64,000 nt of DNA from Roseococcus microcysteis (GTDB lineage Bacteria > Pseudomonadota > Alphaproteobacteria > Acetobacterales > Acetobacteraceae), in NCBI RefSeq assembly GCF_014764365.1, contig NZ_CP061718.1, forward strand, positions 3,550,501 through 3,614,500, written 5' to 3'. Positions 1-64,000 of this stretch are shown here, one piece after another. Every line of letters begins with the position of its first letter. The stretch's first letter is position 1. The notes beneath the pieces are model-generated. The model was not told the origin of the DNA and did not search any database. It saw nothing but the letters and a program-made list of their open reading frames with translations. The position numbers and the translations under genes are program-made.

Positions 1-327
1 GCGCATCGCCTCGATCTGGGCGGCGTTGGACTGCACGGCGAAGAACTGCACGCGGCGGCCGGTCTCGCGCGCCAGGTGGTCCAGGAATTCCTGCCAGACG
101 CGGCGATAGACGGCGGGGTCCTCGACCGGGGTGTAGGCGAAGACGATGGTGGACGGGTCCACGAGGTCGCGCGGGTTGGTCGGCACATCGGCCACCATGT
201 CCCCATCGCGGTCGCAGAAGCGGGCGTCGAGCTGGCCGCGCGGGCAATCCTGCGTCTGCGCGGCGGCGGGGAGGGAGAAGCCGGCCGCGACCAGCGCGGC
301 GGCGGCGAACATGCGGCGGAGCAACAT
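1..327 (-). CDS. PhnD-like phosphate/phosphonate ABC transporter substrate-binding protein (3' part outside window)
   Basis: Only the first 109 codons are present; the gene runs off the left edge. The product starts with a signal peptide (MLLRRMFAAAALVAAGFS, AxA-type cleavage after AAAQ), so it is exported. After a short Cys-containing linker, the sequence around residues 45-60 (DLVDPSTIVFAYTPVEDPAV) matches the start of PhnD-type periplasmic binding proteins, which deliver phosphonate, phosphite or phosphate to an ABC importer. A strong ribosome site (AGGAGGT) precedes the ATG at 327. No transporter ATPase or permease is visible here, so the ligand cannot be fixed. The gene lies downstream of the amidohydrolase on the same strand. 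Confidence 0.75.
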   Translation of the reverse strand, partial: MLLRRMFAAAALVAAGFSLPAAAQTQDCPRGQLDARFCDRDGDMVADVPTNPRDLVDPSTIVFAYTPVEDPAVYRRVWQEFLDHLARETGRRVQFFAVQSNAAQIEAMR

Positions 328-385
328 CAGACCTCCTGGGGAATTGTCCGGTCGGCGCTTAGCCGAACATCCCCCAGGCCGTCTG

Positions 386-401
386 TTTCACTTGGGTGAA
401 A
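386..401. promoter_or_regulatory. Inverted repeat upstream of the PhnD-like gene (operator candidate)
   Basis: TTTCAC, a 4-nt spacer, then GTGAAA form a perfect 6-bp inverted repeat in the 104-bp gap between the amidohydrolase stop and the binding-protein start, about 60 bp upstream of the latter. Its position suits a repressor or activator site for the exported binding protein. It has no U-tract, so it is a poor terminator for the amidohydrolase. Function is inferred only. Confidence 0.3.
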
Positions 402-431
402 TCATGTCCTGGCCGTCACCGGGCGGTGATC

Positions 432-1804
432 TCAGCCGAGGAAGCATTCCTTGTGCTGGCGGGGCACGAAGCGGCCCGTTCCGGGCTTGGCCAGCACCGA
501 CTTGCCGTCCCAGATGCGGCCGCCGCGCAGATAGGTGGAGGCCACGCGCGCCGTCATCTCCATCCCTTCATAGGGCGACCAGCGGGCATCCTCGCGGTCC
601 TGGATGGTGGCGGGGTCGAAGGGGAAGCGGCCGCGTTCCATCACCACGAGGTCCGCGTCGCAGCCGATGCGGATGGCACCCTTCTTGGGGAAGAGGCCGT
701 GGAAGCGCGCGGGGCGCTCGGCGCAGAGGCTCGCCATATGGGTCAGCGGCAGGCCGCGCTTCTCCAGCAGGGTGAACATCAGCGGCGCGAAGGACTGCAT
801 GCCGGTCAGGCCCGCACCCACCGTGAAGATGTCGCCGGTGTAGACCTTGCGGTCGCGCGGCCAGGGGGCGTGGTCGGTCGAGACATAGGCGATCTTGCCG
901 GCCTCCAGCGCCACCCACATGCGCTCGACCTCCTCGGCGGTGCGGAAGGGGGGGTTGCACTTGCCGAAGCCCTCGAGGCGGAGAAGGTCCTCCTCGGTCA
1001 TGCAGAGATACTGGATGCAGGCCTCGCCCGAGGTGCGGGCCCCCTGCTTGCGGAAGATGTCCGCCAGGTCGAAGCCGCGCGCCAGCGAGGAATGCGCGAT
1101 ATGGACGTGGCACCCCGTCTCCAGCGCCATCTCGAAGATCTCGAGGTCCGCCATCGTCTCGCACAGCGGCGGGCGGGTGCGGCAATGCATGATGGGGTGG
1201 GTCTCGCCGGCAGCCTTGGCCTGCTCGGTCAGGCGCACCACCAGCTCCTGGTCCTCATTGTGGATCGCGACCATGAGGTTGGATTTCGCGATCTCGGCGA
1301 AGGCGCGCAGCATGGTCGGGTGGTCGATGCGCGGGAAGCGCACCGGGTCGTATTCATAGGTGGACAGCTTGAAGGAGCAGACGCCCCCCTCCACCAGCCC
1401 CGCGATGTCCTCGACATTCCCATCCTTCCGGATGGTGCCGTAGAGCGCCATGTCCACATGCGACAGCCGGTGCACATGCTCGATCTTGTCGCGCAGGATG
1501 GCGGCGTCGGTCACGGGCTTGGGCACGTCATAGGGCATGTCCACGCAGGTGGTGACGCCGCCCGCGGCGGCCGTCCTGGATGCGCCTTCGATGCCCGGCC
1601 AGCCGGTGGAGCTGCTGGTGTGCATGTGCCCGTCCACCAGGCCCGGAAAGACCAGCATGCCGGAATGATCCGCCGTCTCGGCCGCGGCGGGCGGCGCCCC
1701 CTGGCCGATGGCGGCGATCACGCCCCCCGCACCGCGACATAACCGCCTTCCAGAATGCCGTCCGACAGCACCAGATCGCCGCGGACCACCAGATCGAACG
1801 CCAT
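432..1804 (-). CDS. Dihydroorotase/hydantoinase-family cyclic amidohydrolase, apparent frameshift near the N-terminus
   Basis: A metal-dependent amidohydrolase of the dihydroorotase/allantoinase/hydantoinase type, which opens cyclic amides. The N-terminal strand [18 protein letters not shown] starts at the ATG at 1804. The metal-binding DGHMH motif follows, then [15 protein letters not shown] and a late STDHAPW, all expected for the TIM-barrel fold, about 457 residues in all. The reading frame is broken: the first 28 codons are in one frame and the rest in another. The break falls at a run of six G (minus strand, plus 1724-1729). A seventh G would give [12 protein letters not shown], exactly what the family has. 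It is either a sequencing undercall or a real null mutation. Substrate is unknown; the gene is divergent from the PrpD-family gene. Confidence 0.75.
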
Positions 1805-1939
1805 TTTCGGCTTGCCCCCAGAGTTGCCATGCGCGGGGCGGCCGATACACTCCGCCCGCGCGATATTCAGCAGGCTAGGCGCGGGCGCACGCATCGCCAA
1901 GCGTTGACCTGCCTGCTTTTCGGAAGGAAATGCTTGTCC

Positions 1940-3481
1940 ATGCAGACGCATACGGTAAAGGTCCACCCCTCCAAGGCGCTGCTGCCGCGCGAGGAGCAGC
2001 TCGCCTGGAAGATCGCGGGCGTGGCCACCGACAAGGTGGCGGTGGAGAAGGCCGTCTCCGCCATGATCATCAACCGCATCATTGACAATGCGGCGGTGGC
2101 GATCGCGGCCATCAACCGCCGCCCGGTGGTCTCGGCGCGCGGCATGGCGCTGGGCCACAAGAAGAAGGAGGGCGGGGCGACCGTCTTCGGCATGCCCGCC
2201 GGCACCACCGTCAGCCCCGAATGGGCGGCCTGGGCGAACGGGACCGCGGTGCGTGAGCTGGACATGCACGACACCTTCCTGGCGGCCGACTACTCCCACC
2301 CCGGCGACAACATCCCGCCGATCCTCGCCACCGCCCAGGCCATGGGCCGGTCCGGCCGCGACCTGATCCGGGGCCTCGCCACCGCCTATGAGATCCATAT
2401 CGACCTCGTGCGCGCCATCTGCTTGCATGAGCACAAGGTGGACCACATCGCGCATCTCTGCCCCGCCGCCGCGGCCGGTATCGGCACGCTGCTCGGCCTG
2501 AAGCAGGAGGTGATCTTCCAGTCGGTCCAGCAGGCGCTGCACACGTCCATCTCCTTCCGCCAGTCGCGCAAGGGCGAGATCAGCTCCTGGAAGGCCTATG
2601 CCCCCGCCCATGCCGGCAAGCTGGCCGTGGAGGCCGTGGACCGCTGCATGCGCGGCGAGGGCGCGCCCAGCCCCATCTATGAGGGCGAGGACAGCGTCAT
2701 CGCCTGGGTGCTGGCCGGGCGCACCCAGGCCGACAGCAAGGGCCGCAAGACGGTCTATGACCCCGACTACTACCAGGTGCCGCTGCCGGCCCTGGGCGAG
2801 CCCAAGCGCGCCATCCTGGACAGCTACACCAAGGAGCACAGCGCGGAGTACCAGTCCCAGGCGCTGATCGACCTCGCCTTCCGCATGCGCGAGGGCATCG
2901 AGGACTGGGACAGCATCGAGAAGATCATCATCCACACCAGCCACCACACCCACTACGTGATCGGCACCGGGGCGAACGACCCGCAGAAGATGGACCCCAA
3001 GGCCAGCCGCGAGACGCTGGACCACTCCATCATGTACATCTTCGCCGTCGCCCTGCAGGACGGCAGCTGGCACCATGTGGACAGCTACGCGCCCAAGCGC
3101 GCCGGCCGCGCCGACACCGTGCGGCTGTGGCACAAGATCGAGACGCGCGAGGCGCCGGAGTGGACCGAGCGCTACCACTCGAAGGACCCCGACACGCTGG
3201 CCTTCGGCGGGCGCGTGGAAATCCTGTTCAAGGACGGCACGAAGAAGGTGGATGAGCTGGGCGTGGCCAATGCCCACCCGCGCGGCGCCAAGCCCTTCGG
3301 CCGGGCCGACTATATCCGCAAGTTCATGACGCTGACGGATGGCATCATCACCGCGCGCGAGGCCAACCGCTTCATCGAGGCCGCCGAGGGCGTGCTGAGC
3401 CTGAAGGCGGGTGAGCTCTCCGCGCTGAACGTGGCGCTGCCCAAGGGAACCCTGGCGGAGAGCAAGCCCGGGATCTTCTGA
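1940..3481 (+). CDS. MmgE/PrpD family protein (2-methylcitrate dehydratase-like)
   Basis: A 513-residue protein of the MmgE/PrpD family, whose best-known member dehydrates 2-methylcitrate in propionate breakdown. The segment [20 protein letters not shown] (about residues 98-117) is the family signature, with HPGDN near the active site, and the length fits. The ATG at 1940 was chosen because a GGAAGGAAA ribosome site sits about 10 nt upstream and no similarity extends further. No prpB or prpC is adjacent, and the divergent neighbour is a cyclic amidohydrolase, so the substrate may differ from methylcitrate. The 135-bp divergent gap (1805-1939) probably carries both promoters. Confidence 0.85.
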
Positions 3482-3490
3482 GGCTCGCCC

Positions 3491-4906
3491 TTGGCCCGCG
3501 ACCTGCGCCTCTGCGTCACCGGCCTGTCGCGGGCGGGCAAGACCGCCTTCATCACGGCGCTGGTGCATGCGCTGTGCATCGCGCCGCGCGTGCCCCAGGC
3601 CTTCCCGGCCTGGGGGGCGGCGCGGACGGGCCGCCTGGTGCATGCGCGGCCCGTGCCGCCGCAGGGCGCGGTGCAGGCGATCGAGGCCTTTCCCTATGAG
3701 GCCAACCTCGCCGCGCTGCGCGCCGAAAGCCCGCATTGGCCGGAAGCGACCAACAGCGTCCGCGCCATCACCCTTGAACTGACGCTGGAGAGGCCGCCTG
3801 GCCTGGCGCTCGGCGCGCTGGACCGGGTGCTGCGCCGCGCTGGCGCGAAGCAACGCGAAAAGCGGCGCGTCACCATCCTGGACTATCCGGGGGAATGGGC
3901 GCTGGACCTGCCCATGCTCGACCAGGATTTCGCGGCCTGGAGCCAGGCCACGCTGGCCGCCATGGCGCGCCCGCCGCGCGCCGCGCTGGCCGGGCCCGCC
4001 CTGGCCGCGATCAACGCCATCAACCCCGGCCAACCCTATTCGGACGAGGCGGCGCGGGCCGCGCATCAGGCCTTCGTGGAATTCCTGGAGGCGGCGCGAA
4101 CCCAGGGGCGCCTCGCCCTGCTGCAGCCCGGCCTGTTCCTGCGGCCCGAGAAGGTGGGTGGGCGCGCCGCCATCCTGGCGCAGGAGGATTTCCGCTTCTT
4201 CCCCCTTCCAGCCTCCGCGAAACGCCCCCCCGCGGGCAGCTTCGCCGCGGTCCTGGCCCGCCGCTACGATGCCTACCGGCGTGACCATGTGCGCGGCTTC
4301 TTCGACAGCCTGCGCGGCCCCGGCACCACGCGCCAGGTGGTGCTGTTCGACCTGCTGGGCGCCCTCTCCTCGGGGCAGCAGGGCTATGCCGACGCAACCG
4401 CCGCGCTGACCCAGGTGGCGCAGGCCATGCGGCCCCGCATGGGCGTCCTGGCACGGTTCTTCGGTGGCGCGGTGCGGGTGCTCTATGCCGCGACCAAGGC
4501 CGACTACCTGCCCCCCCAAGGCCGGCAGCGGCTGCGCGCCCATCTCGACATGCTGCTGGGCGGTCTCGCGGGCAACGAGGGGGGACGCGAGCAGTTCCGC
4601 AGCCTGGCGCTCTCCGCCATCGCGGCCACGCGGGACGGCACCGACGCCGAGGGCCGTCCCCTGGTGGCCGGCTGCGTGCGGGACCGTGCGACCGGCGCGC
4701 TGGATTGCGGCGTGACCTTCCGCTTCCCCGCCCCGCCCGCCGGCCCGCCCACCGCGCGCGACTGGACGGCCTGGGAGGCGGCGGGGCTGGTGGGCTTCGA
4801 CTGGCCCGAATTCCTGCCCGACCCCGAATCGCTCCGCGCGCGGCACGACCTGCCGCATCTGGGCCTCGACGAGGCGCTGGACTTCCTGCTGGACGGCCAT
4901 GCCTGA
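3491..4906 (+). CDS. YcjX-family P-loop GTPase-like protein (DUF463)
   Basis: A 471-residue YcjX-type nucleotide-binding protein. A Walker A loop, GLSRAGKT, lies at residues 11-18, and a YPGEWALDLPM segment corresponds to the family's conserved region after the switch. The start is a TTG ten bases after the PrpD stop. The ATG of the next gene overlaps the stop of this one by 8 nt, so the pair is translationally coupled. YcjX and YcjF are neighbours in many proteobacteria and are linked to envelope stress in enterobacteria; their exact role is not settled. Confidence 0.85.
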   Translation: MARDLRLCVTGLSRAGKTAFITALVHALCIAPRVPQAFPAWGAARTGRLVHARPVPPQGAVQAIEAFPYEANLAALRAESPHWPEATNSVRAITLELTLERPPGLALGALDRVLRRAGAKQREKRRVTILDYPGEWALDLPMLDQDFAAWSQATLAAMARPPRAALAGPALAAINAINPGQPYSDEAARAAHQAFVEFLEAARTQGRLALLQPGLFLRPEKVGGRAAILAQEDFRFFPLPASAKRPPAGSFAAVLARRYDAYRRDHVRGFFDSLRGPGTTRQVVLFDLLGALSSGQQGYADATAALTQVAQAMRPRMGVLARFFGGAVRVLYAATKADYLPPQGRQRLRAHLDMLLGGLAGNEGGREQFRSLALSAIAATRDGTDAEGRPLVAGCVRDRATGALDCGVTFRFPAPPAGPPTARDWTAWEAAGLVGFDWPEFLPDPESLRARHDLPHLGLDEALDFLLDGHA

Positions 4907-5927
4907 CCCCGAGATCTTCCGCCCCGAGACCGGGCGCGCCGCACCCCCTTCGCCGTCCGCCCCTCCGACGGAACCGGTGTTCGCGCCCGAACTCGGCCAC
5001 GCCGCCTTTACCCCCGCGCCGCCGGTGCCGGCCGTGGCGCTGTCCGAACCGGCCCGGCCCACGCGCCGGGGCCTGGGGGGTGTCGGGCTGGTGCTGGCGG
5101 GTGCCGGCACGCTGGGCTTCGCCTGGCTCGCCGAGACGCTGTGGCGCTGGCTGGGCGAGGGCGGGCCTGGCGCCTGGGTGGGCGTGGCGGGCGGCGCGCT
5201 GCTGGCGCTGGGCGTCGGGCGCATCGTGCAGCGCGAGTTGTCGGCGCTGCGCGCGCTCGACGAGGCCGAGGCCATCCGCGCCGAGCAGGTCGCGCAGGCG
5301 CGCGACATGGCGGGCATGGCGCGCAGCCTGGAGCGGCTGGCGGCCTCCCTGCAGGCCCGTGGCGCCACCGACGCCGCGGCGCTGGCGCGGTGGCGCGAGG
5401 CGGCCGCTGGCGCCTCCGACGCCGCCCAGATCCAGGCGGCCTTCGTGCGCGAGGTGCTGGGCCCGGTGGATGAACGTGCGCTGCGCGCCATCGCCGAGGC
5501 GGCGCGCGGGGCCGCGGTGCTGGGCATGGTCAGCCCCACGCCCCTGGCCGACCTTTTGCTGTTCGTGGGCCGCGCGGTGCTTCTGCTGCGGCGTCTGGCG
5601 GTGCTCTACGGGCTGCGGCCGGGCCGGATCGCGGAGTGGCGCCTGATGCGGCGCGTGGTGGCCGATGCCGCGCTGGTGGCGGGCGTGGATGCGGCGGGGG
5701 ATGCGATGGCCTCGGCCGGAGGGCATTGGCTGGGCTATGTGCTGGGCCGCGCGGCCGAGGCCGGCGTGACCGGCCAGCGCATGGCCCGCTTCGGCCTGCT
5801 GGCCATGACCGCCTGCCGCCCGGTGCCCTTCGACCCCGCCACATCGCCCGGGCTGCGCGATGTGCTGCGGGGCGGCTTCGCCAACTCGGCCGAAGGGGCT
5901 TCCGCCCCGGGCGGGCGGCACCTATAA
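4899..5927 (+). CDS. YcjF-like inner-membrane protein (TIGR01620/DUF697)
   Basis: A 342-residue membrane protein. A Pro-rich cytosolic start (residues 1-55) is followed by two hydrophobic segments (about 62-82 and 88-108). An Ala/Arg-rich helical region comes next, then a hydrophobic hairpin around 205-230 and a Gly/Ala-rich helical end typical of DUF697. It overlaps the YcjX-like gene, the usual partner, supporting a membrane-anchored complex of the two. The tRNA gene begins ten bases after its stop. Confidence 0.85.
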
Positions 5928-5936
5928 GCAGGTCAG

Positions 5937-6013
<77 letters not shown>

Positions 6014-6027
6014 GCTCTATCCCCAGG

Positions 6028-7656
6028 TCATGCCTGCCGCCGGCGTGCCGAGGCCCCGGCCAGGACCATTCCCAGCCGGTTCATCCGGTGTTCCACCAGC
6101 GAATCCTTGCCGTTCCACACCGGCAGCTTCTCACCGATGCGGGTGAAGCTGTCGCACAGGATGAAGCGCGCCAAATCATCCTCGGCACCCCGGGCGGACC
6201 AGATCATCTGTGCCGGAAAGGCCAGGCTGCCCAGGAAAGGCACCAGCCCCACCAGCAGCGCCACCCAGGGCGGAGACCGCCCCGCGGCCAAGGCCTTCGC
6301 ACTCCGCCACAGCGTATAGACCGACCGGTAGATCGGCCCGTCGAGCACCAGGATCAGCCCCAGCATAAGCCAGGGCACGCCCAGCAGGCCCAGCCCGCCC
6401 AGCAGCACCAGTTCCAGCAGCAGGAAGGTGCCCTTCAGCCCGAGATGCGCGCCGAAATCCGAGATGTAACTCCCGGCCTCGTCCATCCGCGCGAGGTCGC
6501 GCCGCAGCGCCGCTGCATCCGCCGCCGACAGCTGCCCGCGTTTCTGCCAGGCCCCGATGCGGCCCTCGACGTAGCGGCGGCCGATCTCGTGCCTGTAATC
6601 CTGCGAGGTCACGAAGCCGCGCAGATTGGCCGCCCAGCCGCGCGCCCTTTCGCCCAGGCCAGGCCCTCGCCGCCGCCTGGGAGTCAGGGCCGTGCGAAGC
6701 CAAGCCGAGACCTTGGCCAGGCCCCGCCCGGCCTCGCGCCCGCGCCACTGCCAGGGGTGGGTGCGGAAATGTTCCGCCTGGGCGTGGGTCAGTCGGCCCT
6801 TGGAATGGTGATAGGCCACCGCCCGCTCCGTGCGCGACAGGGCACGCCAACGGATCTGGTGTTCCCCAAGGCGCGCGCTGCGCTCCCGCAACTCCCGCAG
6901 GCGGTCGGCCCCCAGGGCGGCGGCGAGGGGGCCGGCCTCTTGCTCCAGGTAGTGTCGCAGCCGGGGCAGGTCCACATCGTCGAACAGCACGCGCCGCATC
7001 CGCAGCGAATGCGGCAGGTAGAAGCTGAGCATGCGGAACGGGTCCAGCGGCGCCACGGCCGGAATGCCGGATTCCGCGTCGATGAAGACGAAGCGCCCGG
7101 GCTCCGTCATCAGGAAGTTGTTGAGCGCGACGGGGTTGCCCTTGCCGGCCTGCCAGGTCGTGCCGATGAACCCGGCCTCGACCAGGTGCGCATGGAGGGG
7201 TGCCATCACCTCGCGCGTCAGCACGCGCAGATTGGCATCGTCCGGGCGCAGGGGGTGCAGCAGCGGCACCGTCCGCCCCTCGACGAAGCGCGTGCCCAGT
7301 TCCCAGACCATCCGCTCGGGGTTCCAGCCGACCGAGACCGCGTCGGACATCGTCAACCGATCGCCGAGCCAGAAGGGGATCAGGATGTGCAGCAGACGAC
7401 GCCGCTCAAAGGCGGTCCGCACCGCGTCCTCGTTCCAGATGTAGGGGTTGGGCGCGCCGGTCAGGACGTAATGGATCAAATTGCCCAGGGTGCCGCCCAC
7501 AAAGACCTTGGTGGCGATGCGCCCCTCGGGCGTCTCGGCCAGCCAGACCTCGCCCGACTGCCCACGGCCAATGCGCCGGCTGCCACGGCGGGGCGTCCCC
7601 GCCGGCTGGGCCTCTTTGGAAGAGAGTCGGCCGAGGGCATCCGTACAATTGTCCAT
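6028..7656 (-). CDS. Membrane-anchored protein-kinase-like protein, unknown function
   Basis: About 542 residues. The N-terminal half resembles a protein-kinase fold: a glycine-rich [14 protein letters not shown] loop (about 29-42), a likely lysine in IATKVF, and a catalytic-loop-like [11 protein letters not shown] followed by a metal-site-like [10 protein letters not shown] classical HRD and DFG are missing. The C-terminal third has three or four hydrophobic segments ([42 protein letters not shown]), so it is membrane bound. The ATG at 7656 lacks a clear ribosome site, and a later start is possible. It is the last minus-strand gene of the PYP/gas-vesicle region, 163 bp after the helix-hairpin-helix gene. 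A link to vesicles is suggested by position only. Confidence 0.6.
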
Positions 7657-7819
7657 CTGGCGGAAACGCCGCGGTGCGGCGAAGGCTGCCGGCGTGGTGA
7701 TGGCCAAAGCGGGGCGACGACCGCCATGCGGAATGTGGTGGCGCCCGTGTTTCCCCGGTTGGCCCATGCCCCTGATGGCGCGAAGGGCATGGGCCGCCCG
7801 GGTGAAGCGTGCGCCGTGC

Positions 7820-8560
7820 TCAGGCGGTCTCGCGTGCCGCGGCGATCCAGCCCTCGACATTGACAAGACGGCTGATGGGACCGAGGGCGCGGCGCAGCGC
7901 CTCCGGATCGGCTTCGGCCATCTGGGCGGTGCTCTCGATGCCGAGGTGCCGCAGGCGCAGCACCATGCCGGGCCCCATGCCGGGGAGAGGAAGGGCAGGG
8001 GGCGCGGCGGCCTCCGCGCCGTGAATCGCCTCCTCGGCCACCGCCATGGCGGGCGGCGCTTCCTCCGCGGGAGGGAGATCGGGCGGCGCATCCTGGGCCA
8101 TCACGGCAGCGAGGATCGGTGCGCCAGGCTTCTCTTCTTCGTCCGGCCCGAGGTCGCCCAGGGCGGCTTCGGCAAGCGGTTCGAGCTCGGGTTCCAGGGT
8201 CTCAGGTTCCAGGGCCTCGGGTTCCAGGGGCGTGGGCACCGCTTCGGGCGGCGCCGCCTCGGTGATGAGCTGGCCGAAGACGGTGCATTCCACCTCGGCT
8301 GGCGGGTGGATCTCGGCGGGCGTGGGTTCGTCGGGCAGGGGTGCGGCTTGGGGCGGCGGTAACGAGGTGGCCTCCGCCGCGATGGGCTCTTCGGGTGGCG
8401 CGGCGGGGGGCAGGCGGCGCAGCCGCGCGCGCTCCTCGCGCAGCTTCTCGCGCAGGCCCGCGCGCATCTGGCGCCGCGCGGCGCGGTTCGCCTGGATGGC
8501 CGCGACGCCGCCCAGGGAATGGGTTTCGCTCGTGCTGCCGGTCAGCCCGTCGGTCATCAT
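7820..8560 (-). CDS. Acidic Pro/Glu-rich protein with C-terminal helix-hairpin-helix-like domain
   Basis: A 246-residue protein not recognised as a known Gvp. Residues 1-50 are a basic Arg/Leu helix region (REKLREERARLRRLPP). Residues 50-185 are a low-complexity linker rich in Pro, Glu and Ala. The last 55 residues (LPGMGPGMVLRLRHLGIEST followed by AEADPEALRRAL) resemble the tandem helix-hairpin-helix motifs of DUF4332-like proteins. There is no signal peptide or membrane segment. A GAGGA site precedes the first ATG. It lies 64 bp downstream of gvpA on the same strand, so it may be co-transcribed with the shell gene and act in binding or scaffolding. Confidence 0.65.
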   Translation of the reverse strand: MMTDGLTGSTSETHSLGGVAAIQANRAARRQMRAGLREKLREERARLRRLPPAAPPEEPIAAEATSLPPPQAAPLPDEPTPAEIHPPAEVECTVFGQLITEAAPPEAVPTPLEPEALEPETLEPELEPLAEAALGDLGPDEEEKPGAPILAAVMAQDAPPDLPPAEEAPPAMAVAEEAIHGAEAAAPPALPLPGMGPGMVLRLRHLGIESTAQMAEADPEALRRALGPISRLVNVEGWIAAARETA

Positions 8561-8592
8561 GGTCCTCGCTGGCCGTGGAAACAGAGGGGCCC

Positions 8593-8610
8593 GGGGGGCA
8601 CCGGCCCCCC
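8593..8610 (-). other. Stem-loop just downstream of gvpA
   Basis: On the transcribed strand six G, a 6-nt loop and six C form a short, very stable stem 15 bp after the gvpA stop and before the next gene. No T-run follows it. A hairpin here could protect the 3' end of an abundant gvpA transcript or limit read-through into the downstream gene; this is inference. Confidence 0.35.
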
Positions 8611-8624
8611 AGGCGGGCGCCGCA

Positions 8625-8837
8625 TCAGGCCGCCGCGGGGTCGGTGGTCAGGCCCACGGCCTCGGCATACTTCAGGTAGGTCTCCACCGAGGCGACGACC
8701 GCGCGGATCTCGATCGCGATCAGCTCGATGCCGACCAGCGCCACGCGGATGAAGGCGTCCACGACGACGCCCTTGTCCAGGATGCGGTCGATCACTTCCG
8801 CCAGGCTGCTCGATGCCAGGCTCTTGTTGATGGTCAC
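8625..8837 (-). CDS. gvpA: Gas vesicle structural protein GvpA
   Basis: The 70-residue shell protein that polymerises into the ribbed wall of the vesicle. It carries the nearly invariant segments [20 protein letters not shown] (about 9-28) and a second block ending [16 protein letters not shown], typical of GvpA. The start is a GTG at 8837, preceded by GGAGG about 9 nt upstream. Other Gvp genes are on the opposite strand from 12373 on, so gvpA is separated from its assembly genes by the pigment and PYP genes. The 88-bp gap to the upstream CoA ligase could hold its own promoter. Confidence 0.98.
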
Positions 8838-8924
8838 GTATGGGTCCTCCGTCTTGGAACGAGAAATCGGTTGCGGTCATTCACGACCCTGGAAGACCCC
8901 GCCGGCGGCGGCTGACCTCCCTGG

Positions 8925-10184
8925 TCACGCCGCAGCATCGCGGCTGTTGGTAAAAACTCCCTCAAGCGCGACATCTTCTTCGTCACGACTCCAGTCGCGC
9001 GGCTTGCCCATCGCATTGCGCGGCAGGGCGGGGCCATGGGTGATGCGCACGGGCCGTTCGGGCGCGGACCAGTGGCTGCGGCAATGGGCCTCCACCTCCG
9101 CCACCAGCGCCGCGCCCTGCGCCGGCTGCGCGGGCACGAGGAAGGCCTTGAGCCGCGGCTCCGGCAGCGAGGTGTCCAGCCGCAGCGCGCAATCGGCCAC
9201 GCCTGGCAGCGCGCGCAGCCGCGCCTCCAGCGCGCGCGGGAAGATGTTGACGCCGCCAACCTGCACCGCCTCGTCCTTGCGGCCGTGCAGGTGCAGCGCG
9301 CGCGCCGCGGGCCAGGTGGCGCGGTCGGGCAGGGGGAATTCGCGCCCGGTCGCGCGTTCCACCACCGAGGCCTCTTCCTCCGCGCCGCCGGCGCACCAGC
9401 GTGGCAGCAGGTGGAAGGGGCCCTCGGAGGTGGTGCGGGTGGCGATGCCCGCGGTCTCGGAACTGCCGTAGATTTCCATGACCTCCGCGGCTCCCATCGC
9501 GCGCATGGCGACGTGCAGCGTCGCGGGCAGCGGCGCGGTGGAACTGGTTACGATCATCCCGGCCGGCAGCCCGCCCAGGCTGCGCTGCAGCACCAGCAGC
9601 GAGGTCGGGTGCGCCACCAGAAGATCGTCGCCGCGCAGCGCGCGCCGCAGTGCACCGGCCGAGAGGCCGCGCGCATCGAGCAGCGGCACGTCCAGCCGGC
9701 GCGGCAGCAGCACGGTGAAGAGGAAGCCATAGATGTGGTGCGGCGGCACCAGCGCCACCACGCGACCGCGCCCGGCGAAGCGCCCGGCGAAGAAGGCGAC
9801 CTCCTCCTCCAGCGTCGCGATGTCGTGCGTGCAGGGCTTGGGCGTGCCCGTGCTGCCCGAGGTGGTGAAGGTGAGGCGCGCAAATGCCTCCTGCTGCGCG
9901 CGGTGCACGAGGCGGGCCCAGCCGGCGATGGTCCGCTCCAGCAGCAGCATGTCCTCGATGCCGCTCTCGTGCAGGTGGAAGAAGGCGTTCACCGCCGCGC
10001 CGCAGGCCAGCAGCTCCAGGCTGTCCAGCGCCAGGCCCTCCGCGTCCAGCCGCTGCGTGCCATCCCAGCGCGCGACCTCCGCACCGTTCAGCCGCCGCCC
10101 GCCGGCATTCAGCTCGGCGGCGATCAGCGCGGCGACCAGGCGTTCCAGCGCGGGCAGGGGAAGGGGCGCGGCCATGCTGTCCAT
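8925..10184 (-). CDS. 4-coumarate--CoA ligase of the photoactive-yellow-protein activation family
   Basis: A 419-residue AMP-forming ligase that activates p-coumarate, the precursor of the PYP chromophore. It has the adenylate-forming loop TFTTSGSTGTPKP (about 105-117), YGSSETAG (239-246) and a late RNAMGKP with the catalytic-lysine region. It is shorter than plant 4CL (about 550) but fits the PYP-associated family (TIGR02372). The N-terminal 95 residues contain LALDSLELL, which resembles an acyl-carrier phosphopantetheine site. The ATG at 10184 has an AGGAGGA ribosome site. It is divergent from the pyp operon across a 156-bp gap, and that neighbourhood is the main reason for the specific call. 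Confidence 0.93.
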   Translation of the reverse strand: MDSMAAPLPLPALERLVAALIAAELNAGGRRLNGAEVARWDGTQRLDAEGLALDSLELLACGAAVNAFFHLHESGIEDMLLLERTIAGWARLVHRAQQEAFARLTFTTSGSTGTPKPCTHDIATLEEEVAFFAGRFAGRGRVVALVPPHHIYGFLFTVLLPRRLDVPLLDARGLSAGALRRALRGDDLLVAHPTSLLVLQRSLGGLPAGMIVTSSTAPLPATLHVAMRAMGAAEVMEIYGSSETAGIATRTTSEGPFHLLPRWCAGGAEEEASVVERATGREFPLPDRATWPAARALHLHGRKDEAVQVGGVNIFPRALEARLRALPGVADCALRLDTSLPEPRLKAFLVPAQPAQGAALVAEVEAHCRSHWSAPERPVRITHGPALPRNAMGKPRDWSRDEEDVALEGVFTNSRDAAA

Positions 10185-10230
10185 AACGGGGTCCTCCTGC
10201 GCATGACCTTGGCCGCCTGCCTGTTGACGC

Positions 10231-10264
10231 GCGGTTAAGGGGTGGCGCGCGCGGGCTTAACCGC
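10231..10264. promoter_or_regulatory. Inverted repeat in the divergent ligase/pyp-operon promoter region
   Basis: GCGGTTAAG (10231-10239) and CTTAACCGC (10256-10264) form a perfect 9-bp inverted repeat with a 16-bp spacer, midway between the two divergent starts. A TTGACG hexamer is at 10224-10229. The half-site GTTAAGG recurs at 12322-12328 before the gas-vesicle operon. This could be a shared regulator site for both transcription units. Confidence 0.4.
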
Positions 10265-10340
10265 ATCTTCACGGCGGCCATGCGACGAGTTGCGCGGCCC
10301 TGGCGCCCCGCGCGGTGCCAAAACACGGAGACCCTCCATC

Positions 10341-10823
10341 ATGAGTGCCGCCCACGCCGTGCCGCATGACGCGCCTGATCCCGCCCCGACGCGCGGGCTG
10401 AAGCGCAAGCCGCAATCGGTCGCGCTGCAGGTCAGTGGCGGCCGTCCGCTGCGCCTGCGCGGAGAGCTGCTGGCCGAGGGCAACAGCTGGGCCCCGGGCA
10501 CCGAGGCCTGGCACGAGATCGCCCTCTATCGCCGCGACCAGGAGGAGGTGGCGGTCGCGCTGCGAACCTTCCGCAAGGCCGAGGGCAGCACCGACATCCA
10601 CCGCGCCGAGCTCTTCCCCAACCTGGAGGAGGCCATGGCCTGGCTCATCGCCTTCGACCCGACGGCGGACCTGCAGGTGGACCTCGACTGCGCGGACCGC
10701 ACGCTCAGCACCGCCATGATCACGTTGCGCGCGGCCACGCTGCGCCAGCGGGCGGATGACATCACCCGTCAGTACCAATCGCTGCTGGGCGAGATGCTGC
10801 TGCACCTCGACCAGGGCGCCTGA
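10341..10823 (+). CDS. PYP-cluster paralog 1, unknown family
   Basis: A 160-residue soluble protein of unknown function. A loose N-terminus (1-25) leads to a core: RPLRLRGELL, then WHEIALYRRD, a VALRTFRKAEG strand, ELFPNLEEAMAWLIAFDP and a C-terminal helical part ending TRQYQSLLGEMLLHLDQ. The same order of motifs occurs in the products at 11232-11747 and 11744-12241, so the three are paralogs. It is the first gene of the operon that contains pyp, 28 bp upstream of it. It has no Cys, signal peptide or membrane segment. A role as a partner of PYP is inferred from position only. Confidence 0.8.
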   Translation: MSAAHAVPHDAPDPAPTRGLKRKPQSVALQVSGGRPLRLRGELLAEGNSWAPGTEAWHEIALYRRDQEEVAVALRTFRKAEGSTDIHRAELFPNLEEAMAWLIAFDPTADLQVDLDCADRTLSTAMITLRAATLRQRADDITRQYQSLLGEMLLHLDQGA

Positions 10824-10851
10824 ACCCCATCCACGCAAGGAACCCAGGACC

Positions 10852-11226
10852 ATGGAACTCATCAAGTTCGGCAATGACCATGTGGACAACCTCGTCTCGC
10901 AGGACCCCGCGCGCCTCGACCGCCTGCCCTTCGGCGCCATCCTCGTGGACCGCACGGGGCGGGTGCTGAAGTACAACAACATGCAGGCGGGCCTGACCGG
11001 CCGCACCTCGGGCGAGGTGGTGGGCAAGAACTTCTTCAACGACGTGGCCCCCTGCACCAAAGGCCATCTCTTCCAGGGCCGCTTCCAGCAGGGCGTGGCG
11101 CAGGGCTCGATCAACGCGATGTTCGAATACGCCTTCGACTACAAGATGCAGCCTTCCAAGGTGCGGGTGCACATGAAGTCCACCTCGATCGACGAGGGCG
11201 TCTGGATCTTCATCAAGCGCCTCTGA
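10852..11226 (+). CDS. pyp: Photoactive yellow protein (PYP), blue-light photoreceptor
   Basis: A 124-residue PAS-fold photoreceptor that binds p-coumarate as a thioester. Residues matching the Halorhodospira protein are Tyr41 (Tyr42), Thr49 (Thr50), Arg51 (Arg52) and the chromophore Cys68 (Cys69) in GKNFFNDVAPCTKG; FEYAFDYKMQPSKVRVHMK closes the domain. The position of Glu46, which hydrogen-bonds the chromophore, is Gln45 (YNNMQAGLTGR). In the model protein the E46Q change shifts absorption to longer wavelength and alters the photocycle, so altered colour is predicted. The gene sits between three paralogs of an unknown family, divergent from the ligase that makes its chromophore. Confidence 0.97.
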   Translation: MELIKFGNDHVDNLVSQDPARLDRLPFGAILVDRTGRVLKYNNMQAGLTGRTSGEVVGKNFFNDVAPCTKGHLFQGRFQQGVAQGSINAMFEYAFDYKMQPSKVRVHMKSTSIDEGVWIFIKRL

Positions 11227-11231
11227 CCGCC

Positions 11232-11747
11232 ATGCTCCAGGACCGCATCGCCATCCGGCTGACGCCGGAACCGCCGCCACCACCGCCCGAGCCCAGCGAT
11301 TTCCTGCACATGCTGCTGCCCCGGCACGGCCAGCGGCCGCTCGGCTTCGCCGGGCGCCTGCTGTTCAGCGCCGGCAATCGCGGCACGGCGCCGCGCTGCT
11401 GGCACGAGGTGGCGGTCTATGAGCGGGAGGATGGCGGGCTGGTCGCCGCCATCCGCCAGGGCGCCCGCCTCGATGGCCTGGCCGAGCGCAGCTGGGCCTT
11501 CCCCTGCGAAACCCCGGAGGAGGCGCGCGCCGCCTTCGCCGCGCACGACCCCCTGCCGCCCCTGCCGCTGGACGCGCTGACCGACGCGCCCAATGCGGGG
11601 CACAACGCGGCCGCGCTGCTGGAGGCCGCCGCCGCCCAGCGTCGCCTCTGGCACGCCCTGCTGGAGGCCGTGCTCGGCCCCGCGCCCCATCCGCACCACA
11701 CCCCCGCCGGCACCGCGCCCGGCCCTGACCGAGGAGACCACCCGTGA
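11232..11747 (+). CDS. PYP-cluster paralog 2, divergent
   Basis: A 171-residue protein, the most diverged of the three paralogs flanking pyp. It keeps RPLGFAGRLL, WHEVAVYERED and VAAIRQGARLDG, then EEARAAFAAHDP, but its C-terminal helix is shorter and it has Pro-rich ends (PEPPPPPPEPS near the start). It starts 5 bp after the pyp stop and its own stop overlaps the start of paralog 3, so these genes are one transcription unit with pyp. Function is unknown. Confidence 0.78.
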   Translation: MLQDRIAIRLTPEPPPPPPEPSDFLHMLLPRHGQRPLGFAGRLLFSAGNRGTAPRCWHEVAVYEREDGGLVAAIRQGARLDGLAERSWAFPCETPEEARAAFAAHDPLPPLPLDALTDAPNAGHNAAALLEAAAAQRRLWHALLEAVLGPAPHPHHTPAGTAPGPDRGDHP

Positions 11748-12241
11748 ACGTCATGAACGTCTATGAACCCGTGGGCGAGCGCCCCACCATGCCCATCGCC
11801 GCCGATCCGCGGCTCTCGGCCCGTGTCTCGGGCGGGAGCATGTTCACCCTGCGAAAGTCGGGGGCGCGGCCCATCTCCTTCTCCGGCCGGCAGCTCGGCT
11901 TCCAGAGCAACTACCGCATGGGCACGCCGCTCTGGCACGAGCTGAACCTCTACCAGACCGAGGATGGCCGTTTCGTCGCCGATATCCGCGTCTTCCAGAA
12001 GGGCGAGGGCGCGCGCGACCAGTTCCACGTGGCCGTGGTGGACAGCCTGGACGAGGCGCTGGCCTTCTTCGAGGGCTATGACCCGCGCATGGACCTGACG
12101 GCCGGCTTCTCGCTGGACGATCCCGACCTTTCGCCCGCCGAGCTGATCGTCCACGCCGCCAAGCTGAAGTACGAGATCAACGAGACGGTGAACCAGTACA
12201 AGGCCGTGCTCTCGGCCTTCCTGCACGAGCTGAACGGCTGA
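11744..12241 (+). CDS. PYP-cluster paralog 3
   Basis: A 165-residue protein with the family motifs RPISFSGRQLGF, WHELNLYQTEDG, ADIRVFQKGEGARD and LDEALAFFEGYDP, and a C-terminal helix YEINETVNQYKAVLSAFLHE that matches the end of paralog 1. The start is a GTG that overlaps the previous stop (GTGA), with GAGGAG upstream; an ATG nine bases later is possible. It is the last gene before a strong terminator, so it closes the pyp operon. No known domain is recognised. Confidence 0.8.
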   Translation: MNVMNVYEPVGERPTMPIAADPRLSARVSGGSMFTLRKSGARPISFSGRQLGFQSNYRMGTPLWHELNLYQTEDGRFVADIRVFQKGEGARDQFHVAVVDSLDEALAFFEGYDPRMDLTAGFSLDDPDLSPAELIVHAAKLKYEINETVNQYKAVLSAFLHELNG

Positions 12242-12267
12242 CGCGGTCCGCATCGGCGCGCGCCTGG

Positions 12268-12295
12268 GGGCACCGGTTCGCCGGTGCCCTTTTTT
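12268..12295 (+). terminator. Rho-independent terminator of the pyp operon
   Basis: GGGCACCGG, loop TTCG, CCGGTGCCC, then six T: a textbook intrinsic terminator 26 bp after the stop of paralog 3. It separates the pyp operon from the gas-vesicle operon, which therefore needs its own promoter in 12296-12372. Confidence 0.93.
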
Positions 12296-12321
12296 GTGGC
12301 CGGGCGTCAGCTTCACCGGCC

Positions 12322-12353
12322 GTTAAGGAGCGCGCTGCTAGGTCTTCTGCTAG
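12322..12353 (+). promoter_or_regulatory. Candidate control region of the gas-vesicle operon
   Basis: In the 77 bp between the terminator and the first gene there is GTTAAGG (12322-12328), identical to the half-site in the divergent pyp promoter region. Two direct copies of CTGCTAG follow (12335-12341 and 12347-12353), twelve bases apart, about one helical turn. No clear sigma-70 boxes are visible, so an activator or alternative sigma factor is possible. Confidence 0.35.
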
Positions 12354-12372
12354 CAGGACAGGACGTTCCGCC

Positions 12373-13089
12373 ATGGAGCTCGGCACCCGCCGAATCAGAT
12401 CCGCCGGACATGGCACCGGCAGCGTGGAGGTGACCCTCCCGACCCGGTTCCGGGAGTTGGTGGGCGTGCCGCTGCGCGTGCGCCTGCGCGATGGGCTGCG
12501 GCCCGAGATCGTGCTGCAACCCGAGATCCAGGCCGCGCATGCCGCGCTGGAGCGTCTCTGGACGGCGCTCGCGCAGGCCACGGGGCTGGTGGCGCCGCCC
12601 CCCTTTCCCGCCGCGGATTTCGTCTTCGCCCTCTTCGCCCCCTGCGAGGATGCGTCGGAGGCCCCCTTGCGCCCCGGGATCGCCTGGTCCGACGCACAGG
12701 CGCTCGCCGGCGCCGCGCCGCATTCGCCGGTGGTGCTGGCGCGGCTGCTGCGGGCCCTGGGCGCCCGGCTCGCGGCGCCGCTGGGTGTCGCGTCGGCCCA
12801 GGCCTATGGCTTCGGCGCCGCCCTGGCCTTCGCCGCCACGGGCCAGGTGACGCGCGCCACCGAGCAGCAGGAATGCGACATCGCCGGCGCGGTGCTGGGG
12901 GCCGCGCCTGGCCTCGCCTTCAACGAGGCGGGCGAGGATGCCTGGGCACCGGCCCTCTGGGCCGCGCTGGCGCCGGGCTTCGCCCGCATCACCGACATTC
13001 ACCGGCAATGGACGGCGGAGCCCGCCCTGCTGGCCCGGTCGCGCGCCGCCTGGCGCCGCGGCGTCACCCTCGAACTCGGCGGAGCCTGA
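12373..13089 (+). CDS. Unknown protein, first gene of the gas-vesicle operon, with AbrB-like N-terminal strand region
   Basis: A 238-residue protein of unknown function. Residues 1-48 (GSVEVTLPTRFRELVGVPLR and the following RVRLRDGLRPEIVLQP) look like a swapped-hairpin AbrB-type element, with a V-x-LP-x-R-F core. The remaining 190 residues are Ala/Leu-rich and helical with no transmembrane segment. It starts 132 bp after the pyp operon and ends 5 bp before gvpN, so it is the promoter-proximal gene of the operon. It could be a DNA-binding regulator or an assembly factor; neither is shown. Confidence 0.6.
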   Translation: MELGTRRIRSAGHGTGSVEVTLPTRFRELVGVPLRVRLRDGLRPEIVLQPEIQAAHAALERLWTALAQATGLVAPPPFPAADFVFALFAPCEDASEAPLRPGIAWSDAQALAGAAPHSPVVLARLLRALGARLAAPLGVASAQAYGFGAALAFAATGQVTRATEQQECDIAGAVLGAAPGLAFNEAGEDAWAPALWAALAPGFARITDIHRQWTAEPALLARSRAAWRRGVTLELGGA

Positions 13090-13094
13090 GCGCC

Positions 13095-14117
13095 ATGTCC
13101 CTGCGTCCTTCCCCGCTTGTCCGGCCGCGCGCCGTGATCCCGCCGCCACCGCGTGATGCGCTCGAAAATGAGAGCGAGACCACGCTGCAACTGCGCGCGG
13201 GTGCGGAATTCGTCAGCACCGACGCCACCGAGGCGCTGGTGCAGCGCAGCCTGCGCTACCTCGAAGGCGGCTATCCGGTGCATTTCCGTGGCCCCGCCGG
13301 CAGCGGCAAGACCACGCTCTCGCTGCACCTCGCCGAACGGCTGGAACGCCCCGTGGTGCTGCTGGTGGGGGATGACAGCTTTGACACGCGCCGCCTGGTG
13401 GGCGGCGAAAGCGGCACGCGAAGCCGCCGCGTCGTGGACCGCTACATCACCAGCGTGACCAAGGTGGAGAGCGAGAGCGAACCCATGTGGCTCGATCGCG
13501 CGCTCACCGTCGCCTGCACCGAGGGCTGCACGCTGGTCTATGACGAATTCAACCGCGCGCCCCCCGCCGCCAACAACGTGCTGCTGACGGTGCTGGAAGA
13601 GCGCATGCTGGTGCTGCCCAAGGCCGGCCGCGGCGAGACCTACACGCGCGTGCATCCCGAATTCCGCGCCATCTTCACCTCCAACCCGGTGGACCATGTG
13701 GGCGCGCATGAGGCGCAGAATGCCCTGCTGGACCGCATGGTGACGCTCGACCTCGACGGCTTCGACCGCGGCACGGAAGTGGCCGTCACCGCCGCGCGCT
13801 CGGGCCTGCCTTTGGCCGATGCGGCGGCCATCGTGGACATGGTGCGCGACTTCCGCCGCTCGCGCGAATACACGCAGCGCCCCACGCTGCGCGCCAGCCT
13901 GATGATCGCGCGGATGACGGCGGTGCAGGGCCTCGCCGTCAGCGCCGATGATCCGGACTTCGTGCAGCTCTGCCTCGACCTGCTGGGCAGCCGGCTCAAG
14001 CCCGGGGTGGGCGGCCAGCCCGATCCGCGCCATCGGCAGATGCTCATCAAGCTCATCGAGCATTTCTGCCCGCCCGCGACGACGCGGCGCGATGCGCGGT
14101 TCGGGGGTGTGGCATGA
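13095..14117 (+). CDS. gvpN: Gas vesicle protein GvpN, AAA-type ATPase
   Basis: A 340-residue MoxR-like AAA ATPase needed for vesicle growth beyond the small biconical stage in other systems. Walker A is GPAGSGKT (66-73), Walker B is TLVYDEFNRAP (about 144-154), followed by a sensor-1 IFTSNPVDHVG. The length is typical. The ATG at 13095 follows the previous stop by five bases; the stop overlaps the next ATG (ATGA), which shows translational coupling. Confidence 0.97.
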   Translation: MSLRPSPLVRPRAVIPPPPRDALENESETTLQLRAGAEFVSTDATEALVQRSLRYLEGGYPVHFRGPAGSGKTTLSLHLAERLERPVVLLVGDDSFDTRRLVGGESGTRSRRVVDRYITSVTKVESESEPMWLDRALTVACTEGCTLVYDEFNRAPPAANNVLLTVLEERMLVLPKAGRGETYTRVHPEFRAIFTSNPVDHVGAHEAQNALLDRMVTLDLDGFDRGTEVAVTAARSGLPLADAAAIVDMVRDFRRSREYTQRPTLRASLMIARMTAVQGLAVSADDPDFVQLCLDLLGSRLKPGVGGQPDPRHRQMLIKLIEHFCPPATTRRDARFGGVA

Positions 14118-14413
14118 GGCCCCGCCCGCTGCGCGTGAACGCCCGGCGCGGCACGCGCCTCGCCCGCCATGACACGCATGAATTCCGGCTGGAGGCGGTG
14201 GCCGCGGAATTCGCGCTGAACGCGCAGCGCCGTGCGCGACTGACCCGCCAGATCGAATTGCTGGAACGCCAGCGCGCGGGGGCCATGAGCAGCCTCGCGC
14301 AGGTGGAGGCCCGCATGGCCGTCCTGCAGCGGCGGATGCGCGGCGCCGAGGAGGCCCCGGCGGTCGCCGCGCCCGCGCCCACGCACCGCCCCCGCATCAT
14401 CCTCGAATACTGA
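14114..14413 (+). CDS. Small basic coiled-coil protein in the gas-vesicle operon
   Basis: A 99-residue protein with an Arg-rich N-terminus (residues 1-20) and a heptad-like helix across 25-75 (NAQRRARLTRQIELLERQRA), ending in a Pro/Ala tail. It overlaps gvpN by 4 nt and precedes gvpO. Its size and coiled coil recall small accessory proteins such as GvpV of enterobacterial clusters, but similarity is too weak for a name. Confidence 0.65.
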   Translation: MRPRPLRVNARRGTRLARHDTHEFRLEAVAAEFALNAQRRARLTRQIELLERQRAGAMSSLAQVEARMAVLQRRMRGAEEAPAVAAPAPTHRPRIILEY

Positions 14414-14427
14414 CCCGGAGCACGCCC

Positions 14428-14682
14428 ATGGACCTCACCGAGATCATCGAGCGCACCAAGCGCGACATGGCGGCCATCACGGGGCTGCCGCCCGACACGG
14501 TCAGCCGCCTCGATCCCGGCGAGCATGGCTGGACCATCGGCATCGACATGATCGAGCACAAATCCATCCCGCGCACCCAGGACCTGATCGCGAGTTTCGA
14601 GGTGCTGCTGGACCATGAGGGCAAGATCCAGCGCTGGCGCCGCACGGGCCGCTTCCACCGCGCCCAGGGCGGGGAGGGATAG
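14428..14682 (+). CDS. gvpO: Gas vesicle protein GvpO
   Basis: An 84-residue soluble GvpO-family protein, an accessory factor of vesicle formation. The family pattern is clear: AAITGLPPDTVSRLD, GWTIGIDMIEHKSIPRTQDL, then EVLLDHEGKIQRWRRTGRF. It is at the short end for the family, lacking the variable N-terminal extension. It starts 14 bp after the coiled-coil gene and is followed by a gvpJ-like gene after 3 bp. Confidence 0.9.
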   Translation: MDLTEIIERTKRDMAAITGLPPDTVSRLDPGEHGWTIGIDMIEHKSIPRTQDLIASFEVLLDHEGKIQRWRRTGRFHRAQGGEG

Positions 14683-14685
14683 GCC

Positions 14686-14988
14686 ATGGCCATGCAGCAT
14701 TCCGTGGCCGGCTCGGGCCTCGCTGACATCCTGGAACGCATCCTGGACAAGGGCATCGTGGTGGCGGGCGACATCTCGGTCAGCCTGGTGGGCGTCGAGC
14801 TGCTGACGGTGCGGCTGCGCCTCGTCATCGCCTCGGTGGACCGGGCGCTGGAAATGGGCATCCGCTGGTGGGAGGCCGATGCGGCGCTGTCGCAGGATGC
14901 GGCGAAGCTGCGCGCGGAGAACGCGGCGCTGACGGAGCGGCTGGCGCGCCTCGAAGCGGCGCTGCTGCCGGAGGGCGCGCGGCCATGA
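14686..14988 (+). CDS. gvpJ: Gas vesicle protein GvpJ-like (GvpA paralog)
   Basis: A 100-residue GvpA-superfamily minor shell protein. Its core, GLADILERILDKGIVVAGDI then VELLTVRLRLVIASVDRALE, is followed by GIRWWEADAALS, which marks the GvpJ branch, and by a Lys/Glu coiled-coil tail. In other organisms GvpJ is a minor component that influences vesicle shape or tip formation. The stop overlaps the next start by 4 nt. Confidence 0.9.
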   Translation: MAMQHSVAGSGLADILERILDKGIVVAGDISVSLVGVELLTVRLRLVIASVDRALEMGIRWWEADAALSQDAAKLRAENAALTERLARLEAALLPEGARP

Positions 14989-15200
14989 GGCGGCCCGTCT
15001 CCCTCTCGCGCCGGCTCAGCGAACGCGCCCGTGCCGTCGTGCCGCAAAACGCCACGCAGGACCTCCCGCGCGTGGATGGCGATGCCCAGGCCAGCCTGGT
15101 CATCGGCTACTCGGTGCGTGTGGGGCTGGAGGACGGGACCGAGCACCGCCAGGACGCCGCGCTGGAAATCCGCCTGCCGCGCGCGAGGACCAGGGAATGA
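14985..15200 (+). CDS. Small unknown protein in the gas-vesicle operon
   Basis: A 71-residue protein with a basic start (MRRPVSLSRRLSERARAVV) and a likely beta-rich end (SLVIGYSVRVGLEDGTE). It overlaps both neighbours by 4 nt (gvpJ-like upstream, gvpF/L downstream), which argues that it is a real gene. I do not recognise the family. Confidence 0.65.
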   Translation: MRRPVSLSRRLSERARAVVPQNATQDLPRVDGDAQASLVIGYSVRVGLEDGTEHRQDAALEIRLPRARTRE

Positions 15201-15952
15201 GCACGGGCCTCTACATCTACGGCATCGCGCCGGGCGCGCTCCCGGCCGACGGGTTGGGCCCGGGCCTCGGCGGTGGCGAGGTGACGGCGCTGCACGCCGC
15301 GGGCTTCACCGCCCTGCTGGGCGCGGCCCCGCCCGCGCCCATCGAGGCCACGCGCCGCTTCATGCTGGCCCACACCGCCGTGCTCGAACGCGCCATGCGC
15401 GCGACTGACATCCTACCCATGCGTTTCGGCACCGTGGCACCGGACGAGGCCGCGCTGCATCGCTGCCTCGTCGCCCACGCGCCCGCCTTCCGCGAGGCCC
15501 TGGAGGGCATCGCAGGCCGTGTCGAACTCGGCGTGAAGGCGCAATGGCATGAGGGGCTGATCTGGCGCGAGATCGTGGAGGGCGATGCCGAACTCCGCGC
15601 CCTGCGCGACCGGCTCAAGACCCGCCCCGCGCAAGAGACCTATTACGAGCGCATCGAACTCGGTCGCCGCGTGGAGGCCGCGCTCGCCCGCCGGCGCGAG
15701 GCCGATGGCGCGGCCATCGCCGCCACCCTCGCCCCGCTCGCCGAGCGCGAGGTGGAACTGCGCAGCGTGGAGGAGGACATGATCCTCAGCCGCGCCTTCC
15801 TGGTGCGGCGCGAGGCGGAGGCCCAGTTCGACGCCGGCATGGAGGCGCTGGCCCAGCGCTTCGGCGAGCGCGTCACCTTCAAATATGTCGGCCCCGTGCC
15901 CCCCTACAATTTCGTGACCCTCCGCGCCGATTGGCTGCGGGAGGCGGCATGA
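15197..15952 (+). CDS. Gas vesicle protein of the GvpL/GvpF family (first copy)
   Basis: A 251-residue GvpF/L-type protein. The N-terminal GLYIYGIAPGALP, the central ILPMRFGTV and the C-terminal KYVGPVPPYNFVTL are family landmarks. Members act as accessory proteins that bind GvpA and are thought to keep it soluble or nucleate assembly. It is one of three such genes here. It is coupled to the unknown gene upstream and to gvpG downstream by 4-nt overlaps. Confidence 0.93.
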   Translation: MSTGLYIYGIAPGALPADGLGPGLGGGEVTALHAAGFTALLGAAPPAPIEATRRFMLAHTAVLERAMRATDILPMRFGTVAPDEAALHRCLVAHAPAFREALEGIAGRVELGVKAQWHEGLIWREIVEGDAELRALRDRLKTRPAQETYYERIELGRRVEAALARRREADGAAIAATLAPLAEREVELRSVEEDMILSRAFLVRREAEAQFDAGMEALAQRFGERVTFKYVGPVPPYNFVTLRADWLREAA

Positions 15953-16203
15953 GCGTGCTCGGCACCCTGCTTGGCCTGCCCGTGATGGGCCCGCTGGGCG
16001 GCGTCTCCTGGATCGCGGGCAAGCTGCGCGAGGCGGTGCTGGCCGAGGCGCTGGACCCCGCGCGCATCGAGGCGGGGCTGCGAAAGCTCGAAAAGCGGCT
16101 CGATGCCGGCGAAATCACCGAGGAGGAATACGACGTGGCCGAGGCCGAGCTGCTCGCGGAACTGCGCGCCATCCGCGCCGCCCTGGCGGAGGGCGCGCCA
16201 TGA
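15949..16203 (+). CDS. gvpG: Gas vesicle protein GvpG
   Basis: An 84-residue GvpG. The motifs LLGLPVMGPLGGVSWIAGKL and GEITEEEYDVAEAELLAEL define the family. The product is a small mostly helical accessory factor that works with GvpF/L proteins. The ATG at 15949 was taken from the overlap with the previous stop, in keeping with the 4-nt overlaps throughout this operon. Confidence 0.93.
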   Translation: MSVLGTLLGLPVMGPLGGVSWIAGKLREAVLAEALDPARIEAGLRKLEKRLDAGEITEEEYDVAEAELLAELRAIRAALAEGAP

Positions 16204-17183
16204 CCCCGCAACTGACCCTGCTGGGCGTGGCCGAGGCTGCCATGGCGCCCGCGCTGGAAACCGCCCTGGCCGCCCTGCCTGGCCCGGCCTTGCGGCTGTG
16301 CCGGGTGGGTGGGCTGCTCGGCGTGGCGCAGGGCGCGCCGCGCACCGCCTTCCCGGCCGGCCGCAGCGCGATGTTCAAGCGCTTGCACGCCGTGCAGCGG
16401 CGGCTGGAAATCGCCTGCCAGATGGGCCCCTTCCTGCCGGCGGACCCCGCCGCCGCCCTGTGTCCGGCCAGCGAGTTCGCGGCCTTGATCGAGGCCGCCG
16501 CGCCGGCCCTCGGCGCCGCGCTGGCGCGCGAGGGCGGGCGCCACCAATGGCAGGTCACGCTGCGCTGGGCGCCGGAGGCCATCCTGGCGGCGCGGCGGGA
16601 CGCGGTGCGCCGCCTCGCCGCCAGTGAGCGCCCGAAGGATGTGGCCGATGCCGTCGCCGCCATCCTGGCCGAGGCGCGGACCGAGCGCGCCGCGGCCCTG
16701 CGCGCCGCGCTGCTGCCCCTCGTTGTCGCCCTCTCGCCCGAGGATGTCTCGGGGGGCGAGGGCGAGACCTCGCTGACCATCCTGGTGCCCGCGGGGGGCG
16801 AGGCCGCCATCGAGGCCGGGCTCGGCGCCATGCCGCCCGCGCTGACCCAGGGCATGTCCTGTGACCTGACGGGCCCGCTGCCGCCGCTTTCCTTCAGCGC
16901 CTTCCGCGTGGTGGAGGAGGAGGCCGGCCGGCTCCACGGCGCCTGGCGCCTGCTGGGCCTGCCTGCCCGCGCCGATGGCCGGTCGCTCGCGCGGCGCTGG
17001 CGGGAGGTGGCGGGCGCGCTGCATCCCGACCGTGCCGGCGGCAGCGCCACCGGCTTCGCGGCCGCCAGCGAGGCCCATCGGCTGCTGCGCGGCGCCTTGC
17101 CGGCGGATGGCGAAGGCCTCGCGCAGCAGGATCTCGCCACCCGCGCCGCACGGCGCATCATCCTGCCGGAGCTCGCCGCATGA
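16200..17183 (+). CDS. GvpL/GvpF-family protein with a C-terminal J-domain
   Basis: A 327-residue fusion. Residues 1-240 are a diverged GvpF/L domain, recognised by the late LTGPLPPLSFSAFRV block. Residues about 247-300 form a J-domain: AWRLLGLPARADGRSLARRW, then the invariant HPD tripeptide at 275-277 (GALHPDRAGG) and FAAASEAHRLL. J-domains stimulate DnaK/Hsp70, so the protein probably recruits DnaK to gas-vesicle assembly intermediates. It overlaps gvpG and the next gvpF/L gene by 4 nt. Confidence 0.85.
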   Translation: MTPQLTLLGVAEAAMAPALETALAALPGPALRLCRVGGLLGVAQGAPRTAFPAGRSAMFKRLHAVQRRLEIACQMGPFLPADPAAALCPASEFAALIEAAAPALGAALAREGGRHQWQVTLRWAPEAILAARRDAVRRLAASERPKDVADAVAAILAEARTERAAALRAALLPLVVALSPEDVSGGEGETSLTILVPAGGEAAIEAGLGAMPPALTQGMSCDLTGPLPPLSFSAFRVVEEEAGRLHGAWRLLGLPARADGRSLARRWREVAGALHPDRAGGSATGFAAASEAHRLLRGALPADGEGLAQQDLATRAARRIILPELAA

Positions 17184-17935
17184 GCCTCGCCCTTTATGCC
17201 TATGCCGCGCTTCCCGCGGGGGCGCCCGTCCCGGACATGCCGGGGCTGGAGGGGGCGGGGCCGCTCGCCCTGGTCACGGAGGGCGCGGTGGCCGCCCTGG
17301 TCAGCCCCGTGCCCGCCGCCTGGTTCGCCGAGGGCGGGCTGTCCAGCGATCCGGAATGGGTCTCCCGCCAGGCGCTGCGGCACCACGCGGTCTGCGGCGC
17401 GCTGGCGGGCATGGCGCTGCCGCTCGCCTTTGGCGCGGTGTTTTCCAGCGAGGCGCCGCTGCGGCTCTGGCTGGCCGAGCGCGCGGGCCCGCTCGCCGCC
17501 TCGCTGGATCGCGCCCGGGGTTGCGCCGAATGGACGCTGCTGCTGCGCGAGGATGCGCCGCGGCTGGAGGCTTGGCTCGCCGCCCATGACACGGAGCTCG
17601 CGCGGCTGAGCGGGGCGGCCGCGCTGGCGGGCCCCGGCACGCGCTTCCTGCTGGAGCGCCGGCTGGAACGCGCGCGGGAGGAGGCGCGGGCCCGCCACCT
17701 CGATGCGGCCGCCACCCGTCTCCAGGTCGCGCTGGCCGATCATGCGCGCGCGCTCACCCCCGCCCGCACCCGCGCCGGGATGCTGGGCGTGAACGTGCTC
17801 CTGCCCGGCGCCCCGCCCCCGTCGCTGGAGAACATGGCGAACGAGCTGGACGCGACAGGTGTCTCCCTCACCCTCAGCGGCCCATGGCCGCCCTACGCCT
17901 TTGCGCGGGAGGCGCTGGCCCATGCCCATGGCTGA
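17180..17935 (+). CDS. Gas vesicle protein of the GvpL/GvpF family (third copy)
   Basis: A 251-residue GvpF/L protein with N-terminal ALYAYAALPAGAP, a central ALPLAFGAVFSS and the terminal LTLSGPWPPYAF. It differs from the copy at 15197, so the two are not a recent duplication. It overlaps the J-domain gene by 4 nt and the following GvpA-family gene by 14 nt. Confidence 0.92.
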   Translation: MSLALYAYAALPAGAPVPDMPGLEGAGPLALVTEGAVAALVSPVPAAWFAEGGLSSDPEWVSRQALRHHAVCGALAGMALPLAFGAVFSSEAPLRLWLAERAGPLAASLDRARGCAEWTLLLREDAPRLEAWLAAHDTELARLSGAAALAGPGTRFLLERRLERAREEARARHLDAAATRLQVALADHARALTPARTRAGMLGVNVLLPGAPPPSLENMANELDATGVSLTLSGPWPPYAFAREALAHAHG

Positions 17936-18134
17936 ACCGCGCGGGCTGACGCCCCAGCCGCAGGCGCTTGTGGATGTGTTGGACCGGCTGCTGGACACCG
18001 GCGTGGTGCTGGACGGGCAGCTCGTGATTTCCGTGGCGGGCGTGGACCTGGTCCATCTCGGGCTGCGGGCGCTGCTGGCCTCGGTCGAGACCGCCGCGCG
18101 CCTGGCCCAGTCTCGGCCGGAGACCCAGCCATGA
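17922..18134 (+). CDS. GvpA-superfamily minor protein (GvpS/GvpM-like)
   Basis: A 70-residue GvpA-like protein: ALVDVLDRLLDTGVVLDGQL and VDLVHLGLRALLASVETAAR keep the alpha-beta-beta-alpha pattern but with many changes from GvpA, so it is a minor component, probably of the GvpS/M branch. The start at 17922 lies inside the preceding gene; a second ATG at 17928 is also possible. Its stop overlaps the start of gvpK. Confidence 0.85.
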   Translation: MPMAEPRGLTPQPQALVDVLDRLLDTGVVLDGQLVISVAGVDLVHLGLRALLASVETAARLAQSRPETQP

Positions 18135-18451
18135 TCGCCATGGCCGATGACGCCCAGCACGCGCTGGCCGCCGCCGCGGCCCCCGTGGCCATGCGGCTCG
18201 CCCTCGCCCCGGAGAACATGGAGCAGGACCTCTCCCGCCTCGTGCTGACGCTGGTGGAATTCCTCCGCCGGCTGCTGGAGGCGCAGGCGGTGCGGCGCAT
18301 GGAAGGCGGCGGGCTGGATGCCGAGGAGGCCGAACGCCTCGGCCTTGGCCTGATGCGCGCGCGCGAGGCGGTGGTGAGCCTCTGCGACAAGCTCGGCATC
18401 GCGCCGGAAACCCTCAACCTCGATCTCGGCCCACTCGGCCGGCTCATGTGA
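18131..18451 (+). CDS. gvpK: Gas vesicle protein GvpK
   Basis: A 106-residue GvpK. The family core is visible: NMEQDLSRLVLTLVEFLRRL, EAQAVRRMEGG, LDAEEAERLGLGLM and the ending LNLDLGPLGRLM. GvpK is an accessory protein present in most vesicle clusters. The start overlaps the preceding stop; the next gene begins 25 bp downstream with its own strong ribosome site. Confidence 0.95.
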   Translation: MIAMADDAQHALAAAAAPVAMRLALAPENMEQDLSRLVLTLVEFLRRLLEAQAVRRMEGGGLDAEEAERLGLGLMRAREAVVSLCDKLGIAPETLNLDLGPLGRLM

Positions 18452-18476
18452 TCCGCGCCCGCGCGGAAAGGAGGAC

Positions 18477-20618
18477 ATGATGTCCCGGAACCAGTTCACG
18501 GCCCTCATGGCCCTGGCCGTCGCGGCGCTGCTGGCGGCGGGCGCCGCGCTGTGGCTCGGCACGCGACCCGTGATGCCGCTGCCTGCGCCAGCGCCGCTCC
18601 AGCCCGAATGGGAGGCGGCGCTGGCGCAGCTCGACCGCGCGCAGTCCGGTGAGGCCACGGCCTTGCCCGAGCTCCGCCGCCGCCTGCTGGCCCTGGCCGA
18701 GTTGCAGGACCGCGCGGGCGAGCCGCTGCGGGTGGAGGCCATGTTGCAGGGGCTTGCCGGCCGCATCGAGGGCACGCTCGCCACGCTGCCCGCCGGCACG
18801 CCGCCCGCTCCGCTGGAGGCGGCCCTGCCGCTGGCGGCGCTGGGCATGGGCGCGCTCGGGCTGCTCGCCTTGCTGCTGGCCGCGCGCCGCCGCCCGCCCG
18901 CCGAGGCTGGCCCGCCCGCCTGGAGCGAGAGCCTGCGCGAGGAAATCCAGGCGGCGCTGGGTTCCGCCCGCCAGGCGCAGGAGGAGGTGGCGCGCGCCAC
19001 GGCCCGCGCCGGCGACCAGCAGGACCGCCTGGCGCATCGTGTGCGGCTTCTCTCCGAACGGCTGGAGACCCTGCCGAGCGGCGAGGCCGATCCGCGCCTC
19101 GCTACCCTGCTGGACCGCATGGAGACGCTGGGCGCCACGCTCGGCCAACTCGCCGGGCGCGCCGAGGCGGCGCTGGAGCGTGAGGCGCGCGGTCTGGAGC
19201 GGCTGGAGGTGGCGGTGGACAACCTGCACGCCGCGCCGGGCGCCCTGGCCGATCCCGCGCCGCTGGCCGCGCTGCTGCCCGCCTTCGAGAATGCCGCCGC
19301 CGAATGCCGCGCCACCGCCCCCCTGCTGGGTGAGCTGGCCTCGCTGGCGCAGCAGGCCATGACCCGCGTGACCGATGAGGCCGTGGTGCGGATCGGCGTG
19401 GCGGCGGAGCGCGTTTCCACCGCCGGCCAGGAGGCGCTCGCCGAGGCGCAATCCGCCCTGGCGGCGGCCGCGGAGCGGGTGTCGGCCCTGACCCCCGCCG
19501 AGCCGCCCGCCCTGCCGCTGGAACGGCTGGAGGCCTTGGCCGCCCGGCTGGAAGAGGGTGCGGCCACGGCGCAGCCCCTGGCGGGGCTCCCGGCCGAGGT
19601 GGCGCGCGTCGCGGCCCTGGCGGCCGAGATGGACCGCGTGGCGCAGGGCCTCGGCTCGGTCATCCCGGTGGCGGACCTCGCCGCGCAGGTGGACCGCGTC
19701 ACCGCCGCCGCGATCCATGTGCAGAGCGCGGCCGAACGGCTGGAAAGCGGGCTGCCCGTGCTGGAACTGACCACCCAGATCGCGCGCATGGACGCCGCGG
19801 CCGGGGCGGTGGAGCAGGCCGCGGGCAAGATCCCCGTCACCGAGATGGCGGGTCAGCTCGACCGCCTGACCACCGTGGTCGCCGCGCAGCTGGCCCAGGT
19901 CACGGGCGGCGTCGCGGCCCTGGAGCAAGGGGCGCGGCAGATGGTCCATGCCTTGCCGCTCACGGCGCTGGACGCCCAGGTGGCCCGGGTGGAGGCCGTC
20001 GCCATTGCGCTGGAGGAGGGCGCCCAGCATTTGGGCGAGGCCCTGCCGCTGGAGAGCCTCGCCAACCACGTCACGCGGCTGGAGGCCCTGGTGGAGGGCG
20101 GCGCCCGGCTGGGCGAGACCGCGCAGGAACTGGCGGGCGCCGCGGCCGCGGTGCGCGAGGCCGGGGCGGCGCTGGAGACCTCCGCCCGCGCCATGCCCGA
20201 TGCGCGCGCCGCCCTGGGCCCGATCATCGCCGAGATCCAGGCCGCGTTGCCGGCGCGGGCCGAACCCCCTTCGCCCCGTCGCGCCCCCAGCCTGCCGGAG
20301 CCGCGGGGTTCCATCGCCGCCTCGCTGGTGGCCGAGCTCAGCCCCCGGCACGCGCCGCTGTCGGGTGCGCTGCGCCGGGTGGGGCAGGTGGAGGCCGAGG
20401 TCGCGGAACTGCTCGGCGAGGCCGAGAGCCTGGCCGAGCAGGCCATCCAGCGCCCGGGCGAGGCCTGGCCCGCCCCGGTGTCGGGCCGGGTGGGCGAGGT
20501 GCTGGGCAGCATCCAGTCCACCATAGACCGCCTGCAGACGGTGGCGACCGCGCTGGCCCTGGCCGCCGATGCGCCGGGGCAGGAGCCCAGGGACAGCGAG
20601 GCGCGCGGCGCGGCCTGA
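18477..20618 (+). CDS. Large membrane-anchored coiled-coil protein at the end of the gas-vesicle operon
   Basis: A 713-residue protein of unknown family. A hydrophobic segment at about 8-28 and a second at about 116-138 bracket a roughly 85-residue loop. The remaining 570 residues are Ala/Glu/Leu-rich helix, with recurring units of about 35-40 residues in which a short LPxxxLAxQVxRV-like phrase repeats (VIPVADLAAQVDRV, KIPVTEMAGQLDRL, ALPLTALDAQVARV, ALPLESLANHVTRL). The layout resembles a chemoreceptor or tether, but no HAMP or signalling hairpin is seen. AGGAGG precedes the ATG pair. A tether between vesicles and membrane is a guess. Confidence 0.7.
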   Translation: MMSRNQFTALMALAVAALLAAGAALWLGTRPVMPLPAPAPLQPEWEAALAQLDRAQSGEATALPELRRRLLALAELQDRAGEPLRVEAMLQGLAGRIEGTLATLPAGTPPAPLEAALPLAALGMGALGLLALLLAARRRPPAEAGPPAWSESLREEIQAALGSARQAQEEVARATARAGDQQDRLAHRVRLLSERLETLPSGEADPRLATLLDRMETLGATLGQLAGRAEAALEREARGLERLEVAVDNLHAAPGALADPAPLAALLPAFENAAAECRATAPLLGELASLAQQAMTRVTDEAVVRIGVAAERVSTAGQEALAEAQSALAAAAERVSALTPAEPPALPLERLEALAARLEEGAATAQPLAGLPAEVARVAALAAEMDRVAQGLGSVIPVADLAAQVDRVTAAAIHVQSAAERLESGLPVLELTTQIARMDAAAGAVEQAAGKIPVTEMAGQLDRLTTVVAAQLAQVTGGVAALEQGARQMVHALPLTALDAQVARVEAVAIALEEGAQHLGEALPLESLANHVTRLEALVEGGARLGETAQELAGAAAAVREAGAALETSARAMPDARAALGPIIAEIQAALPARAEPPSPRRAPSLPEPRGSIAASLVAELSPRHAPLSGALRRVGQVEAEVAELLGEAESLAEQAIQRPGEAWPAPVSGRVGEVLGSIQSTIDRLQTVATALALAADAPGQEPRDSEARGAA

Positions 20619-20632
20619 GCGCGCCGCGCCTC
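20598..20632. terminator. Bidirectional hairpin between convergent genes
   Basis: GAGGCGCG with GGCGCG pairs with CGCGCC and GCGCCTC (one bulged base), spanning the end of the coiled-coil gene and the stop of the convergent selO gene, only 12 bp apart. There is no T-run, so termination by this hairpin alone is uncertain. Confidence 0.45.
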
Positions 20633-22103
20633 AGGTGCCGCAGAAGGTCTGGTAGACGCGGTCGCTGGGCTCGGGCGGCAGGGCGTATCGGGCGGGCGGT
20701 GCCTCGAAGGGACGAAGCAGCACGGCCAGCAGCGCGTCGAAGGGGCCGAGGTCGAGGTCGCGCGTCGCGGCCTCCAGCGCCTCCTCCACCAGGTGGTTGC
20801 GCGGGATCACCTGCGGGTTCGCGGCGGCCAGGCGTTCGGCCACGCCGGGTTCGGTGGAGATGCGCGCCCGCCAATCCTTGGCCCAGGGCAGGATGGCGTC
20901 GGTGCCGGTGAATTGCGCGGCGAGCGGGGCGTCATCGCCGGCAGCGGCCTGGGTCAGCGCGCGGAAGCTGTTGGTGAAGTCGGCGCGGCTGGCCTTCATG
21001 GCATCGAGCAGGCCGAGGGCCAGCGCGTCATCGCCCTCGCGCGGCGTGCCGATGCCGAGCTTGGCCAGCAGCCCCGCCCGGTAATGTTCCTCGAAGCGCG
21101 GGCCGAAGGTGGCGATGGCGGATTTCGCCCAGTCCAGGGCAGCATCCTCATTCGTGTCGAACAACGGCAGCATGGCCTCGGCCAGCCGCGCCAGGTTCCA
21201 CTGCATCACCCGCGGCTGGTTGCCATAGGCGTAGCGGCCGCCATGGTCGATGGAACTGAACACCGTCTCCGGGTCATAGGCGTCCATGAAGGCGCAGGGG
21301 CCGTAGTCAATCGTCTCGCCCGAGATGGTGGTGTTGTCGGTGTTCATCACGCCATGGATGAAGCCCAGCAGCATCCAGCGCGAAACGAGCGCGGCTTGGC
21401 GTTCCAGCACGCCTTCATACAACGCGCGGTAGGGGTGTTCGGCCTGCGCGGCCTCGGGGTCATGACGAGCGATGGCGTGGTCGGCCAGCAGGCGCAGCCC
21501 CTCCGCATCGCCGCGCGCGGCGAAGAACTGGAAGCTGCCCACGCGGATATGGCTGGCGGCGACGCGCGTCAGCACCGCGCCGGGCAGGGGGCCTGGTTCG
21601 CGCAGCACCATCTCGCCGGTCAGTGCGGCCGCCAGCGTGCGCGTGCTGGGCACGCCCAGCGCCGTCATCGCCTCGCTGATGAGGTATTCGCGCAGCACGG
21701 GGCCAAGGGCGGCGCGGCCATCGGCGCGGCGTGAGAAGGGCGTGGGGCCCGAGCCCTTCAGCTGGATGTCGCGGCGGCGCCCCTCGCGGTCCAGCACCTC
21801 GCCCAGCAGGATGGCGCGGCCATCGCCCAGCTGCGGCGTGAAGCCGCCGAACTGGTGGCCGGCATAGGCCATGGCGATGGGCTCGGCATCGGCGGGCAGG
21901 GCGCTGCCGGCGAAGATGGCGGCACCGGCCGGGCTGTTCAGCGCCTGCGCGTCCAGCCCCAGCTCGGCCGCCAGCGGCGCGTTCAGCCGCAAGAGTCGTG
22001 GCCCGGTGACTGGCGTGGGCTCCACGCGCGCGAAAAATCGCTCCGGCAGCTTTGCATAGGAGTGATCGAAGCCGAAGCGGATGTCGCTGAGCGTGTCTGG
22101 CAT
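20631..22103 (-). CDS. selO: SelO/YdiU-family protein adenylyltransferase (AMPylator)
   Basis: A 490-residue pseudokinase of the SelO family, which transfers AMP from ATP to proteins in redox control. Landmarks are [20 protein letters not shown] and the [20 protein letters not shown] segment with the nucleotide-binding lysine and arginines. [20 protein letters not shown], with catalytic Asn and Asp residues, follows, then [13 protein letters not shown]. The C-terminus VYQTFCGT keeps a Cys where eukaryotic forms carry selenocysteine. It is convergent with the gas-vesicle operon and unrelated to it by function. Confidence 0.96.
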
Positions 22104-22165
22104 GCGGAAGAGATCGAACCGCGCGGGTTCCGCGACAAGGGGCTGCTGGGGCTAGAATGCCTGCC

Positions 22166-23119
22166 ATGACCCAGGCCGAACGCATTCTGACACTCACGCT
22201 CAACCCCTCGGTGGATTTGTCCGCCGAGGCGGAAACCGTGCGCGCCGTCCGCAAGACGCGCACCTTCCACGAACGCTATGATCCGGGCGGCGGCGGGGTG
22301 AATGTCTCGCGCGTGGTGCGGGAACTGGGTGGGGACACGCTGGCGCTGGTCACCTCCGGCGGGGTGGCGGGGCGCTTCCTGGAGGAATTGCTGGCCGAGG
22401 GCGAAACCCCCTACCGGGCGCTCCCCATCGCCGGCCGCACGCGCATCGCCCAGGTGATCCATGAGATTTCGAGCGGCCTCGAATACCGCTTCATCCCCGA
22501 GGGCCCGCTGCTGGCCGAGGCCGAATGGCAGGCCGCGCTGGACGCCCTGAACCGCGAGGAAGGCGGCTGGGTGGTGCTGTCCGGCAGCCTGGCCCGCGGC
22601 GTGCCCGCGGATTTCTTCGGCCGTGCCCTGCGCCAGGCCAAGGCGGCGGGGCGGCGGGTGGTGCTGGACACCTCGGGCGCCGCGCTCAAGGCCGCGCTGG
22701 ATGTCGGTGGCGTGCACCTGGTGAAGCCGAGCCTCGGCGAATTCGAGGCGCTGGTGGGCCGTGAGCTGCGCGAGACACCCGCTCTGGTCGCGGCGGCGAA
22801 GGAGTTGGCGGCCTCGGGTGCGGCGCGGCTGGTGGCGGTGACGCTGGGCAGCCGCGGCGCCCTCCTGGTCAGTGCCGAGGGGCAATGCTGGCGCCTGCCC
22901 GCGCCCGATGTGGTGGTGCGCGGCGCCTCCGGCGCTGGCGACAGCTTCGTGGCGGCCATGACCCTGGCCCTGGCGCGGGGCGAGAGCGTGGAGGAGGCCT
23001 TCCTCTGGGGCAGCGCGGCCGGCGGCGCCACCGTGGCGGCCGAGGGCACCGCCCATGCGCGCCGCGCCGATGTGGAGGCCATCCATGCGGCGCTGCGCCC
23101 GATGCTGAAGGGCGCCTGA
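22166..23119 (+). CDS. PfkB-family hexose kinase (1-phosphofructokinase/6-phosphofructokinase-2 type)
   Basis: A 317-residue ribokinase-fold sugar-phosphate kinase. It begins ILTLTLNPSVDLSAEA, has GGGGVNVSRVVRELGG in the substrate site, VLSGSLARGVP, and the catalytic VVRGASGAGDSFVAAM with the GAGD Asp. The overall form fits the PfkB/FruK branch, so fructose 6-phosphate, fructose 1-phosphate or tagatose 6-phosphate are candidate substrates. The start at ATG 22166 is preferred; an in-frame ATG is also at 22157. No sugar transport genes are adjacent. Confidence 0.9.
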   Translation: MTQAERILTLTLNPSVDLSAEAETVRAVRKTRTFHERYDPGGGGVNVSRVVRELGGDTLALVTSGGVAGRFLEELLAEGETPYRALPIAGRTRIAQVIHEISSGLEYRFIPEGPLLAEAEWQAALDALNREEGGWVVLSGSLARGVPADFFGRALRQAKAAGRRVVLDTSGAALKAALDVGGVHLVKPSLGEFEALVGRELRETPALVAAAKELAASGAARLVAVTLGSRGALLVSAEGQCWRLPAPDVVVRGASGAGDSFVAAMTLALARGESVEEAFLWGSAAGGATVAAEGTAHARRADVEAIHAALRPMLKGA

Positions 23120-23121
23120 GT

Positions 23122-23157
23122 GCGCGGCTGATGAGCAGCCGCCCCGGATCAGACGCT
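23122..23157 (+). repeat. Shortened copy of the dispersed palindromic repeat
   Basis: GCGCGGCTGAT at the left and GGATCAGACGCT at the right match the outer stem of the second hairpin in the three full copies (42884, 53016, 58311); the inner stem is missing. It lies between the convergent pfkB-type and azlD genes. Confidence 0.6.
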
Positions 23158-23473
23158 ATACCAGCATCGCCATCAGAAGCGTGGCCGCCAGCCCGGCCAT
23201 CAGGGGCGCGAAGAGCCCGCCCCGCCAGGCCAGCACGCCCATGGCCGCGCAGAACCCCGCGACCCGCCCCTGCCAGGGGATGAGGGTGAGCGACCCGGTG
23301 GGCGCCACCACCGCCAGCGTCACGAAGGCCGCCAGCGTGGCCATCGCGACACTGGCGGCCCAGCGCACGAAGGGGTGGTCGGCCCCGAGCCGCCCCGCCA
23401 CGAAAAGCCCCGCCCCGCGCATGGCGGCGCAGGCAGCCACCAGCAGCGCCAAGGCCAGGTCATCGGCCGACAT
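23156..23473 (-). CDS. azlD: AzlD-family branched-chain amino acid transport subunit
   Basis: A 105-residue, four-helix membrane protein. AzlD with AzlC exports branched-chain amino acids in the best-studied cases. Sequence features include RGAGLFVAGRL, HPFVRWAASVAMATLAAFVT and WRGGLFAPLMAGLAATLLM. The ATG at 23473 lies 14 nt inside the end of azlC, the usual arrangement of this pair. Confidence 0.88.
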   Translation of the reverse strand: MSADDLALALLVAACAAMRGAGLFVAGRLGADHPFVRWAASVAMATLAAFVTLAVVAPTGSLTLIPWQGRVAGFCAAMGVLAWRGGLFAPLMAGLAATLLMAMLV

Positions 23474-24134
23474 GGCGGCTCCAGAGGAAGGCCAGCGTGC
23501 CGCCCACCAGCCCCGCCCCCAGCAGCGCCCAGGCGGCCGGCAGCACGAAGGCGAGGGGGGCCGCCGCGACACCCAGGATGGCGGCGCGGCGGACGAAGGC
23601 CTGGCCGAGGTCGCTCGCCAGGATCAGGCCGAAATACAGGGGGTTCACAAACAGCAGCGCCGCCAGGAACCAGATGTCGAGCAGGGGCGCCACCAGATGC
23701 CCCACCAGCGTGGACAGCCCCGCCACTGTCCAGGAGGTGAGGCCGAAGCCCAGGAACCAGGCGAGCCGCCGTTCCACCGGTACCGCGGGCAGGCGGCGCA
23801 TGGCCATGGCCCAGGGGGTGACGGCGATGAAGGGCAAGGCGAGGAAGCGGCGTGGCCCTCCGCCCAGCCAGGGGGCCAGCGCCACCGCCATCGGCACGAA
23901 GCGCGCATTGGCCGCGACGGCGCCGGCGACGGCGGGCAGGGCACCCCCCGGCGTGCCCAGGGCCGCGAGCAGCACGAGCTGCCCCGGCATGCCATAGACC
24001 AGCAGCGAGGCGGCGATGGCCCAGCCCAGCCCGAACCCCGCCGCCTGCACCGCCGCGCCGAAGGCCAGGAAGGTGGCGGCCATGGCCAGGGCGGGCACGC
24101 CCAGGGCCTCGCGGCAGGCGGGGCGGAAACTCAT
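23460..24134 (-). CDS. azlC: AzlC-family branched-chain amino acid permease
   Basis: A 224-residue AzlC protein with five to six membrane segments. Recognisable blocks are MAATFLAFGAAVQAAGFGLG, GMPGQLVLLAAL, ANARFVPMAVAL and FLGFGLTSWTVAGLS. The ATG at 24134 gives a product starting MSFRPACREAL; a longer start (MDATPGRGQ) is possible. It is divergent from the tricarboxylate-binding protein gene over 181 bp. Confidence 0.88.
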   Translation of the reverse strand: MSFRPACREALGVPALAMAATFLAFGAAVQAAGFGLGWAIAASLLVYGMPGQLVLLAALGTPGGALPAVAGAVAANARFVPMAVALAPWLGGGPRRFLALPFIAVTPWAMAMRRLPAVPVERRLAWFLGFGLTSWTVAGLSTLVGHLVAPLLDIWFLAALLFVNPLYFGLILASDLGQAFVRRAAILGVAAAPLAFVLPAAWALLGAGLVGGTLAFLWSRHVGR

Positions 24135-24315
24135 GCCGGCATGTTGGCCCCGCCCGGGAGTCGCGTCCATGGCGCGTGTCCCCTCCATGGCGTTTCGCGG
24201 CCATGATGAGGCATGATGCGCCCAGCATGGCCCGCAGAGGCCGGCGGGGAGGATGCGGAAGCCCCTTCGGCGCGCTCTGTTCCAGGCTTGAAGCAGACAC
24301 GGAGGAGGAGACAGA

Positions 24316-25311
24316 ATGTTACAATTTTCGCGGCGCGATATTCTTCGCGCACCCGTGCTGGCGGTGCCACTCCTGGCCGCGCCCGGCATTCTTCGCGCGC
24401 AGACCGCCGCGCTCAACCGTCCGGCGCGCATCCTGGTGGGCTTCCCTGCCGGCGGCACGGTGGACTTCACCGCCCGCCAGCTGGCCGAGCGGCTGCGGGG
24501 CGTCTGGGCGCCGCAGGTCGTGGTCGAGAACCGGGCTGGCGCCACGGGCCGGCTCGCCATCGAGGAGGCGATGCGCGCCGAACCCGATGGCGCCACCATC
24601 CTGCTGACCCCGGCCAGCATGATCACGATCTACCCGCACCTCTATGGCGAGCGGCTGCGCTACAGCCCCCTGCGGGACCTCAGCCCCATCTCGCCGGTGG
24701 TGGTCTATCCCTTCGCCATGGCGGTGGGGCCTGGCGCGCCGGGGGTGACGAACCTCGCGGAATTCCTGGCGCTGGCGCGGCAGCGCGGGGGCCTGGCCTA
24801 TGCCTCGCCGGCCGCGGGCTCGGTGCCGCATTTCACGGGGGTGATGCTGGCCCGGGCGGCGGGGGTGGAGCTGAACCACGTGCCCTATCGCGGCGCGGCA
24901 CCCGCCATCACGGACCTGCTGGGCGGTCAGGTGCCGGCCTCCATCAATGTGATCGGCGACATCGTGCCCCAGATGGAAGGCGGGCGGCTGCGCGTGATCG
25001 CGACCACGGCCGCGCAGCGCATCCCGCGCTTCCCGGACTTCCAGACCTTCGCCGAGCAGGGCTTCCCAGCGCTGACGGCCGATGAATGGTTCGGGGTCTT
25101 CCTGCCGGCGCGCGCGCCACAGGCGGTGGCGACGGCGCTGAGCGAGGCGTTGCGCACGGCCAATGGCAATGCGTCCTTCCGCGCGGCCCTGGAGCAGCGG
25201 GAGTTCACGCCGGCCCATGAGGACATCGCGCGCTTCACAGCCCGGATCCGCGAGGAGACGGAGAAATGGGGGCCGGTGGTGGAGGCCTCGGGCTTCAGGC
25301 CTGAAGCCTGA
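24316..25311 (+). CDS. Bug-family tripartite tricarboxylate transporter substrate-binding protein
   Basis: A 331-residue exported binding protein. The signal peptide carries SRRDILRA, which looks like a twin-arginine motif, and ends near RAQ. The mature protein has PARILVGFPAGGTVDFTARQ and VVENRAGATGRLA, then NHVPYRGAAPAITDLLGGQV, the typical Bug pattern. It may work with the TctB/TctA pair at 27675-29614, although it is not in the same operon; Bug genes are often scattered. A perfect terminator hairpin follows it. Confidence 0.93.
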   Translation: MLQFSRRDILRAPVLAVPLLAAPGILRAQTAALNRPARILVGFPAGGTVDFTARQLAERLRGVWAPQVVVENRAGATGRLAIEEAMRAEPDGATILLTPASMITIYPHLYGERLRYSPLRDLSPISPVVVYPFAMAVGPGAPGVTNLAEFLALARQRGGLAYASPAAGSVPHFTGVMLARAAGVELNHVPYRGAAPAITDLLGGQVPASINVIGDIVPQMEGGRLRVIATTAAQRIPRFPDFQTFAEQGFPALTADEWFGVFLPARAPQAVATALSEALRTANGNASFRAALEQREFTPAHEDIARFTARIREETEKWGPVVEASGFRPEA

Positions 25312-25326
25312 CCCCAGGCAGGGGAT

Positions 25327-25360
25327 CGCGGCGTGATCCGTAGGGGAGGATCACGCCGCG
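25327..25360. terminator. Terminator hairpin after the Bug gene
   Basis: CGCGGCGTGATCC (25327-25339) and GGATCACGCCGCG (25348-25360) form a perfect 13-bp stem with an 8-nt loop, between the convergent Bug and XRE genes. It can work for both strands; T-runs are short. Confidence 0.75.
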
Positions 25361-25379
25361 GTTGAAGGCGGCGCCGCGG

Positions 25380-25835
25380 TCAGCGACGCGGCGTCGAGGC
25401 CGGCATGCTGCCGGATTCGCCGGCGGGCAGGCGTGCCAGGCGGTCCGCCAGGTTCAGCACCATCTCGCGCAGCTCGCCGTGTTCGATCAGCGCGAAGCTC
25501 TGCATGAGGGCGCAGCTCTCGGCGTGGCGCTGGGCGCGCTCCAGCGCGGGCTCGGCCGCGCCATCCTGCTCGCCCAGGCCGTCAATCAGCACGGGCAGCG
25601 GCGTTTCGAGCAGCGCCGCCAGCCGGACCAACCGGCCGATGGACAGGCGGTCCTGGCCCAGCTCGTACTTCTGGACCTGCTGCGCGGTGACGCCGAGGCG
25701 TTCGGCGGCCTCACGCCGGGTGACGCCGCGGTGCAGCCGGAGCTGCCACAGGCGCTGGCCCAGTTCGATATCGGTCTCATCGGCGCGGCGCGCCCCGCGG
25801 GTTGCTTCCGCGGCGGGGCGGCGGGCCCGCTGCAC
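25380..25835 (-). CDS. XRE-family helix-turn-helix regulator, probably N-terminally frameshifted
   Basis: A 151-residue reading frame from a GTG at 25835. Residues about 20-85 are a Cro/CI-type HTH: DIELGQRLWQLRLHRGVTRR, EAAERLGVTAQQVQKYELGQ, DRLSIGRLVRLA. The C-terminal half is helical. The GTG has no ribosome site. An ATG at 25924 does (AGGAG), and opens a frame (MADSTSPGASSAVGSRNAV) that would join this one if the seven-G run at 25861-25867 had one more base. The real gene is then probably 25380-25924, about 181 residues. Target unknown; autoregulation is possible. Confidence 0.75.
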   Translation of the reverse strand: MQRARRPAAEATRGARRADETDIELGQRLWQLRLHRGVTRREAAERLGVTAQQVQKYELGQDRLSIGRLVRLAALLETPLPVLIDGLGEQDGAAEPALERAQRHAESCALMQSFALIEHGELREMVLNLADRLARLPAGESGSMPASTPRR

Positions 25836-25989
25836 CCGGCCCGGCCCGGCGGCATTGCGCGGGGGGGCACGGCGTTGCGCGAGCCAACCGCGGACGAAGC
25901 GCCAGGTGAGGTGGAATCGGCCATGGTCGTCTCACTCCTGTTCAGGGAACCTGACGGTGCATCCGACATGAGAGTGCGGATGAGGTGGA

Positions 25990-26160
25990 ACAGCCTGAAC
26001 CACCGCCAAGCAACATGAGATCAACCTGCCAGATGCCCAGCGGTTGCACAACTAGAACGTGCATAATGACAAAAGAACGACCGCGATGATTTTGTTTTTA
26101 ACGAAATTTCGACCCATGCAATGTAAAATTTACATGCGCGGGTGAATTTCGGGCGTGTGC
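25990..26160. other. AT-rich intergenic island
   Basis: This stretch is clearly lower in GC than everything around it, with runs such as GATTTTGTTTTTAACG. It lies upstream of the XRE gene and downstream of the OYE-type gene, and no convincing coding frame is present. It probably holds promoters, including one for the XRE gene and perhaps one for a plus-strand RNA that ends at 26284. Confidence 0.5.
26121..26135. promoter_or_regulatory. 15-bp palindrome, operator candidate
   Basis: ATGTAAAATTTACAT is a perfect palindrome about one central base, in the AT-rich island. Such symmetry is typical of an XRE or TetR-class dimer site. It is about 200-290 bp upstream of the XRE gene, depending on its true start. 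Confidence 0.45.
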
Positions 26161-26247
26161 TTTACAAAGACCGCACACGCAAGGAGGGAGGCCGGGCACA
26201 GGCGCGGCCGGGTCCTGGGGCAAAGATGAGCGCCAATTCAAGGTTTT

Positions 26248-26284
26248 CCCGGCCGACACGAAGGTCGGCACGGGGCCCTTTTTT
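26248..26284 (+). terminator. Plus-strand intrinsic terminator with no gene upstream (possible small RNA end)
   Basis: CCCG-GCCGAC, a 6-nt loop, GTCGGC, one bulged A, CGGG, four bases, then six T. Read on the plus strand this is a good intrinsic terminator, but the nearest upstream coding genes are on the minus strand. The minus-strand reading gives A, not T, after the stem, so it does not serve the OYE-type gene. A small RNA transcribed from the AT-rich island (about 26140-26284) would explain it. Confidence 0.45.
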
Positions 26285-27396
26285 CAGAGCGGCGGCATGG
26301 GCGCGCCGACCGCACGGTTGATCCGCATCGGGCCCATGCCGCCCCAACCGCGCTCATATTGCGGCGGCACGGACAGGGCCTCGGTGGCACCCAGCGCCAC
26401 GGCGGCGTTCAGCACCCAATAGGGGTCGCGCAGGAAGGCGCGTGCCAGCAGGATCATGTCGGCCTTGCCCTCGGCCAGCACGGCCTCGGCCTGGGCCGCC
26501 TCGGTCAGCAGGCCCACCGCCATGACCGGGATGCCCGCGCCGCGCCGCACCGCGTCGGCGCCCGGCACCTGGTAGCCGGGGCCGAGCGGGATCTGCTGCC
26601 CGGCATCGAGCCCGCCGGAGCTGACATCCACCACATCCACGCCCAGCGTCTTGAGGTGGCGGGAGAGTTCCACGCTCTCCTCCGTGCTCCAGCCACCCTC
26701 CACCCAGTCGGTGTGGGAGATGCGGACGCCCAGCACCACCTCGTCGGGAATGGCGGCGCGCGTGGCGGCCGCGATGTCGCGCAGCAGCCGGGTGCGGCCC
26801 TCGAAATCCCCGCCCCAGCCATCATTGCGCCGGTTCGACAGCGGCGAGAGGAAGTTGTGCAGCAGGTAGCCATGTGCCGCATGGATCTCGACCAACCGAT
26901 AGCCGGCCGACACGGCCCGGCGCGCGGCGGCCATGAAGGCGTCGCGTGTGGCCAGGATGTCCGATTCGGTCATGGCGCGGGGTGTCGCATAGTTGCCGAA
27001 GGGCACGGCCGAGGGGCCCAGCGCCTCCCAGCCTGGCACGGCCGGACCCGAATCCCAGGCCGGCAGGCGGCTGCCCTTGCGGCCTGAATGCGCCAGCTGG
27101 ATGGCGGGCACCGAGCCCGCGGCGGCGATGGCGGCCGCGAGCTTCGCATGGCCCTCCAGATGGGCGTCGCTCCAGATGCCCAGGTCGCCGGGGCTGATCC
27201 TGCCTTCGGGGGTCACCGCCGCCGCCTCGGTCATCACCATGCCCGGCCCCGCCACGGCGCGCGAGACGAGGTGGGCCAGGTGCCATTGCGTGGGCAGCCC
27301 GTCCTCGGCGCAGCAATACTGGCACATGGGCGAGACGCCGATGCGGTTGCGGAAGGTGACGCCGCGAAGCGTCCAGGGGGAGAAGAGATGGGTCAT
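26284..27396 (-). CDS. NADH:flavin oxidoreductase, Old Yellow Enzyme family (YqjM-like)
   Basis: A 370-residue FMN enzyme of the OYE class that reduces activated C=C bonds. It begins LFSPWTLRGVTFRNRIGVSP with MCQYCCAEDG, the cysteine-containing YqjM-type signature; AIQLAHSGRKGS, HAAHGYLLHNFLSPLSNRRN and a late KADMILLARAFLRDPYW complete the TIM barrel. The ATG at 27396 lacks a strong ribosome site but matches the family start. The 278-bp gap to the divergent tctB-like gene holds no gene; a TTGCCG and CAATAT pair near 27508-27535 may be the plus-strand promoter. Confidence 0.93.
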   Translation of the reverse strand: MTHLFSPWTLRGVTFRNRIGVSPMCQYCCAEDGLPTQWHLAHLVSRAVAGPGMVMTEAAAVTPEGRISPGDLGIWSDAHLEGHAKLAAAIAAAGSVPAIQLAHSGRKGSRLPAWDSGPAVPGWEALGPSAVPFGNYATPRAMTESDILATRDAFMAAARRAVSAGYRLVEIHAAHGYLLHNFLSPLSNRRNDGWGGDFEGRTRLLRDIAAATRAAIPDEVVLGVRISHTDWVEGGWSTEESVELSRHLKTLGVDVVDVSSGGLDAGQQIPLGPGYQVPGADAVRRGAGIPVMAVGLLTEAAQAEAVLAEGKADMILLARAFLRDPYWVLNAAVALGATEALSVPPQYERGWGGMGPMRINRAVGAPMPPL

Positions 27397-27674
27397 GGGC
27401 GGGATGATCCATGGAAAGCGCCGGCTTGGCAGCCCCCCGCAGGGGTTCCGCCGGCGTGCCGCCCCCAAACCCCTGGTTCCACTCCATTTTGCGGATGTGG
27501 CACTTGCCGGGCCGCCTTACGCGCGCGCAATATTCAGAAAGCTATGCCGCGTTACGCTTATTAAATGAGTCACCTGGGGCGCGCGCCCCTTGCGTCCAGG
27601 CTTGGCGCCTTCGTAGTGTCGCGCGCCTTGCGATAATGATGGGGAGTGCTTCCGGGTGAAAACCAAGGGATTAT

Positions 27675-28106
27675 GTGGACATCATAGGAGGGGCCGTGAT
27701 GATCGCGGTCGGCCTATGGTTCATGAATCATGCTATGGAATCTTATTCGATCGGCACGCTGCGCCGCATGGGTCCGGGTTTCTTCCCGGCGGTGCTGGGC
27801 GGGCTGATCGCGGTCTTCGGCGTGCTGATCGCGCTGCCGGCCTTCTTTCGCGAGGGTGACCCGCTGGGCTTCGAGGGACGGCCGTTCCTCATGGTCTGCC
27901 TCTCGATCGGCGTCTTCGCCTTCGTGCTTGAGCGGCTGGGCATGGTGCCCGCCATCTTCGCCCTGGTCTTCTGCGCGGCCTTCGCCAAGCCTGGCCCCAA
28001 CCTGATTGAGAACCTCGGCCTCAGCGTCTTCCTCGCCGTCGCCGCGGTCGCGGTGTTCATCTGGGGCCTTGGCATCCCCATCCAAGCCTTCCGGTGGAAC
28101 ATCTGA
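27675..28106 (+). CDS. tctB: TctB-family small subunit of a tripartite tricarboxylate transporter
   Basis: A 143-residue membrane protein with four predicted helices, the small permease subunit of TTT carriers. GTLRRMGPGFFPAVLGGLIA is characteristic. The start is GTG at 27675, because the overlapping ATG at 27673 runs into a stop. Its last base is the first of the tctA start (TGATG), so both subunits are translationally coupled. Confidence 0.88.
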   Translation: MDIIGGAVMIAVGLWFMNHAMESYSIGTLRRMGPGFFPAVLGGLIAVFGVLIALPAFFREGDPLGFEGRPFLMVCLSIGVFAFVLERLGMVPAIFALVFCAAFAKPGPNLIENLGLSVFLAVAAVAVFIWGLGIPIQAFRWNI

Positions 28107-29614
28107 TGGAAGTTTTCGGCGATCTGCTCTTCGGGTTCCAGACGGCGTTTTCGCTGCAGAACCTGATGTACTGCTTCATCGGCGTGTTCCTCGGGACCTT
28201 CGTGGGCGTGCTGCCGGGCATCGGCGCGCTGGCCACGATCTCGATGCTGCTGCCGCTGACCTTCTACGTGCCGCCGACCACAGCGCTCATCATGCTGGCC
28301 GGCATCTACTACGGCACGCAGTATGGCGGCTCGACGGCCTCGATCCTGATGAACCTGCCGGGCACCCCCTCCTCGGCCGTGACCTGCCTCGACGGCTACC
28401 CGATGTCGAACAGCGGCCGCGCGGGCGTGGCGCTGTTCGTGACGACGCTGGCCTCCTTCATCGGCGGCAGCATCGGCATCGTGATCCTGACGCTGTTCTC
28501 GCCCTCGCTGGCCGAGGTGGCGCTGGCCTTCGGGCCGGCGGAATACTTCGCCATGATGCTGCTGGGCCTGGTCGCGGCCTCCACCCTCTCCCAGGGCTCG
28601 CCCGTCAAGGGCATCGCCATGGTGCTGGTGGGGCTGGGGCTGGGCATGGTCGGCACGGACGTGCAGACGGGCCAGCAACGCTACACCTTCGGCATTCCTG
28701 AACTCTCCGACGGTTTCAACCTGGTCGCCATCGCGATGGGTCTGTTCGGCGTGGGCGAGGTCATCGCCAGCGTGAACAAGATCCGCGACCAGAAGGCCGA
28801 CCAGCGGCAGAAGATCACCTTCCGCTCCATGATCCCCACCCGCGATGACTGGAGCCGCTTCTGGTGGCCCATGCTCCGCGGCACGGGCGTCGGCTCCTTC
28901 TTCGGCGCGCTGCCGGGCACGGGCACGACCATCTCGGCCTTCATGGCCTATGCGGTCGAGAAGAAGATCTCCAAGACGCCCGAGCGCTTCGGCAAGGGCG
29001 CGGTGGAGGGCGTGGTCTCGCCCGAGGCCGCGAACAACGCCGCCTCGCAGACGGCCTTCATCCCCACGCTCACCCTGGGCATCCCGGGTGACGCGGTGAT
29101 GGCGCTGATGCTGGGTGCGATGATCATCGCCGGCGTGCAGCCCGGCCCGCGCCTGATCACGGAGCATCCGGAAATCTTCTGGGGCCTGGTGGCCAGCTTC
29201 TGGATCGGCAACGTGCTGCTGGTCATCCTCAACCTGCCGCTCATCGGCATGTGGGTGAAGCTGCTGCAGATCCCCTACCGCTTCCTGTTCCCCTCGATCC
29301 TGATGTTCATCGCGATCGGCGTGTTCAGCGTGAACAACAACACCTTCGACATCTTCATGGTGCTGATCTTCGGGGTGTTCGGCTACTTCCTGATGCTGCT
29401 GCGCTTCGAACCGGCGCCGCTGCTGCTGGGCTACATCCTGGGCCCACTGATGGAAGAACACCTGCGCCGGGCCATGCTGCTCTCGCGCGGGGACCCATCG
29501 GTCTTCGTGACGCGCCCGATCAGCGCGGCCTTCATCTTCGTGACGACGGCCCTGCTGCTCTGGGCGATCTATGCGGCGATCAAGGGCAAGATCAACCCGA
29601 AGATCGACGACTGA
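28106..29614 (+). CDS. tctA: TctA-family large permease of a tripartite tricarboxylate transporter
   Basis: A 502-residue permease with about 12 membrane helices. The family motifs GVLPGIGALATISMLLPLTF and YYGTQYGGSTASILMNLPGT appear near the start, and the second repeat has GALPGTGTTISAFMAY and SPEAANNAASQTAFIPTLTL. The ATG at 28106, overlapping the tctB stop, is preferred over a GTG at 28094. A textbook terminator follows. The substrate is a carboxylate of unknown type. Confidence 0.95.
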   Translation: MEVFGDLLFGFQTAFSLQNLMYCFIGVFLGTFVGVLPGIGALATISMLLPLTFYVPPTTALIMLAGIYYGTQYGGSTASILMNLPGTPSSAVTCLDGYPMSNSGRAGVALFVTTLASFIGGSIGIVILTLFSPSLAEVALAFGPAEYFAMMLLGLVAASTLSQGSPVKGIAMVLVGLGLGMVGTDVQTGQQRYTFGIPELSDGFNLVAIAMGLFGVGEVIASVNKIRDQKADQRQKITFRSMIPTRDDWSRFWWPMLRGTGVGSFFGALPGTGTTISAFMAYAVEKKISKTPERFGKGAVEGVVSPEAANNAASQTAFIPTLTLGIPGDAVMALMLGAMIIAGVQPGPRLITEHPEIFWGLVASFWIGNVLLVILNLPLIGMWVKLLQIPYRFLFPSILMFIAIGVFSVNNNTFDIFMVLIFGVFGYFLMLLRFEPAPLLLGYILGPLMEEHLRRAMLLSRGDPSVFVTRPISAAFIFVTTALLLWAIYAAIKGKINPKIDD

Positions 29615-29641
29615 CCCGCCCTCCCTCGTGGGGGAAACCAG

Positions 29642-29671
29642 GCCGGCCACCTTCGGGTGGCCGGCTTTTTT
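29642..29671 (+). terminator. Rho-independent terminator of the tctBA operon
   Basis: GCCGGCCACC, loop TTCG, GGTGGCCGGC and six T, 27 bp after the tctA stop. Confidence 0.95.
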
Positions 29672-29764
29672 CATGCCCGCCCGGTTGCCGGCCCACCGCC
29701 GCGCTGTAGCCTCGACCACCGGGAGGGACCTGATGGCCAGCGCTGCCAGCGGACGACGAGACGC

Positions 29765-30988
29765 ATGAGCGCGGCCGATACCCAAGGTCGCGGCGCCATC
29801 CGGCGCCTCTTCGCCACACCCGATTTCCGGCGCATCTGGCTGTTGGGCGGCATCGCCAACACCATGCGCTGGCTGGAATTGCTGGCCGCGACACTCTGGA
29901 CCTACGAGGCCACGGGCTCCGCCTTCATGGTGGCCGCCGTTGCCATGATGCGCGCCCTGCCCATGCTGCTGCTGGGCGCCGTGGCGGGCGCGCTGGCCGA
30001 AAGGCTGGATCGGCGGCGGCTGCTGATCGCGCTGCAGGCCAGTTCGGCGGCGGGGGCGGGGCTGGTGGCGCTGCTAGCGGCGCTGGGCTGGATCGCACCC
30101 TGGCACCTGATGGTGCAGGGGTTGCTGGCCGGCCTCGCCTGGGCGGGGGAGATGGCCACGCGCCGCCGCATGGCCGCCGACGCCGCCCCGCCCGAGGACC
30201 TGGTGCAGGCCGTGGCGCTGGACACCATGACGGGCAGCACCACCCGCGCCCTGGGTCCGCTGCTGGGGGGCGCGCTGTTCCAGCTCACCGGCTTGGCGCC
30301 CGCCGCCGCCATCGCCTGCGGCTTCCACCTGCTGGCGTTGTTCCTTGCCTGGCGGGTGACGCCGCCGCGGCCCGTGGTCCGCACGCCGCAATCGGCGCTG
30401 TCGGGCATCGTGGAGGCGGCCCGATTCGCCCTCTCCGAGCCCCGGCTGCGCATGGTGCTGGGGGTGACGCTCATCATGAACGTCTTCGCCTTCTGCTATG
30501 CGGGCATCCTGCCGGCCTTCGGGGCGGCGGCCTTCGGCGCGTCAGGGGCCGCGATCGGGCTGCTGGCGGCGGCCGAGCCCTTCGGCGCGCTGCTGGGCGG
30601 GCTTTGGATGGCGCTGCGCCGGCGCGCGCCGCCGGGGCTGTTTCCCTTCGTGGCGGGCAGCCTGCTCTTCTTCGCCTGCCTGCTGCTGGTGGTGTCCAGC
30701 CCCTTCTACATGCTGGCCTGGGTGCTGCTGGTGCTGGGCGGGCTCGGCACGGCGCGTTTCGCGGCCATGCAGACCTCGCTGGTCATGACCCATGCGCCGC
30801 CCGAAATCCGCTCGCGCGTGCTGGGGCTGGTGACGACCTGCATCGGCGCGGGGCCGGCGGGCGTGCTGCTGGTGGGCGCGCTGGCGGAACGGCTGGGCCC
30901 GCACGCGGCGCTCTACACCATGGCCACGCTGGGCCTTGTGCTGTTGCTGGCGCTGCTGCTCCGCGAGTGGCGGGTCAGCCGGGGATGA
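29765..30988 (+). CDS. MFS transporter
   Basis: A 407-residue, 12-helix major facilitator, of the MFS_3/enterobactin-exporter-like type: FATPDFRRIWLLGGIANTMR at the N-terminus, GAVAGALAERLDRRRLLIAL for the A-motif loop, and a second half with GAAIGLLAAAEPFGALLGGL. Such proteins usually export small molecules; the substrate cannot be told. Its last 14 nt overlap the end of the convergent RidA gene. Confidence 0.88.
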   Translation: MSAADTQGRGAIRRLFATPDFRRIWLLGGIANTMRWLELLAATLWTYEATGSAFMVAAVAMMRALPMLLLGAVAGALAERLDRRRLLIALQASSAAGAGLVALLAALGWIAPWHLMVQGLLAGLAWAGEMATRRRMAADAAPPEDLVQAVALDTMTGSTTRALGPLLGGALFQLTGLAPAAAIACGFHLLALFLAWRVTPPRPVVRTPQSALSGIVEAARFALSEPRLRMVLGVTLIMNVFAFCYAGILPAFGAAAFGASGAAIGLLAAAEPFGALLGGLWMALRRRAPPGLFPFVAGSLLFFACLLLVVSSPFYMLAWVLLVLGGLGTARFAAMQTSLVMTHAPPEIRSRVLGLVTTCIGAGPAGVLLVGALAERLGPHAALYTMATLGLVLLLALLLREWRVSRG

Positions 30989-31367
30989 AGGCCTCGGCTT
31001 CCACCTCCACCAGGAAGCGCGGGTCGGCGAGGCCGGCCACGATCAGCAGGGTGGAGGTGGGGGCATGGCCCTCCAGCGCGGCGTCGCGCAGTGCGCGCCA
31101 GGGCTGGATCAGCGCGGGGTCGGTCAGGAACACCGTCACCTTCACGATGTCGCGCGGCCCCATGCCATGCGCCGCCAGGATGGTGGTGAGGTTGGCGAGG
31201 CTCTGGCGGATTTGCGCGGGGCCATCTTCCGGCACGCTGCCATCCGGCGCCACGCCCACCTGGCCCGAGATGACGAGGCGCTGTCCCGGCCCCTGCACCA
31301 GGCAGGCAAGGGAATAGCGCGAAGCGGGCGCGCGCACGCCCTCGGGGTTGGAGAAGGTCAGGCTCAT
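30975..31367 (-). CDS. RidA/YjgF-family protein
   Basis: A 130-residue RidA-like protein, a family that deaminates reactive enamine/imine intermediates. It has YSLACLVQGPGQRLVISGQV, QIRQSLANLTTILAAHGMG and DIVKVTVFLTDP. The usual catalytic Arg in the last strand region falls at DPRFLVEVEAEAF. The start overlaps the stop of the lipoprotein gene upstream by 4 nt. Confidence 0.87.
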   Translation of the reverse strand: MSLTFSNPEGVRAPASRYSLACLVQGPGQRLVISGQVGVAPDGSVPEDGPAQIRQSLANLTTILAAHGMGPRDIVKVTVFLTDPALIQPWRALRDAALEGHAPTSTLLIVAGLADPRFLVEVEAEAFIPG

Positions 31368-31981
31368 GTCCGGGGCAACTCCTCGCGCGCGACGGGGGGC
31401 GGCGGGGCGGCGCGCTCGCCCTCCACCAGATAGGCGCGCAGGGCGCGGCGGAGCTGGAACTCGAACTCGGTGTTCAGGTCGAACATGGCCTGGCGCAGCA
31501 TCGTCTCGGCCACCGCCATGCGGGCCATGGGGTCGCTGTCCACGGTCTGCATGCGGGTGGCGCTGGCCTCGGCGAAGCCCAGGCGCAGCCCCGCCGGGTT
31601 GCGGATTTCCAGGCGGCAGGTCAGGCGCAGGTCCAGCCGGTCCTGCGGCTGGGCGAAGAGGCCCTGCCCGGGCGGACCTGGCTCGCGCAGGATCTGCGCG
31701 CGGGTCACGACGAAGCGCGCGCTGTTCTGGGTGCCGAAGGCGAAGAGGCGGTCCTGGCCCATGGTCCGCACCGCCTCCGCCGCGCTGGGGCGCAGCTCCC
31801 GGCCCAGATCGTTCGGGCCTGCGAAGGCCACTTCCTCCTCGATGGCGATGGTCGCCACATCCAGGCGCAGCGGCGTCAGGTGCCGGTAGCCGATGGGCGG
31901 GCCTTCGACCCGCGGGATGGCGGGGGCCGCGCAGGCGGCGAGGCCCGCGGGCAGGGCGAGCAAAGCGCGGCGGGCGATCAT
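31364..31981 (-). CDS. Putative lipoprotein, unknown function
   Basis: A 205-residue protein with a lipoprotein signal (MIARRALLALPAGLAACAAP; lipobox LAAC with Cys17). The mature part contains LTPLRLDVATIAIEEEV and TCRLEIRNPAGLRLGFAEAS, suggesting a beta-rich periplasmic domain. It overlaps the Hsp33 gene upstream by 4 nt and the RidA gene downstream by 4 nt, so the three form an operon. Confidence 0.75.
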   Translation of the reverse strand: MIARRALLALPAGLAACAAPAIPRVEGPPIGYRHLTPLRLDVATIAIEEEVAFAGPNDLGRELRPSAAEAVRTMGQDRLFAFGTQNSARFVVTRAQILREPGPPGQGLFAQPQDRLDLRLTCRLEIRNPAGLRLGFAEASATRMQTVDSDPMARMAVAETMLRQAMFDLNTEFEFQLRRALRAYLVEGERAAPPPPVAREELPRT

Positions 31982-32916
31982 GCGCTGGCCCCCCGCAGAT
32001 TGTCCCGCGCGAAGCGGAAATCCACGTTGCAGAATTCGCAGGTCATGGTGATGGTCCCGTCCTTCGCCATGTGGTCGAGATCCTCGACCGGGAAGCCCTC
32101 CAACACGCCCGCGAGGCGCGAGCGCGAACACCGGCAGCCATAGGCCAGCGCCCGGGGCTGGTCGAGCATCAGCCCCTCCTGGTGGAACAGGCGGTGCAGC
32201 AGGCGCTCGGCCGGCAGCGCGTCGTCCAGCATCTCGGCCTCGGTGAGCGTGTGGGCGAGCGCCAGCGCCGTGTCCCAGGCGTCGTCATCGCCCGCGCTGT
32301 CGGCGATGCCGCCCTCCACCGCCACGCGCTCCATGATGAAGGCGGCCGCGCGCCAGCCGGCGTCGGTGCGGGCGCAGGCCAGGCGGACGAAGCTGCGCAG
32401 CTGTTCGGAGGTGGCGAAGTAGTTGGCCGTCATCTCCGACAGTGTGGCGCCCTCGATGGCGACGATGCCCTGGTAGCGTTCCATGTCCGGGCCCTGGTCG
32501 CAGGTGAAGGCCAGGTAGCCCTTGCCCAGCAAAGCGCGGGCCGAGGGGTTGCGGCCATAGCGGGCCAGCTTCTCGGCATCCACGCGCGCATAGCCGCGCA
32601 GGCCCCCCATGTCGGTGCAATCGGTCACGAGCATGGGGATGGGGCCGTCGCCCTTGGCCTGGACGGAGAAGGAGCCCTTGTATTTCAGCGCGGAGGCGAG
32701 GCCCGCCGTCAGCGCCATGGCCTCGCCCATCAGCCGTGCCACGGCCTCCGGGTGGTCATGGCGGGAGAGCAGCGCCTCGGCGAGCGGGCCGAGGCGCAGC
32801 AGGCGGCCGCGCACGGGCTTCTGCGCCAGGTGGAAGGGCACGACGCCCCGCGGCACCACGAGGTCGGGCACGGGCGGGCGGTCATGGTCGAGGAAGTCGG
32901 GCTTGGGCTGGGTCAC
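31978..32916 (-). CDS. hslO: Hsp33 redox-regulated chaperone HslO
   Basis: A 312-residue holding chaperone activated by oxidation. The zinc site is GCRCSRSR and CEFCN near the C-terminus, a CxC and CxxC pair. KYKGSFSVQAKGDGPIPMLV and GYLAFTCDQGPDMERYQGIV are family segments. I place the start at the GTG at 32916, which has GAAGG just upstream; a TTG at 32925 is the alternative. It is the first gene of a three-gene overlapping operon. Confidence 0.93.
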   Translation of the reverse strand: MTQPKPDFLDHDRPPVPDLVVPRGVVPFHLAQKPVRGRLLRLGPLAEALLSRHDHPEAVARLMGEAMALTAGLASALKYKGSFSVQAKGDGPIPMLVTDCTDMGGLRGYARVDAEKLARYGRNPSARALLGKGYLAFTCDQGPDMERYQGIVAIEGATLSEMTANYFATSEQLRSFVRLACARTDAGWRAAAFIMERVAVEGGIADSAGDDDAWDTALALAHTLTEAEMLDDALPAERLLHRLFHQEGLMLDQPRALAYGCRCSRSRLAGVLEGFPVEDLDHMAKDGTITMTCEFCNVDFRFARDNLRGASA

Positions 32917-32952
32917 GCCCTTCAAATAGCGTGCCCGGCCGCCCAGCGCACC

Positions 32953-33048
32953 CTACCCGACCACCAGGAGCATGATCTGCACCAGCGCGGCCACGACCAT
33001 CGCCGCGATGACATAGGGGGCGAGCTGGTGCGGATCGGGGATCTTCAC
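32953..33048 (-). CDS. Possible 31-residue single-helix membrane peptide
   Basis: A GTG-started frame encodes a peptide with a short polar head (KIPDPHQLAPY) followed by one hydrophobic helix (VIAAMVVAALVQIMLLVVG). It lies 10 bp after the MarR gene on the same strand. There is no clear ribosome site, so it may be chance. Confidence 0.3.
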   Translation of the reverse strand: MKIPDPHQLAPYVIAAMVVAALVQIMLLVVG

Positions 33049-33058
33049 CGGCGGCGCG

Positions 33059-33523
33059 TCACGCCGCGACGGCGCGGCGCCCACGCCCGGGGCGGGTCAT
33101 CATGGCGCGCAGCAGCTGCTTGAAGGCTGCCGGGTCCATGTCGGGGAAGCGGGCCAGCACCTGCGCCTCGTGCTGGCGGGCGGCCACCAGAAGGTCCTGC
33201 ACCAGGGCCTGGCCGCGTTCCGTGGCCTCGATGCGGACCACGCGACGGTCCCGCGCATCGGGCAGGCGCTGGACGAGGCCATCGCGCACCATCCGGTCGA
33301 GCAGCTTGGTCATGGTGGGCTGTTGCAGCAGGCAGGCCTCGGCCAGGCCCGTCACGGTCTCGGGGGTGCTGCCCGAGAGGGTGGCCAGCACCCGCCACAC
33401 CGGCACCGAGACACCGGCGCGGCGCAGCGTGGCATGGAACTCCGCCGAAAGAGTGTGCGAGGCACGGGCCAGCAGATACAGCAGGTAATCGTCAACGAAT
33501 CGCGAATTCGTGCGCCCGTCCAT
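33059..33523 (-). CDS. MarR-family transcriptional regulator
   Basis: A 154-residue winged-helix regulator. YLLARASHTLSAEFHATLRR forms the dimer helix, then VWRVLATLSGSTPETVTGLA, LLQQPTMTKLLDRMVRDGLV (recognition helix) and the wing RLPDARDRRVVRIEATERG. The ATG at 33523 is chosen because AGGA lies 8 nt upstream; in-frame ATGs at 33553 and 33568 are alternatives. A TATACT -10-like box is on the minus strand at 33568-33573, which favours the later start. Target genes unknown. Confidence 0.88.
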   Translation of the reverse strand: MDGRTNSRFVDDYLLYLLARASHTLSAEFHATLRRAGVSVPVWRVLATLSGSTPETVTGLAEACLLQQPTMTKLLDRMVRDGLVQRLPDARDRRVVRIEATERGQALVQDLLVAARQHEAQVLARFPDMDPAAFKQLLRAMMTRPGRGRRAVAA

Positions 33524-33625
33524 GGAGTGATCCTGATTCCGGATGATGTTCATGCCGCACACTGACAAGTATATTCACGGGCACGCAATTAAGGAGAACT
33601 ACGCATATCCGGCCAGGCGGTCGGC

Positions 33626-34558
33626 TCAGGGCAGACGTTGGGCGACCCGCCGCTGCTCATAGGCGCGGGCATGCAGCGCCGCCGCGGCGTGCCAATGGGC
33701 CTCCACCCCGGCACGGTGGGCGGCCTCCAGCAGGAAGCCCAGGATGTGCTCGCCCTCGGTGCGGTGGCCACCCTCGATGTCGCGCAGCAGGGAGGTGGCG
33801 TAGGCGCTGGCGGGATCCGCGAAAAGCTGGCCGTATTCAGCCATGAAGGCCGCCGGCATGGGGTGGCCGTGATGCGCGGCGATGGCGGCGTTGCGCGCCA
33901 GCACCTCGGCCAGGAAGGGCGCGCCGCCCGCGCGCACCACCTCGCCCACATTGGCGCGCATCAGCACGGTGCCGATGGCCGCGCTGCCCAGATGCACCAG
34001 CTTCTCCCACATGCGCTGGCCGATATCGGGCACGGCCTGGGCCACCATGCCGCGGGCGGGGGCGAAGGCGGCGGCGATGGCCGCCACGCGGCTCGACATC
34101 TCTCCACTCTGCTCGCCAAAAGTCAGCCAGCGCCAGTCGTTCAGGTGCCGCACCACGCCCTCGGGCGAGAGCGTCGCCTGGATCTTGCACAGGCCGCCCA
34201 GCACCCGCTCCGCGCCGAAGGCGTGACCAAGTGTCTCCACATGCGACAAACCATTGAGCACGGGCAGGATGGCGGTGCGCCCATCCACCGCCGGGCGGAT
34301 GGCGGCCATGGCCTCGTCCAGGTCATAGGCCTTGCAGGCCAGCAGGATCACGTCCCAGCCCGGCCCCAGCGCCTCGGCCGTCACGGTGTTCACCTGTAGC
34401 CGGGCCTCGCCGAAGGGGCTTTCGATGCGCAGCCCGTGCGCGGCGAGTTGCGCCGCGCGGCGCGGACGCACCAGGAAGGTGACGTCGCCGCCGGCCTCGG
34501 CCAGCCGGCCCCCGAAGTAACCCCCCAGCGCGCCGGCCCCGAGCACGAGCAACCGCAT
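33626..34558 (-). CDS. Ketopantoate reductase (2-dehydropantoate 2-reductase) family protein
   Basis: A 310-residue NADPH enzyme of the PanE/ApbA family. It starts MRLLVLGAGALGGYFGGRLA (dinucleotide fold), then VLACKAYDLDEAM-like sequence with the family Lys, NGLSHVE, and MWEKLVHLGSAAIGTVLMRA in the C-terminal domain. PanE makes pantoate for coenzyme A, but many paralogs reduce other 2-keto acids, so the exact role is open. It is divergent from the MacA-like gene. Confidence 0.88.
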   Translation of the reverse strand: MRLLVLGAGALGGYFGGRLAEAGGDVTFLVRPRRAAQLAAHGLRIESPFGEARLQVNTVTAEALGPGWDVILLACKAYDLDEAMAAIRPAVDGRTAILPVLNGLSHVETLGHAFGAERVLGGLCKIQATLSPEGVVRHLNDWRWLTFGEQSGEMSSRVAAIAAAFAPARGMVAQAVPDIGQRMWEKLVHLGSAAIGTVLMRANVGEVVRAGGAPFLAEVLARNAAIAAHHGHPMPAAFMAEYGQLFADPASAYATSLLRDIEGGHRTEGEHILGFLLEAAHRAGVEAHWHAAAALHARAYEQRRVAQRLP

Positions 34559-34621
34559 GGTCTTTTCCCCCTGATCTGTCGCAACATCGGCGTTACACCC
34601 GCATGCCATGTTACAGGAGCC

Positions 34622-36214
34622 ATGCGCAAAGCCCTCCCCCTGCTGATCCTCGCCGCTGCCCTCATGGGGGGCGGCTATCTCTATGGAGGCCAGGCGCTGG
34701 CCACCCTCGGCTGGGGCACGGGCGAATCCGCCGGGCCACGCCTGCGCGCCGCCCAGGTGGACCGCGGGCCCATCACCGCCATCGTCTCGGCCACCGGCAC
34801 GGTGAACCCCGTGGTCTCGGTCATCGTGGGCAGCCAGCTCTCGGGCCAGGTGCGCCAGGTGGAGGGCGACTTCAACCAGCGCGTGACGGCGGGGCAGCTT
34901 CTCGCGCGGCTCGACACGCAGCAGCTGGAGGCCACGCGCGCGGCGGCGGCGGCGGAACTCAGCTCCGCCCAGGCGGCGGTGGCTGTCGCCGAAACCTCCG
35001 CCCAGCGCGCCGATGCCGAGGCCCTGCGCGCCGCCGCGCAGCTCGCCTCCGCCCGCGCCAACATCACCCGTGTGGCGGCCCAGGCGCAGGATGCCGAGTT
35101 CGAGGCCCAGCGCACCGAGCAACTGCGCCGCAGCGGCGTGGGCGCGGTGCGTGACGCCACGCGCGCGGGTTTCACCGTGGACGGCGCACGCGCCCAGCTG
35201 GCCGCCGCCGAGGCCGACGCCGCCCAGGCCGAGGCGCAGCTCGCCGCCGCCCAGGCCGCGGCGCGCACGGCCCATGCCCAGGTCACCGCCGCGCAGGCCA
35301 CGCTCGCGCAGCGCACGGCGCAGCTGCGGCAGGTGGATGTGAGCCTCTCCTTCGCCGTGATCCGCAGCCCCATTGACGGCATCATCGTCTCGCGCAGCGT
35401 GGATCTCGGGCAGACGGTGGCGGCCTCCCTGCAGGCGCCCACCCTCTTCACCATCGCGGCGAACCTGGATGAGATGGAGGTCTGGGCGACGGTGGACGAG
35501 GCCGATATCGGCCGCATCCAGCCAGGCCAGAACGTGACCTTCACCGTCGCCGCGCACCCGCAGGTGAATCTGCGTGGCCGGGTGAAGGACATTCGCCTCA
35601 GCCCCACCACGGTGAACAACGTGGTCACCTACACGGTGGTGGTGACGGCGGCGAACCCCGAGGGCCGCATGCTGCCCGGCATGACCGCCACGCTGCGCAT
35701 CGTGACCGACGCCAGGCCCGAGGCGCTGCGCGTGCCCAATGCCGCCCTGCGCTGGCGCCCGCCGGGTGCCGCCGGTGCCACCGCCGCGCCCGCCAACCCC
35801 ATGGAGGCCGCGCTGCGCGAGATGGAGGACGTGACGCCCGCCCAGCGCCAGGCCATCGAGGCCGCGCAGGCCGAGTTCCGCGCCGCCATGGACGCGCTGC
35901 CCGCCGACGCCGAGGCGCGGCGCCGCGGCGCCCAGGCGGCCCGCCAGCGCCTGCAGGCGGCGCTGACGGCCAGCCTCACGCCCGATCAGCGCGCGCGCCT
36001 CGCTTCCGCGCGCGGCCAGCGCGGCGCCGCCGCCGGCACCGTGCATGTGCTGGAGGCGAATGGGACCACGCGCGCCATCTCCCTCCGCACGGGCCTGACC
36101 GATGGCCAGATGACGGAGGTGGTGGGCGGGGCACTGGAGGAAGGCATGCAGGTGGTGGTCGGTACCGAGCGGGCCGGCGCCCCGCGCGCGCCAATCGGGA
36201 GGGGGCTGTTTTGA
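34622..36214 (+). CDS. MacA-like periplasmic adaptor of an ABC efflux system, with an LTxxQ-type insertion
   Basis: A 530-residue membrane-fusion protein, longer than usual MacA (about 370-400). An N-terminal anchor helix is followed by the lipoyl half VVSVIVGSQLSGQVRQVEGD, a long Ala-rich hairpin (about 90-240), then FAVIRSPIDGIIVSRSVDLG and beta-barrel strands. An insert at about 395-465 is helical and holds VTPAQRQAIEAAQAEF and LTPDQRARL, like the LTxxQ motifs of Spy/CpxP chaperones. It is translationally coupled to the ATPase and permease, so it is the adaptor of a MacAB-type exporter; no outer-membrane TolC is here. Confidence 0.9.
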   Translation: MRKALPLLILAAALMGGGYLYGGQALATLGWGTGESAGPRLRAAQVDRGPITAIVSATGTVNPVVSVIVGSQLSGQVRQVEGDFNQRVTAGQLLARLDTQQLEATRAAAAAELSSAQAAVAVAETSAQRADAEALRAAAQLASARANITRVAAQAQDAEFEAQRTEQLRRSGVGAVRDATRAGFTVDGARAQLAAAEADAAQAEAQLAAAQAAARTAHAQVTAAQATLAQRTAQLRQVDVSLSFAVIRSPIDGIIVSRSVDLGQTVAASLQAPTLFTIAANLDEMEVWATVDEADIGRIQPGQNVTFTVAAHPQVNLRGRVKDIRLSPTTVNNVVTYTVVVTAANPEGRMLPGMTATLRIVTDARPEALRVPNAALRWRPPGAAGATAAPANPMEAALREMEDVTPAQRQAIEAAQAEFRAAMDALPADAEARRRGAQAARQRLQAALTASLTPDQRARLASARGQRGAAAGTVHVLEANGTTRAISLRTGLTDGQMTEVVGGALEEGMQVVVGTERAGAPRAPIGRGLF

Positions 36215-36932
36215 ACGCGCCCCTGATCGAGACGCATGACCTCACGCGCCACTACCCCTCGGGCGAGGGCGTGGTGGCGGCGCTGGACGGCGTGGACGTC
36301 ACCATCCAGCCCGGCGAGTTCGTGGCGGCGATGGGCCCCTCGGGCTCGGGCAAGTCCACCTTCCTGAACCTGATCGGCTGCCTGGACACGCCCACGCGCG
36401 GCAGCTACCGCCTGGCGGGCGAGGATGTGGCGCATCTCTCCACCGAGGCGCTGGCGGCCCTTCGCGGCGAGCGCATCGGCTTCGTCTTCCAGTCCTTCCA
36501 TCTGCTGCCGCGCCTCGATGCGCTGTCCAATGTGGCGATGCCCATGCTCTATCGCGGTGTGCCGCGCGCGGTGCGGGAGAAGCGCGCGGCCGAGGCCCTG
36601 GCGCGGGTGGGCCTCGCGGGGCGGATGCGGCACCGGCCCAACCAGCTCTCGGGCGGGCAGCAGCAGCGCGTCGCCATCGCGCGCGCTTTGGTGAACGGCC
36701 CCGAATTGCTGCTGGCGGACGAACCCACGGGCGCGCTGGACAGCCGCACGGGCATCGAGATCATGGCGCTGTTCCAGGCGCTGAACGCGGCCGGCGTCGC
36801 GGTGCTCTGCGTGACCCATGACGCGAGTGTCGCGGCCTATGCGGCGCGCACCTTGCGCTTCAAGGATGGCAAGATGGTCGAGGACAGGCGCCACACGCCG
36901 GTGGATGCGGCCGCGCTGCTGAGGGCGGCCGC

Positions 36933-36936
<4 letters not shown>
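36211..36936 (+). CDS. MacB-type ABC transporter ATP-binding protein
   Basis: A 241-residue ATPase. Walker A is GPSGSGKST, the signature is [15 protein letters not shown], Walker B is [10 protein letters not shown], and the D-loop SALDS-like GALDSRTG and H-loop VTHD follow. It belongs to the LolD/MacB branch. The TTG start overlaps the adaptor stop by 4 nt (TTGA) behind GGGAGGGGG. Confidence 0.94.
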
Positions 36937-38243
<1,307 letters not shown>

Positions 38244-38290
38244 CATCGGCGCCCGGGGGCGGCACCATGGCCGCCTCCGGAGGATCAGCC

Positions 38291-39220
38291 ATGGCCAAGA
38301 AAGTCATCATCACCTGCGCCGTCACGGGGGCCATCCACACCCCCTCCATGTCGCCGCATCTGCCCATCACGCCGGCGGAAATCGCCGCGCATTCCATCGC
38401 GGCGGCGGAGGCCGGCGCCTCCATCATCCATCTGCACGCCCGTGACCCGAATGACGGGCGGCCCTCGCCGGACCCCAAGCTGTTCATGCAGTTCCTGCCC
38501 GTCATCAAGCAGTCCACCGATGCCGTGATCAACATCACGACCGGCGGCGGCCTCGGCATGACCATTGACGAGCGGCTGGCCGCACCCCTGCTGGCCAGCC
38601 CCGAGATGTGCAGCCTCAACATGGGCTCGATGAACTTCAACATCGCGCCCAGCGCGGCGCGGGTGAAGTCCTTCAAGCATGAGTGGGAGCGGCCCTATCT
38701 GGAAGGCACGACCGACTTCATCTTCCGCAACACCTTCCGCGACATCGAGCAGATCGTGGAGCGGCTGGGCAAGGGCCACGGCACGCGCTTCGAGTTCGAG
38801 TGCTATGACGTCGGCCACCTCTACAACCTGGCGCACATGCTGGACCGCGGCGTGGTGGAGGGGCCGCTCTTCGTCCAGACCATCTTCGGCATCCTGGGCG
38901 GCATCGGCGCCGAGCACCGAAACCTGATGTTCATGCGCGAGACGGCGGACCGTCTCTTCGGCGACCAGTATGTGTGGTCCGTGCTGGCGGCGGGGCGGCA
39001 CCAGATGGGCTTCACCACCATGGCCGGTATCCTGGGCGGCAATGTGCGCGTGGGGTTGGAGGATTCGCTGTGGATCGGCCCCGGCAAGCAGGCCACGTCC
39101 AATGCCGAGCAGGTGGCGAAGATCCGCCGCATCCTGGAGGATGTGGGCATGGAGATCGCCTCGCCGGACGAGGCGCGGCAGATGCTGAAGCTGAAGGGCG
39201 GCGACCGCGTCGCCTTCTGA
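38291..39220 (+). CDS. 3-keto-5-aminohexanoate cleavage protein (BKACE family)
   Basis: A 309-residue TIM-barrel zinc enzyme that condenses a beta-keto acid with acetyl-CoA. KKVIITCAVTGAIHTPSMSP at the start, ASIIHLHARDPNDGRPSPD (zinc HxH), and FECYDVGHLYNLAHM are the family segments, with a late GNVRVGLEDSLWI carrying the catalytic Glu. The substrate class cannot be inferred. The ATG at 38291 has AGGATCAGCC upstream. Confidence 0.93.
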   Translation: MAKKVIITCAVTGAIHTPSMSPHLPITPAEIAAHSIAAAEAGASIIHLHARDPNDGRPSPDPKLFMQFLPVIKQSTDAVINITTGGGLGMTIDERLAAPLLASPEMCSLNMGSMNFNIAPSAARVKSFKHEWERPYLEGTTDFIFRNTFRDIEQIVERLGKGHGTRFEFECYDVGHLYNLAHMLDRGVVEGPLFVQTIFGILGGIGAEHRNLMFMRETADRLFGDQYVWSVLAAGRHQMGFTTMAGILGGNVRVGLEDSLWIGPGKQATSNAEQVAKIRRILEDVGMEIASPDEARQMLKLKGGDRVAF

Positions 39221-39229
39221 CAAGGGCAA

Positions 39230-39259
39230 CCACCGCCCCCGGCCGGGAAGGGGCGGTGG
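39230..39259 (+). terminator. Terminator-like hairpin after the BKACE gene
   Basis: CCACCGCCCC and GGGGCGGTGG form a perfect 10-bp stem with a 10-nt loop, ten bases after the stop, followed by CGCTTT. The T-run is weak. Confidence 0.6.
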
Positions 39260-39331
39260 CGCTTTCCCCCGCGCCGCCCGCAACGAGGAGGCGGCGTTGG
39301 CCGGGCGGCACGGGGGCGCGCGGTCAGGCGG

Positions 39332-40126
39332 TCAGCGCATGGCCGCCACGTCGATCAGCACGGCGCCGCCCAGATTGCCGATGGGCCCGAGCGTCGTGAC
39401 CGCGCCCGTTGTCAGGTTCAGCTCGTGCAGCGCGCCGTCGGCCACCACGAAGCCGCGATTGCCGCCCTGGCCATCCGCCAGAATGTCGAAGCCGGCAGCG
39501 GGGGGCAGGCTGGTGGACAGCGCCGCGCGCGGCGACTGCACGCCGTCATTGGGCGGGCTCTGCAGGTTCAACTGGCCCAGCAGCGTGTCGATCGTCAGCA
39601 GTTCCGTGGTGGTCGCGCCGGCCACGCTGTTGGTGTAGGCGCCCGCCGTCACGCGCGGCATGGTCCCCGCCAGGTCCGGGCGCGTGTATTTCAGCGAGCC
39701 GTCCACGATGGTGGCGCCAGTGTCCACATTGATGCGCAGGCTGGTGCCGTTCACGCCCAGCACGCGCAGCCGGTCCGGCACCGGGTTGAAGTCCACCACC
39801 GCGCGGCCGCCGCTTTCGAAGGGCACGGACAGACGGGCGACGGGGGTGGCGCGGCCCGTGGCGGGATCCAGCGTCACGATCTGCCCGCCGGCGGTCAGGC
39901 CGTAGAGCATGCCGTTGGCGGGGCGCTGGTCGATGCCCACCAGCGGGCCCTCGGCGCCGGTCACGCGGACGGGGGCGCTGGCGCGGCGGGTCTCGGCGTC
40001 AATGCGGACCAGCTGGTTCTCGGCGGTCAGCGCGACCAGGGTCTGGGCGCTGGCGGCGCCGGCCAGGTTGGCGCCGAACAGCGCGGCACCGGCCAGCAAA
40101 GCGAGGCGAAGGCGGGAGGTCGTCAT
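39332..40126 (-). CDS. Exported DUF4394 protein
   Basis: A 264-residue protein with a signal peptide ending ASA and a DUF4394 domain: LVALTAENQLVRIDAETRRA, GIDQRPANGMLYGLTAGGQI, VDFNPVPDRLRVLGVNGTSL. It is a beta-propeller-like secreted protein of unknown role. It lies just downstream of the ECF sigma/anti-sigma operon, 98 bp from the anti-sigma stop, and may be part of that regulon. Confidence 0.9.
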   Translation of the reverse strand: MTTSRLRLALLAGAALFGANLAGAASAQTLVALTAENQLVRIDAETRRASAPVRVTGAEGPLVGIDQRPANGMLYGLTAGGQIVTLDPATGRATPVARLSVPFESGGRAVVDFNPVPDRLRVLGVNGTSLRINVDTGATIVDGSLKYTRPDLAGTMPRVTAGAYTNSVAGATTTELLTIDTLLGQLNLQSPPNDGVQSPRAALSTSLPPAAGFDILADGQGGNRGFVVADGALHELNLTTGAVTTLGPIGNLGGAVLIDVAAMR

Positions 40127-40174
40127 GCTTGTGCTCCGTCTTGCAGGTGGGACGGGAAGCGCCCCACTGCCCGC

Positions 40175-40202
40175 GTTACGGAGCGGCCGCGCGGCCAGAT
40201 GC
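40175..40202 (-). promoter_or_regulatory. Possible ECF-type promoter for the DUF4394 gene
   Basis: On the minus strand GCATCT, 16 bases, then CGTAAC lie about 50 bp upstream of the DUF4394 start. This resembles GCATC/CGTA-type promoters reported for some anti-sigma-linked ECF sigma factors. No matching pair was found before the sigma operon, so the call is weak. Confidence 0.25.
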
Positions 40203-40224
40203 AGCGCCGCGCGATTTTTTCGGA

Positions 40225-40896
40225 TCAGCTTCCCGCCGCCGCCTGGAGCCGCCCGATGAACAGGATGGGCCCGGTGGGCCGGCCGATGGGCGACCCGCCG
40301 GGCGGCTCCAGCGTGATCTCGATCAGCATGCCGGGCTCCGGGCGGACGGTGCGCGGGGTCACCACCATACGCCCGCCCTCCGGCACCAGGCCGAGCGAGG
40401 TCGGCGCCGTCGCCCCCTGCGGCAGGGCCCAGAGTTCCATCACCCGGTCCGGCGCCACGGGGGGCAGGTTCAACGCGGCCAGGCGCAGCTCACCCCGCGC
40501 CGATTCGACCAGCCAGGCCGGCTGGTCCTGGCTGGTCAGCAGCACCGTCATCAGCGCGGGCTCGGGGGCGGGGCGCAGCAGCAGCACCGCCGCCAGCCCG
40601 GCCGCGACCGCGCTGGCGCCCATGCCGAAGGCGGGCCAGGGGAAGCGCCAGCGGCGAATCGTAGGCGCAGGGTCCAGGCCTTCGGCGATGCGCGCCCAGA
40701 GGCCGGGCGGCGGCGCCTCGGGCGGCGCCAGGGATTGCAGGGGGGCGAGCCGCGCTTCCCACTCCGCGACGGCGGCGGCCAGGTCACGGTCGGTCTCCAT
40801 CAGCGCGCGCACGCGGGCGGCCTCGCGCGCATCCAGCGTGCCCAGGACGTATTCGCCGGCGAGGGCGTCGCGTTCCTCCGGCGTCATGCCAGGCAC
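40225..40896 (-). CDS. RskA-like anti-sigma factor
   Basis: A 223-residue membrane anti-sigma protein. The cytosolic N-terminus has LAGEYVLGTLDAREAARVRA, the anti-sigma domain motif, then WEARLAPLQSLAPP. One membrane helix (about 92-112) leads to a periplasmic RskA domain (ELWALPQGATAPTSLGLVPE). It overlaps the sigma gene by 13 nt and should hold that sigma factor at the membrane. Confidence 0.92.
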   Translation of the reverse strand: MPGMTPEERDALAGEYVLGTLDAREAARVRALMETDRDLAAAVAEWEARLAPLQSLAPPEAPPPGLWARIAEGLDPAPTIRRWRFPWPAFGMGASAVAAGLAAVLLLRPAPEPALMTVLLTSQDQPAWLVESARGELRLAALNLPPVAPDRVMELWALPQGATAPTSLGLVPEGGRMVVTPRTVRPEPGMLIEITLEPPGGSPIGRPTGPILFIGRLQAAAGS

Positions 40897-41408
40897 TCCC
40901 TGAGCGCCAGCAGCCCGCGCCGGATCCAGGCCTTCACCGTGCCGAGCGGCGTGCCCAGCCGCGCCGAGATCTGCGGGTGGGAGAGGCCATGGACGAAGGC
41001 CAGCAGGATGCCGTCGCGGTTCTTGGGTTCCAGCCCGTCCAGGCAGGCGCGCAGCCGCGCCCCCTCGGCCGAGGCGGCCAGCGCCTCATATTGTTCGGGC
41101 GGCACGGGGGCGTCGCCCAGCAGCGCGTCCTCGCTGGGCAATTCGCGGCCACGGCGGCGGGCGATGTCCAGCGCGGCATGCCGCACCACCGCGCCCAGCC
41201 AATGCTCCGGCGCGCCGCGTGCCGGGTCGAACTGGTCCGCGCGCCGGGCGATGTTGAGGAAGGCGTCATGCAGCGCATCGGCCGCCGCGTCGCGGTCGCG
41301 CAGTATGGCCATGGCGATGCCGAAGAGCCGCACCGAATGGGCCTCGTAGAGGGCGCGCAGCGCGGCGCGGTCGCCGCGCGCGACGCGCGCCAGCAGGGCC
41401 TCGCTCAC
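40884..41408 (-). CDS. ECF-type RNA polymerase sigma factor
   Basis: A 174-residue sigma-70-family factor of the SigK/RskA-linked type. Region 2 has ALRALYEAHSVRLFGIAMAI and DAAADALHDAFLNIARRADQ, and region 4 has RDGILLAFVHGLSHPQISAR with LGTPLGTVKAWIRRGLLALR. The GTG start overlaps the stop of the gene upstream by 4 nt. It is coupled to its anti-sigma factor downstream. Confidence 0.93.
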   Translation of the reverse strand: MSEALLARVARGDRAALRALYEAHSVRLFGIAMAILRDRDAAADALHDAFLNIARRADQFDPARGAPEHWLGAVVRHAALDIARRRGRELPSEDALLGDAPVPPEQYEALAASAEGARLRACLDGLEPKNRDGILLAFVHGLSHPQISARLGTPLGTVKAWIRRGLLALRECLA

Positions 41409-42019
41409 GGAATGAGGCGTTGCAGGCGGCCCAGCCAGTCGCGCAGGTCGAATCCGGGCGGTTCGGGCGGGGGGGCGGTGCCGGCAGGCTGGCGGCGGCG
41501 CAGCGCCTCGGTGGCCTCGCGCGTGCGGGAGAGCGGCAGTTCCGTGGGCTCGGTGCCGGCGCTGGTGTTGCTGCCGAGGCCGGACATCCGCACCAAAGCG
41601 CGGCGGGCGGTCAGCAATTCGGCCGCCGCGCGCTCGGCCTCGCCGCGGCGGGGGGTGCAGATCAGGTTCCGCCCCTCCAGCCCGCAGGGCAGTTCCAGCA
41701 TGGTGTGGCTGTCGAAGCGCAGCTGGGCGGTGCCCGTGAAGGCCAGTACGCCGCGCATGGCGCTGTCGAAGGAGAGGTCCCGCGCGGTGACGGCCGGCAC
41801 CAGCATGCCCTGGCGGTCCATGATTTCCAGCGTGAGGCCGGGGCCGACCGCCGAACGCTCCACCGGCTCCGCATGGCGCAGGATGCAGGTGGTGCGGTCC
41901 GTCATCCGGTCGGTGACGCAGGCGAGGCGCCATGGCCCCACCTCCTCGGCGGCGGGCTGGCCCCAGGCGGCGGGGCTGGCGAGGAGCAGGGGCAGCAGGG
42001 CAAGAAACCGGAAGCGCAT
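41405..42019 (-). CDS. Exported IalB-like protein
   Basis: A 204-residue protein with a signal peptide (MRFRFLALLPLLLASPAAWG). The mature part has GPWRLACVTDRMTDRTTCIL and LELPCGLEGRNLICTPRRGE, with paired cysteines and strands similar to invasion-associated locus B proteins, which are periplasmic. It overlaps the sigma gene, so it is the first gene of the sigma operon, an uncommon association. Its 5' leader before the divergent aldo/keto reductase is only 35 bp. Confidence 0.65.
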   Translation of the reverse strand: MRFRFLALLPLLLASPAAWGQPAAEEVGPWRLACVTDRMTDRTTCILRHAEPVERSAVGPGLTLEIMDRQGMLVPAVTARDLSFDSAMRGVLAFTGTAQLRFDSHTMLELPCGLEGRNLICTPRRGEAERAAAELLTARRALVRMSGLGSNTSAGTEPTELPLSRTREATEALRRRQPAGTAPPPEPPGFDLRDWLGRLQRLIP

Positions 42020-42054
42020 CGTGGCATTGTATCACAGACAAGGAGGGCGATGGC

Positions 42055-42885
42055 ATGACCCCATTGCGGCTGCGGGATGGAACCGCGTTTCCCCGGCTCG
42101 GCCAGGGCACCTGGCGCATGGGCGAGGACGGCGCCCGCCGCAAGGAGGAGGTGGCGGCGCTGCGGGCGGGCCTCGACCTCGGCCTCACCCTGGTGGACAC
42201 CGCCGAGATGTATGGCGAGGGCGGGGCCGAGAAGGTCGTGGCGGAGGCCATCGCGGGCCGGCGCGAGGAGGTGTTCCTCGTCTCCAAGGTCTATCCGCAC
42301 AATGCCTCCCGCCGCGGGTTGCCGCAGGCGCTGGAGCGCAGCCTGAAGCGCCTCAAGGTGGAGCGGCTGGACCTCTATCTGCTGCATTGGCGCGGCGCGG
42401 TGCCGCTCGACGAGACGGTGGAGGCGATGGAGCGCGCGCGCGAGGCCGGCAAGATCGCGCGCTGGGGCGTGTCGAACCTGGATGTGGAGGATCTGCTGGA
42501 GCTGGAGGCCGCGCTGCCCGATTGCGCCACCGACCAGGTGCTGCTGAACCTGGAGCATCGCGGCCCGGAATTCGACCTGCTGCCCTTCTGCGCCACGCAG
42601 GAAATGCCGGTGATGGCCTATTCGCCGGTGGGGCAGGGGGGTGCGCTTCTGCGCCACCCGGCCCTTGTGAAGCTCGCCGCCGCGCGCGGTGCCACGCCGG
42701 GGCAGATGGCGCTGGCCTGGACGCTGTCGCTTCCGGGCGTGGTCAGCATTCCCAAGGCCAGCAGCCTCGCCCATGTGCGGGAGAATGCGGCGGCGGGGGA
42801 AATTGTGCTGACCCCCGAGGAACTGGCCGCGCTGGACGCGGCCTTCCCGCCGCCGCGCCGCAAGCAGGAACTGGCCATGCTGTAG
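42055..42885 (+). CDS. Aldo/keto reductase
   Basis: A 276-residue NADPH-dependent reductase. FPRLGQGTWRMGE, LVDTAEMYGEGGAEKVVAEA (catalytic Asp and Tyr), VFLVSKVYPHNASRRG (catalytic Lys) and LDLYLLHWRG (His) are present. IPKASSLAHVRENAAAGEI binds the NADP phosphate. It is close to the YeaE-type branch. AAGGAGGG precedes the ATG at 42055. The first repeat copy begins at its stop codon. Confidence 0.94.
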   Translation: MTPLRLRDGTAFPRLGQGTWRMGEDGARRKEEVAALRAGLDLGLTLVDTAEMYGEGGAEKVVAEAIAGRREEVFLVSKVYPHNASRRGLPQALERSLKRLKVERLDLYLLHWRGAVPLDETVEAMERAREAGKIARWGVSNLDVEDLLELEAALPDCATDQVLLNLEHRGPEFDLLPFCATQEMPVMAYSPVGQGGALLRHPALVKLAAARGATPGQMALAWTLSLPGVVSIPKASSLAHVRENAAAGEIVLTPEELAALDAAFPPPRRKQELAML

Positions 42886-42978
42886 CGTCTGATCGCCTCT
42901 GGTGGATCACCAAAGGCGTGAATCAGCCGCTCGGCAATGACCACAGCGTGATCAACGAATGGTGATCACGCTGTAGCC
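42884..42978 (-). repeat. Dispersed ~95-bp palindromic repeat, copy A
   Basis: Two hairpins on the minus strand: CAGCGTGATCA paired with TGATCACGCTG, and GCCTTTGG paired with CCAGAGGC inside an outer CTGAT/ATCAG stem, ending GATCAGACGCT. Copies B (53016) and C (58311) share length and order. It fills the gap between the aldo/keto reductase and the convergent TRAP permease gene and may act as a terminator. Confidence 0.85.
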
Positions 42979-42980
42979 TG

Positions 42981-44393
42981 TTACCGGAAGATCGGCATGG
43001 CATCGTCATCGGAGGGTGGCGCGGGCGGCGGCACGTCAATGGTGACGGTCGCCGGGTCCACCCCCGTTCCGCCCTGGATCAGGAAGGTGACGGCCTCGGG
43101 CCAGATCATCACGATGGCCACCAGAAGCAATTGCAGGCAGATCCAGGGAATGGCGCCGCGGTAGATCGCCTGGGTCGCCACGAATTTCGGCGCGATGGAG
43201 CGGATGTAGAACAGCGCGAAGCCGAAGGGCGGCGTCATGAAGCTGCTTTGCAGGTTGATGCACAGCAGCACCCCGAACCACACCAGGTCGATGTCGAGCT
43301 TGGTGGCCACCGGCGCCAGCAGCGGCACCACGATGAAGGCGATCTCGAAGAAGTCGAGGAAGAAACCCAGCACGAAGACGAAGGCGTTGACGAAGAGCAG
43401 GAAGCCGATCTGCCCGCCCGGCAGATTGGCCAGCAGCCCCTCCACCCAATGCGAGCCGTCCACGCCCTGGAACACCAGGCTGAACACCGTGGCGCCGATC
43501 AGGATGTAGATGACCATGGCGGTGATGCGCATGGCGTTGCCCATGGCCTCGCGCAGCAGCTTCCAGCTGAAGCGGCCGTTCAGGATGGCGAGAGCCACCG
43601 CCCCTGCCGTGCCCATGGCGCCCGCCTCCGTGGGCGTGGCCAGCCCCAGCAGGATGGTGCCCAGCACCAGGAACAGCAGCAGCAGCGGCGGCACCATGCC
43701 GCGCAGCACCCGCAAGTAGAGCGGCCAGCCACGCGCCATCAGCGCCTCGGGCGGCAGGGCCGGCACGCGGTGCGGGGCCACGATCGCCACGCCCGCCACG
43801 AAGGCCAGGAACAGCAGGATCTGCAAAAGGGCGGGCCCGATGGCGCCCGCATACATGTCGCCCACCGAGCGGCCCAGCTGGTCGCTCAGCACGATCAGCA
43901 CGAGCGAGGGCGGGATGAGCTGGGTGATGGTGCCCGAGGCCGCGACCACGCCCGTCGCCAGCCGCTGGTCATAGCCGTAGCGCAGCATGATGGGCAGCGC
44001 GATGACGCCCATGGCCAGCACGCTGGCCGCCACCGTGCCCGTCACCGCGCCCAGCAGCGCGCCCACGAGCACCACGGCGAAGGCGAGCCCGCCGGGAATC
44101 TTGCCGAAGAGCTGCGCCGTGCTTTCCAGCAATTCCTCGGCCAGGCCGCAGCGCTCCAGGATGGCGCCCATCAGGGTGAAGAAGGGAATGGCCAGCAGCA
44201 GGTCATTGGACAGGATGCCGAAGACCCGCGGCGGCAAATTGCCCAGATAGGCCGGGGTGAAGAAGCCCAGCTCGATGAAGAACAGGCCGAAGCCCAGCCC
44301 CACCGCGCAGAGGCTGAAGGCCACCGGGAAGCCCAGCAGAAGAAAGACGACCAGCCCCGCGAACATCAGGGGCGGCATGATCTCGACGCTCAT
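42981..44393 (-). CDS. dctM: TRAP transporter large permease (DctM type)
   Basis: A 470-residue, 12-helix TRAP large subunit. GLVVFLLLGFPVAFSLCAVG, SNDLLLAIPFFTLMGAILER, GTVAASVLAMGVIALPIMLR and SGTITQLIPPSLVLIVLSDQ are typical. The C-terminus has an unusual Pro/Asp-rich tail. With DctQ upstream it forms the membrane part of a sodium-driven carboxylate or similar uptake system, but no DctP binding protein gene is within the window. Confidence 0.95.
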   Translation of the reverse strand: MSVEIMPPLMFAGLVVFLLLGFPVAFSLCAVGLGFGLFFIELGFFTPAYLGNLPPRVFGILSNDLLLAIPFFTLMGAILERCGLAEELLESTAQLFGKIPGGLAFAVVLVGALLGAVTGTVAASVLAMGVIALPIMLRYGYDQRLATGVVAASGTITQLIPPSLVLIVLSDQLGRSVGDMYAGAIGPALLQILLFLAFVAGVAIVAPHRVPALPPEALMARGWPLYLRVLRGMVPPLLLLFLVLGTILLGLATPTEAGAMGTAGAVALAILNGRFSWKLLREAMGNAMRITAMVIYILIGATVFSLVFQGVDGSHWVEGLLANLPGGQIGFLLFVNAFVFVLGFFLDFFEIAFIVVPLLAPVATKLDIDLVWFGVLLCINLQSSFMTPPFGFALFYIRSIAPKFVATQAIYRGAIPWICLQLLLVAIVMIWPEAVTFLIQGGTGVDPATVTIDVPPPAPPSDDDAMPIFR

Positions 44394-44406
44394 AGGGGGC
44401 GGGGCC

Positions 44407-44955
44407 TCACTGCTCGGGGCGTTCGTAGCCGGTGGCGACCTCGGCGGGCTGGATGTCCCCGCGCAGCAGGGCCACGCGCTTCACCAGCTCCGACAGGCCT
44501 TGCAGGGCCAGCAGGGCGAAGCCCAGCGGCATCAGCAGCTTGACCGGCCAGCGCACCAGCCCGCCCGGGGCGGGCGACATCTCATGGCGCATCCAGCTGT
44601 CCAGGAAGAAGGGCCAGGTCATCCAGGCCAGCAGGAAGATGGCGGGCAGCATGAAGAACAGCAGGCCGAAGACATCCACCCACAGCCGCCCCCGCTCGCC
44701 CAGCATGGCGTACAGGATGTCCACCCGCACATGCTGGTTGCGCTGCAGGGTGTAGCTGGCGCCCAGCATCACCACGCCGGCGAAGAGATACCATTGCACC
44801 TCCAGCCAGCCATTGTGGGAGAAGTTGAAGCCATAGCGCAGCACGGCGTTGGTGGCGCTGATGGCGCAGGCCAGCAGGATGCACCAGTCGGCCAGGCGGC
44901 CGCAGCGCTCATTCACCCAATCCACCCCCCGGCTGAAGCCGAGCAGCACCCACAT
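44407..44955 (-). CDS. dctQ: TRAP transporter small permease (DctQ type)
   Basis: A 182-residue, four-helix TRAP small subunit with NAVLRYGFNFSHNGWLEVQW and HVRVDILYAMLGERGRLWVD. The ATG at 44955 has GGAGGGATC upstream. It is 13 bp before dctM. The 134-bp gap to the divergent hyf-type operon has no gene. Confidence 0.9.
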   Translation of the reverse strand: MWVLLGFSRGVDWVNERCGRLADWCILLACAISATNAVLRYGFNFSHNGWLEVQWYLFAGVVMLGASYTLQRNQHVRVDILYAMLGERGRLWVDVFGLLFFMLPAIFLLAWMTWPFFLDSWMRHEMSPAPGGLVRWPVKLLMPLGFALLALQGLSELVKRVALLRGDIQPAEVATGYERPEQ

Positions 44956-45089
44956 GACCTGATCCCTCCGCGCGGACAGCAGCGCGTTAAACAAAAGAGG
45001 CGGCTTGTCCAGCCTCGCCTTGGGCGCCGTGGTGGATAGAATGAAGGAATGATGGGGCGACTCGGGCAATCGGCGGGGGTTTCGGGGGC

Positions 45090-47086
45090 GTGCTGACGCT
45101 TCTCGGCCTCGGCTTGCTCGCGCTGGCGGTGCTGGCTGGGCTGGGGGCCGCGGGGCTGGGACGGCGGCTGGTGCCGCTGGGCGCGGCGGCGGTCGCGGCC
45201 GTGCTGGGTGCCGTGGCAATGGCCACGCTGGCGCTGGGGCCGGTCGAGGAGGCGGCTCTCGCCCTCGGCCCGCCCTGGGGGCCGGCGCGCCTGGCGCTGG
45301 ATGCGCTCTCGGCCTGGTTCCTGCTGGTGCTGGCGGTGGTGGCGCTGCCCGCCGCGCTCTTCGCCGCGGCGACAGGCCCTTCCAGCCGGGCGGAGGCCGC
45401 GGCCTTCCCGCTCTTTCTCGCCGCCATGGTGCTGGTGCTGCTGGCGGCCGATGCCTTCATCCTGCTGCTGGGCTTCGAGGCCATGTCGCTCGCCTCCTGG
45501 GCGCTGGTCGCGGCGCGGCACCCGGCCGGGCGCGGACGACGGGCGGCGCGACTCTATTTCGGCTTCGCGGCCTTCTCAGGCCTCTGCCTCATCGCGGGCT
45601 TCGCTTTGCTCTCGGCGCCCGGCATGGGGTTTTCCGAGATGCGCGCGGCCCCGCCAGAGGGCTGGCGCGGCACGCTGGCCCTGGTGCTGATCCTGCTGGG
45701 GGCGGGGTCCAAGGCGGGTCTGCTGCCCTTCCACCTCTGGCTGCCGCTGGCCCACCCGGCCGCCGCCACGCCCGTCTCGGCGCTGATGTCGGGCGCCATG
45801 GTGAAGATCGCCCTCTATGTCCTGGTGCGCGCCCTGTTCGACCTGGCGGGTGTGGCGCAGCCGGGCTGGTGGGGGCGCCTTTGGTGGTGCTGGGGGCGGC
45901 CACGGCGCTGTGGGGCGCGATCCGCGCCAATGTCGAGACCGACATCAAGGCCATCCTGGCCTGTTCCACGCTGGAGAATGTGGGGCTGATCAGCCTCGCC
46001 CTCGGGCTTGCCCTGGTGTTCCGGGGCGCGGACCTGGCGCCACTGGCCGCGCTGGCGCTGTCCGCCGCGCTGCTGCACACGCTGGTGCATGCGGGCTTCA
46101 AGGGCTTGCTTTTCCTCGTGGCGGGCGCGGTGGCGGAGCAGGCGGGAAGCCGCGACCCCGACCGGCTCGGCGGGCTGATCCACCGCATGCCCTGGGTCGC
46201 GGGGCTGGCTTTCCTGGGCGCGGCCTCCGCCGCCGCGCTGCCGCCCTTCTCGGGCTTCGCCAGCGAATGGCTGGTGCTGCAGGCGCTGATCCAGAGCTGG
46301 CGCGTGGCGGAACTGCCGGTGCAGCTGCTCTCGGCGGCGGCGCTGGTCACGGCCGGCATGGCGCTGGCCCTGGCGGCGGCGGCCATGCTGCGCTTCGTGG
46401 GGCTGGTGTTCCTGGGCCGCCCGCGCACCCCGCGCGCGGCCGGCGCGCTGGACGCCACGGGGCTGATGCGCGCGGCGCTGGTGGTGGCGGGGGCGGTCTG
46501 CGCCGCGCTGGCGCTGCTGGCCGCGCCGGCGCTGGGCCTCGCGGGCGGAATCGTGACCGGGCTGCTGGGCGAGGGCGCGGCCCCGCCCATCGCCGGGCTC
46601 GACCTCATGCTGGGCGAGGCGGGCGCCCGCTACGCCCCCTGGGCCGTCACGGCGCTGCTGGCGGGGCTGGCCCTGGCGCTGTGGTATGGGCTGCACCGCA
46701 AGGGCGCGCCCGAACCCCGGCGCGGCCCCGCCTGGGATTGCGGCTTCATGCCCCCGCCGCCCGATTTGCCCTTCGGCGACCCGCTGACCCAACCCAGCGC
46801 GGCCGGCGCCGCCCAGCCCATCCGCCGTGCGTTGGGCGGGCTGGCGTTGGCGCAGCGCGAGGCGCACCACCCCGCCACCCCCGGCAGCCCCAGCCCCGCG
46901 CGGCTGCGCGTCGAGGCGCGGGACCGTGGCTTTGTCGCCTTGCTCTGGCCGCTGGGCCGGCTGCGCCGTCGGGCCGGGCACCAGGCGGAGCGGCTGCGTG
47001 GGCTTCCGCTCTCGGCCTATCTGGCGCTGGCGCTGGGCACGCTGGTGCTGCTGCTGGCGCTGCTGGCCTGGGGGGCGGTGGCATGA
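45090..47086 (+). CDS. hyfB: Hydrogenase-4 subunit B-like (HyfB) antiporter-type subunit, apparent frameshift
   Basis: A NuoL/MrpA-like proton-channel subunit of about 665 residues. The first half has ADAFILLLGFEAMSLASWAL, LLGAGSKAGLLPFHLWLPLA and HPAAATPVSALMSGAMVKIA. The second half, in another frame, continues VVLGAATALWGAIRANVETD and IKAILACSTLENVGLISLAL. The frames meet at a run of five G (45871-45875): adding one G yields GWWGAPLVVLG without a gap. So this is one gene, broken by a sequencing undercall or a true mutation. The start is GTG 45090. It is the first gene of an operon with overlapping stops and starts. Confidence 0.85.
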
Positions 47087-48045
47087 TGGCCACCTTCCTG
47101 GCTTTGCTGACGCAGATCCTGCACGCCGCATTCATTCTCGCCGCCGCGCCGCTGGTGGTGGGCGGGGTGCGCTGGGTGAAGGCGCGGCTGCTGGGCCGGC
47201 GCGGCCCCCACCCGCTCCAGCCCCTGCGCGACCTGCTCAAACTGCTGCGCAAGCGCCCGGTGCTGGCCGATGGGTCGAGCGTCGTCACCCGCGCCACGCC
47301 CTATGTGGCCCTGGCCGCGACGCTGCTGGCCGCGCTGCTGGTGCCGGGCTTCGCGCAGGGGATGGCGCTGGCGCCGGTCGCGGACCTCATCCTCATCGCG
47401 GGGCTGCTGGCGCTGGCGCGGATGGCGCTGGCGCTGGCCGGCCATGACGCGGGCACGGCCTTCGGCGGGCTGGGCGCGGCGCGCGAGATGACCTTCGCCG
47501 CCTTCGCCGAACCCGCTTTGCTGGCCTCGGTGCTGGTGCTGGCGGTGCTGGCGGGCAGTTCCAACCTGGACGCCATTGCCGCTTTGTTCCGCGAGGGCAG
47601 CCTGGGCATCCGCGTCTCGCTGCTCTTCGTGCTGCTGGCGCTGATGGCCGTGGCGCTGGCCGAGAATGCCCGCGTGCCGGTGGACAACCCCGCCACCCAC
47701 CTGGAACTGACCATGGTGCATGAGGCCATGCTGCTGGAGGCCTCGGGCCGTCACCTCGCCTTGTGGGAGGCGCAGGCGGCGCTGAAGCTGACGGTCTGGC
47801 TGGCGCTGCTGGCCGCGATCTTCCTGCCCTTCGGCGCGGCGCCGGCCGGGGCGGGGCCGATTGGCTGGGTGGTGGGGCTGGTGCTGTGGGGCGCGAAGAT
47901 GGCGCTGCTGGCCGTGGCGCTGGCGGTGTTCGAGACTTCCATCGCCAAGATGCGCGTCTTCCGCGTGCCGGAATTCCTGGGGGCCGCGCTGCTGCTCGCG
48001 CTGCTGGCGGCGGCCCTTGTCTTCATCACGACAGGCCTCGCATGA
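47083..48045 (+). CDS. hyfC: HyfC/NuoH-like membrane subunit of a hydrogenase-4-like complex
   Basis: A 320-residue membrane protein of the NuoH/HycD family, which joins the soluble arm to the membrane arm. RGPHPLQPLRDLLKLLRKRP and ENARVPVDNPATHLELTMVH are the conserved loops, the latter the NuoH-like quinone-site Glu region. It overlaps hyfB by 4 nt. Confidence 0.92.
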   Translation: MMATFLALLTQILHAAFILAAAPLVVGGVRWVKARLLGRRGPHPLQPLRDLLKLLRKRPVLADGSSVVTRATPYVALAATLLAALLVPGFAQGMALAPVADLILIAGLLALARMALALAGHDAGTAFGGLGAAREMTFAAFAEPALLASVLVLAVLAGSSNLDAIAALFREGSLGIRVSLLFVLLALMAVALAENARVPVDNPATHLELTMVHEAMLLEASGRHLALWEAQAALKLTVWLALLAAIFLPFGAAPAGAGPIGWVVGLVLWGAKMALLAVALAVFETSIAKMRVFRVPEFLGAALLLALLAAALVFITTGLA

Positions 48046-48713
48046 CCGGCCCCGGGGACATCGCCTATGACGTGGCGCATCTGCTGGGCGGGGCCATGCT
48101 GCTGGTGGGCTTCGTCATGCTGGGCCAGCGGCGGATCGGCGCGCTGATCGCCGCACTCGCCGCGCAGGGTGTGTTGCTGGCGCTGGCGGCCTTCTGGCAG
48201 GGCCATGTCCAGGCGGCGCCGCAACTCTATCTGACGGGGCTGATCGCGTTGCTGGCCAAGGGCATCGCCATCCCGCTGGTGCTGCACCGCCTGGCGGGCG
48301 AATTGCCGCCCCCGCTCCGCACCGAGGCGCCGGGCCGGATGGGCGCGGGGCTGGTGCTGGGGGTGGGGCTGGTGGGCCTGGCCATGCTGGTGGTCGTGCC
48401 GGCCACCACGGGGGCCGGGGCGTTGGCGCGGGTGGACCTCTCGATGGCGCTGTCCATCCTGCTGCTGGGGGCGCTGATGATGGTGACGCGGCGCAGCGCG
48501 CTGGCGCATGTGGCGGGGCTGCTTACCATCGAGAACGGGTTGATCCTGGCCGCCGTCGGCGTGGCCGGCATGCCGCTGGTGGTGGAGCTTTCGGCGGGCG
48601 GGCTGGTGCTGGTGGTGGCGTTGATCGCGGGCGTCTTCGCGCGGCAGATGCGCGAACGCTTCGCCAGCCTCGACCCCGGCGTGCTGGACCGCCACAGGGG
48701 GGAGGGACGATGA
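48042..48713 (+). CDS. hyfE: HyfE/NuoK-like membrane subunit
   Basis: A 223-residue membrane protein that matches HyfE, with a NuoK-like part at its end. The helices contain GLIALLAKGIAIPLVLHRLA and GLLTIENGLILAAVGVAGMP, the latter with the Glu of the proton path. It overlaps hyfC and hyfF by 4 nt. Confidence 0.9.
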   Translation: MTGPGDIAYDVAHLLGGAMLLVGFVMLGQRRIGALIAALAAQGVLLALAAFWQGHVQAAPQLYLTGLIALLAKGIAIPLVLHRLAGELPPPLRTEAPGRMGAGLVLGVGLVGLAMLVVVPATTGAGALARVDLSMALSILLLGALMMVTRRSALAHVAGLLTIENGLILAAVGVAGMPLVVELSAGGLVLVVALIAGVFARQMRERFASLDPGVLDRHRGEGR

Positions 48714-50137
48714 GCCTCGCCACCGCCCTCATCCTGCTGCCGCTGCTGGGCGCCGCGCTGCTGGCGGCACTGCCGCGCGTCGCCCCCTTGCTGAACATCG
48801 CCATCTCGGCCGCCTGCCTCGTGCTGGCGCTGCTGCTGCTGGCCGGGCCGCTCCCCTACGGCGAGGGCTGGCTGCGGGCCGATGCGCTGTCCGTGTCGCT
48901 GGTGGTGCTGGCGGGTATCGTGGGGCTCGGCACCGCCATCTTCTCCTGGCGGGACATCGAGGGCGAGGGCTTCGACACCGCGCGCACCCGCTTCTACCAC
49001 GCCGCCTTCCAGGGCTTCATGGCGACGCATTTCCTGGCGCTGCTGTCGGACAACCTTGGCATCATGTGGGTGGCGATCGAGGCCGGCACGCTCGCCTGCG
49101 TGCTGATGGTGGGGCTGCACCGCACGCCCGCCGCCATCGAGGCCGCGTGGAAATTCTTCATCCTCTGCGGCTTCGGCATCGCGTTGGCACTCTTCGGCAT
49201 CATCGTGCTGGCCCTGGCGGCCGCCCCGCATCTGCCGCATGGCGATTTGCGGCTTTCGGCCGCGGCGCTGCGCGAGATCGCGCCATTGGCGGAACCCGGC
49301 CTGCTCAACCTCGCCTTCGTCTTCCTGCTGGTGGGTTTCGGCACCAAGGCGGGGCTGGTGCCGCTGCATTCCTGGCTGCCCGACGCCCATGCCGAGGGCC
49401 CCACCCCCATCGCCGCCGTGCTCTCGGGACTGCTGCTGAACAGCGCCATGCTGGGCATCCTGCGCGGCGAGGCCATCGTGGCGGCGCACCCAGGCTCCTG
49501 GGCGCCGGGCGGGTTCCTGATCGGCATGGGGGTCGCCTCGCTGCTGCTGGCGGGTGTCACGCTGTGGCGGCGGCGGGATGCGAAGCGCCTCTTCGGCTGG
49601 AGCAGCATCGAGCATATGGGCATCGCGGCCATCGCCTTCGGCCTGGGCGGGCCGGCGGGGAACATGGCGGGCATCCTGCACCTGTGGGGCCATTCCCTGC
49701 TGAAGTCGGCGGCCTTCTTCGCGATCGGCCGCGCGGCGCGGCTGAAGGGCGGGCAGCGCATGGACCAGATCGGCGGGCTGGCGCGCAGCCATCCGGCGCT
49801 GGGCTGGGGGCTGGTGCTGGTGATGGTGGGGCTGGCGGGGCTGCCGCCGGCCAGCCTCTTCGCCTCGGAATGGATGCTGGCGGTGGCGCTGGGGCGCGAG
49901 GCGCCCTGGCTGCTGCTGCCCTATGTCTTGGGGCTGCTGGTGGCGGCCCTGGCCCTGCTGCACGCCATGCAGCGCCTTTGCCTCGGCCCGCCCACGCCGG
50001 ACGCGGCGCCGGGCCCCGCGGGTTGGGCGACGCTCGCGCCCATCTGGTGCAACCTGGCCTTGGCCGTGATCCTTGCCATCGCCCTGCCGGCGCCGCTGCG
50101 CGCCCTGCTGCGTGACGCCGCACAGGTGCTGGGATGA
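48710..50137 (+). CDS. hyfF: HyfF/NuoN-like antiporter-type subunit
   Basis: A 475-residue, 12-14-helix subunit of the Mrp/NuoN type. Key-Lys and Glu-bearing segments include IMWVAIEAGTLACVLMVGLH, VGFGTKAGLVPLHSWLPDAH and IEHMGIAAIAFGLGG, then HLWGHSLLKSAAFFAIG. With HyfB it makes two antiporter-like modules, suggesting proton or sodium pumping. Coupled to its neighbours by 4-nt overlaps. Confidence 0.93.
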   Translation: MSLATALILLPLLGAALLAALPRVAPLLNIAISAACLVLALLLLAGPLPYGEGWLRADALSVSLVVLAGIVGLGTAIFSWRDIEGEGFDTARTRFYHAAFQGFMATHFLALLSDNLGIMWVAIEAGTLACVLMVGLHRTPAAIEAAWKFFILCGFGIALALFGIIVLALAAAPHLPHGDLRLSAAALREIAPLAEPGLLNLAFVFLLVGFGTKAGLVPLHSWLPDAHAEGPTPIAAVLSGLLLNSAMLGILRGEAIVAAHPGSWAPGGFLIGMGVASLLLAGVTLWRRRDAKRLFGWSSIEHMGIAAIAFGLGGPAGNMAGILHLWGHSLLKSAAFFAIGRAARLKGGQRMDQIGGLARSHPALGWGLVLVMVGLAGLPPASLFASEWMLAVALGREAPWLLLPYVLGLLVAALALLHAMQRLCLGPPTPDAAPGPAGWATLAPIWCNLALAVILAIALPAPLRALLRDAAQVLG

Positions 50138-51627
50138 GGGCGGCCAAGGTGCTGGAATCGGGCGTCATCGCCCCCTGCATGCCCTGGCCGCGCACGGTGC
50201 TGGACGCCGCCGCCTGGCTGCGCCTGCGCGAGGCATTGGCAAGCGACCCGAGCCTTGACCTGCTGGCGCTATGGGGCGAGCCGGGCTTCGTCCACGCCGC
50301 CTTCCTCGACATCGCGGCCCCGCGCCTCTGGCTGGCCAGCACGGCGGTGGAGGGGGGCGGCGTGCCGGCGCTCTCTCCCGTGCGGCCCGGGGCCGCGCTG
50401 TTCGAGCGTGCCCTGCATGACCTCTGGGGCATCACGGCCGAGGGCGCGGTGGACGCCCGCCCCTGGCTCGACCACGGCCGCTGGCCGGTGCGGGCCCCGC
50501 TCTCGACCCGTCCGCTCAGTCACAGCCCCGCCGCCGACCCCATGGAATTCCTGCCCGTCGAGGGCGCGGGCGTGCACCAGATCCCGGTCGGCCCCATCCA
50601 TGCCGGCATCATCGAGCCCGGGCATTTCCGCTTCCATGTGCAGGGCGAGACCATCGTCCGGCTGGAGGCGCGGCTGGGCTGGACGCACAAGGGCACGCTC
50701 TCGCTGCTGCAAGGCAAGTCGCCGCGCGTGGCGGCGCGCTTCGCGGCCCGGCTTTCCGGCGACAGCACCGTGGCGCATTCGCTGGCTTTCGCCCGCGCTG
50801 CCGAGGCCGCCGCCGGCGCCGAGGCCCCGCCCCGCGCCACGGCTCTGCGCGCCGTGATGCTGGAGCTGGAACGGCTGCACAACCACCTGAACGACATGGG
50901 CTTCATCGCCAATGACGCCGCCTTCGCCCCGCTGCACGCCGAGGCCGGGCTGCTGCGCGAGGCCTTGCTGCGCGCCCAGCACCAGGCCTTCGGCCACCGG
51001 CTGATGATGGACCGCGTGGTGCCGGGCGGTGTGGCCATGGACCTCGCGCCCGAGGGCCAGGCCGCCATCGAGGCCGCGCTGGCCGCCGCCGCCACCGGCC
51101 TGCCGCGCCTGCTGCGGATGTATGAAAGCCATGCCAGCCTCCAGGACCGCGTGCTGGTCACGGGCATCATCCCGCCCGCGCTGGTCGCCGGTTTCGCGCC
51201 CGGCGGCGTGGTGGGCCGCGCCGCGGGCCGCGCCTTCGACGCGCGGATGCTGACGGGCGAGATGGCGGACTGCCCCACCCAGCCCGGCGCCGATGTGGAC
51301 GCCCGCTGGCGCCAGCGCCATGCCGAGGCCCTGGCCGCCATCGCGCGGGTGCGGACCCTGCTGGCCGGCTTGCCGCCCGGCCCGCTGACCGTCTCCCTGG
51401 GCCATGGCGAGGCGCGCGAAGGGGTGGCGCTGGTCGAGGGCTTCCGCGGCGAATGCCTGGCCTGGCTTTCTCTGGACGAGGGCGGGCTGATCCGCGCGGC
51501 CTTCCTGCGCGACCCCTCCTGGCTGCACTGGCCGCTGCTGGAGGCGGCCGTCATCGGCAACATCGTGGCCGACTTCCCCCTCATCAACAAAAGCTTCAAC
51601 GCGAGCTACAGCGGGGTGGACCTGTGA
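50134..51627 (+). CDS. hyfG: HyfG/HycE-like large subunit (NuoCD type) lacking the Ni-binding cysteines
   Basis: A 497-residue fusion of a NuoC-like domain (1-130; LFERALHDLWGI) and a NuoD/hydrogenase large-subunit domain. In [NiFe] hydrogenases the metal is held by CxxC in RVCGICSYAHS and by DPCxSCTDR at the end. Here these read RLSGDSTVAHS (Ser208, Ser211) and NASYSGVDL (Ser491, Gly494), so all four ligands are lost. The protein cannot be a normal hydrogenase. With the [4Fe-4S] subunit at 52008 it may reduce a quinone or another carrier. It starts over the stop of hyfF. Confidence 0.9.
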   Translation: MRAAKVLESGVIAPCMPWPRTVLDAAAWLRLREALASDPSLDLLALWGEPGFVHAAFLDIAAPRLWLASTAVEGGGVPALSPVRPGAALFERALHDLWGITAEGAVDARPWLDHGRWPVRAPLSTRPLSHSPAADPMEFLPVEGAGVHQIPVGPIHAGIIEPGHFRFHVQGETIVRLEARLGWTHKGTLSLLQGKSPRVAARFAARLSGDSTVAHSLAFARAAEAAAGAEAPPRATALRAVMLELERLHNHLNDMGFIANDAAFAPLHAEAGLLREALLRAQHQAFGHRLMMDRVVPGGVAMDLAPEGQAAIEAALAAAATGLPRLLRMYESHASLQDRVLVTGIIPPALVAGFAPGGVVGRAAGRAFDARMLTGEMADCPTQPGADVDARWRQRHAEALAAIARVRTLLAGLPPGPLTVSLGHGEAREGVALVEGFRGECLAWLSLDEGGLIRAAFLRDPSWLHWPLLEAAVIGNIVADFPLINKSFNASYSGVDL

Positions 51628-52007
51628 GCGCGATCAGCCTGGACGTGGCCATCCCCGTGCTGCGTGTCTTCGACCCGGCGAAGGCGCGGGAATTCTATTG
51701 CGACTTCCTGGGCTTCACCTGGGACTGGGAGCACCGGTTCGAGCCTGACCTGCCTATCTTCGCCCAGGTGTCGCGCGCGGGGCTGCTGCTCTTCCTCAGC
51801 GAGCATCATGGCGATGGCACGCCGGGCAGCCTCGTCATGCTCCGCATGCGCGGGCTGGATGCGCTGCATGCCGAACTCTCCGCCCGCCGCTACCGCCATG
51901 CCCGGCCGGGCATCGAGGAGCGCCCCTGGGGCTGGCGCGACCTGGCGGTGACGGACCCCTTCGGCAACCGGCTGGTCTTCACCGAACCCGTGGCGGAGGG
52001 CGGCTGA
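51624..52007 (+). CDS. Glyoxalase/bleomycin-resistance superfamily protein inside the hyf-like operon
   Basis: A 127-residue VOC-fold protein: VAIPVLRVFDPAKAREFYCD, FLGFTWDWEHRF and the closing DPFGNRLVFTEP. It is most like the Ble-type bleomycin-binding branch, which often binds small molecules without catalysis. The GTG start overlaps the hyfG stop, and hyfI follows with no gap, so it is truly inside the operon, an unexpected place. Confidence 0.85.
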   Translation: MSAISLDVAIPVLRVFDPAKAREFYCDFLGFTWDWEHRFEPDLPIFAQVSRAGLLLFLSEHHGDGTPGSLVMLRMRGLDALHAELSARRYRHARPGIEERPWGWRDLAVTDPFGNRLVFTEPVAEGG

Positions 52008-52526
52008 ATGCTCTGGCCCAGGCTTGCCCGCAACCTGCTGCGCCCGCCCGCGACCGACGCGCCCGTGGTGCCGCTGCCCGAGGTGGTGGCCGCGCTGCGC
52101 GAGCGCATGGAGGCGGCCTCCATGCGGCGGCTGGGCCGCTCGCTCGCCATCCGCCAGGTGGATGCGGGCAGCTGCAACGGGTGCGAGCTGGAGATCAACG
52201 CGCTCCAGAACGTGGCGCATGACCTGGAGCGCTTCGGGCTGCGCTTCGTGGCCTCGCCCCGCCATGCCGATGTGCTGCTGGTGACCGGCCCGCTCACGCG
52301 CAACATGGCCGAGGCGCTGCTGCGCGCCCGTGCCGCGACGCCCGAGCCGGTGTGGATCGTGGCGGCCGGGGATTGCGCGGTGGATGGCGGTGTCTTCAAG
52401 GGCAGCTATGCGGTGCTGGGCGGCGTCGAGGCGGTGCTGATGCCCGACCTCATCATCCCCGGCTGCCCCCCGAGCCCGACCGAGCTGCTGGAAGGTCTGG
52501 TCGCCCTGGTCGAAGCGAACGCCTGA
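52008..52526 (+). CDS. hyfI: HyfI/NuoB-like [4Fe-4S] subunit
   Basis: A 172-residue NuoB-type subunit. The ligands of cluster N2 are conserved: GSCNGCELEINALQ, AAGDCAVDGG and IPGCPPSPTELLEGL. It starts right after the glyoxalase-type stop. Thus the complex keeps the terminal iron-sulfur cluster although the large subunit lacks the NiFe site. No ferredoxin-like HyfA/HyfH gene is seen, so the electron donor is unknown. Confidence 0.93.
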   Translation: MLWPRLARNLLRPPATDAPVVPLPEVVAALRERMEAASMRRLGRSLAIRQVDAGSCNGCELEINALQNVAHDLERFGLRFVASPRHADVLLVTGPLTRNMAEALLRARAATPEPVWIVAAGDCAVDGGVFKGSYAVLGGVEAVLMPDLIIPGCPPSPTELLEGLVALVEANA

Positions 52527-52657
52527 CATCCCTGGCCCCCCTCGTTTCCGCATACCCCCTGCACGAAGCCTTGGAATGGGCCGGGACGGGGTCGGGGAGC
52601 ATCTTCCTTCCATCAGCGGAGGCCATCGCCGCCGCGCAGATCGGAAGGAAGTTGAAG

Positions 52658-52996
52658 ATGAACACCACCCGCAACCTGATCGCCGCCGCCCTGCTGCTGG
52701 GCGCCCCCGTCCTGGCCCAGGCCGCCGATTATCCGCGCCAGGTGGGCAGCGGCGAGGACATGACCATCGAGTACGGCCCCGCGGCGCAGGGCAACATCGT
52801 GGGCGGCGGTGGCACCGTCGTGACCTTCAGCGGCCCCTCGCCCAGCATCCGCTACACGGATGACGCCCAGGTGCAGCGGCGCACCGATGGCCTCGTGCCG
52901 GTGATGGTGGACCAGGGTGAGACGCGGACGATCACCTTCGTCGCCCCCGAGGCCGCCACGTCCCCGCGTCTGGCGGGCCTGTTGAGCCGGAACTGA
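52658..52996 (+). CDS. Small exported protein, unknown
   Basis: A 112-residue protein with a signal peptide (MNTTRNLIAAALLLGAPVLA, cleavage after AQA). The mature part contains DMTIEYGPAAQGNIVGGGGT and PVMVDQGETRTITFVAPEA, a beta-rich pattern. AAGGAAG precedes the ATG at 52658. It stands alone after the hyf-like operon. I do not recognise the family. Confidence 0.75.
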   Translation: MNTTRNLIAAALLLGAPVLAQAADYPRQVGSGEDMTIEYGPAAQGNIVGGGGTVVTFSGPSPSIRYTDDAQVQRRTDGLVPVMVDQGETRTITFVAPEAATSPRLAGLLSRN

Positions 52997-53015
52997 GATC
53001 TCCGGCGGCGGGCGT

Positions 53016-53111
53016 GGCTACAGCGTGATCCACCCTCCCTGATCACGCTGTGGCTCAGCCCCGGCGGCTGCTTCACGACTTTGGCGATTTCGCCGAAGCC
53101 GACCAGACGCT
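53016..53111 (+). repeat. Dispersed palindromic repeat, copy B
   Basis: CTACAGCGTGATC pairs with TGATCACGCTGTGG, and CTTTGGC pairs with GCCGAAG; the end is GACCAGACGCT. Same order and spacing as copies A and C. It lies downstream of the small exported protein gene. Confidence 0.85.
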
Positions 53112-53113
53112 GA

Positions 53114-53149
53114 AGCATGCTGCGTGAACGCATGTGAACGCAGCATGCT
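53114..53149. terminator. 12-bp hairpin before the convergent LysR gene
   Basis: AGCATGCTGCGT and ACGCAGCATGCT form a perfect 12-bp stem with a 12-nt loop. It lies directly beside repeat copy B and abuts the LysR stop codon, so it can terminate transcription from both sides. No T-run follows. Confidence 0.55.
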
Positions 53150-54085
53150 CTAAGCCCCAGCCAGCTGCGCCCCCACCGCCTGCAACCCCTCATGCAGCGC
53201 ATCCGCCACCACGCGGATGCGCGGTGTGTGGCGGGTGTCCTCGTGCAGGCCGATCCAGATGCCCACGCGCGGCGCGGCGGAGGGTGTCTCCAGCCGCACC
53301 AGGGTTGGCCCCGGCTGGGCCTCGCTCCGCGCCATGGCACCATCGCCCATGCCGCGCGGCAGGGCCGCGACACCCATGCCCCCCAGCGCCGCCTGCAACA
53401 GCGCCTCGTGCGAGTTGGAGGTGAAACCCACCGCCGCGGCGTGCATCAGACCCGTGAGCCAATCCTGCCCGGGCCGCGACATGTCGGGCCGCGCATCCTC
53501 GGGAGGGGCGAAGACCAGCCGGGCGTGTCCCGGCGCGCCGGTGGCGAAATCGGGCAGGCCGCGCGCCTCCAGGTAGGAGGTCGCGGCATAGGCGCACAGC
53601 TCGATCTCCCCGGCACGGCGCGCCACCACATCGGGCTCGGTGAAGGCGCCGATGCGCACCGCGATGTCGGTCTCCCGCCGCGCCAGGCTGACGGGTCGGC
53701 TTTGCGCGCTGAGCTCCACCAGGATTTCGGGGTGGCGGACATGGAGCTGCGCCAGGATGGGCGTGAGCACGCGGCTGCCCAGCGCCTCCACCGCCGTCAC
53801 CCGCACCAGCCCTTCCAGGCGGCTGTCCTGGCCGGTGATGCGCCGCTCCACGCGCAGCGCCTCCTCCTCCATGCGCTCGACCGCGCCCATCACCTCCTCG
53901 CCCGCCGGGGTCAGGATGAAGCCCTGCGGCGTGCGTTGCAGCAGTCGCGCGCCCGACCGCTCATGCAGGCCTTCGAGGCGCCGGCCCATGGTCGTCTGCG
54001 TCACCTTCAGCGCCCGCGCGGCGGCGGAGAGGCTGCCGTGGCGGGCCACTGCCAGGAAAGTCCGCAGGTCATCCCATTCCAGCAT
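53150..54085 (-). CDS. LysR-family transcriptional regulator
   Basis: A 311-residue LysR regulator: the HTH is in DDLRTFLAVARHGSLSAAAR and ALKVTQTTMGRRLEGLHERS, followed by a GARLLQRTPQGFILTPAGEE wing and a periplasmic-binding-like effector domain (about 90-300). The start at ATG 54085 gives the standard N-terminus. No divergent target is adjacent, since the nearest plus-strand gene lies far off; it stands between an exported protein and a cell-envelope operon. Confidence 0.93.
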   Translation of the reverse strand: MLEWDDLRTFLAVARHGSLSAAARALKVTQTTMGRRLEGLHERSGARLLQRTPQGFILTPAGEEVMGAVERMEEEALRVERRITGQDSRLEGLVRVTAVEALGSRVLTPILAQLHVRHPEILVELSAQSRPVSLARRETDIAVRIGAFTEPDVVARRAGEIELCAYAATSYLEARGLPDFATGAPGHARLVFAPPEDARPDMSRPGQDWLTGLMHAAAVGFTSNSHEALLQAALGGMGVAALPRGMGDGAMARSEAQPGPTLVRLETPSAAPRVGIWIGLHEDTRHTPRIRVVADALHEGLQAVGAQLAGA

Positions 54086-54232
54086 GTTGTTCCATCGGTC
54101 CGAGGGCGGCGCGAAAGGTGCCGGCCCGTGTGAGAGCCCTCCATGTAAGGTTTGGTGAACCCCAACGGGAGATGTGACAGGGGCGCGACGGCCGGGGGGC
54201 TGGGGTGCCCCCACGGCAATCCGGCCCGGGCC

Positions 54233-55189
54233 TCAGGCAGCGGGCGCCTCGCCCTCCAGCAGCGCCCAGAGGCTGGGTGTCTCGGCCCCCGGCGCGTCTC
54301 CGGCCGCGAAGGACGCATGGGCGTCGCCCAGGAAGGCGCAGAAGGCATCCGCGTGCCAGCCATCGCCCCGGCGCGTCTGCACCAGGCCCCAGTTCGGGTC
54401 CGAGGAGGCCGGCCGCAGGCTGCCGGCATTGTAGGCGATGGCGACCAGCGGCGGGTCATAGCCCGTGGGAAGCCGCCCGCGCGTGGCCTGGCGCTGGATA
54501 TAGGCGGCGCCCGCCAGGGCGGAGGTGGCGGGGTCCAGCAGGCGCGCGCGGTCCAGCGTGGGGTCGGCCAGGGCCTCGCGCGCCGTCGAGATCAGCGTCT
54601 GCATCAGCCCGGGCGAAACGCGGTGCGGCGTGGCGGCGTCCGAGACGAAGCCCGGCTCTTCCCGCACCGCCTCGGCCCGGCCGCCCGATTCGACCAGCGC
54701 GGTCGCCAGCAGCAGGTCCACCGGCGTGGCGGTGCGCAGGGCCGCGGCCTCCAGCGCGGCCCGGTGCCGGGCCCAGGCGGTGGCGGCGGCGCGGGGATTG
54801 GCGTTGCGGCGCGGGCTCGGCTCGCCCTCGACCTGCACGCCGCCGCGGACCAGCCGCCAGCGCCGTTGCCCCGCGCCCACCGGTGGGCCGTGAAAGGTGA
54901 TGAGCGCCGGCAGGAAGGGCCGCAGCGCGGCCTGCCAAGGATGTTCGCGCCGCAGGGCGGGGGCCTGCATCAGCCGCGCCCAGGCGGGGCCGGACAGCAC
55001 GCCATCCACCGGCAGCCCCTCGCGGCGCTGGAAGCGGCGCACCGCCTCGGCCGTCATGGGGCCATAGATGCCATCGGGCTCGCCCGGGTTCAGCCCGGTC
55101 CGCAGCAGGGCGAGCTGCGCCTCGCGCACCACCTCGCCGCGCATCATCGGCAGGGTGAAGGCGAGGGGCTGGATCAGCATGACGTTCAT
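54233..55189 (-). CDS. Peptidoglycan-binding and lytic-transglycosylase-like protein
   Basis: A 318-residue protein. Residues about 18-70 form a PG_binding_1 domain (LLRTGLNPGEPDGIYGPMTA, EAVRRFQRREGLPVDGVL). Residues about 145-290 resemble a goose-lysozyme/SLT fold: DLLLATALVESGGRAEAV with the catalytic-Glu position, then VSPGLMQTL, ALAGAAYIQRQ and DPPLVAIAYNAGSL. No signal peptide is seen at the start chosen (ATG overlapping the previous stop), which is unusual for a wall enzyme and may indicate export by another route. Confidence 0.8.
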   Translation of the reverse strand: MNVMLIQPLAFTLPMMRGEVVREAQLALLRTGLNPGEPDGIYGPMTAEAVRRFQRREGLPVDGVLSGPAWARLMQAPALRREHPWQAALRPFLPALITFHGPPVGAGQRRWRLVRGGVQVEGEPSPRRNANPRAAATAWARHRAALEAAALRTATPVDLLLATALVESGGRAEAVREEPGFVSDAATPHRVSPGLMQTLISTAREALADPTLDRARLLDPATSALAGAAYIQRQATRGRLPTGYDPPLVAIAYNAGSLRPASSDPNWGLVQTRRGDGWHADAFCAFLGDAHASFAAGDAPGAETPSLWALLEGEAPAA

Positions 55190-55788
55190 GGTGCGTCTCC
55201 GCAGCTGGGCAGGGTGGCGATTCGGGCGGCGAGGTCGCGCGCCTCCGCGCTGCCGGGCGGGGCTTCGGCCAGGCCCGCCCGGGCGGCGGCACAGTTTGCG
55301 GACAAATTTCCTATCGCCGGATGCGACAAGACCAGCGCGGCGCGGGCGCGCAGCCATCCGCGGGATTCGACGGGCGCGGCGGAGGCGGCGTCGCGCGCGC
55401 GGGCGGCCTCGGCGGCGGCTTCTGCGCGGGGCAGGAAGGCCGCGTGGCAGAGGCGCGCCTGGGCCTCGCCCTGGGCCAGCGCCGGATGGGGCGCCAGCGC
55501 GCGGGCGGCGGCATAGCCCTGGGCCGCGCAGTCCAGATGCGCGACGGAACCCGGGCAGGCGGCGCCAGGCGCGCGGCTGTCCATGGCGAGGCGCATACAG
55601 GCCTCGGCGCGGCGGGCGTGCAGCCGGGCGCAGGCGGCATGGCCGGGCGGGCAGGCGACAGGCTCGGCGGCGATGGCCGCATCGGAGGCCCCCTCCCAAC
55701 GGGCGAGCTGGCCCAGCGGCGGGTCCAGCGCCGTGGCCAGGGGGGCGCAGCCGGCCAGCAGTGCCAGCAGGGGCAGAATTCGGCTCAT
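55186..55788 (-). CDS. Cys-rich lipoprotein, unknown
   Basis: A 200-residue protein with a lipoprotein signal (MSRILPLLALLAGCAP; Cys14). The mature part is Ala/Arg-rich and helical with about eight cysteines (CPPGHAACARLHARRAEACM, CAAQGYAAARALAPHPALAQ), perhaps Sel1/TPR-like. It overlaps the genes on both sides by 4 nt. Confidence 0.72.
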   Translation of the reverse strand: MSRILPLLALLAGCAPLATALDPPLGQLARWEGASDAAIAAEPVACPPGHAACARLHARRAEACMRLAMDSRAPGAACPGSVAHLDCAAQGYAAARALAPHPALAQGEAQARLCHAAFLPRAEAAAEAARARDAASAAPVESRGWLRARAALVLSHPAIGNLSANCAAARAGLAEAPPGSAEARDLAARIATLPSCGDAP

Positions 55789-57146
55789 GGGGTGATCTCC
55801 GCGAGCAGGGGCAGGGGGTCGGTGTCGGTCTCGCGCAGTTGCGCGAGCAGCAGCGTCAGCCCTTCCAGCGCGGCGCGCGCCTCGGGCGGGGCCGCGACGG
55901 GCGTCAGCAGCGTGGCGTCGGGGGCGGCGCGCAGGGCGGGGGTGGCCGCGCTCAGCCCCGACGCGGCACGGGCGAGAGCCTCGGGTGTGACATCGCGCGC
56001 CACCGCCTCGTCCAGCAGGGCGGCGCGGAATTCCGCCAGGCCCTGGGCGGCCTCCTCCGGGTTGGCGAAGCCCGGGTAGCGCGCCCAGAGCAGGGCCGCC
56101 GCGTCGGGGCGCAGGCAGTGGTCGAGCAGGGTGGCGAGGAAGCCGGGTTCCTCCAGCCTCCGCGTGAAGAGTCGCGCGAAGATGGGCGCCTGGGCCAGGC
56201 GCAGCTCGGCCGAGGCAGGGGTGATGGCGCCCGGTTCGAACAGCGCGGGGTCGAGGGGCGCCTCCAGCAGCCGCGCGCGGAAACGGCGCCAGGCGCCGGC
56301 GCCCAGGTTCCAGCCCACGCCCAGCACAAGCGCGGCGGCGCCGAGCGGGCCACCGGCGGCCAGCGGCAGGGCGGGGGCGGCGGCGCGCAGCAGGGCGGCG
56401 AAGGGCCCGCCCGCCCCGGTCAGCGCGCCGAGCGCGGCCTGGAGCCCCGCCTCGGTCGCGTTCCCTGTTGTGCGGGCGGCGCCCAGCGCGCGCTCGGCGG
56501 CCTCGATCATCGTGGCGGCCTGGGGAGGGAGGATGCCGGCCGGGAGTGCGGGGCCAAGCTGCGTCAGGATGGTGCGCGCCACGCCCAGCTGGCGTTCGAG
56601 CTGCGCGGCCATGCCTTCGACCCGCGCAGGGTCCGGTGCCTCGCGCAGGGCCAGGTTCTGGCGCTGCTCCGTCGCCAGGGCCTCGGTGAGGCGGCGGGTG
56701 GTCTGGGCGTCGGGCGTGGTGGAGCGGGCGCCGAAGTAATAGCCGAAGACGCCGGCGATGATGCCGTTCACATAGCCCGCCACCGCGTCATTGAGCGCCA
56801 GCGCCTGGCTGAACAGCAGCAGCGGCAGGCCGATGATGCCGACGATGAGCGCGAGCAGCGCCCGCACCGTGCCCTCCGGCAGGCCCATCGGCAGGTCGCG
56901 CAGGGCGGCGATCTGGGTGGGGGTGGTGGCCGGGTCGCGCAGCAGGGCGAAGGAGCGGGAGGCGAGCCACCAGAGGAAGGCGGCGAAGCCGATGCCGACC
57001 GCGAAGACCAGCAGCGCGACGAGGTTGGCCGGCGCGGCCAGCGCGCCCTCCAGCCGCAGCCCGGCCGCACGGGCCAGCAGCAAGGGCAGCAGGAGGGCGA
57101 GGGCGCCGAGGAGAAGGGTGAGGGGGGTGGCGAGGAAGGGCGGCAC
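55785..57146 (-). CDS. Multi-helix membrane protein, unknown
   Basis: A 453-residue protein. Two N-terminal helices (LTLLLGALALLLPLLLARA, LVALLVFAVGIGFAAFLWWL) and two more near 95-140 (RALLALIVGIIGLPLLLFSQ, YVNGIIAGVFGYYFGA) precede a long Ala-rich soluble region. It is the first gene of a three-gene operon with a lipoprotein and a transglycosylase-like protein, so a cell-envelope role is likely. The family is not recognised. Confidence 0.7.
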   Translation of the reverse strand: MPPFLATPLTLLLGALALLLPLLLARAAGLRLEGALAAPANLVALLVFAVGIGFAAFLWWLASRSFALLRDPATTPTQIAALRDLPMGLPEGTVRALLALIVGIIGLPLLLFSQALALNDAVAGYVNGIIAGVFGYYFGARSTTPDAQTTRRLTEALATEQRQNLALREAPDPARVEGMAAQLERQLGVARTILTQLGPALPAGILPPQAATMIEAAERALGAARTTGNATEAGLQAALGALTGAGGPFAALLRAAAPALPLAAGGPLGAAALVLGVGWNLGAGAWRRFRARLLEAPLDPALFEPGAITPASAELRLAQAPIFARLFTRRLEEPGFLATLLDHCLRPDAAALLWARYPGFANPEEAAQGLAEFRAALLDEAVARDVTPEALARAASGLSAATPALRAAPDATLLTPVAAPPEARAALEGLTLLLAQLRETDTDPLPLLAEITP

Positions 57147-57210
57147 GGGGGGACCTCCTGCATGGGTCCCGGATGTGCCAGATATTTTTTCTTATTGCAA
57201 GAATATTATC

Positions 57211-58239
57211 CTATTTGACGGATCCCAGCCATCCCAGCCGCCGCAATTCCTCCGCCACCTGCGCCGCGCCCAAGCCTCCGCCCTTGCGGAGGTTGTCGCC
57301 CACCACGAAGAGCGACAGCCCATGCGGCACCGACCCATCCCGCCGCAGCCGCGAGACGCTGACCTCCTCCTCCCCCGCCACGTCGAGGGGCGTCGGGTAG
57401 CCACCCTCCTCGCGCGTGTCGAAGAAGGAGAGGCCGGGCGCGTTGCGCAGCGCGGCGCGCGCTTCGCCCAGGCCCACCGCCTCGGCGAATTCCAGTTGCA
57501 GCACCAGCGCCTCGCCCACGAAGACGGGCGCGCGCAGGCAGGTGGCCATGGCCTTGAGGTCCGGCCCCAGGATCTTGCGCAGTTCCAGCGGCAGCAGGGC
57601 TTCGTCGCGGGTGGCGCCGTCTTCCGCGAAGGCGCTGGTCTGGGGCAGCAGGTTGAAGGCGATGGGTTTGGGGAAATGCTGCGGCGCCGGGATGTCGTTC
57701 ACGAAGCTGGCCCGCGTCTGGGCGAACAGCTCGTCCATGCCCTCCTTGCCGGCGCCCGAGGCGGGCTGCAGGCTCACCACATTCACCCGCAGCAGTGGCG
57801 CCAGCGCGGCCAGGGGTGCGGCGGCCAGCGCCGCGAAGGTGGCGGAGGGGGAGGGGCAGGCCACGATCCGTTTGCGCTTGTTGCGCTCCAGGGCCGCGGC
57901 ATTCACCTCGGGCACGACCAGCGCGACGCCCGGCTCCAGCCGGAAGGCGGGGCTGAGGTCCACCACCCAGGCGCCGGCGGCGGTGGCGCGGGGGGCATGG
58001 GTGCGGGATTCGGCCTCGCCCAGCGCCAGGATCACGAGGTCATGGCCCGCGAAATCGAAGCCCTCCAGGGCGCGCAGGCGCAGCACGCGGTCCTCGCCGA
58101 AGCTGACCTCCTGGCCCGCGCTGCGCCCGGTGCCGAGGCCCGTCACCTCCGCCACCGGGAAGTCGTTCGCCGCCAGTGCCCGCAGCGCCTCGCGCCCCGC
58201 CAGCGTGTTCGCCCCCGCCACCGCCACCCGGAATGCCAT
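57211..58239 (-). CDS. Aspartate-semialdehyde dehydrogenase homologue lacking the catalytic Cys (USG-1-like)
   Basis: A 342-residue protein with the ASADH fold: N-terminal FRVAVAGANTLAGREALRAL, VVDLSPAFRLEPGVALVVPE, then SGAGKEGMDELFAQT and PVFVGEALVLQLEF. In true Asd the active-site Cys lies in NPNCST; here the same place reads ACPSPSA (127-133), with Pro at the Cys position. E. coli USG-1 shows a comparable loss. It is therefore probably not the lysine/threonine-pathway enzyme. The ATG at 58239 is used. Confidence 0.82.
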   Translation of the reverse strand: MAFRVAVAGANTLAGREALRALAANDFPVAEVTGLGTGRSAGQEVSFGEDRVLRLRALEGFDFAGHDLVILALGEAESRTHAPRATAAGAWVVDLSPAFRLEPGVALVVPEVNAAALERNKRKRIVACPSPSATFAALAAAPLAALAPLLRVNVVSLQPASGAGKEGMDELFAQTRASFVNDIPAPQHFPKPIAFNLLPQTSAFAEDGATRDEALLPLELRKILGPDLKAMATCLRAPVFVGEALVLQLEFAEAVGLGEARAALRNAPGLSFFDTREEGGYPTPLDVAGEEEVSVSRLRRDGSVPHGLSLFVVGDNLRKGGGLGAAQVAEELRRLGWLGSVK

Positions 58240-58310
58240 GCCGTGCCTCTTCTTCAAGCTGCCGGACGTTGCATACACGCCCGGGCCACGTTGAGCGATG
58301 GCGCATCCGG

Positions 58311-58405
58311 GTCTACAGCCTGAGCAACTGTCGTTGCTCACGCTTTACCTTTGCTGCGCGGCTGATTCACGGCTTCGGCGATTCCACCGAAGCCGATCAG
58401 ACGCT
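58311..58405 (+). repeat. Dispersed palindromic repeat, copy C
   Basis: TGAGCAAC pairs with GTTGCTCA and GGCTTCGG pairs with CCGAAGCC; the end is GATCAGACGCT. The base changes relative to copy A fall on both sides of each stem, so pairing is preserved. It lies between divergent genes, upstream of zapE. Confidence 0.85.
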
Positions 58406-58419
58406 AGGAACCAACCCAA

Positions 58420-59589
58420 ATGGATGGTGTCACAAGGTTGAACGAAGGTCCCTTGCCCGCCTACCGCGCCCGCGTGGCCGAAGGCGTGCTCCGCCCTGAT
58501 CCGGCGCAGGCCCATGCGGCCGAGGTGCTGCAAGGGCTCTGGCAGCGCATGCGCGGCTATGACCCCGCGCCCGCCGTGCCCCGCGCCGCGCCGCGCGGCC
58601 TGCTGGGCAAGCTGTTCGGTGCGCGGAAGGGCTCCGGCGACCTGGCGGCGCCGTCCGGCACGCCGGAGGGGCTCTACCTGGTGGGCCAGGTGGGGCGCGG
58701 GAAGTCCATGCTGATGGACCTCTTCTTCGAGACGGCCCAGGTGCCGCGCAAGCGCCGCATCCACTTCCACGACTTCATGCAGCAGGCGCACCAGCGCATC
58801 CATGCCTGGAAGCGCGCCAACCCGGATGGCAACGACCCCATCCCGCCGCTGGCCGACAGCATCGCGGCCGAGGCGGCGCTGCTCTGCTTCGACGAATTCC
58901 AGGTGCATGACGTCACCGACGCCATGATCCTGGGCCGGCTGTTCGAGGCGCTGTTCGCCCGCGGCGTCGTGGTGGTCGCCACCTCCAACACCGCGCCCAA
59001 GGATCTGTTCAAGGGCAAGCCCGGCCGCGACGCCTTCCTGCCCTTCATCGCGCTGATCGAGCAGCGGGTGGAGGTGCTGGAACTCGAATCGCTGCAGGAT
59101 TACCGGCGCGAGCGGATGCGCGGCCTGCCCTCCTGGCACCACCCGGCCGATGGCAGGGCCGAGCGCGCGCTGGACACCGCCTTCCGTGACCTGACGGGCC
59201 AGGCGCGCGGCGCGCCCCTGACGCTGACGGTGCTGGGCCACACGCTGGAGGTGCCGGAGGCCGCGGGCGGTGTCGCCCGCGCGGGCTTCGAGGCGCTGTG
59301 CGGCAAGGCGCTGGGGCCCGCGGACTACCTCTGCCTCGCGCGGCATTTCCACACCCTGGTGCTGGACGAGGTGCCGCGTCTCGGCCCCGACAATTTCGAC
59401 CGGGCGCGGCGCTTCATCACGCTGATCGACGCGCTGTATGAACACCGCTGCAAGCTTCTGGCATCGGCGGCGGCGGGGCCGGACCAGCTCTATGAAAAAG
59501 GCGAAAATGCGGCAATGTTCGAGCGCACCGCGTCGCGCCTGATGGAGATGCAGAGCCCCGAGTATTTGGCCTTGCCACACCTGCCCTGA
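58420..59589 (+). CDS. zapE: ZapE/AFG1-family cell-division ATPase
   Basis: A 389-residue AFG1-like AAA ATPase. Walker A is GQVGRGKS (about 88-95), followed by IHFHDFMQQAHQRIHAW, Walker B ALLCFDEFQVHD, and sensor VVVATSNTAPKDLFKG. In E. coli ZapE acts on FtsZ at late division; mitochondrial AFG1 helps respiratory complex turnover. The gene lies 15 bp after repeat copy C, so its promoter may lie within or upstream of that repeat. Confidence 0.94.
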   Translation: MDGVTRLNEGPLPAYRARVAEGVLRPDPAQAHAAEVLQGLWQRMRGYDPAPAVPRAAPRGLLGKLFGARKGSGDLAAPSGTPEGLYLVGQVGRGKSMLMDLFFETAQVPRKRRIHFHDFMQQAHQRIHAWKRANPDGNDPIPPLADSIAAEAALLCFDEFQVHDVTDAMILGRLFEALFARGVVVVATSNTAPKDLFKGKPGRDAFLPFIALIEQRVEVLELESLQDYRRERMRGLPSWHHPADGRAERALDTAFRDLTGQARGAPLTLTVLGHTLEVPEAAGGVARAGFEALCGKALGPADYLCLARHFHTLVLDEVPRLGPDNFDRARRFITLIDALYEHRCKLLASAAAGPDQLYEKGENAAMFERTASRLMEMQSPEYLALPHLP

Positions 59590-59636
59590 CTGGCTTACGC
59601 CTTCGCCCAGGGATAATTCCGGGGATCGGGGGTTTT

Positions 59637-61257
<1,621 letters not shown>

Positions 61258-61266
61258 GGAGGACGG

Positions 61267-62004
61267 ATGCGGCTCGCCGTCATCGCGGATGTGCACGGAA
61301 ACCGCCTCGCCTTGGCGGCCGTGCTGGAGGCGATCGCGGCGGCCGCGCCGGATCTGGTGATCGAACTGGGCGACGCCGTCAGCGGCCCGCTCTGGCCCGC
61401 CGAGTGTTTCGAGATGCTGGCGGGCCTCGATGCCGTGGCGTTGCGCGGCAACCATGACCGCTGGGTGGCGGCGGACAGCCCCGAAGGGATGGGCGCCACC
61501 GATGCCTTCGCCCATGCGCGGCTTTCGGCGTCCCAACGCGCGGCCTTGCTGGCGCGGCCGATGGCGTGGCGCGATGGCGGCATCCTCGCCATGCATGCGC
61601 TGCCCGAGGATGACCTGACCTATGTGCTGCACGAGGTCACGGAAGCCGGCGTGCGGGAGCGTGCCCCCGCGGGTGTCGCCGCGCTGCTGCCCGCGCCCGC
61701 GGGCGAGACGCTGGTGCTGACCGCCCACACCCACCGCGCCCGGATGCTCACGCTGCCCGATGGGCGGCTGGTGGTGAACCCGGGCAGCGTGGGCCAGCCG
61801 GGCTACACCGACACCGCGCCCTGGCCGCACCGCATGGAGGCCGGCAGCCCGCATGCCCGCTTCGCCCTGTTGGAGCAGGCGCGCGGCGAATGGCGGGTGG
61901 AATTCCATGCCATCCCCTATGACTGGCACGCGGCGGCGGCGGAAGCCGCGCGCCATGGCCGCGACGATTGGGCCCAGGCCCTCACCCATGGCAATCTGAG
62001 CTGA
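61267..62004 (+). CDS. Metallophosphoesterase of the YfcE/MJ0936 type
   Basis: A 245-residue calcineurin-like phosphoesterase: [20 protein letters not shown] (metal DxH), [26 protein letters not shown], and a late [20 protein letters not shown] with NPGSVGQPG. It sits 9 bp after mdh and 16 bp before sucC, an insertion within the TCA cluster. The target phosphate ester is unknown. Confidence 0.88.
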
Positions 62005-62020
62005 GGTTGGAACAAAGCAG

Positions 62021-63217
62021 ATGAACATCCACGAATACCAGGCGAAGGAACTGCTCCGCCGCTACGGCGTCGCGGTGCTGGACGGCCATGTGGCCTGGAC
62101 GCCGGAGGAGGCCGAGGCCGCCGCCGGCAAGCTGCCCGGCCCCATCTATGTGGTGAAGAGCCAGATCCATGCGGGCGGCCGCGGCGCCGGCCGCTTCACC
62201 AACGACCCCGACGGCAAGGGCGGCGTGCGCCTGGCCAAGTCGGCGGCCGAGGTGAAGGCGGCGGCGGCGGCCATGATCGGCTCCACCCTGGTCACGAAGC
62301 AGACCGGGCCCGAGGGCAAGCTGGTCAGCCGCGTCTATGTCGAGGCGGGCTGCGACATCGCGCGTGAGCTGTATCTCTCGCTGCTGGTGGACCGCGACTG
62401 CTCGCGCATCGTCATCATGGCGAGCACCGAGGGCGGCATCGAGATCGAGGAAGTGGCGGCCCACAACCCCGAGAAGATCCTGAAGGTGGATGTGGACCCG
62501 GCGACGGGCGTCTCCGGCTGGCATGGCCGCAAGCTGGCCTTCGGCCTGGGCCTCGAGGGCAAGCAGGTCGGCAGCTTCGTGAAGTTCGTGGAGGCCATGT
62601 ACAAGGCCTTCGTCGAGCTCGACTGCGCCATCGTCGAGATCAACCCGCTGGTCGTCACCAAGGGCGGCGATGTGGTGGCGCTGGACGCCAAGGTCAGCTT
62701 CGATGACAGCGCGCTGTACCGCCACAAAGACCTCGAGGCGCTGCGCGACGACACGGAGATGGACCCGAAGGAGCTGGACGCCGTCCAGAACGACCTGAAC
62801 TACGTGGCGCTCGATGGCGAGATCGGCTGCATGGTGAATGGCGCGGGCCTGGCCATGGCGACGATGGACATCATCAAGCTCTACGGCTCCAGCCCCGCGA
62901 ACTTCCTCGACGTGGGCGGCACGGCGGACAGCGCGCGGGTGACGCAGGCCTTCCGCATCATCACCTCCGACGCGAATGTGAAGGCCATCCTCGTCAACAT
63001 CTTCGGCGGCATCGCCAAGTGCGACATGATCGCGAACGGCATCGTGGAGGCGTCGAAGAACCTCAAGCTCTCGGTGCCGCTGGTGGTGCGGCTCGAGGGC
63101 ACGAATGTCGAGCTGGGCAAGAAGATCCTGGCGGAGTCGGGGCTGGCCATCATCGCCGCCGACAACCTCGCCGATGCCGCACAGAAGGCGGTTGCCGCCG
63201 TGAAGAAGGGCGCCTGA
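62021..63217 (+). CDS. sucC: Succinyl-CoA synthetase beta subunit
   Basis: A 398-residue ADP-forming subunit. It starts [20 protein letters not shown], has the ATP-grasp fold ([20 protein letters not shown]) and ends with [20 protein letters not shown] and [20 protein letters not shown]. It makes succinate and ATP from succinyl-CoA together with SucD, whose gene starts 3 bp downstream. Confidence 0.98.
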
Positions 63218-63220
63218 ACC

Positions 63221-64000
63221 ATGGCCATTCTCGTTGACAAGAACACGCGCGTGATGACGCAGGGCTTCACCGGCGCGCAGGGCACCTTCCACGCCAGCCA
63301 GGGCATCGCCTATGGCAGCACCTATGTCGGCGGCGTGACCCCCGGCAAGGGCGGCACCATGCACCCCACGCTGAACCTGCCGGTGTTCAACACGGTCGCC
63401 GAGTGCAAGGAAGCGACCGGCGCCAACGCCAGCGTGATCTACGTGCCCGCGCCCTTCGCGGCGGACTCCATCCTGGAGGCGCTGGACGCCGAGATCCCGC
63501 TGGTGATCTGCATCACCGAGGGCATCCCGGTGCTGGACATGGTGCGGGTGAAGCGCGCCCTGCAGAGCAGCAAGTCGCTGCTGGTGGGCCCGAACTGCCC
63601 CGGCGTCATCACGCCCGACGCCTGCAAGATCGGCATCATGCCGGGCCACATCCACCGCCGCGGTTCGGTGGGCATCGTCTCCCGCTCGGGCACGCTGACC
63701 TATGAGGCGGTGGCGCAGACCACGGCGGCCGGCCTCGGCCAGTCCTCCTGCGTGGGCATCGGCGGCGACCCGGTGAAGGGCATGGACTTCATTGACGTCC
63801 TGGAACTGTTCCTGAAGGACGACGAGACCAAGTCCATCATCATGATCGGTGAGATCGGCGGGCAGTCCGAAATCCAGGCCGCCGAATTCCTGGCGCGCGA
63901 GAATTTCGGCCCCGGCAAGCCCAACAAGCCGGTGGTGGGCTTCATCGCCGGTGCCACGGCCCCTCCGGGCCGGCGCATGGGCCATGCCGGCGCCGTGATC
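63221..64000 (+). CDS. sucD: Succinyl-CoA synthetase alpha subunit (3' end outside window)
   Basis: The first 260 codons, to the right edge of the window, with no stop yet. The CoA-binding domain starts [20 protein letters not shown], with [20 protein letters not shown] and [20 protein letters not shown], then [20 protein letters not shown]. The phosphohistidine segment [15 protein letters not shown] is just included. It is the partner of sucC. Confidence 0.97.

Follow-up and report, generated by a model that had tools for sequence, protein, structure and literature searches.

A photoactive yellow protein unit with three co-encoded EXLDI-like paralogues beside a gas-vesicle gene set in a Roseococcus-like genome

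In the complete genome of a Roseococcus-like member of the Acetobacteraceae, we observe the photoactive yellow protein gene pyp, a p-coumarate-CoA-ligase-like gene and gvpA adjoining a 13-ORF gas-vesicle operon, with pyp embedded in a single tight unit, U1-pyp-U2-U3 (gaps of 28, 5 and -4 bp), whose other three members are paralogues with no family assignment (Table 1). From gene content and linkage in the window (the whole 64,000-nucleotide stretch analysed) and in related loci, we give an even chance to the reading that PYP and its U partners form a blue-light signalling module attached to the gas-vesicle set, with vesicle formation as the output in vesicle-bearing hosts. The PYP/gas-vesicle pairing, which a preliminary description of this DNA noted for Rhodobacter, is already published: in the accessible part of PMC3646047, pyp is placed near the gas-vesicle cluster in Rhodobacter capsulatus SB1003 and Loktanella sp. 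SE-62. The likeness to those two consists in pyp-gvp proximity, whereas here the host belongs to the Acetobacteraceae and pyp is flanked by U1-U3. What is new is the U1-pyp-U2-U3 unit and its distribution, and U1-U3 are the most informative part of the locus.

Architecture of the locus

The gas-vesicle operon (12373-20618) is composed of 13 same-strand ORFs that overlap or are separated by at most 25 bp, the last PF00741 gene having an uncertain start. Nine of these match gas-vesicle families (GvpN, GvpO, GvpG, GvpK, three GvpL/GvpF and two PF00741), and the 238-, 99-, 71- and 713-aa ORFs have no family match at the thresholds used. The genome contains three PF00741 genes, all within the window, one of them the divergent gvpA; the second (14686..14988) we take to be of the gvpJ/S/M type. 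A homologue of the 238-aa ORF adjoins gvpN in a genome (G732) whose corresponding stretch contains neither PYP nor U, while the 713-aa ORF is 96% identical in both Roseococcus relatives. Eight genes, gvpA, F, G, J, K, L, M and O, are named as essential in the part of PMC3646047 available, and all eight have counterparts here, in addition to GvpN, when counted at the family level, where the PF00741 and GvpL/F copies are not split into J, M, F and L. On the far side of gvpA, the hhh product is modelled with an N-terminal helix, a long low-confidence acidic stretch and a C-terminal helix-hairpin-helix-like part (mean pLDDT 67.2, limited by prediction without an alignment), and its homologues adjoin gvp genes in relatives.

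Table 1. Features of the pyp/gas-vesicle locus (window coordinates)
Feature	Position	Strand	Remarks
hhh	7820..8560	-	246 aa; adjoins gvpA; PF14520 E 2.8e-4, below cut-off
gvpA, gas-vesicle shell protein	8625..8837	-	GTG start; PF00741 57.4 bits
pcl-like p-coumarate-CoA ligase	8925..10184	-	TIGR02372 311.7 bits, under cut-off
inverted repeat GCGGTTAAG/CTTAACCGC	10231..10264	.	divergent pcl-U1 gap
U1	10341..10823	+	160 aa; undescribed, EXLDI-like; no family over cut-off
pyp, photoactive yellow protein	10852..11226	+	TIGR02373 over cut-off
U2	11232..11747	+	171 aa; the most divergent U paralogue
U3	11744..12241	+	165 aa; GTG start; EXLDI-like core and 34-residue C-terminal helix
terminator-like hairpin	12266..12291	+	ends U1-pyp-U2-U3
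238-aa ORF	12373..13089	+	gvp-linked; no family
gvpN	13095..14117	+	TIGR02640 324.7 bits, over cut-off
99-aa ORF	14114..14413	+	in gvp operon; no family
gvpO	14428..14682	+	PF05800 67.4 bits
second PF00741 gene	14686..14988	+	PF00741 60.4 bits
71-aa ORF	14985..15200	+	no family over cut-off
gvpF/L copy 1	15197..15952	+	PF06386 219 bits
gvpG	15949..16203	+	PF05120 72.1 bits
gvpF/L with J-domain-like C-terminus	16200..17183	+	PF06386 52.5 bits; DnaJ E 0.015, under cut-off
gvpF/L copy 3	17180..17935	+	PF06386 133.9 bits
third PF00741 gene	17859..18134	+	PF00741 54.7 bits; start uncertain: GTG 17859 or ATG near 17922-17928
gvpK	18131..18451	+	PF05121 101.1 bits
713-aa ORF	18477..20618	+	last in operon; no family; N-terminus hydrophobic by eye

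The gene set given in the preliminary description (pyp, ligase, gvpA and the 13-gene operon) is borne out, but U1 upstream of pyp, U2, U3 and the hairpin were overlooked; the operon does not follow pyp directly, as U2, U3 and the hairpin intervene. This hairpin, an 11-pair stem followed by a T run (fold z -2.41), is kept in both Roseococcus relatives, and its position in the gap between the pyp unit and the gvp operon speaks against simple co-transcription of the two, although terminator-like sites are no commoner than chance across the scanned region (3 found versus 3.2 expected). In the same region, no sigma-70-type promoter was found. The GCGGTTAAG/CTTAACCGC repeat, the only GTTAA-N8-30-TTAAC in the window, recurs in two Roseococcus genomes, its spacer one base longer, and is not seen in the five relatives L036-L040; it is a weak operator candidate. 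Its spacing misfits the CtrA consensus, and it was rejected as a CtrA site.

PYP assignment and the Roseococcus relatives

The window PYP scores 163 bits against a curated TIGR02373 (NCBIfam) cut-off of 143.05, and in Halorhodospira halophila numbering it carries Tyr42, Gln46, Thr50, Arg52 and Cys69, thus including the chromophore residues Cys69 and Tyr42. It has all but position 46 of these in common with the H. halophila single-domain PYP, which is 49% identical over 124 residues to the relatives' type. Gln replaces the usual Glu46 in only three of 84 readable rows (84 of 85, G519 being left out), namely those of the window and both Roseococcus relatives; because Gln46 is a known minority form, accounting for 2.6% of PYP homologues in the accessible part of PMC12826048, membership of the family stands. 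The adjacent ligase matches TIGR02372 nearly end to end (E 5.6e-93) and exceeds the PF00501 and PF13193 cut-offs, but it falls under the TIGR02372 cut-off of 334.7 and is therefore strictly termed pcl-like. No recognised tyrosine lyase is found in the window genome. Its sole recognised aromatic lyase adjoins urocanase and resembles histidine lyase, and p-coumarate is therefore probably supplied externally. In H. halophila the operon consists of pyp, pCL and TAL (described in the part of PMC12826048 available), whereas here pyp has U1-U3 as its operon partners.

PYPs 99% identical to that of the window occur in two genomes of the genus (G124 and G044), and a scan by name gives 99% identity for both R. 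suduntuyensis and R. thiosulfatophilus, in agreement with the earlier suggestion of a probable Acetobacteraceae host. Between the window and R. suduntuyensis, gene identities are mostly 94-100% and the reading frames are open in both, dN/dS is low in the five genes measured, and few amino-acid changes are seen in U (dN/dS of 0.07, 0.10 and 0.08 for U1, U2 and U3, respectively). R. thiosulfatophilus RB-3 differs: a stop takes the place of the Tyr42 codon in pyp, pcl is reduced to a remnant from which most of the gene is lost, and the locus has neither gvpA nor hhh, the genome retaining only the two accessory PF00741 genes. In G175, a fourth member of the genus, there is no PYP match and no PF00741.

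Distribution and family relations of the U proteins

U genes are found in 11 of the 80 PYP loci examined, comprising all nine that show gvp genes within the stretch examined and two of the 71 that do not. Those two are Sphingomonadales genomes without PF00741 (one a MAG), and the retention of U with pyp there ties U to PYP rather than to vesicles. The remaining 69 loci lack U, so PYP elsewhere works without it. Among 385 alphaproteobacterial genomes (the query included, and the loci compared sharing descent), PF00741 occurs in five, PYP in nine and U in only two, which are exactly those holding both PYP and gvp, one being the window genome; the three gvp-bearing genomes without a PYP match give no U match, nor do their gvp stretches examined. 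Fisher tests were computed but given no weight, owing to the shared descent of the loci and the inclusion of the query in the class table. In a PYP tree that leaves out G519 and G753, all U-linked PYPs belong to a single group (18 rows, with four U-less sisters), split from the 65 others with support of 100/95. U is thus co-encoded with pyp across lineages, and the PYP-U-gvp linkage spans several orders, yet U is confined to one PYP clade. No PYP-U fusion is found in 166 loci. Charge complementarity was rejected as evidence of PYP-U binding, given that the U-less sister PYPs of L041-L043 are also basic and that of L055 is acidic.

Where it occurs, gvpA is no more than about 2.5 kb away from pyp in nine of ten gvp-linked loci (window and G745 included), and copies 88-98% identical to that of the window adjoin pyp in L034 and L036-L040. 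The divergent gvpA pointed out previously is real, but the layout is probably derived rather than distinctive: divergence is limited to the window, R. suduntuyensis and L045, whereas in the five relatives L036-L040 gvpA is on the same strand, roughly 90-240 bp past U3.

Against Pfam, NCBIfam and PHROGs, the U members scanned give nothing over cut-off, and family libraries missed them as the first reading had. Profile comparison of the U core with EXLDI-like plasmid proteins gives an hhalign probability of 98.3% (E 2.5e-14, 84 columns), and such sequence profiles make the core a remote relative of the EXLDI proteins (TIGR04342 of NCBIfam), whose function is unknown. The shared part is the core, while the long C-terminal helix and the linkage to pyp are U's own. 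Assignment to EXLDI proper was rejected, as no U reaches the 32-bit cut-off: the best score is that of a divergent U in G745 (19.9 bits, E 7e-4), and TIGR04342 matches one of 22 U members, under cut-off (E 0.019). In 150 genomes of the phylum the EXLDI model matched nowhere, but neither did its control, so this negative carries no weight. The AlphaFold2 model of U3 has a mean pLDDT of 87.9 (22-row alignment), and its sheet-plus-helix core shows a weak fold likeness to WGR and Pur-alpha domains with no sequence match. Against the PDB, we find nothing convincing by sequence (best E 0.098) and nothing by fold at E <=0.001 (best 0.043), while BFVD yields a single match, to an unnamed protein (E 3.6e-5). 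On plasmids, U1 has no match at E 1e-3, and PYP is found in 12 records, each below 60% identity.

Possible light control of gas vesicles

Light control of buoyancy, as first proposed for this region, is a natural hypothesis, and linkage favours it because all nine of the 80 PYP loci with gvp genes share U neighbours. In the module that we envisage, the pcl-like enzyme would activate p-coumarate for loading on Cys69 of PYP, and light-excited PYP would alter how it touches the co-encoded U proteins, which are good candidates for relaying the signal. The PYP-U state may then set vesicle amount in either direction, with gvpA expression or assembly as the most plausible point of action; gvpA is the likely target because, unlike the accessory operon, it is usually found right beside pyp, U and pcl. 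We count in favour of the module the U-PYP-gvp co-occurrence, the single PYP clade, the tight unit, low dN/dS, the closeness of gvpA and the R. thiosulfatophilus losses, and against it the 69 of 80 PYP loci without U, the lack of a PYP-U fusion, the hairpin and the sub-threshold score of the pcl-like gene. Also counted against it is that in R. capsulatus, according to the part of PMC7232146 available, gas-vesicle genes answer to CtrA and FnrL as well.

That U1-U3 assemble vesicles or modify their shell and merely adjoin pyp, with PYP using another partner, would fit their presence in nine of nine gvp-linked PYP loci and the placement of gvpA downstream of U3 in L036-L040, but we consider it unlikely, as U stays with pyp in the two genomes without PF00741 and is not found in the three gvp-bearing genomes of the class without a PYP match. 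Somewhat unlikely, too, is a co-inherited set for lit water in which the PYP-U pair has another output, such as cyclic-di-GMP or motility, and vesicles are not under PYP control. The locus of Sphingomonas sp. PAMC 26621 (L047), which has no gvp but places an aromatic lyase, a GAF/PAS ORF and a GGDEF-EAL ORF close to pyp and U, is consistent with this. So are the finding that many of the predicted pyp operons include GGDEF/EAL genes (accessible part of PMC12826048) and the hairpin standing between the pyp unit and the gvp operon. Weighing against it, the gvp association spans several orders, gvpA itself is a close neighbour, and a scan of 20 window proteins around pyp recognises no cyclic-di-GMP gene. 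Decay or prior loss of function throughout the genus could be read from the R. thiosulfatophilus RB-3 lesions, from G175 and from the window genome's lack of any recognised tyrosine lyase, but the intact, conserved genes of the window and R. suduntuyensis make it highly improbable.

Returning to the PYP-U module, we hold tentatively, at somewhat less than even confidence, a broader form in which U1-U3 are dedicated partners of a whole single-domain PYP lineage, an unrecognised EXLDI-like light module that would switch gas vesicles in Acetobacteraceae, Sphingomonadales and Parvularculaceae and serve another output where vesicles are lacking. A 2025 survey of 984 PYP homologues and 113 predicted operons (PMC12826048, of which part was available) acknowledges signal relay by single-domain PYPs as a gap and leaves the properties of Gln46 PYPs to be studied; gas-vesicle genes are not mentioned in its main text as accessible, and the term "gas vesicle" is absent from the available part of PMC9664959. 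The locus offers both a natural Gln46 PYP and a natural loss in R. thiosulfatophilus. Single-domain PYP is among the best-studied photoreceptors, and the U family, which accompanies a single PYP clade and stays with it even in two genomes that lack vesicle genes, provides a concrete candidate for its partner.

Organization of the pyp locus

The window lies in a 4.2-Mb genome on one contig. The preliminary description had placed pyp, its ligase gene (pcl, p-coumarate-CoA-ligase-like) and gvpA together with a gas-vesicle operon directly after them. We recover the gene set and the 13 ORFs, nine of which match gas-vesicle families, but U2, U3 and a hairpin intervene. The host, previously described as probably Acetobacteraceae, is Roseococcus-like as judged from PYPs 99% identical to the window's, found in two same-genus genomes among the sampled genomes and in R. 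suduntuyensis DSM 19979 and R. thiosulfatophilus RB-3 in the named scan.

Features of the pyp and gas-vesicle locus in window coordinates
Feature	Position	Strand	Remark
hhh	7820-8560	minus	
gvpA	8625-8837	minus	shell gene
pcl	8925-10184	minus	ligase-like gene
U1	10341-10823	plus	divergent from pcl/gvpA/hhh
pyp	10852-11226	plus	
U2	11232-11747	plus	
U3	11744-12241	plus	
terminator-like hairpin	12266-12291	plus	between U3 and 13-ORF operon
13 tightly packed ORFs	12373-20618	plus	gas-vesicle operon
next gene after operon	20631-22103	minus	presumably selO-like

When gene order around pyp is compared across alphaproteobacteria, as the preliminary description had proposed, the gvp-linked loci share U (the family of U1, U2 and U3), while order and gvpA strand vary. 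The divergent gvpA of Roseococcus, taken earlier as a distinct layout, is also seen in L045, and because gvpA follows U3 on the same strand in L036-L040 (~90-240 bp 3′ of U3), the Roseococcus arrangement is probably a rearrangement. There are 11 gvp-linked PYP loci, counting the window and the sampled genome G745. With R. thiosulfatophilus set aside for its lost gvpA, the shell gene lies within ~2.5 kb of pyp in 9/10, a count that includes both the window and R. suduntuyensis, which are almost copies of each other; the exception is L055, with its presumed gvpA ~11 kb from pyp. The order in G745 is U, two ORFs without a Pfam match, pyp, a pcl-like gene, gvpA, an hhh-like gene, gvpN, gvpO and further gvp genes.

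In several relatives, the hhh gene, which encodes a 246-aa protein with a helix-hairpin-helix-like C-terminal part, is found with gvpA or gvpN. L044, whose genome lacks PF00741, has a homologue near pyp (about 10684). A GvpL/GvpF protein (window 16200-17183; 48% identical copy in L037) has a J-domain-like C-terminus that contains an HPD motif (E 0.015 for DnaJ, short of the cut-off).

U proteins and their association with one PYP clade

U1 shares 27% identity with U2 and 30% with U3; the three are paralogues, and searches of family libraries gave none of them an assignment. Compared with R. suduntuyensis, U1 has 3 non-synonymous and 13 synonymous changes, U2 has 2 and 7, and U3 has 1 and 4; because dN/dS is low (0.07, 0.10 and 0.08, respectively), they behave as real genes, although on small change counts. 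An AlphaFold2 model of U3 from a 22-row alignment (mean pLDDT 87.9; 119/165 residues at ≥90; blocks of ten residues averaging 92-98 from position 31 onward) predicts five strands and short helices, with a C-terminal helix of 34 residues. In L045, a third U-type gene (6894-7439) lies beyond the pcl-like gene and encodes a basic protein (pI 9.3), whereas the remaining U proteins are not basic.

The named scan covered the best 80 of 275 PYP relatives, with up to 10 kb read per side (less on short contigs) and gvp genes sought by tblastn with the window's proteins. U is present in 11 of these best 80 loci (L034-L040, L045, L046, L047 and L055): in 9/9 with gvp genes in the stretch and in 2/71 without (L046, L047). 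No locus among the best 80 has gvp beside pyp without U. Whole-genome checks of six of the 71 (L041-L044, L046, L047; some are MAGs) found no PF00741, so that U without gvp (L046, L047) and the absence of both (L041-L044) are firmly seen. Among 385 class genomes, PF00741 occurs in five, PYP in nine (E 1e-12 or better) and U in two, the query and G745, exactly those with both PYP and gvp; because the U search scored just a handful of top candidates in each genome (9 here), diverged members may be missed. Neither U nor PYP was seen in the gvp-bearing stretches of G489, G732 and G713, the last a contig of only 3.6 kb. At family level, U occurs in 3/168 genomes, all Roseococcus, and PYP (E 1e-6) in 16/200.

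Several loci show further variation. One genome of the same family, G006, has four PYP genes on contigs C75, C95 and C107 (L029-L031); two of these genes are divergent neighbours, and no U or gvp was seen within the stretches read. L038 has tandem PYP genes (6220 and 6906) that share 79 and 72% identity with the window's; U2, U3 and gvpA come next. A small ORF, alike in L047 (10405-10785) and L046 (10335-10781), separates pyp from U in these two loci.

A tree of 83 PYPs places the 14 U-linked rows and the U-less L041-L044 in a group of 18 that splits from the other 65 with support of 100/95; with 125 alignment columns and long branches for G745 and L055, its inner order is unsure. On this tree, U characterizes a single PYP clade. 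The simplest account would be that U was ancestral in that clade, that the L041-L043 and L044 lineages, which have no gvp either, lost it, and that two Sphingomonadales lacking gvp retained it.

A three-row U profile run against 299 phylum genomes matched the query and, besides it, a single distant protein, L115. Both L115 (E 1.7e-5) and the U of G745 (E 7e-4) match the EXLDI model TIGR04342 below its cut-off. L115 and U3 also match the same four plasmid hypothetical proteins, for U3 mostly weakly (E 0.03-9), and a profile of L115 and these four aligns with the U profile at an hhalign probability of 98.3% (E 2.5e-14, 84 columns). From this match, with those to TIGR04342 below cut-off, it follows that U is EXLDI-like but does not belong to EXLDI itself. 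No function is known for EXLDI, and the one open-access paper that uses the word is unrelated to judge by its title. Fold searches suggest, too weakly to assign function, that the core of U resembles WGR or Pur-alpha domains. The EXLDI-like plasmid proteins L157 (3503-4306), L158 (3524-4318), L159 (3590-4357) and L160 (4040-4450) come from Halomonas, Shewanella, E. coli and Ahniella hosts; three carry ~150 extra N-terminal residues of unassigned kind.

Sensor, control and loss

Position 46 (H. halophila numbering) is Gln in the PYPs of the window and both Roseococcus relatives (3/84 readable PYPs), as in the PDB entry group of 1ot6; a passage in PMC12826048 gives Gln46 in 2.6% of homologues. 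Because the E46Q mutant of H. halophila is described as having red-shifted absorbance and a faster photocycle (in PMC9664959) and a smaller structural change (in PMC12826048), tuning may differ in the Roseococcus sensor. In Sphingomonas sp. PAMC 26621 (L047 10001-10375), position 42 of PYP is Phe. Since the single aromatic-lyase match in the window genome adjoins urocanase, p-coumarate may be taken up from outside, an option also raised in a passage of PMC12826048; according to PMC9664959, histidine lyase has been proposed as an alternative source.

The hairpin downstream of U3 is kept in both Roseococcus relatives. Such hairpins are not commoner than expected by chance in the scanned region (3 found versus 3.2 expected), and the case for a terminator rests on position, strength and conservation. 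Because it separates the pyp unit from the gvp operon, control by simple read-through is unlikely. The pcl-U1 inverted repeat is only a weak operator candidate, as the genus retains it with a spacer of 17 rather than the 16 of the window and it was not found in L036-L040. Just 5′ of the 13-ORF operon (12330-12353), CTGCTAG is repeated, with the palindrome CTGCTAGCAG, also in both relatives.

The R. thiosulfatophilus RB-3 genome retains only two accessory PF00741 genes, gvpA being lost. At the locus, the part examined for these genes, hhh is missing and ~39 codons of pcl are left; a stop replaces the Tyr42 codon of pyp, and U1-U3 and the accessory gvp operon are still open. The joint failure of sensor, ligase and shell gene fits one functional unit, while a single deletion next to pyp explains most of the loss and the stop is possibly a base error in draft sequence. 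As RB-3 pyp otherwise differs from the window's by nine synonymous and no non-synonymous changes, its loss looks recent.

The pairing itself is not new, since pyp near gas-vesicle genes is reported for R. capsulatus SB1003 and Loktanella sp. SE-62 in a passage of PMC3646047, which cites Kyndt et al. 2004, and a table in PMC6273459 associates the PYPs of certain genera with gas vesicles and with buoyancy of the cells. An open-access search, with subscription papers mostly outside its reach, returned no match for PYP in Roseococcus. Light control of buoyancy is a plausible hypothesis from the locus, and light need not be the only input, because CtrA and FnrL affect R. capsulatus gas-vesicle genes (part of PMC7232146). 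What is new is the set of EXLDI-like proteins that are associated with PYP and specific to one clade, a set which makes the question of PYP signalling testable in this lineage.
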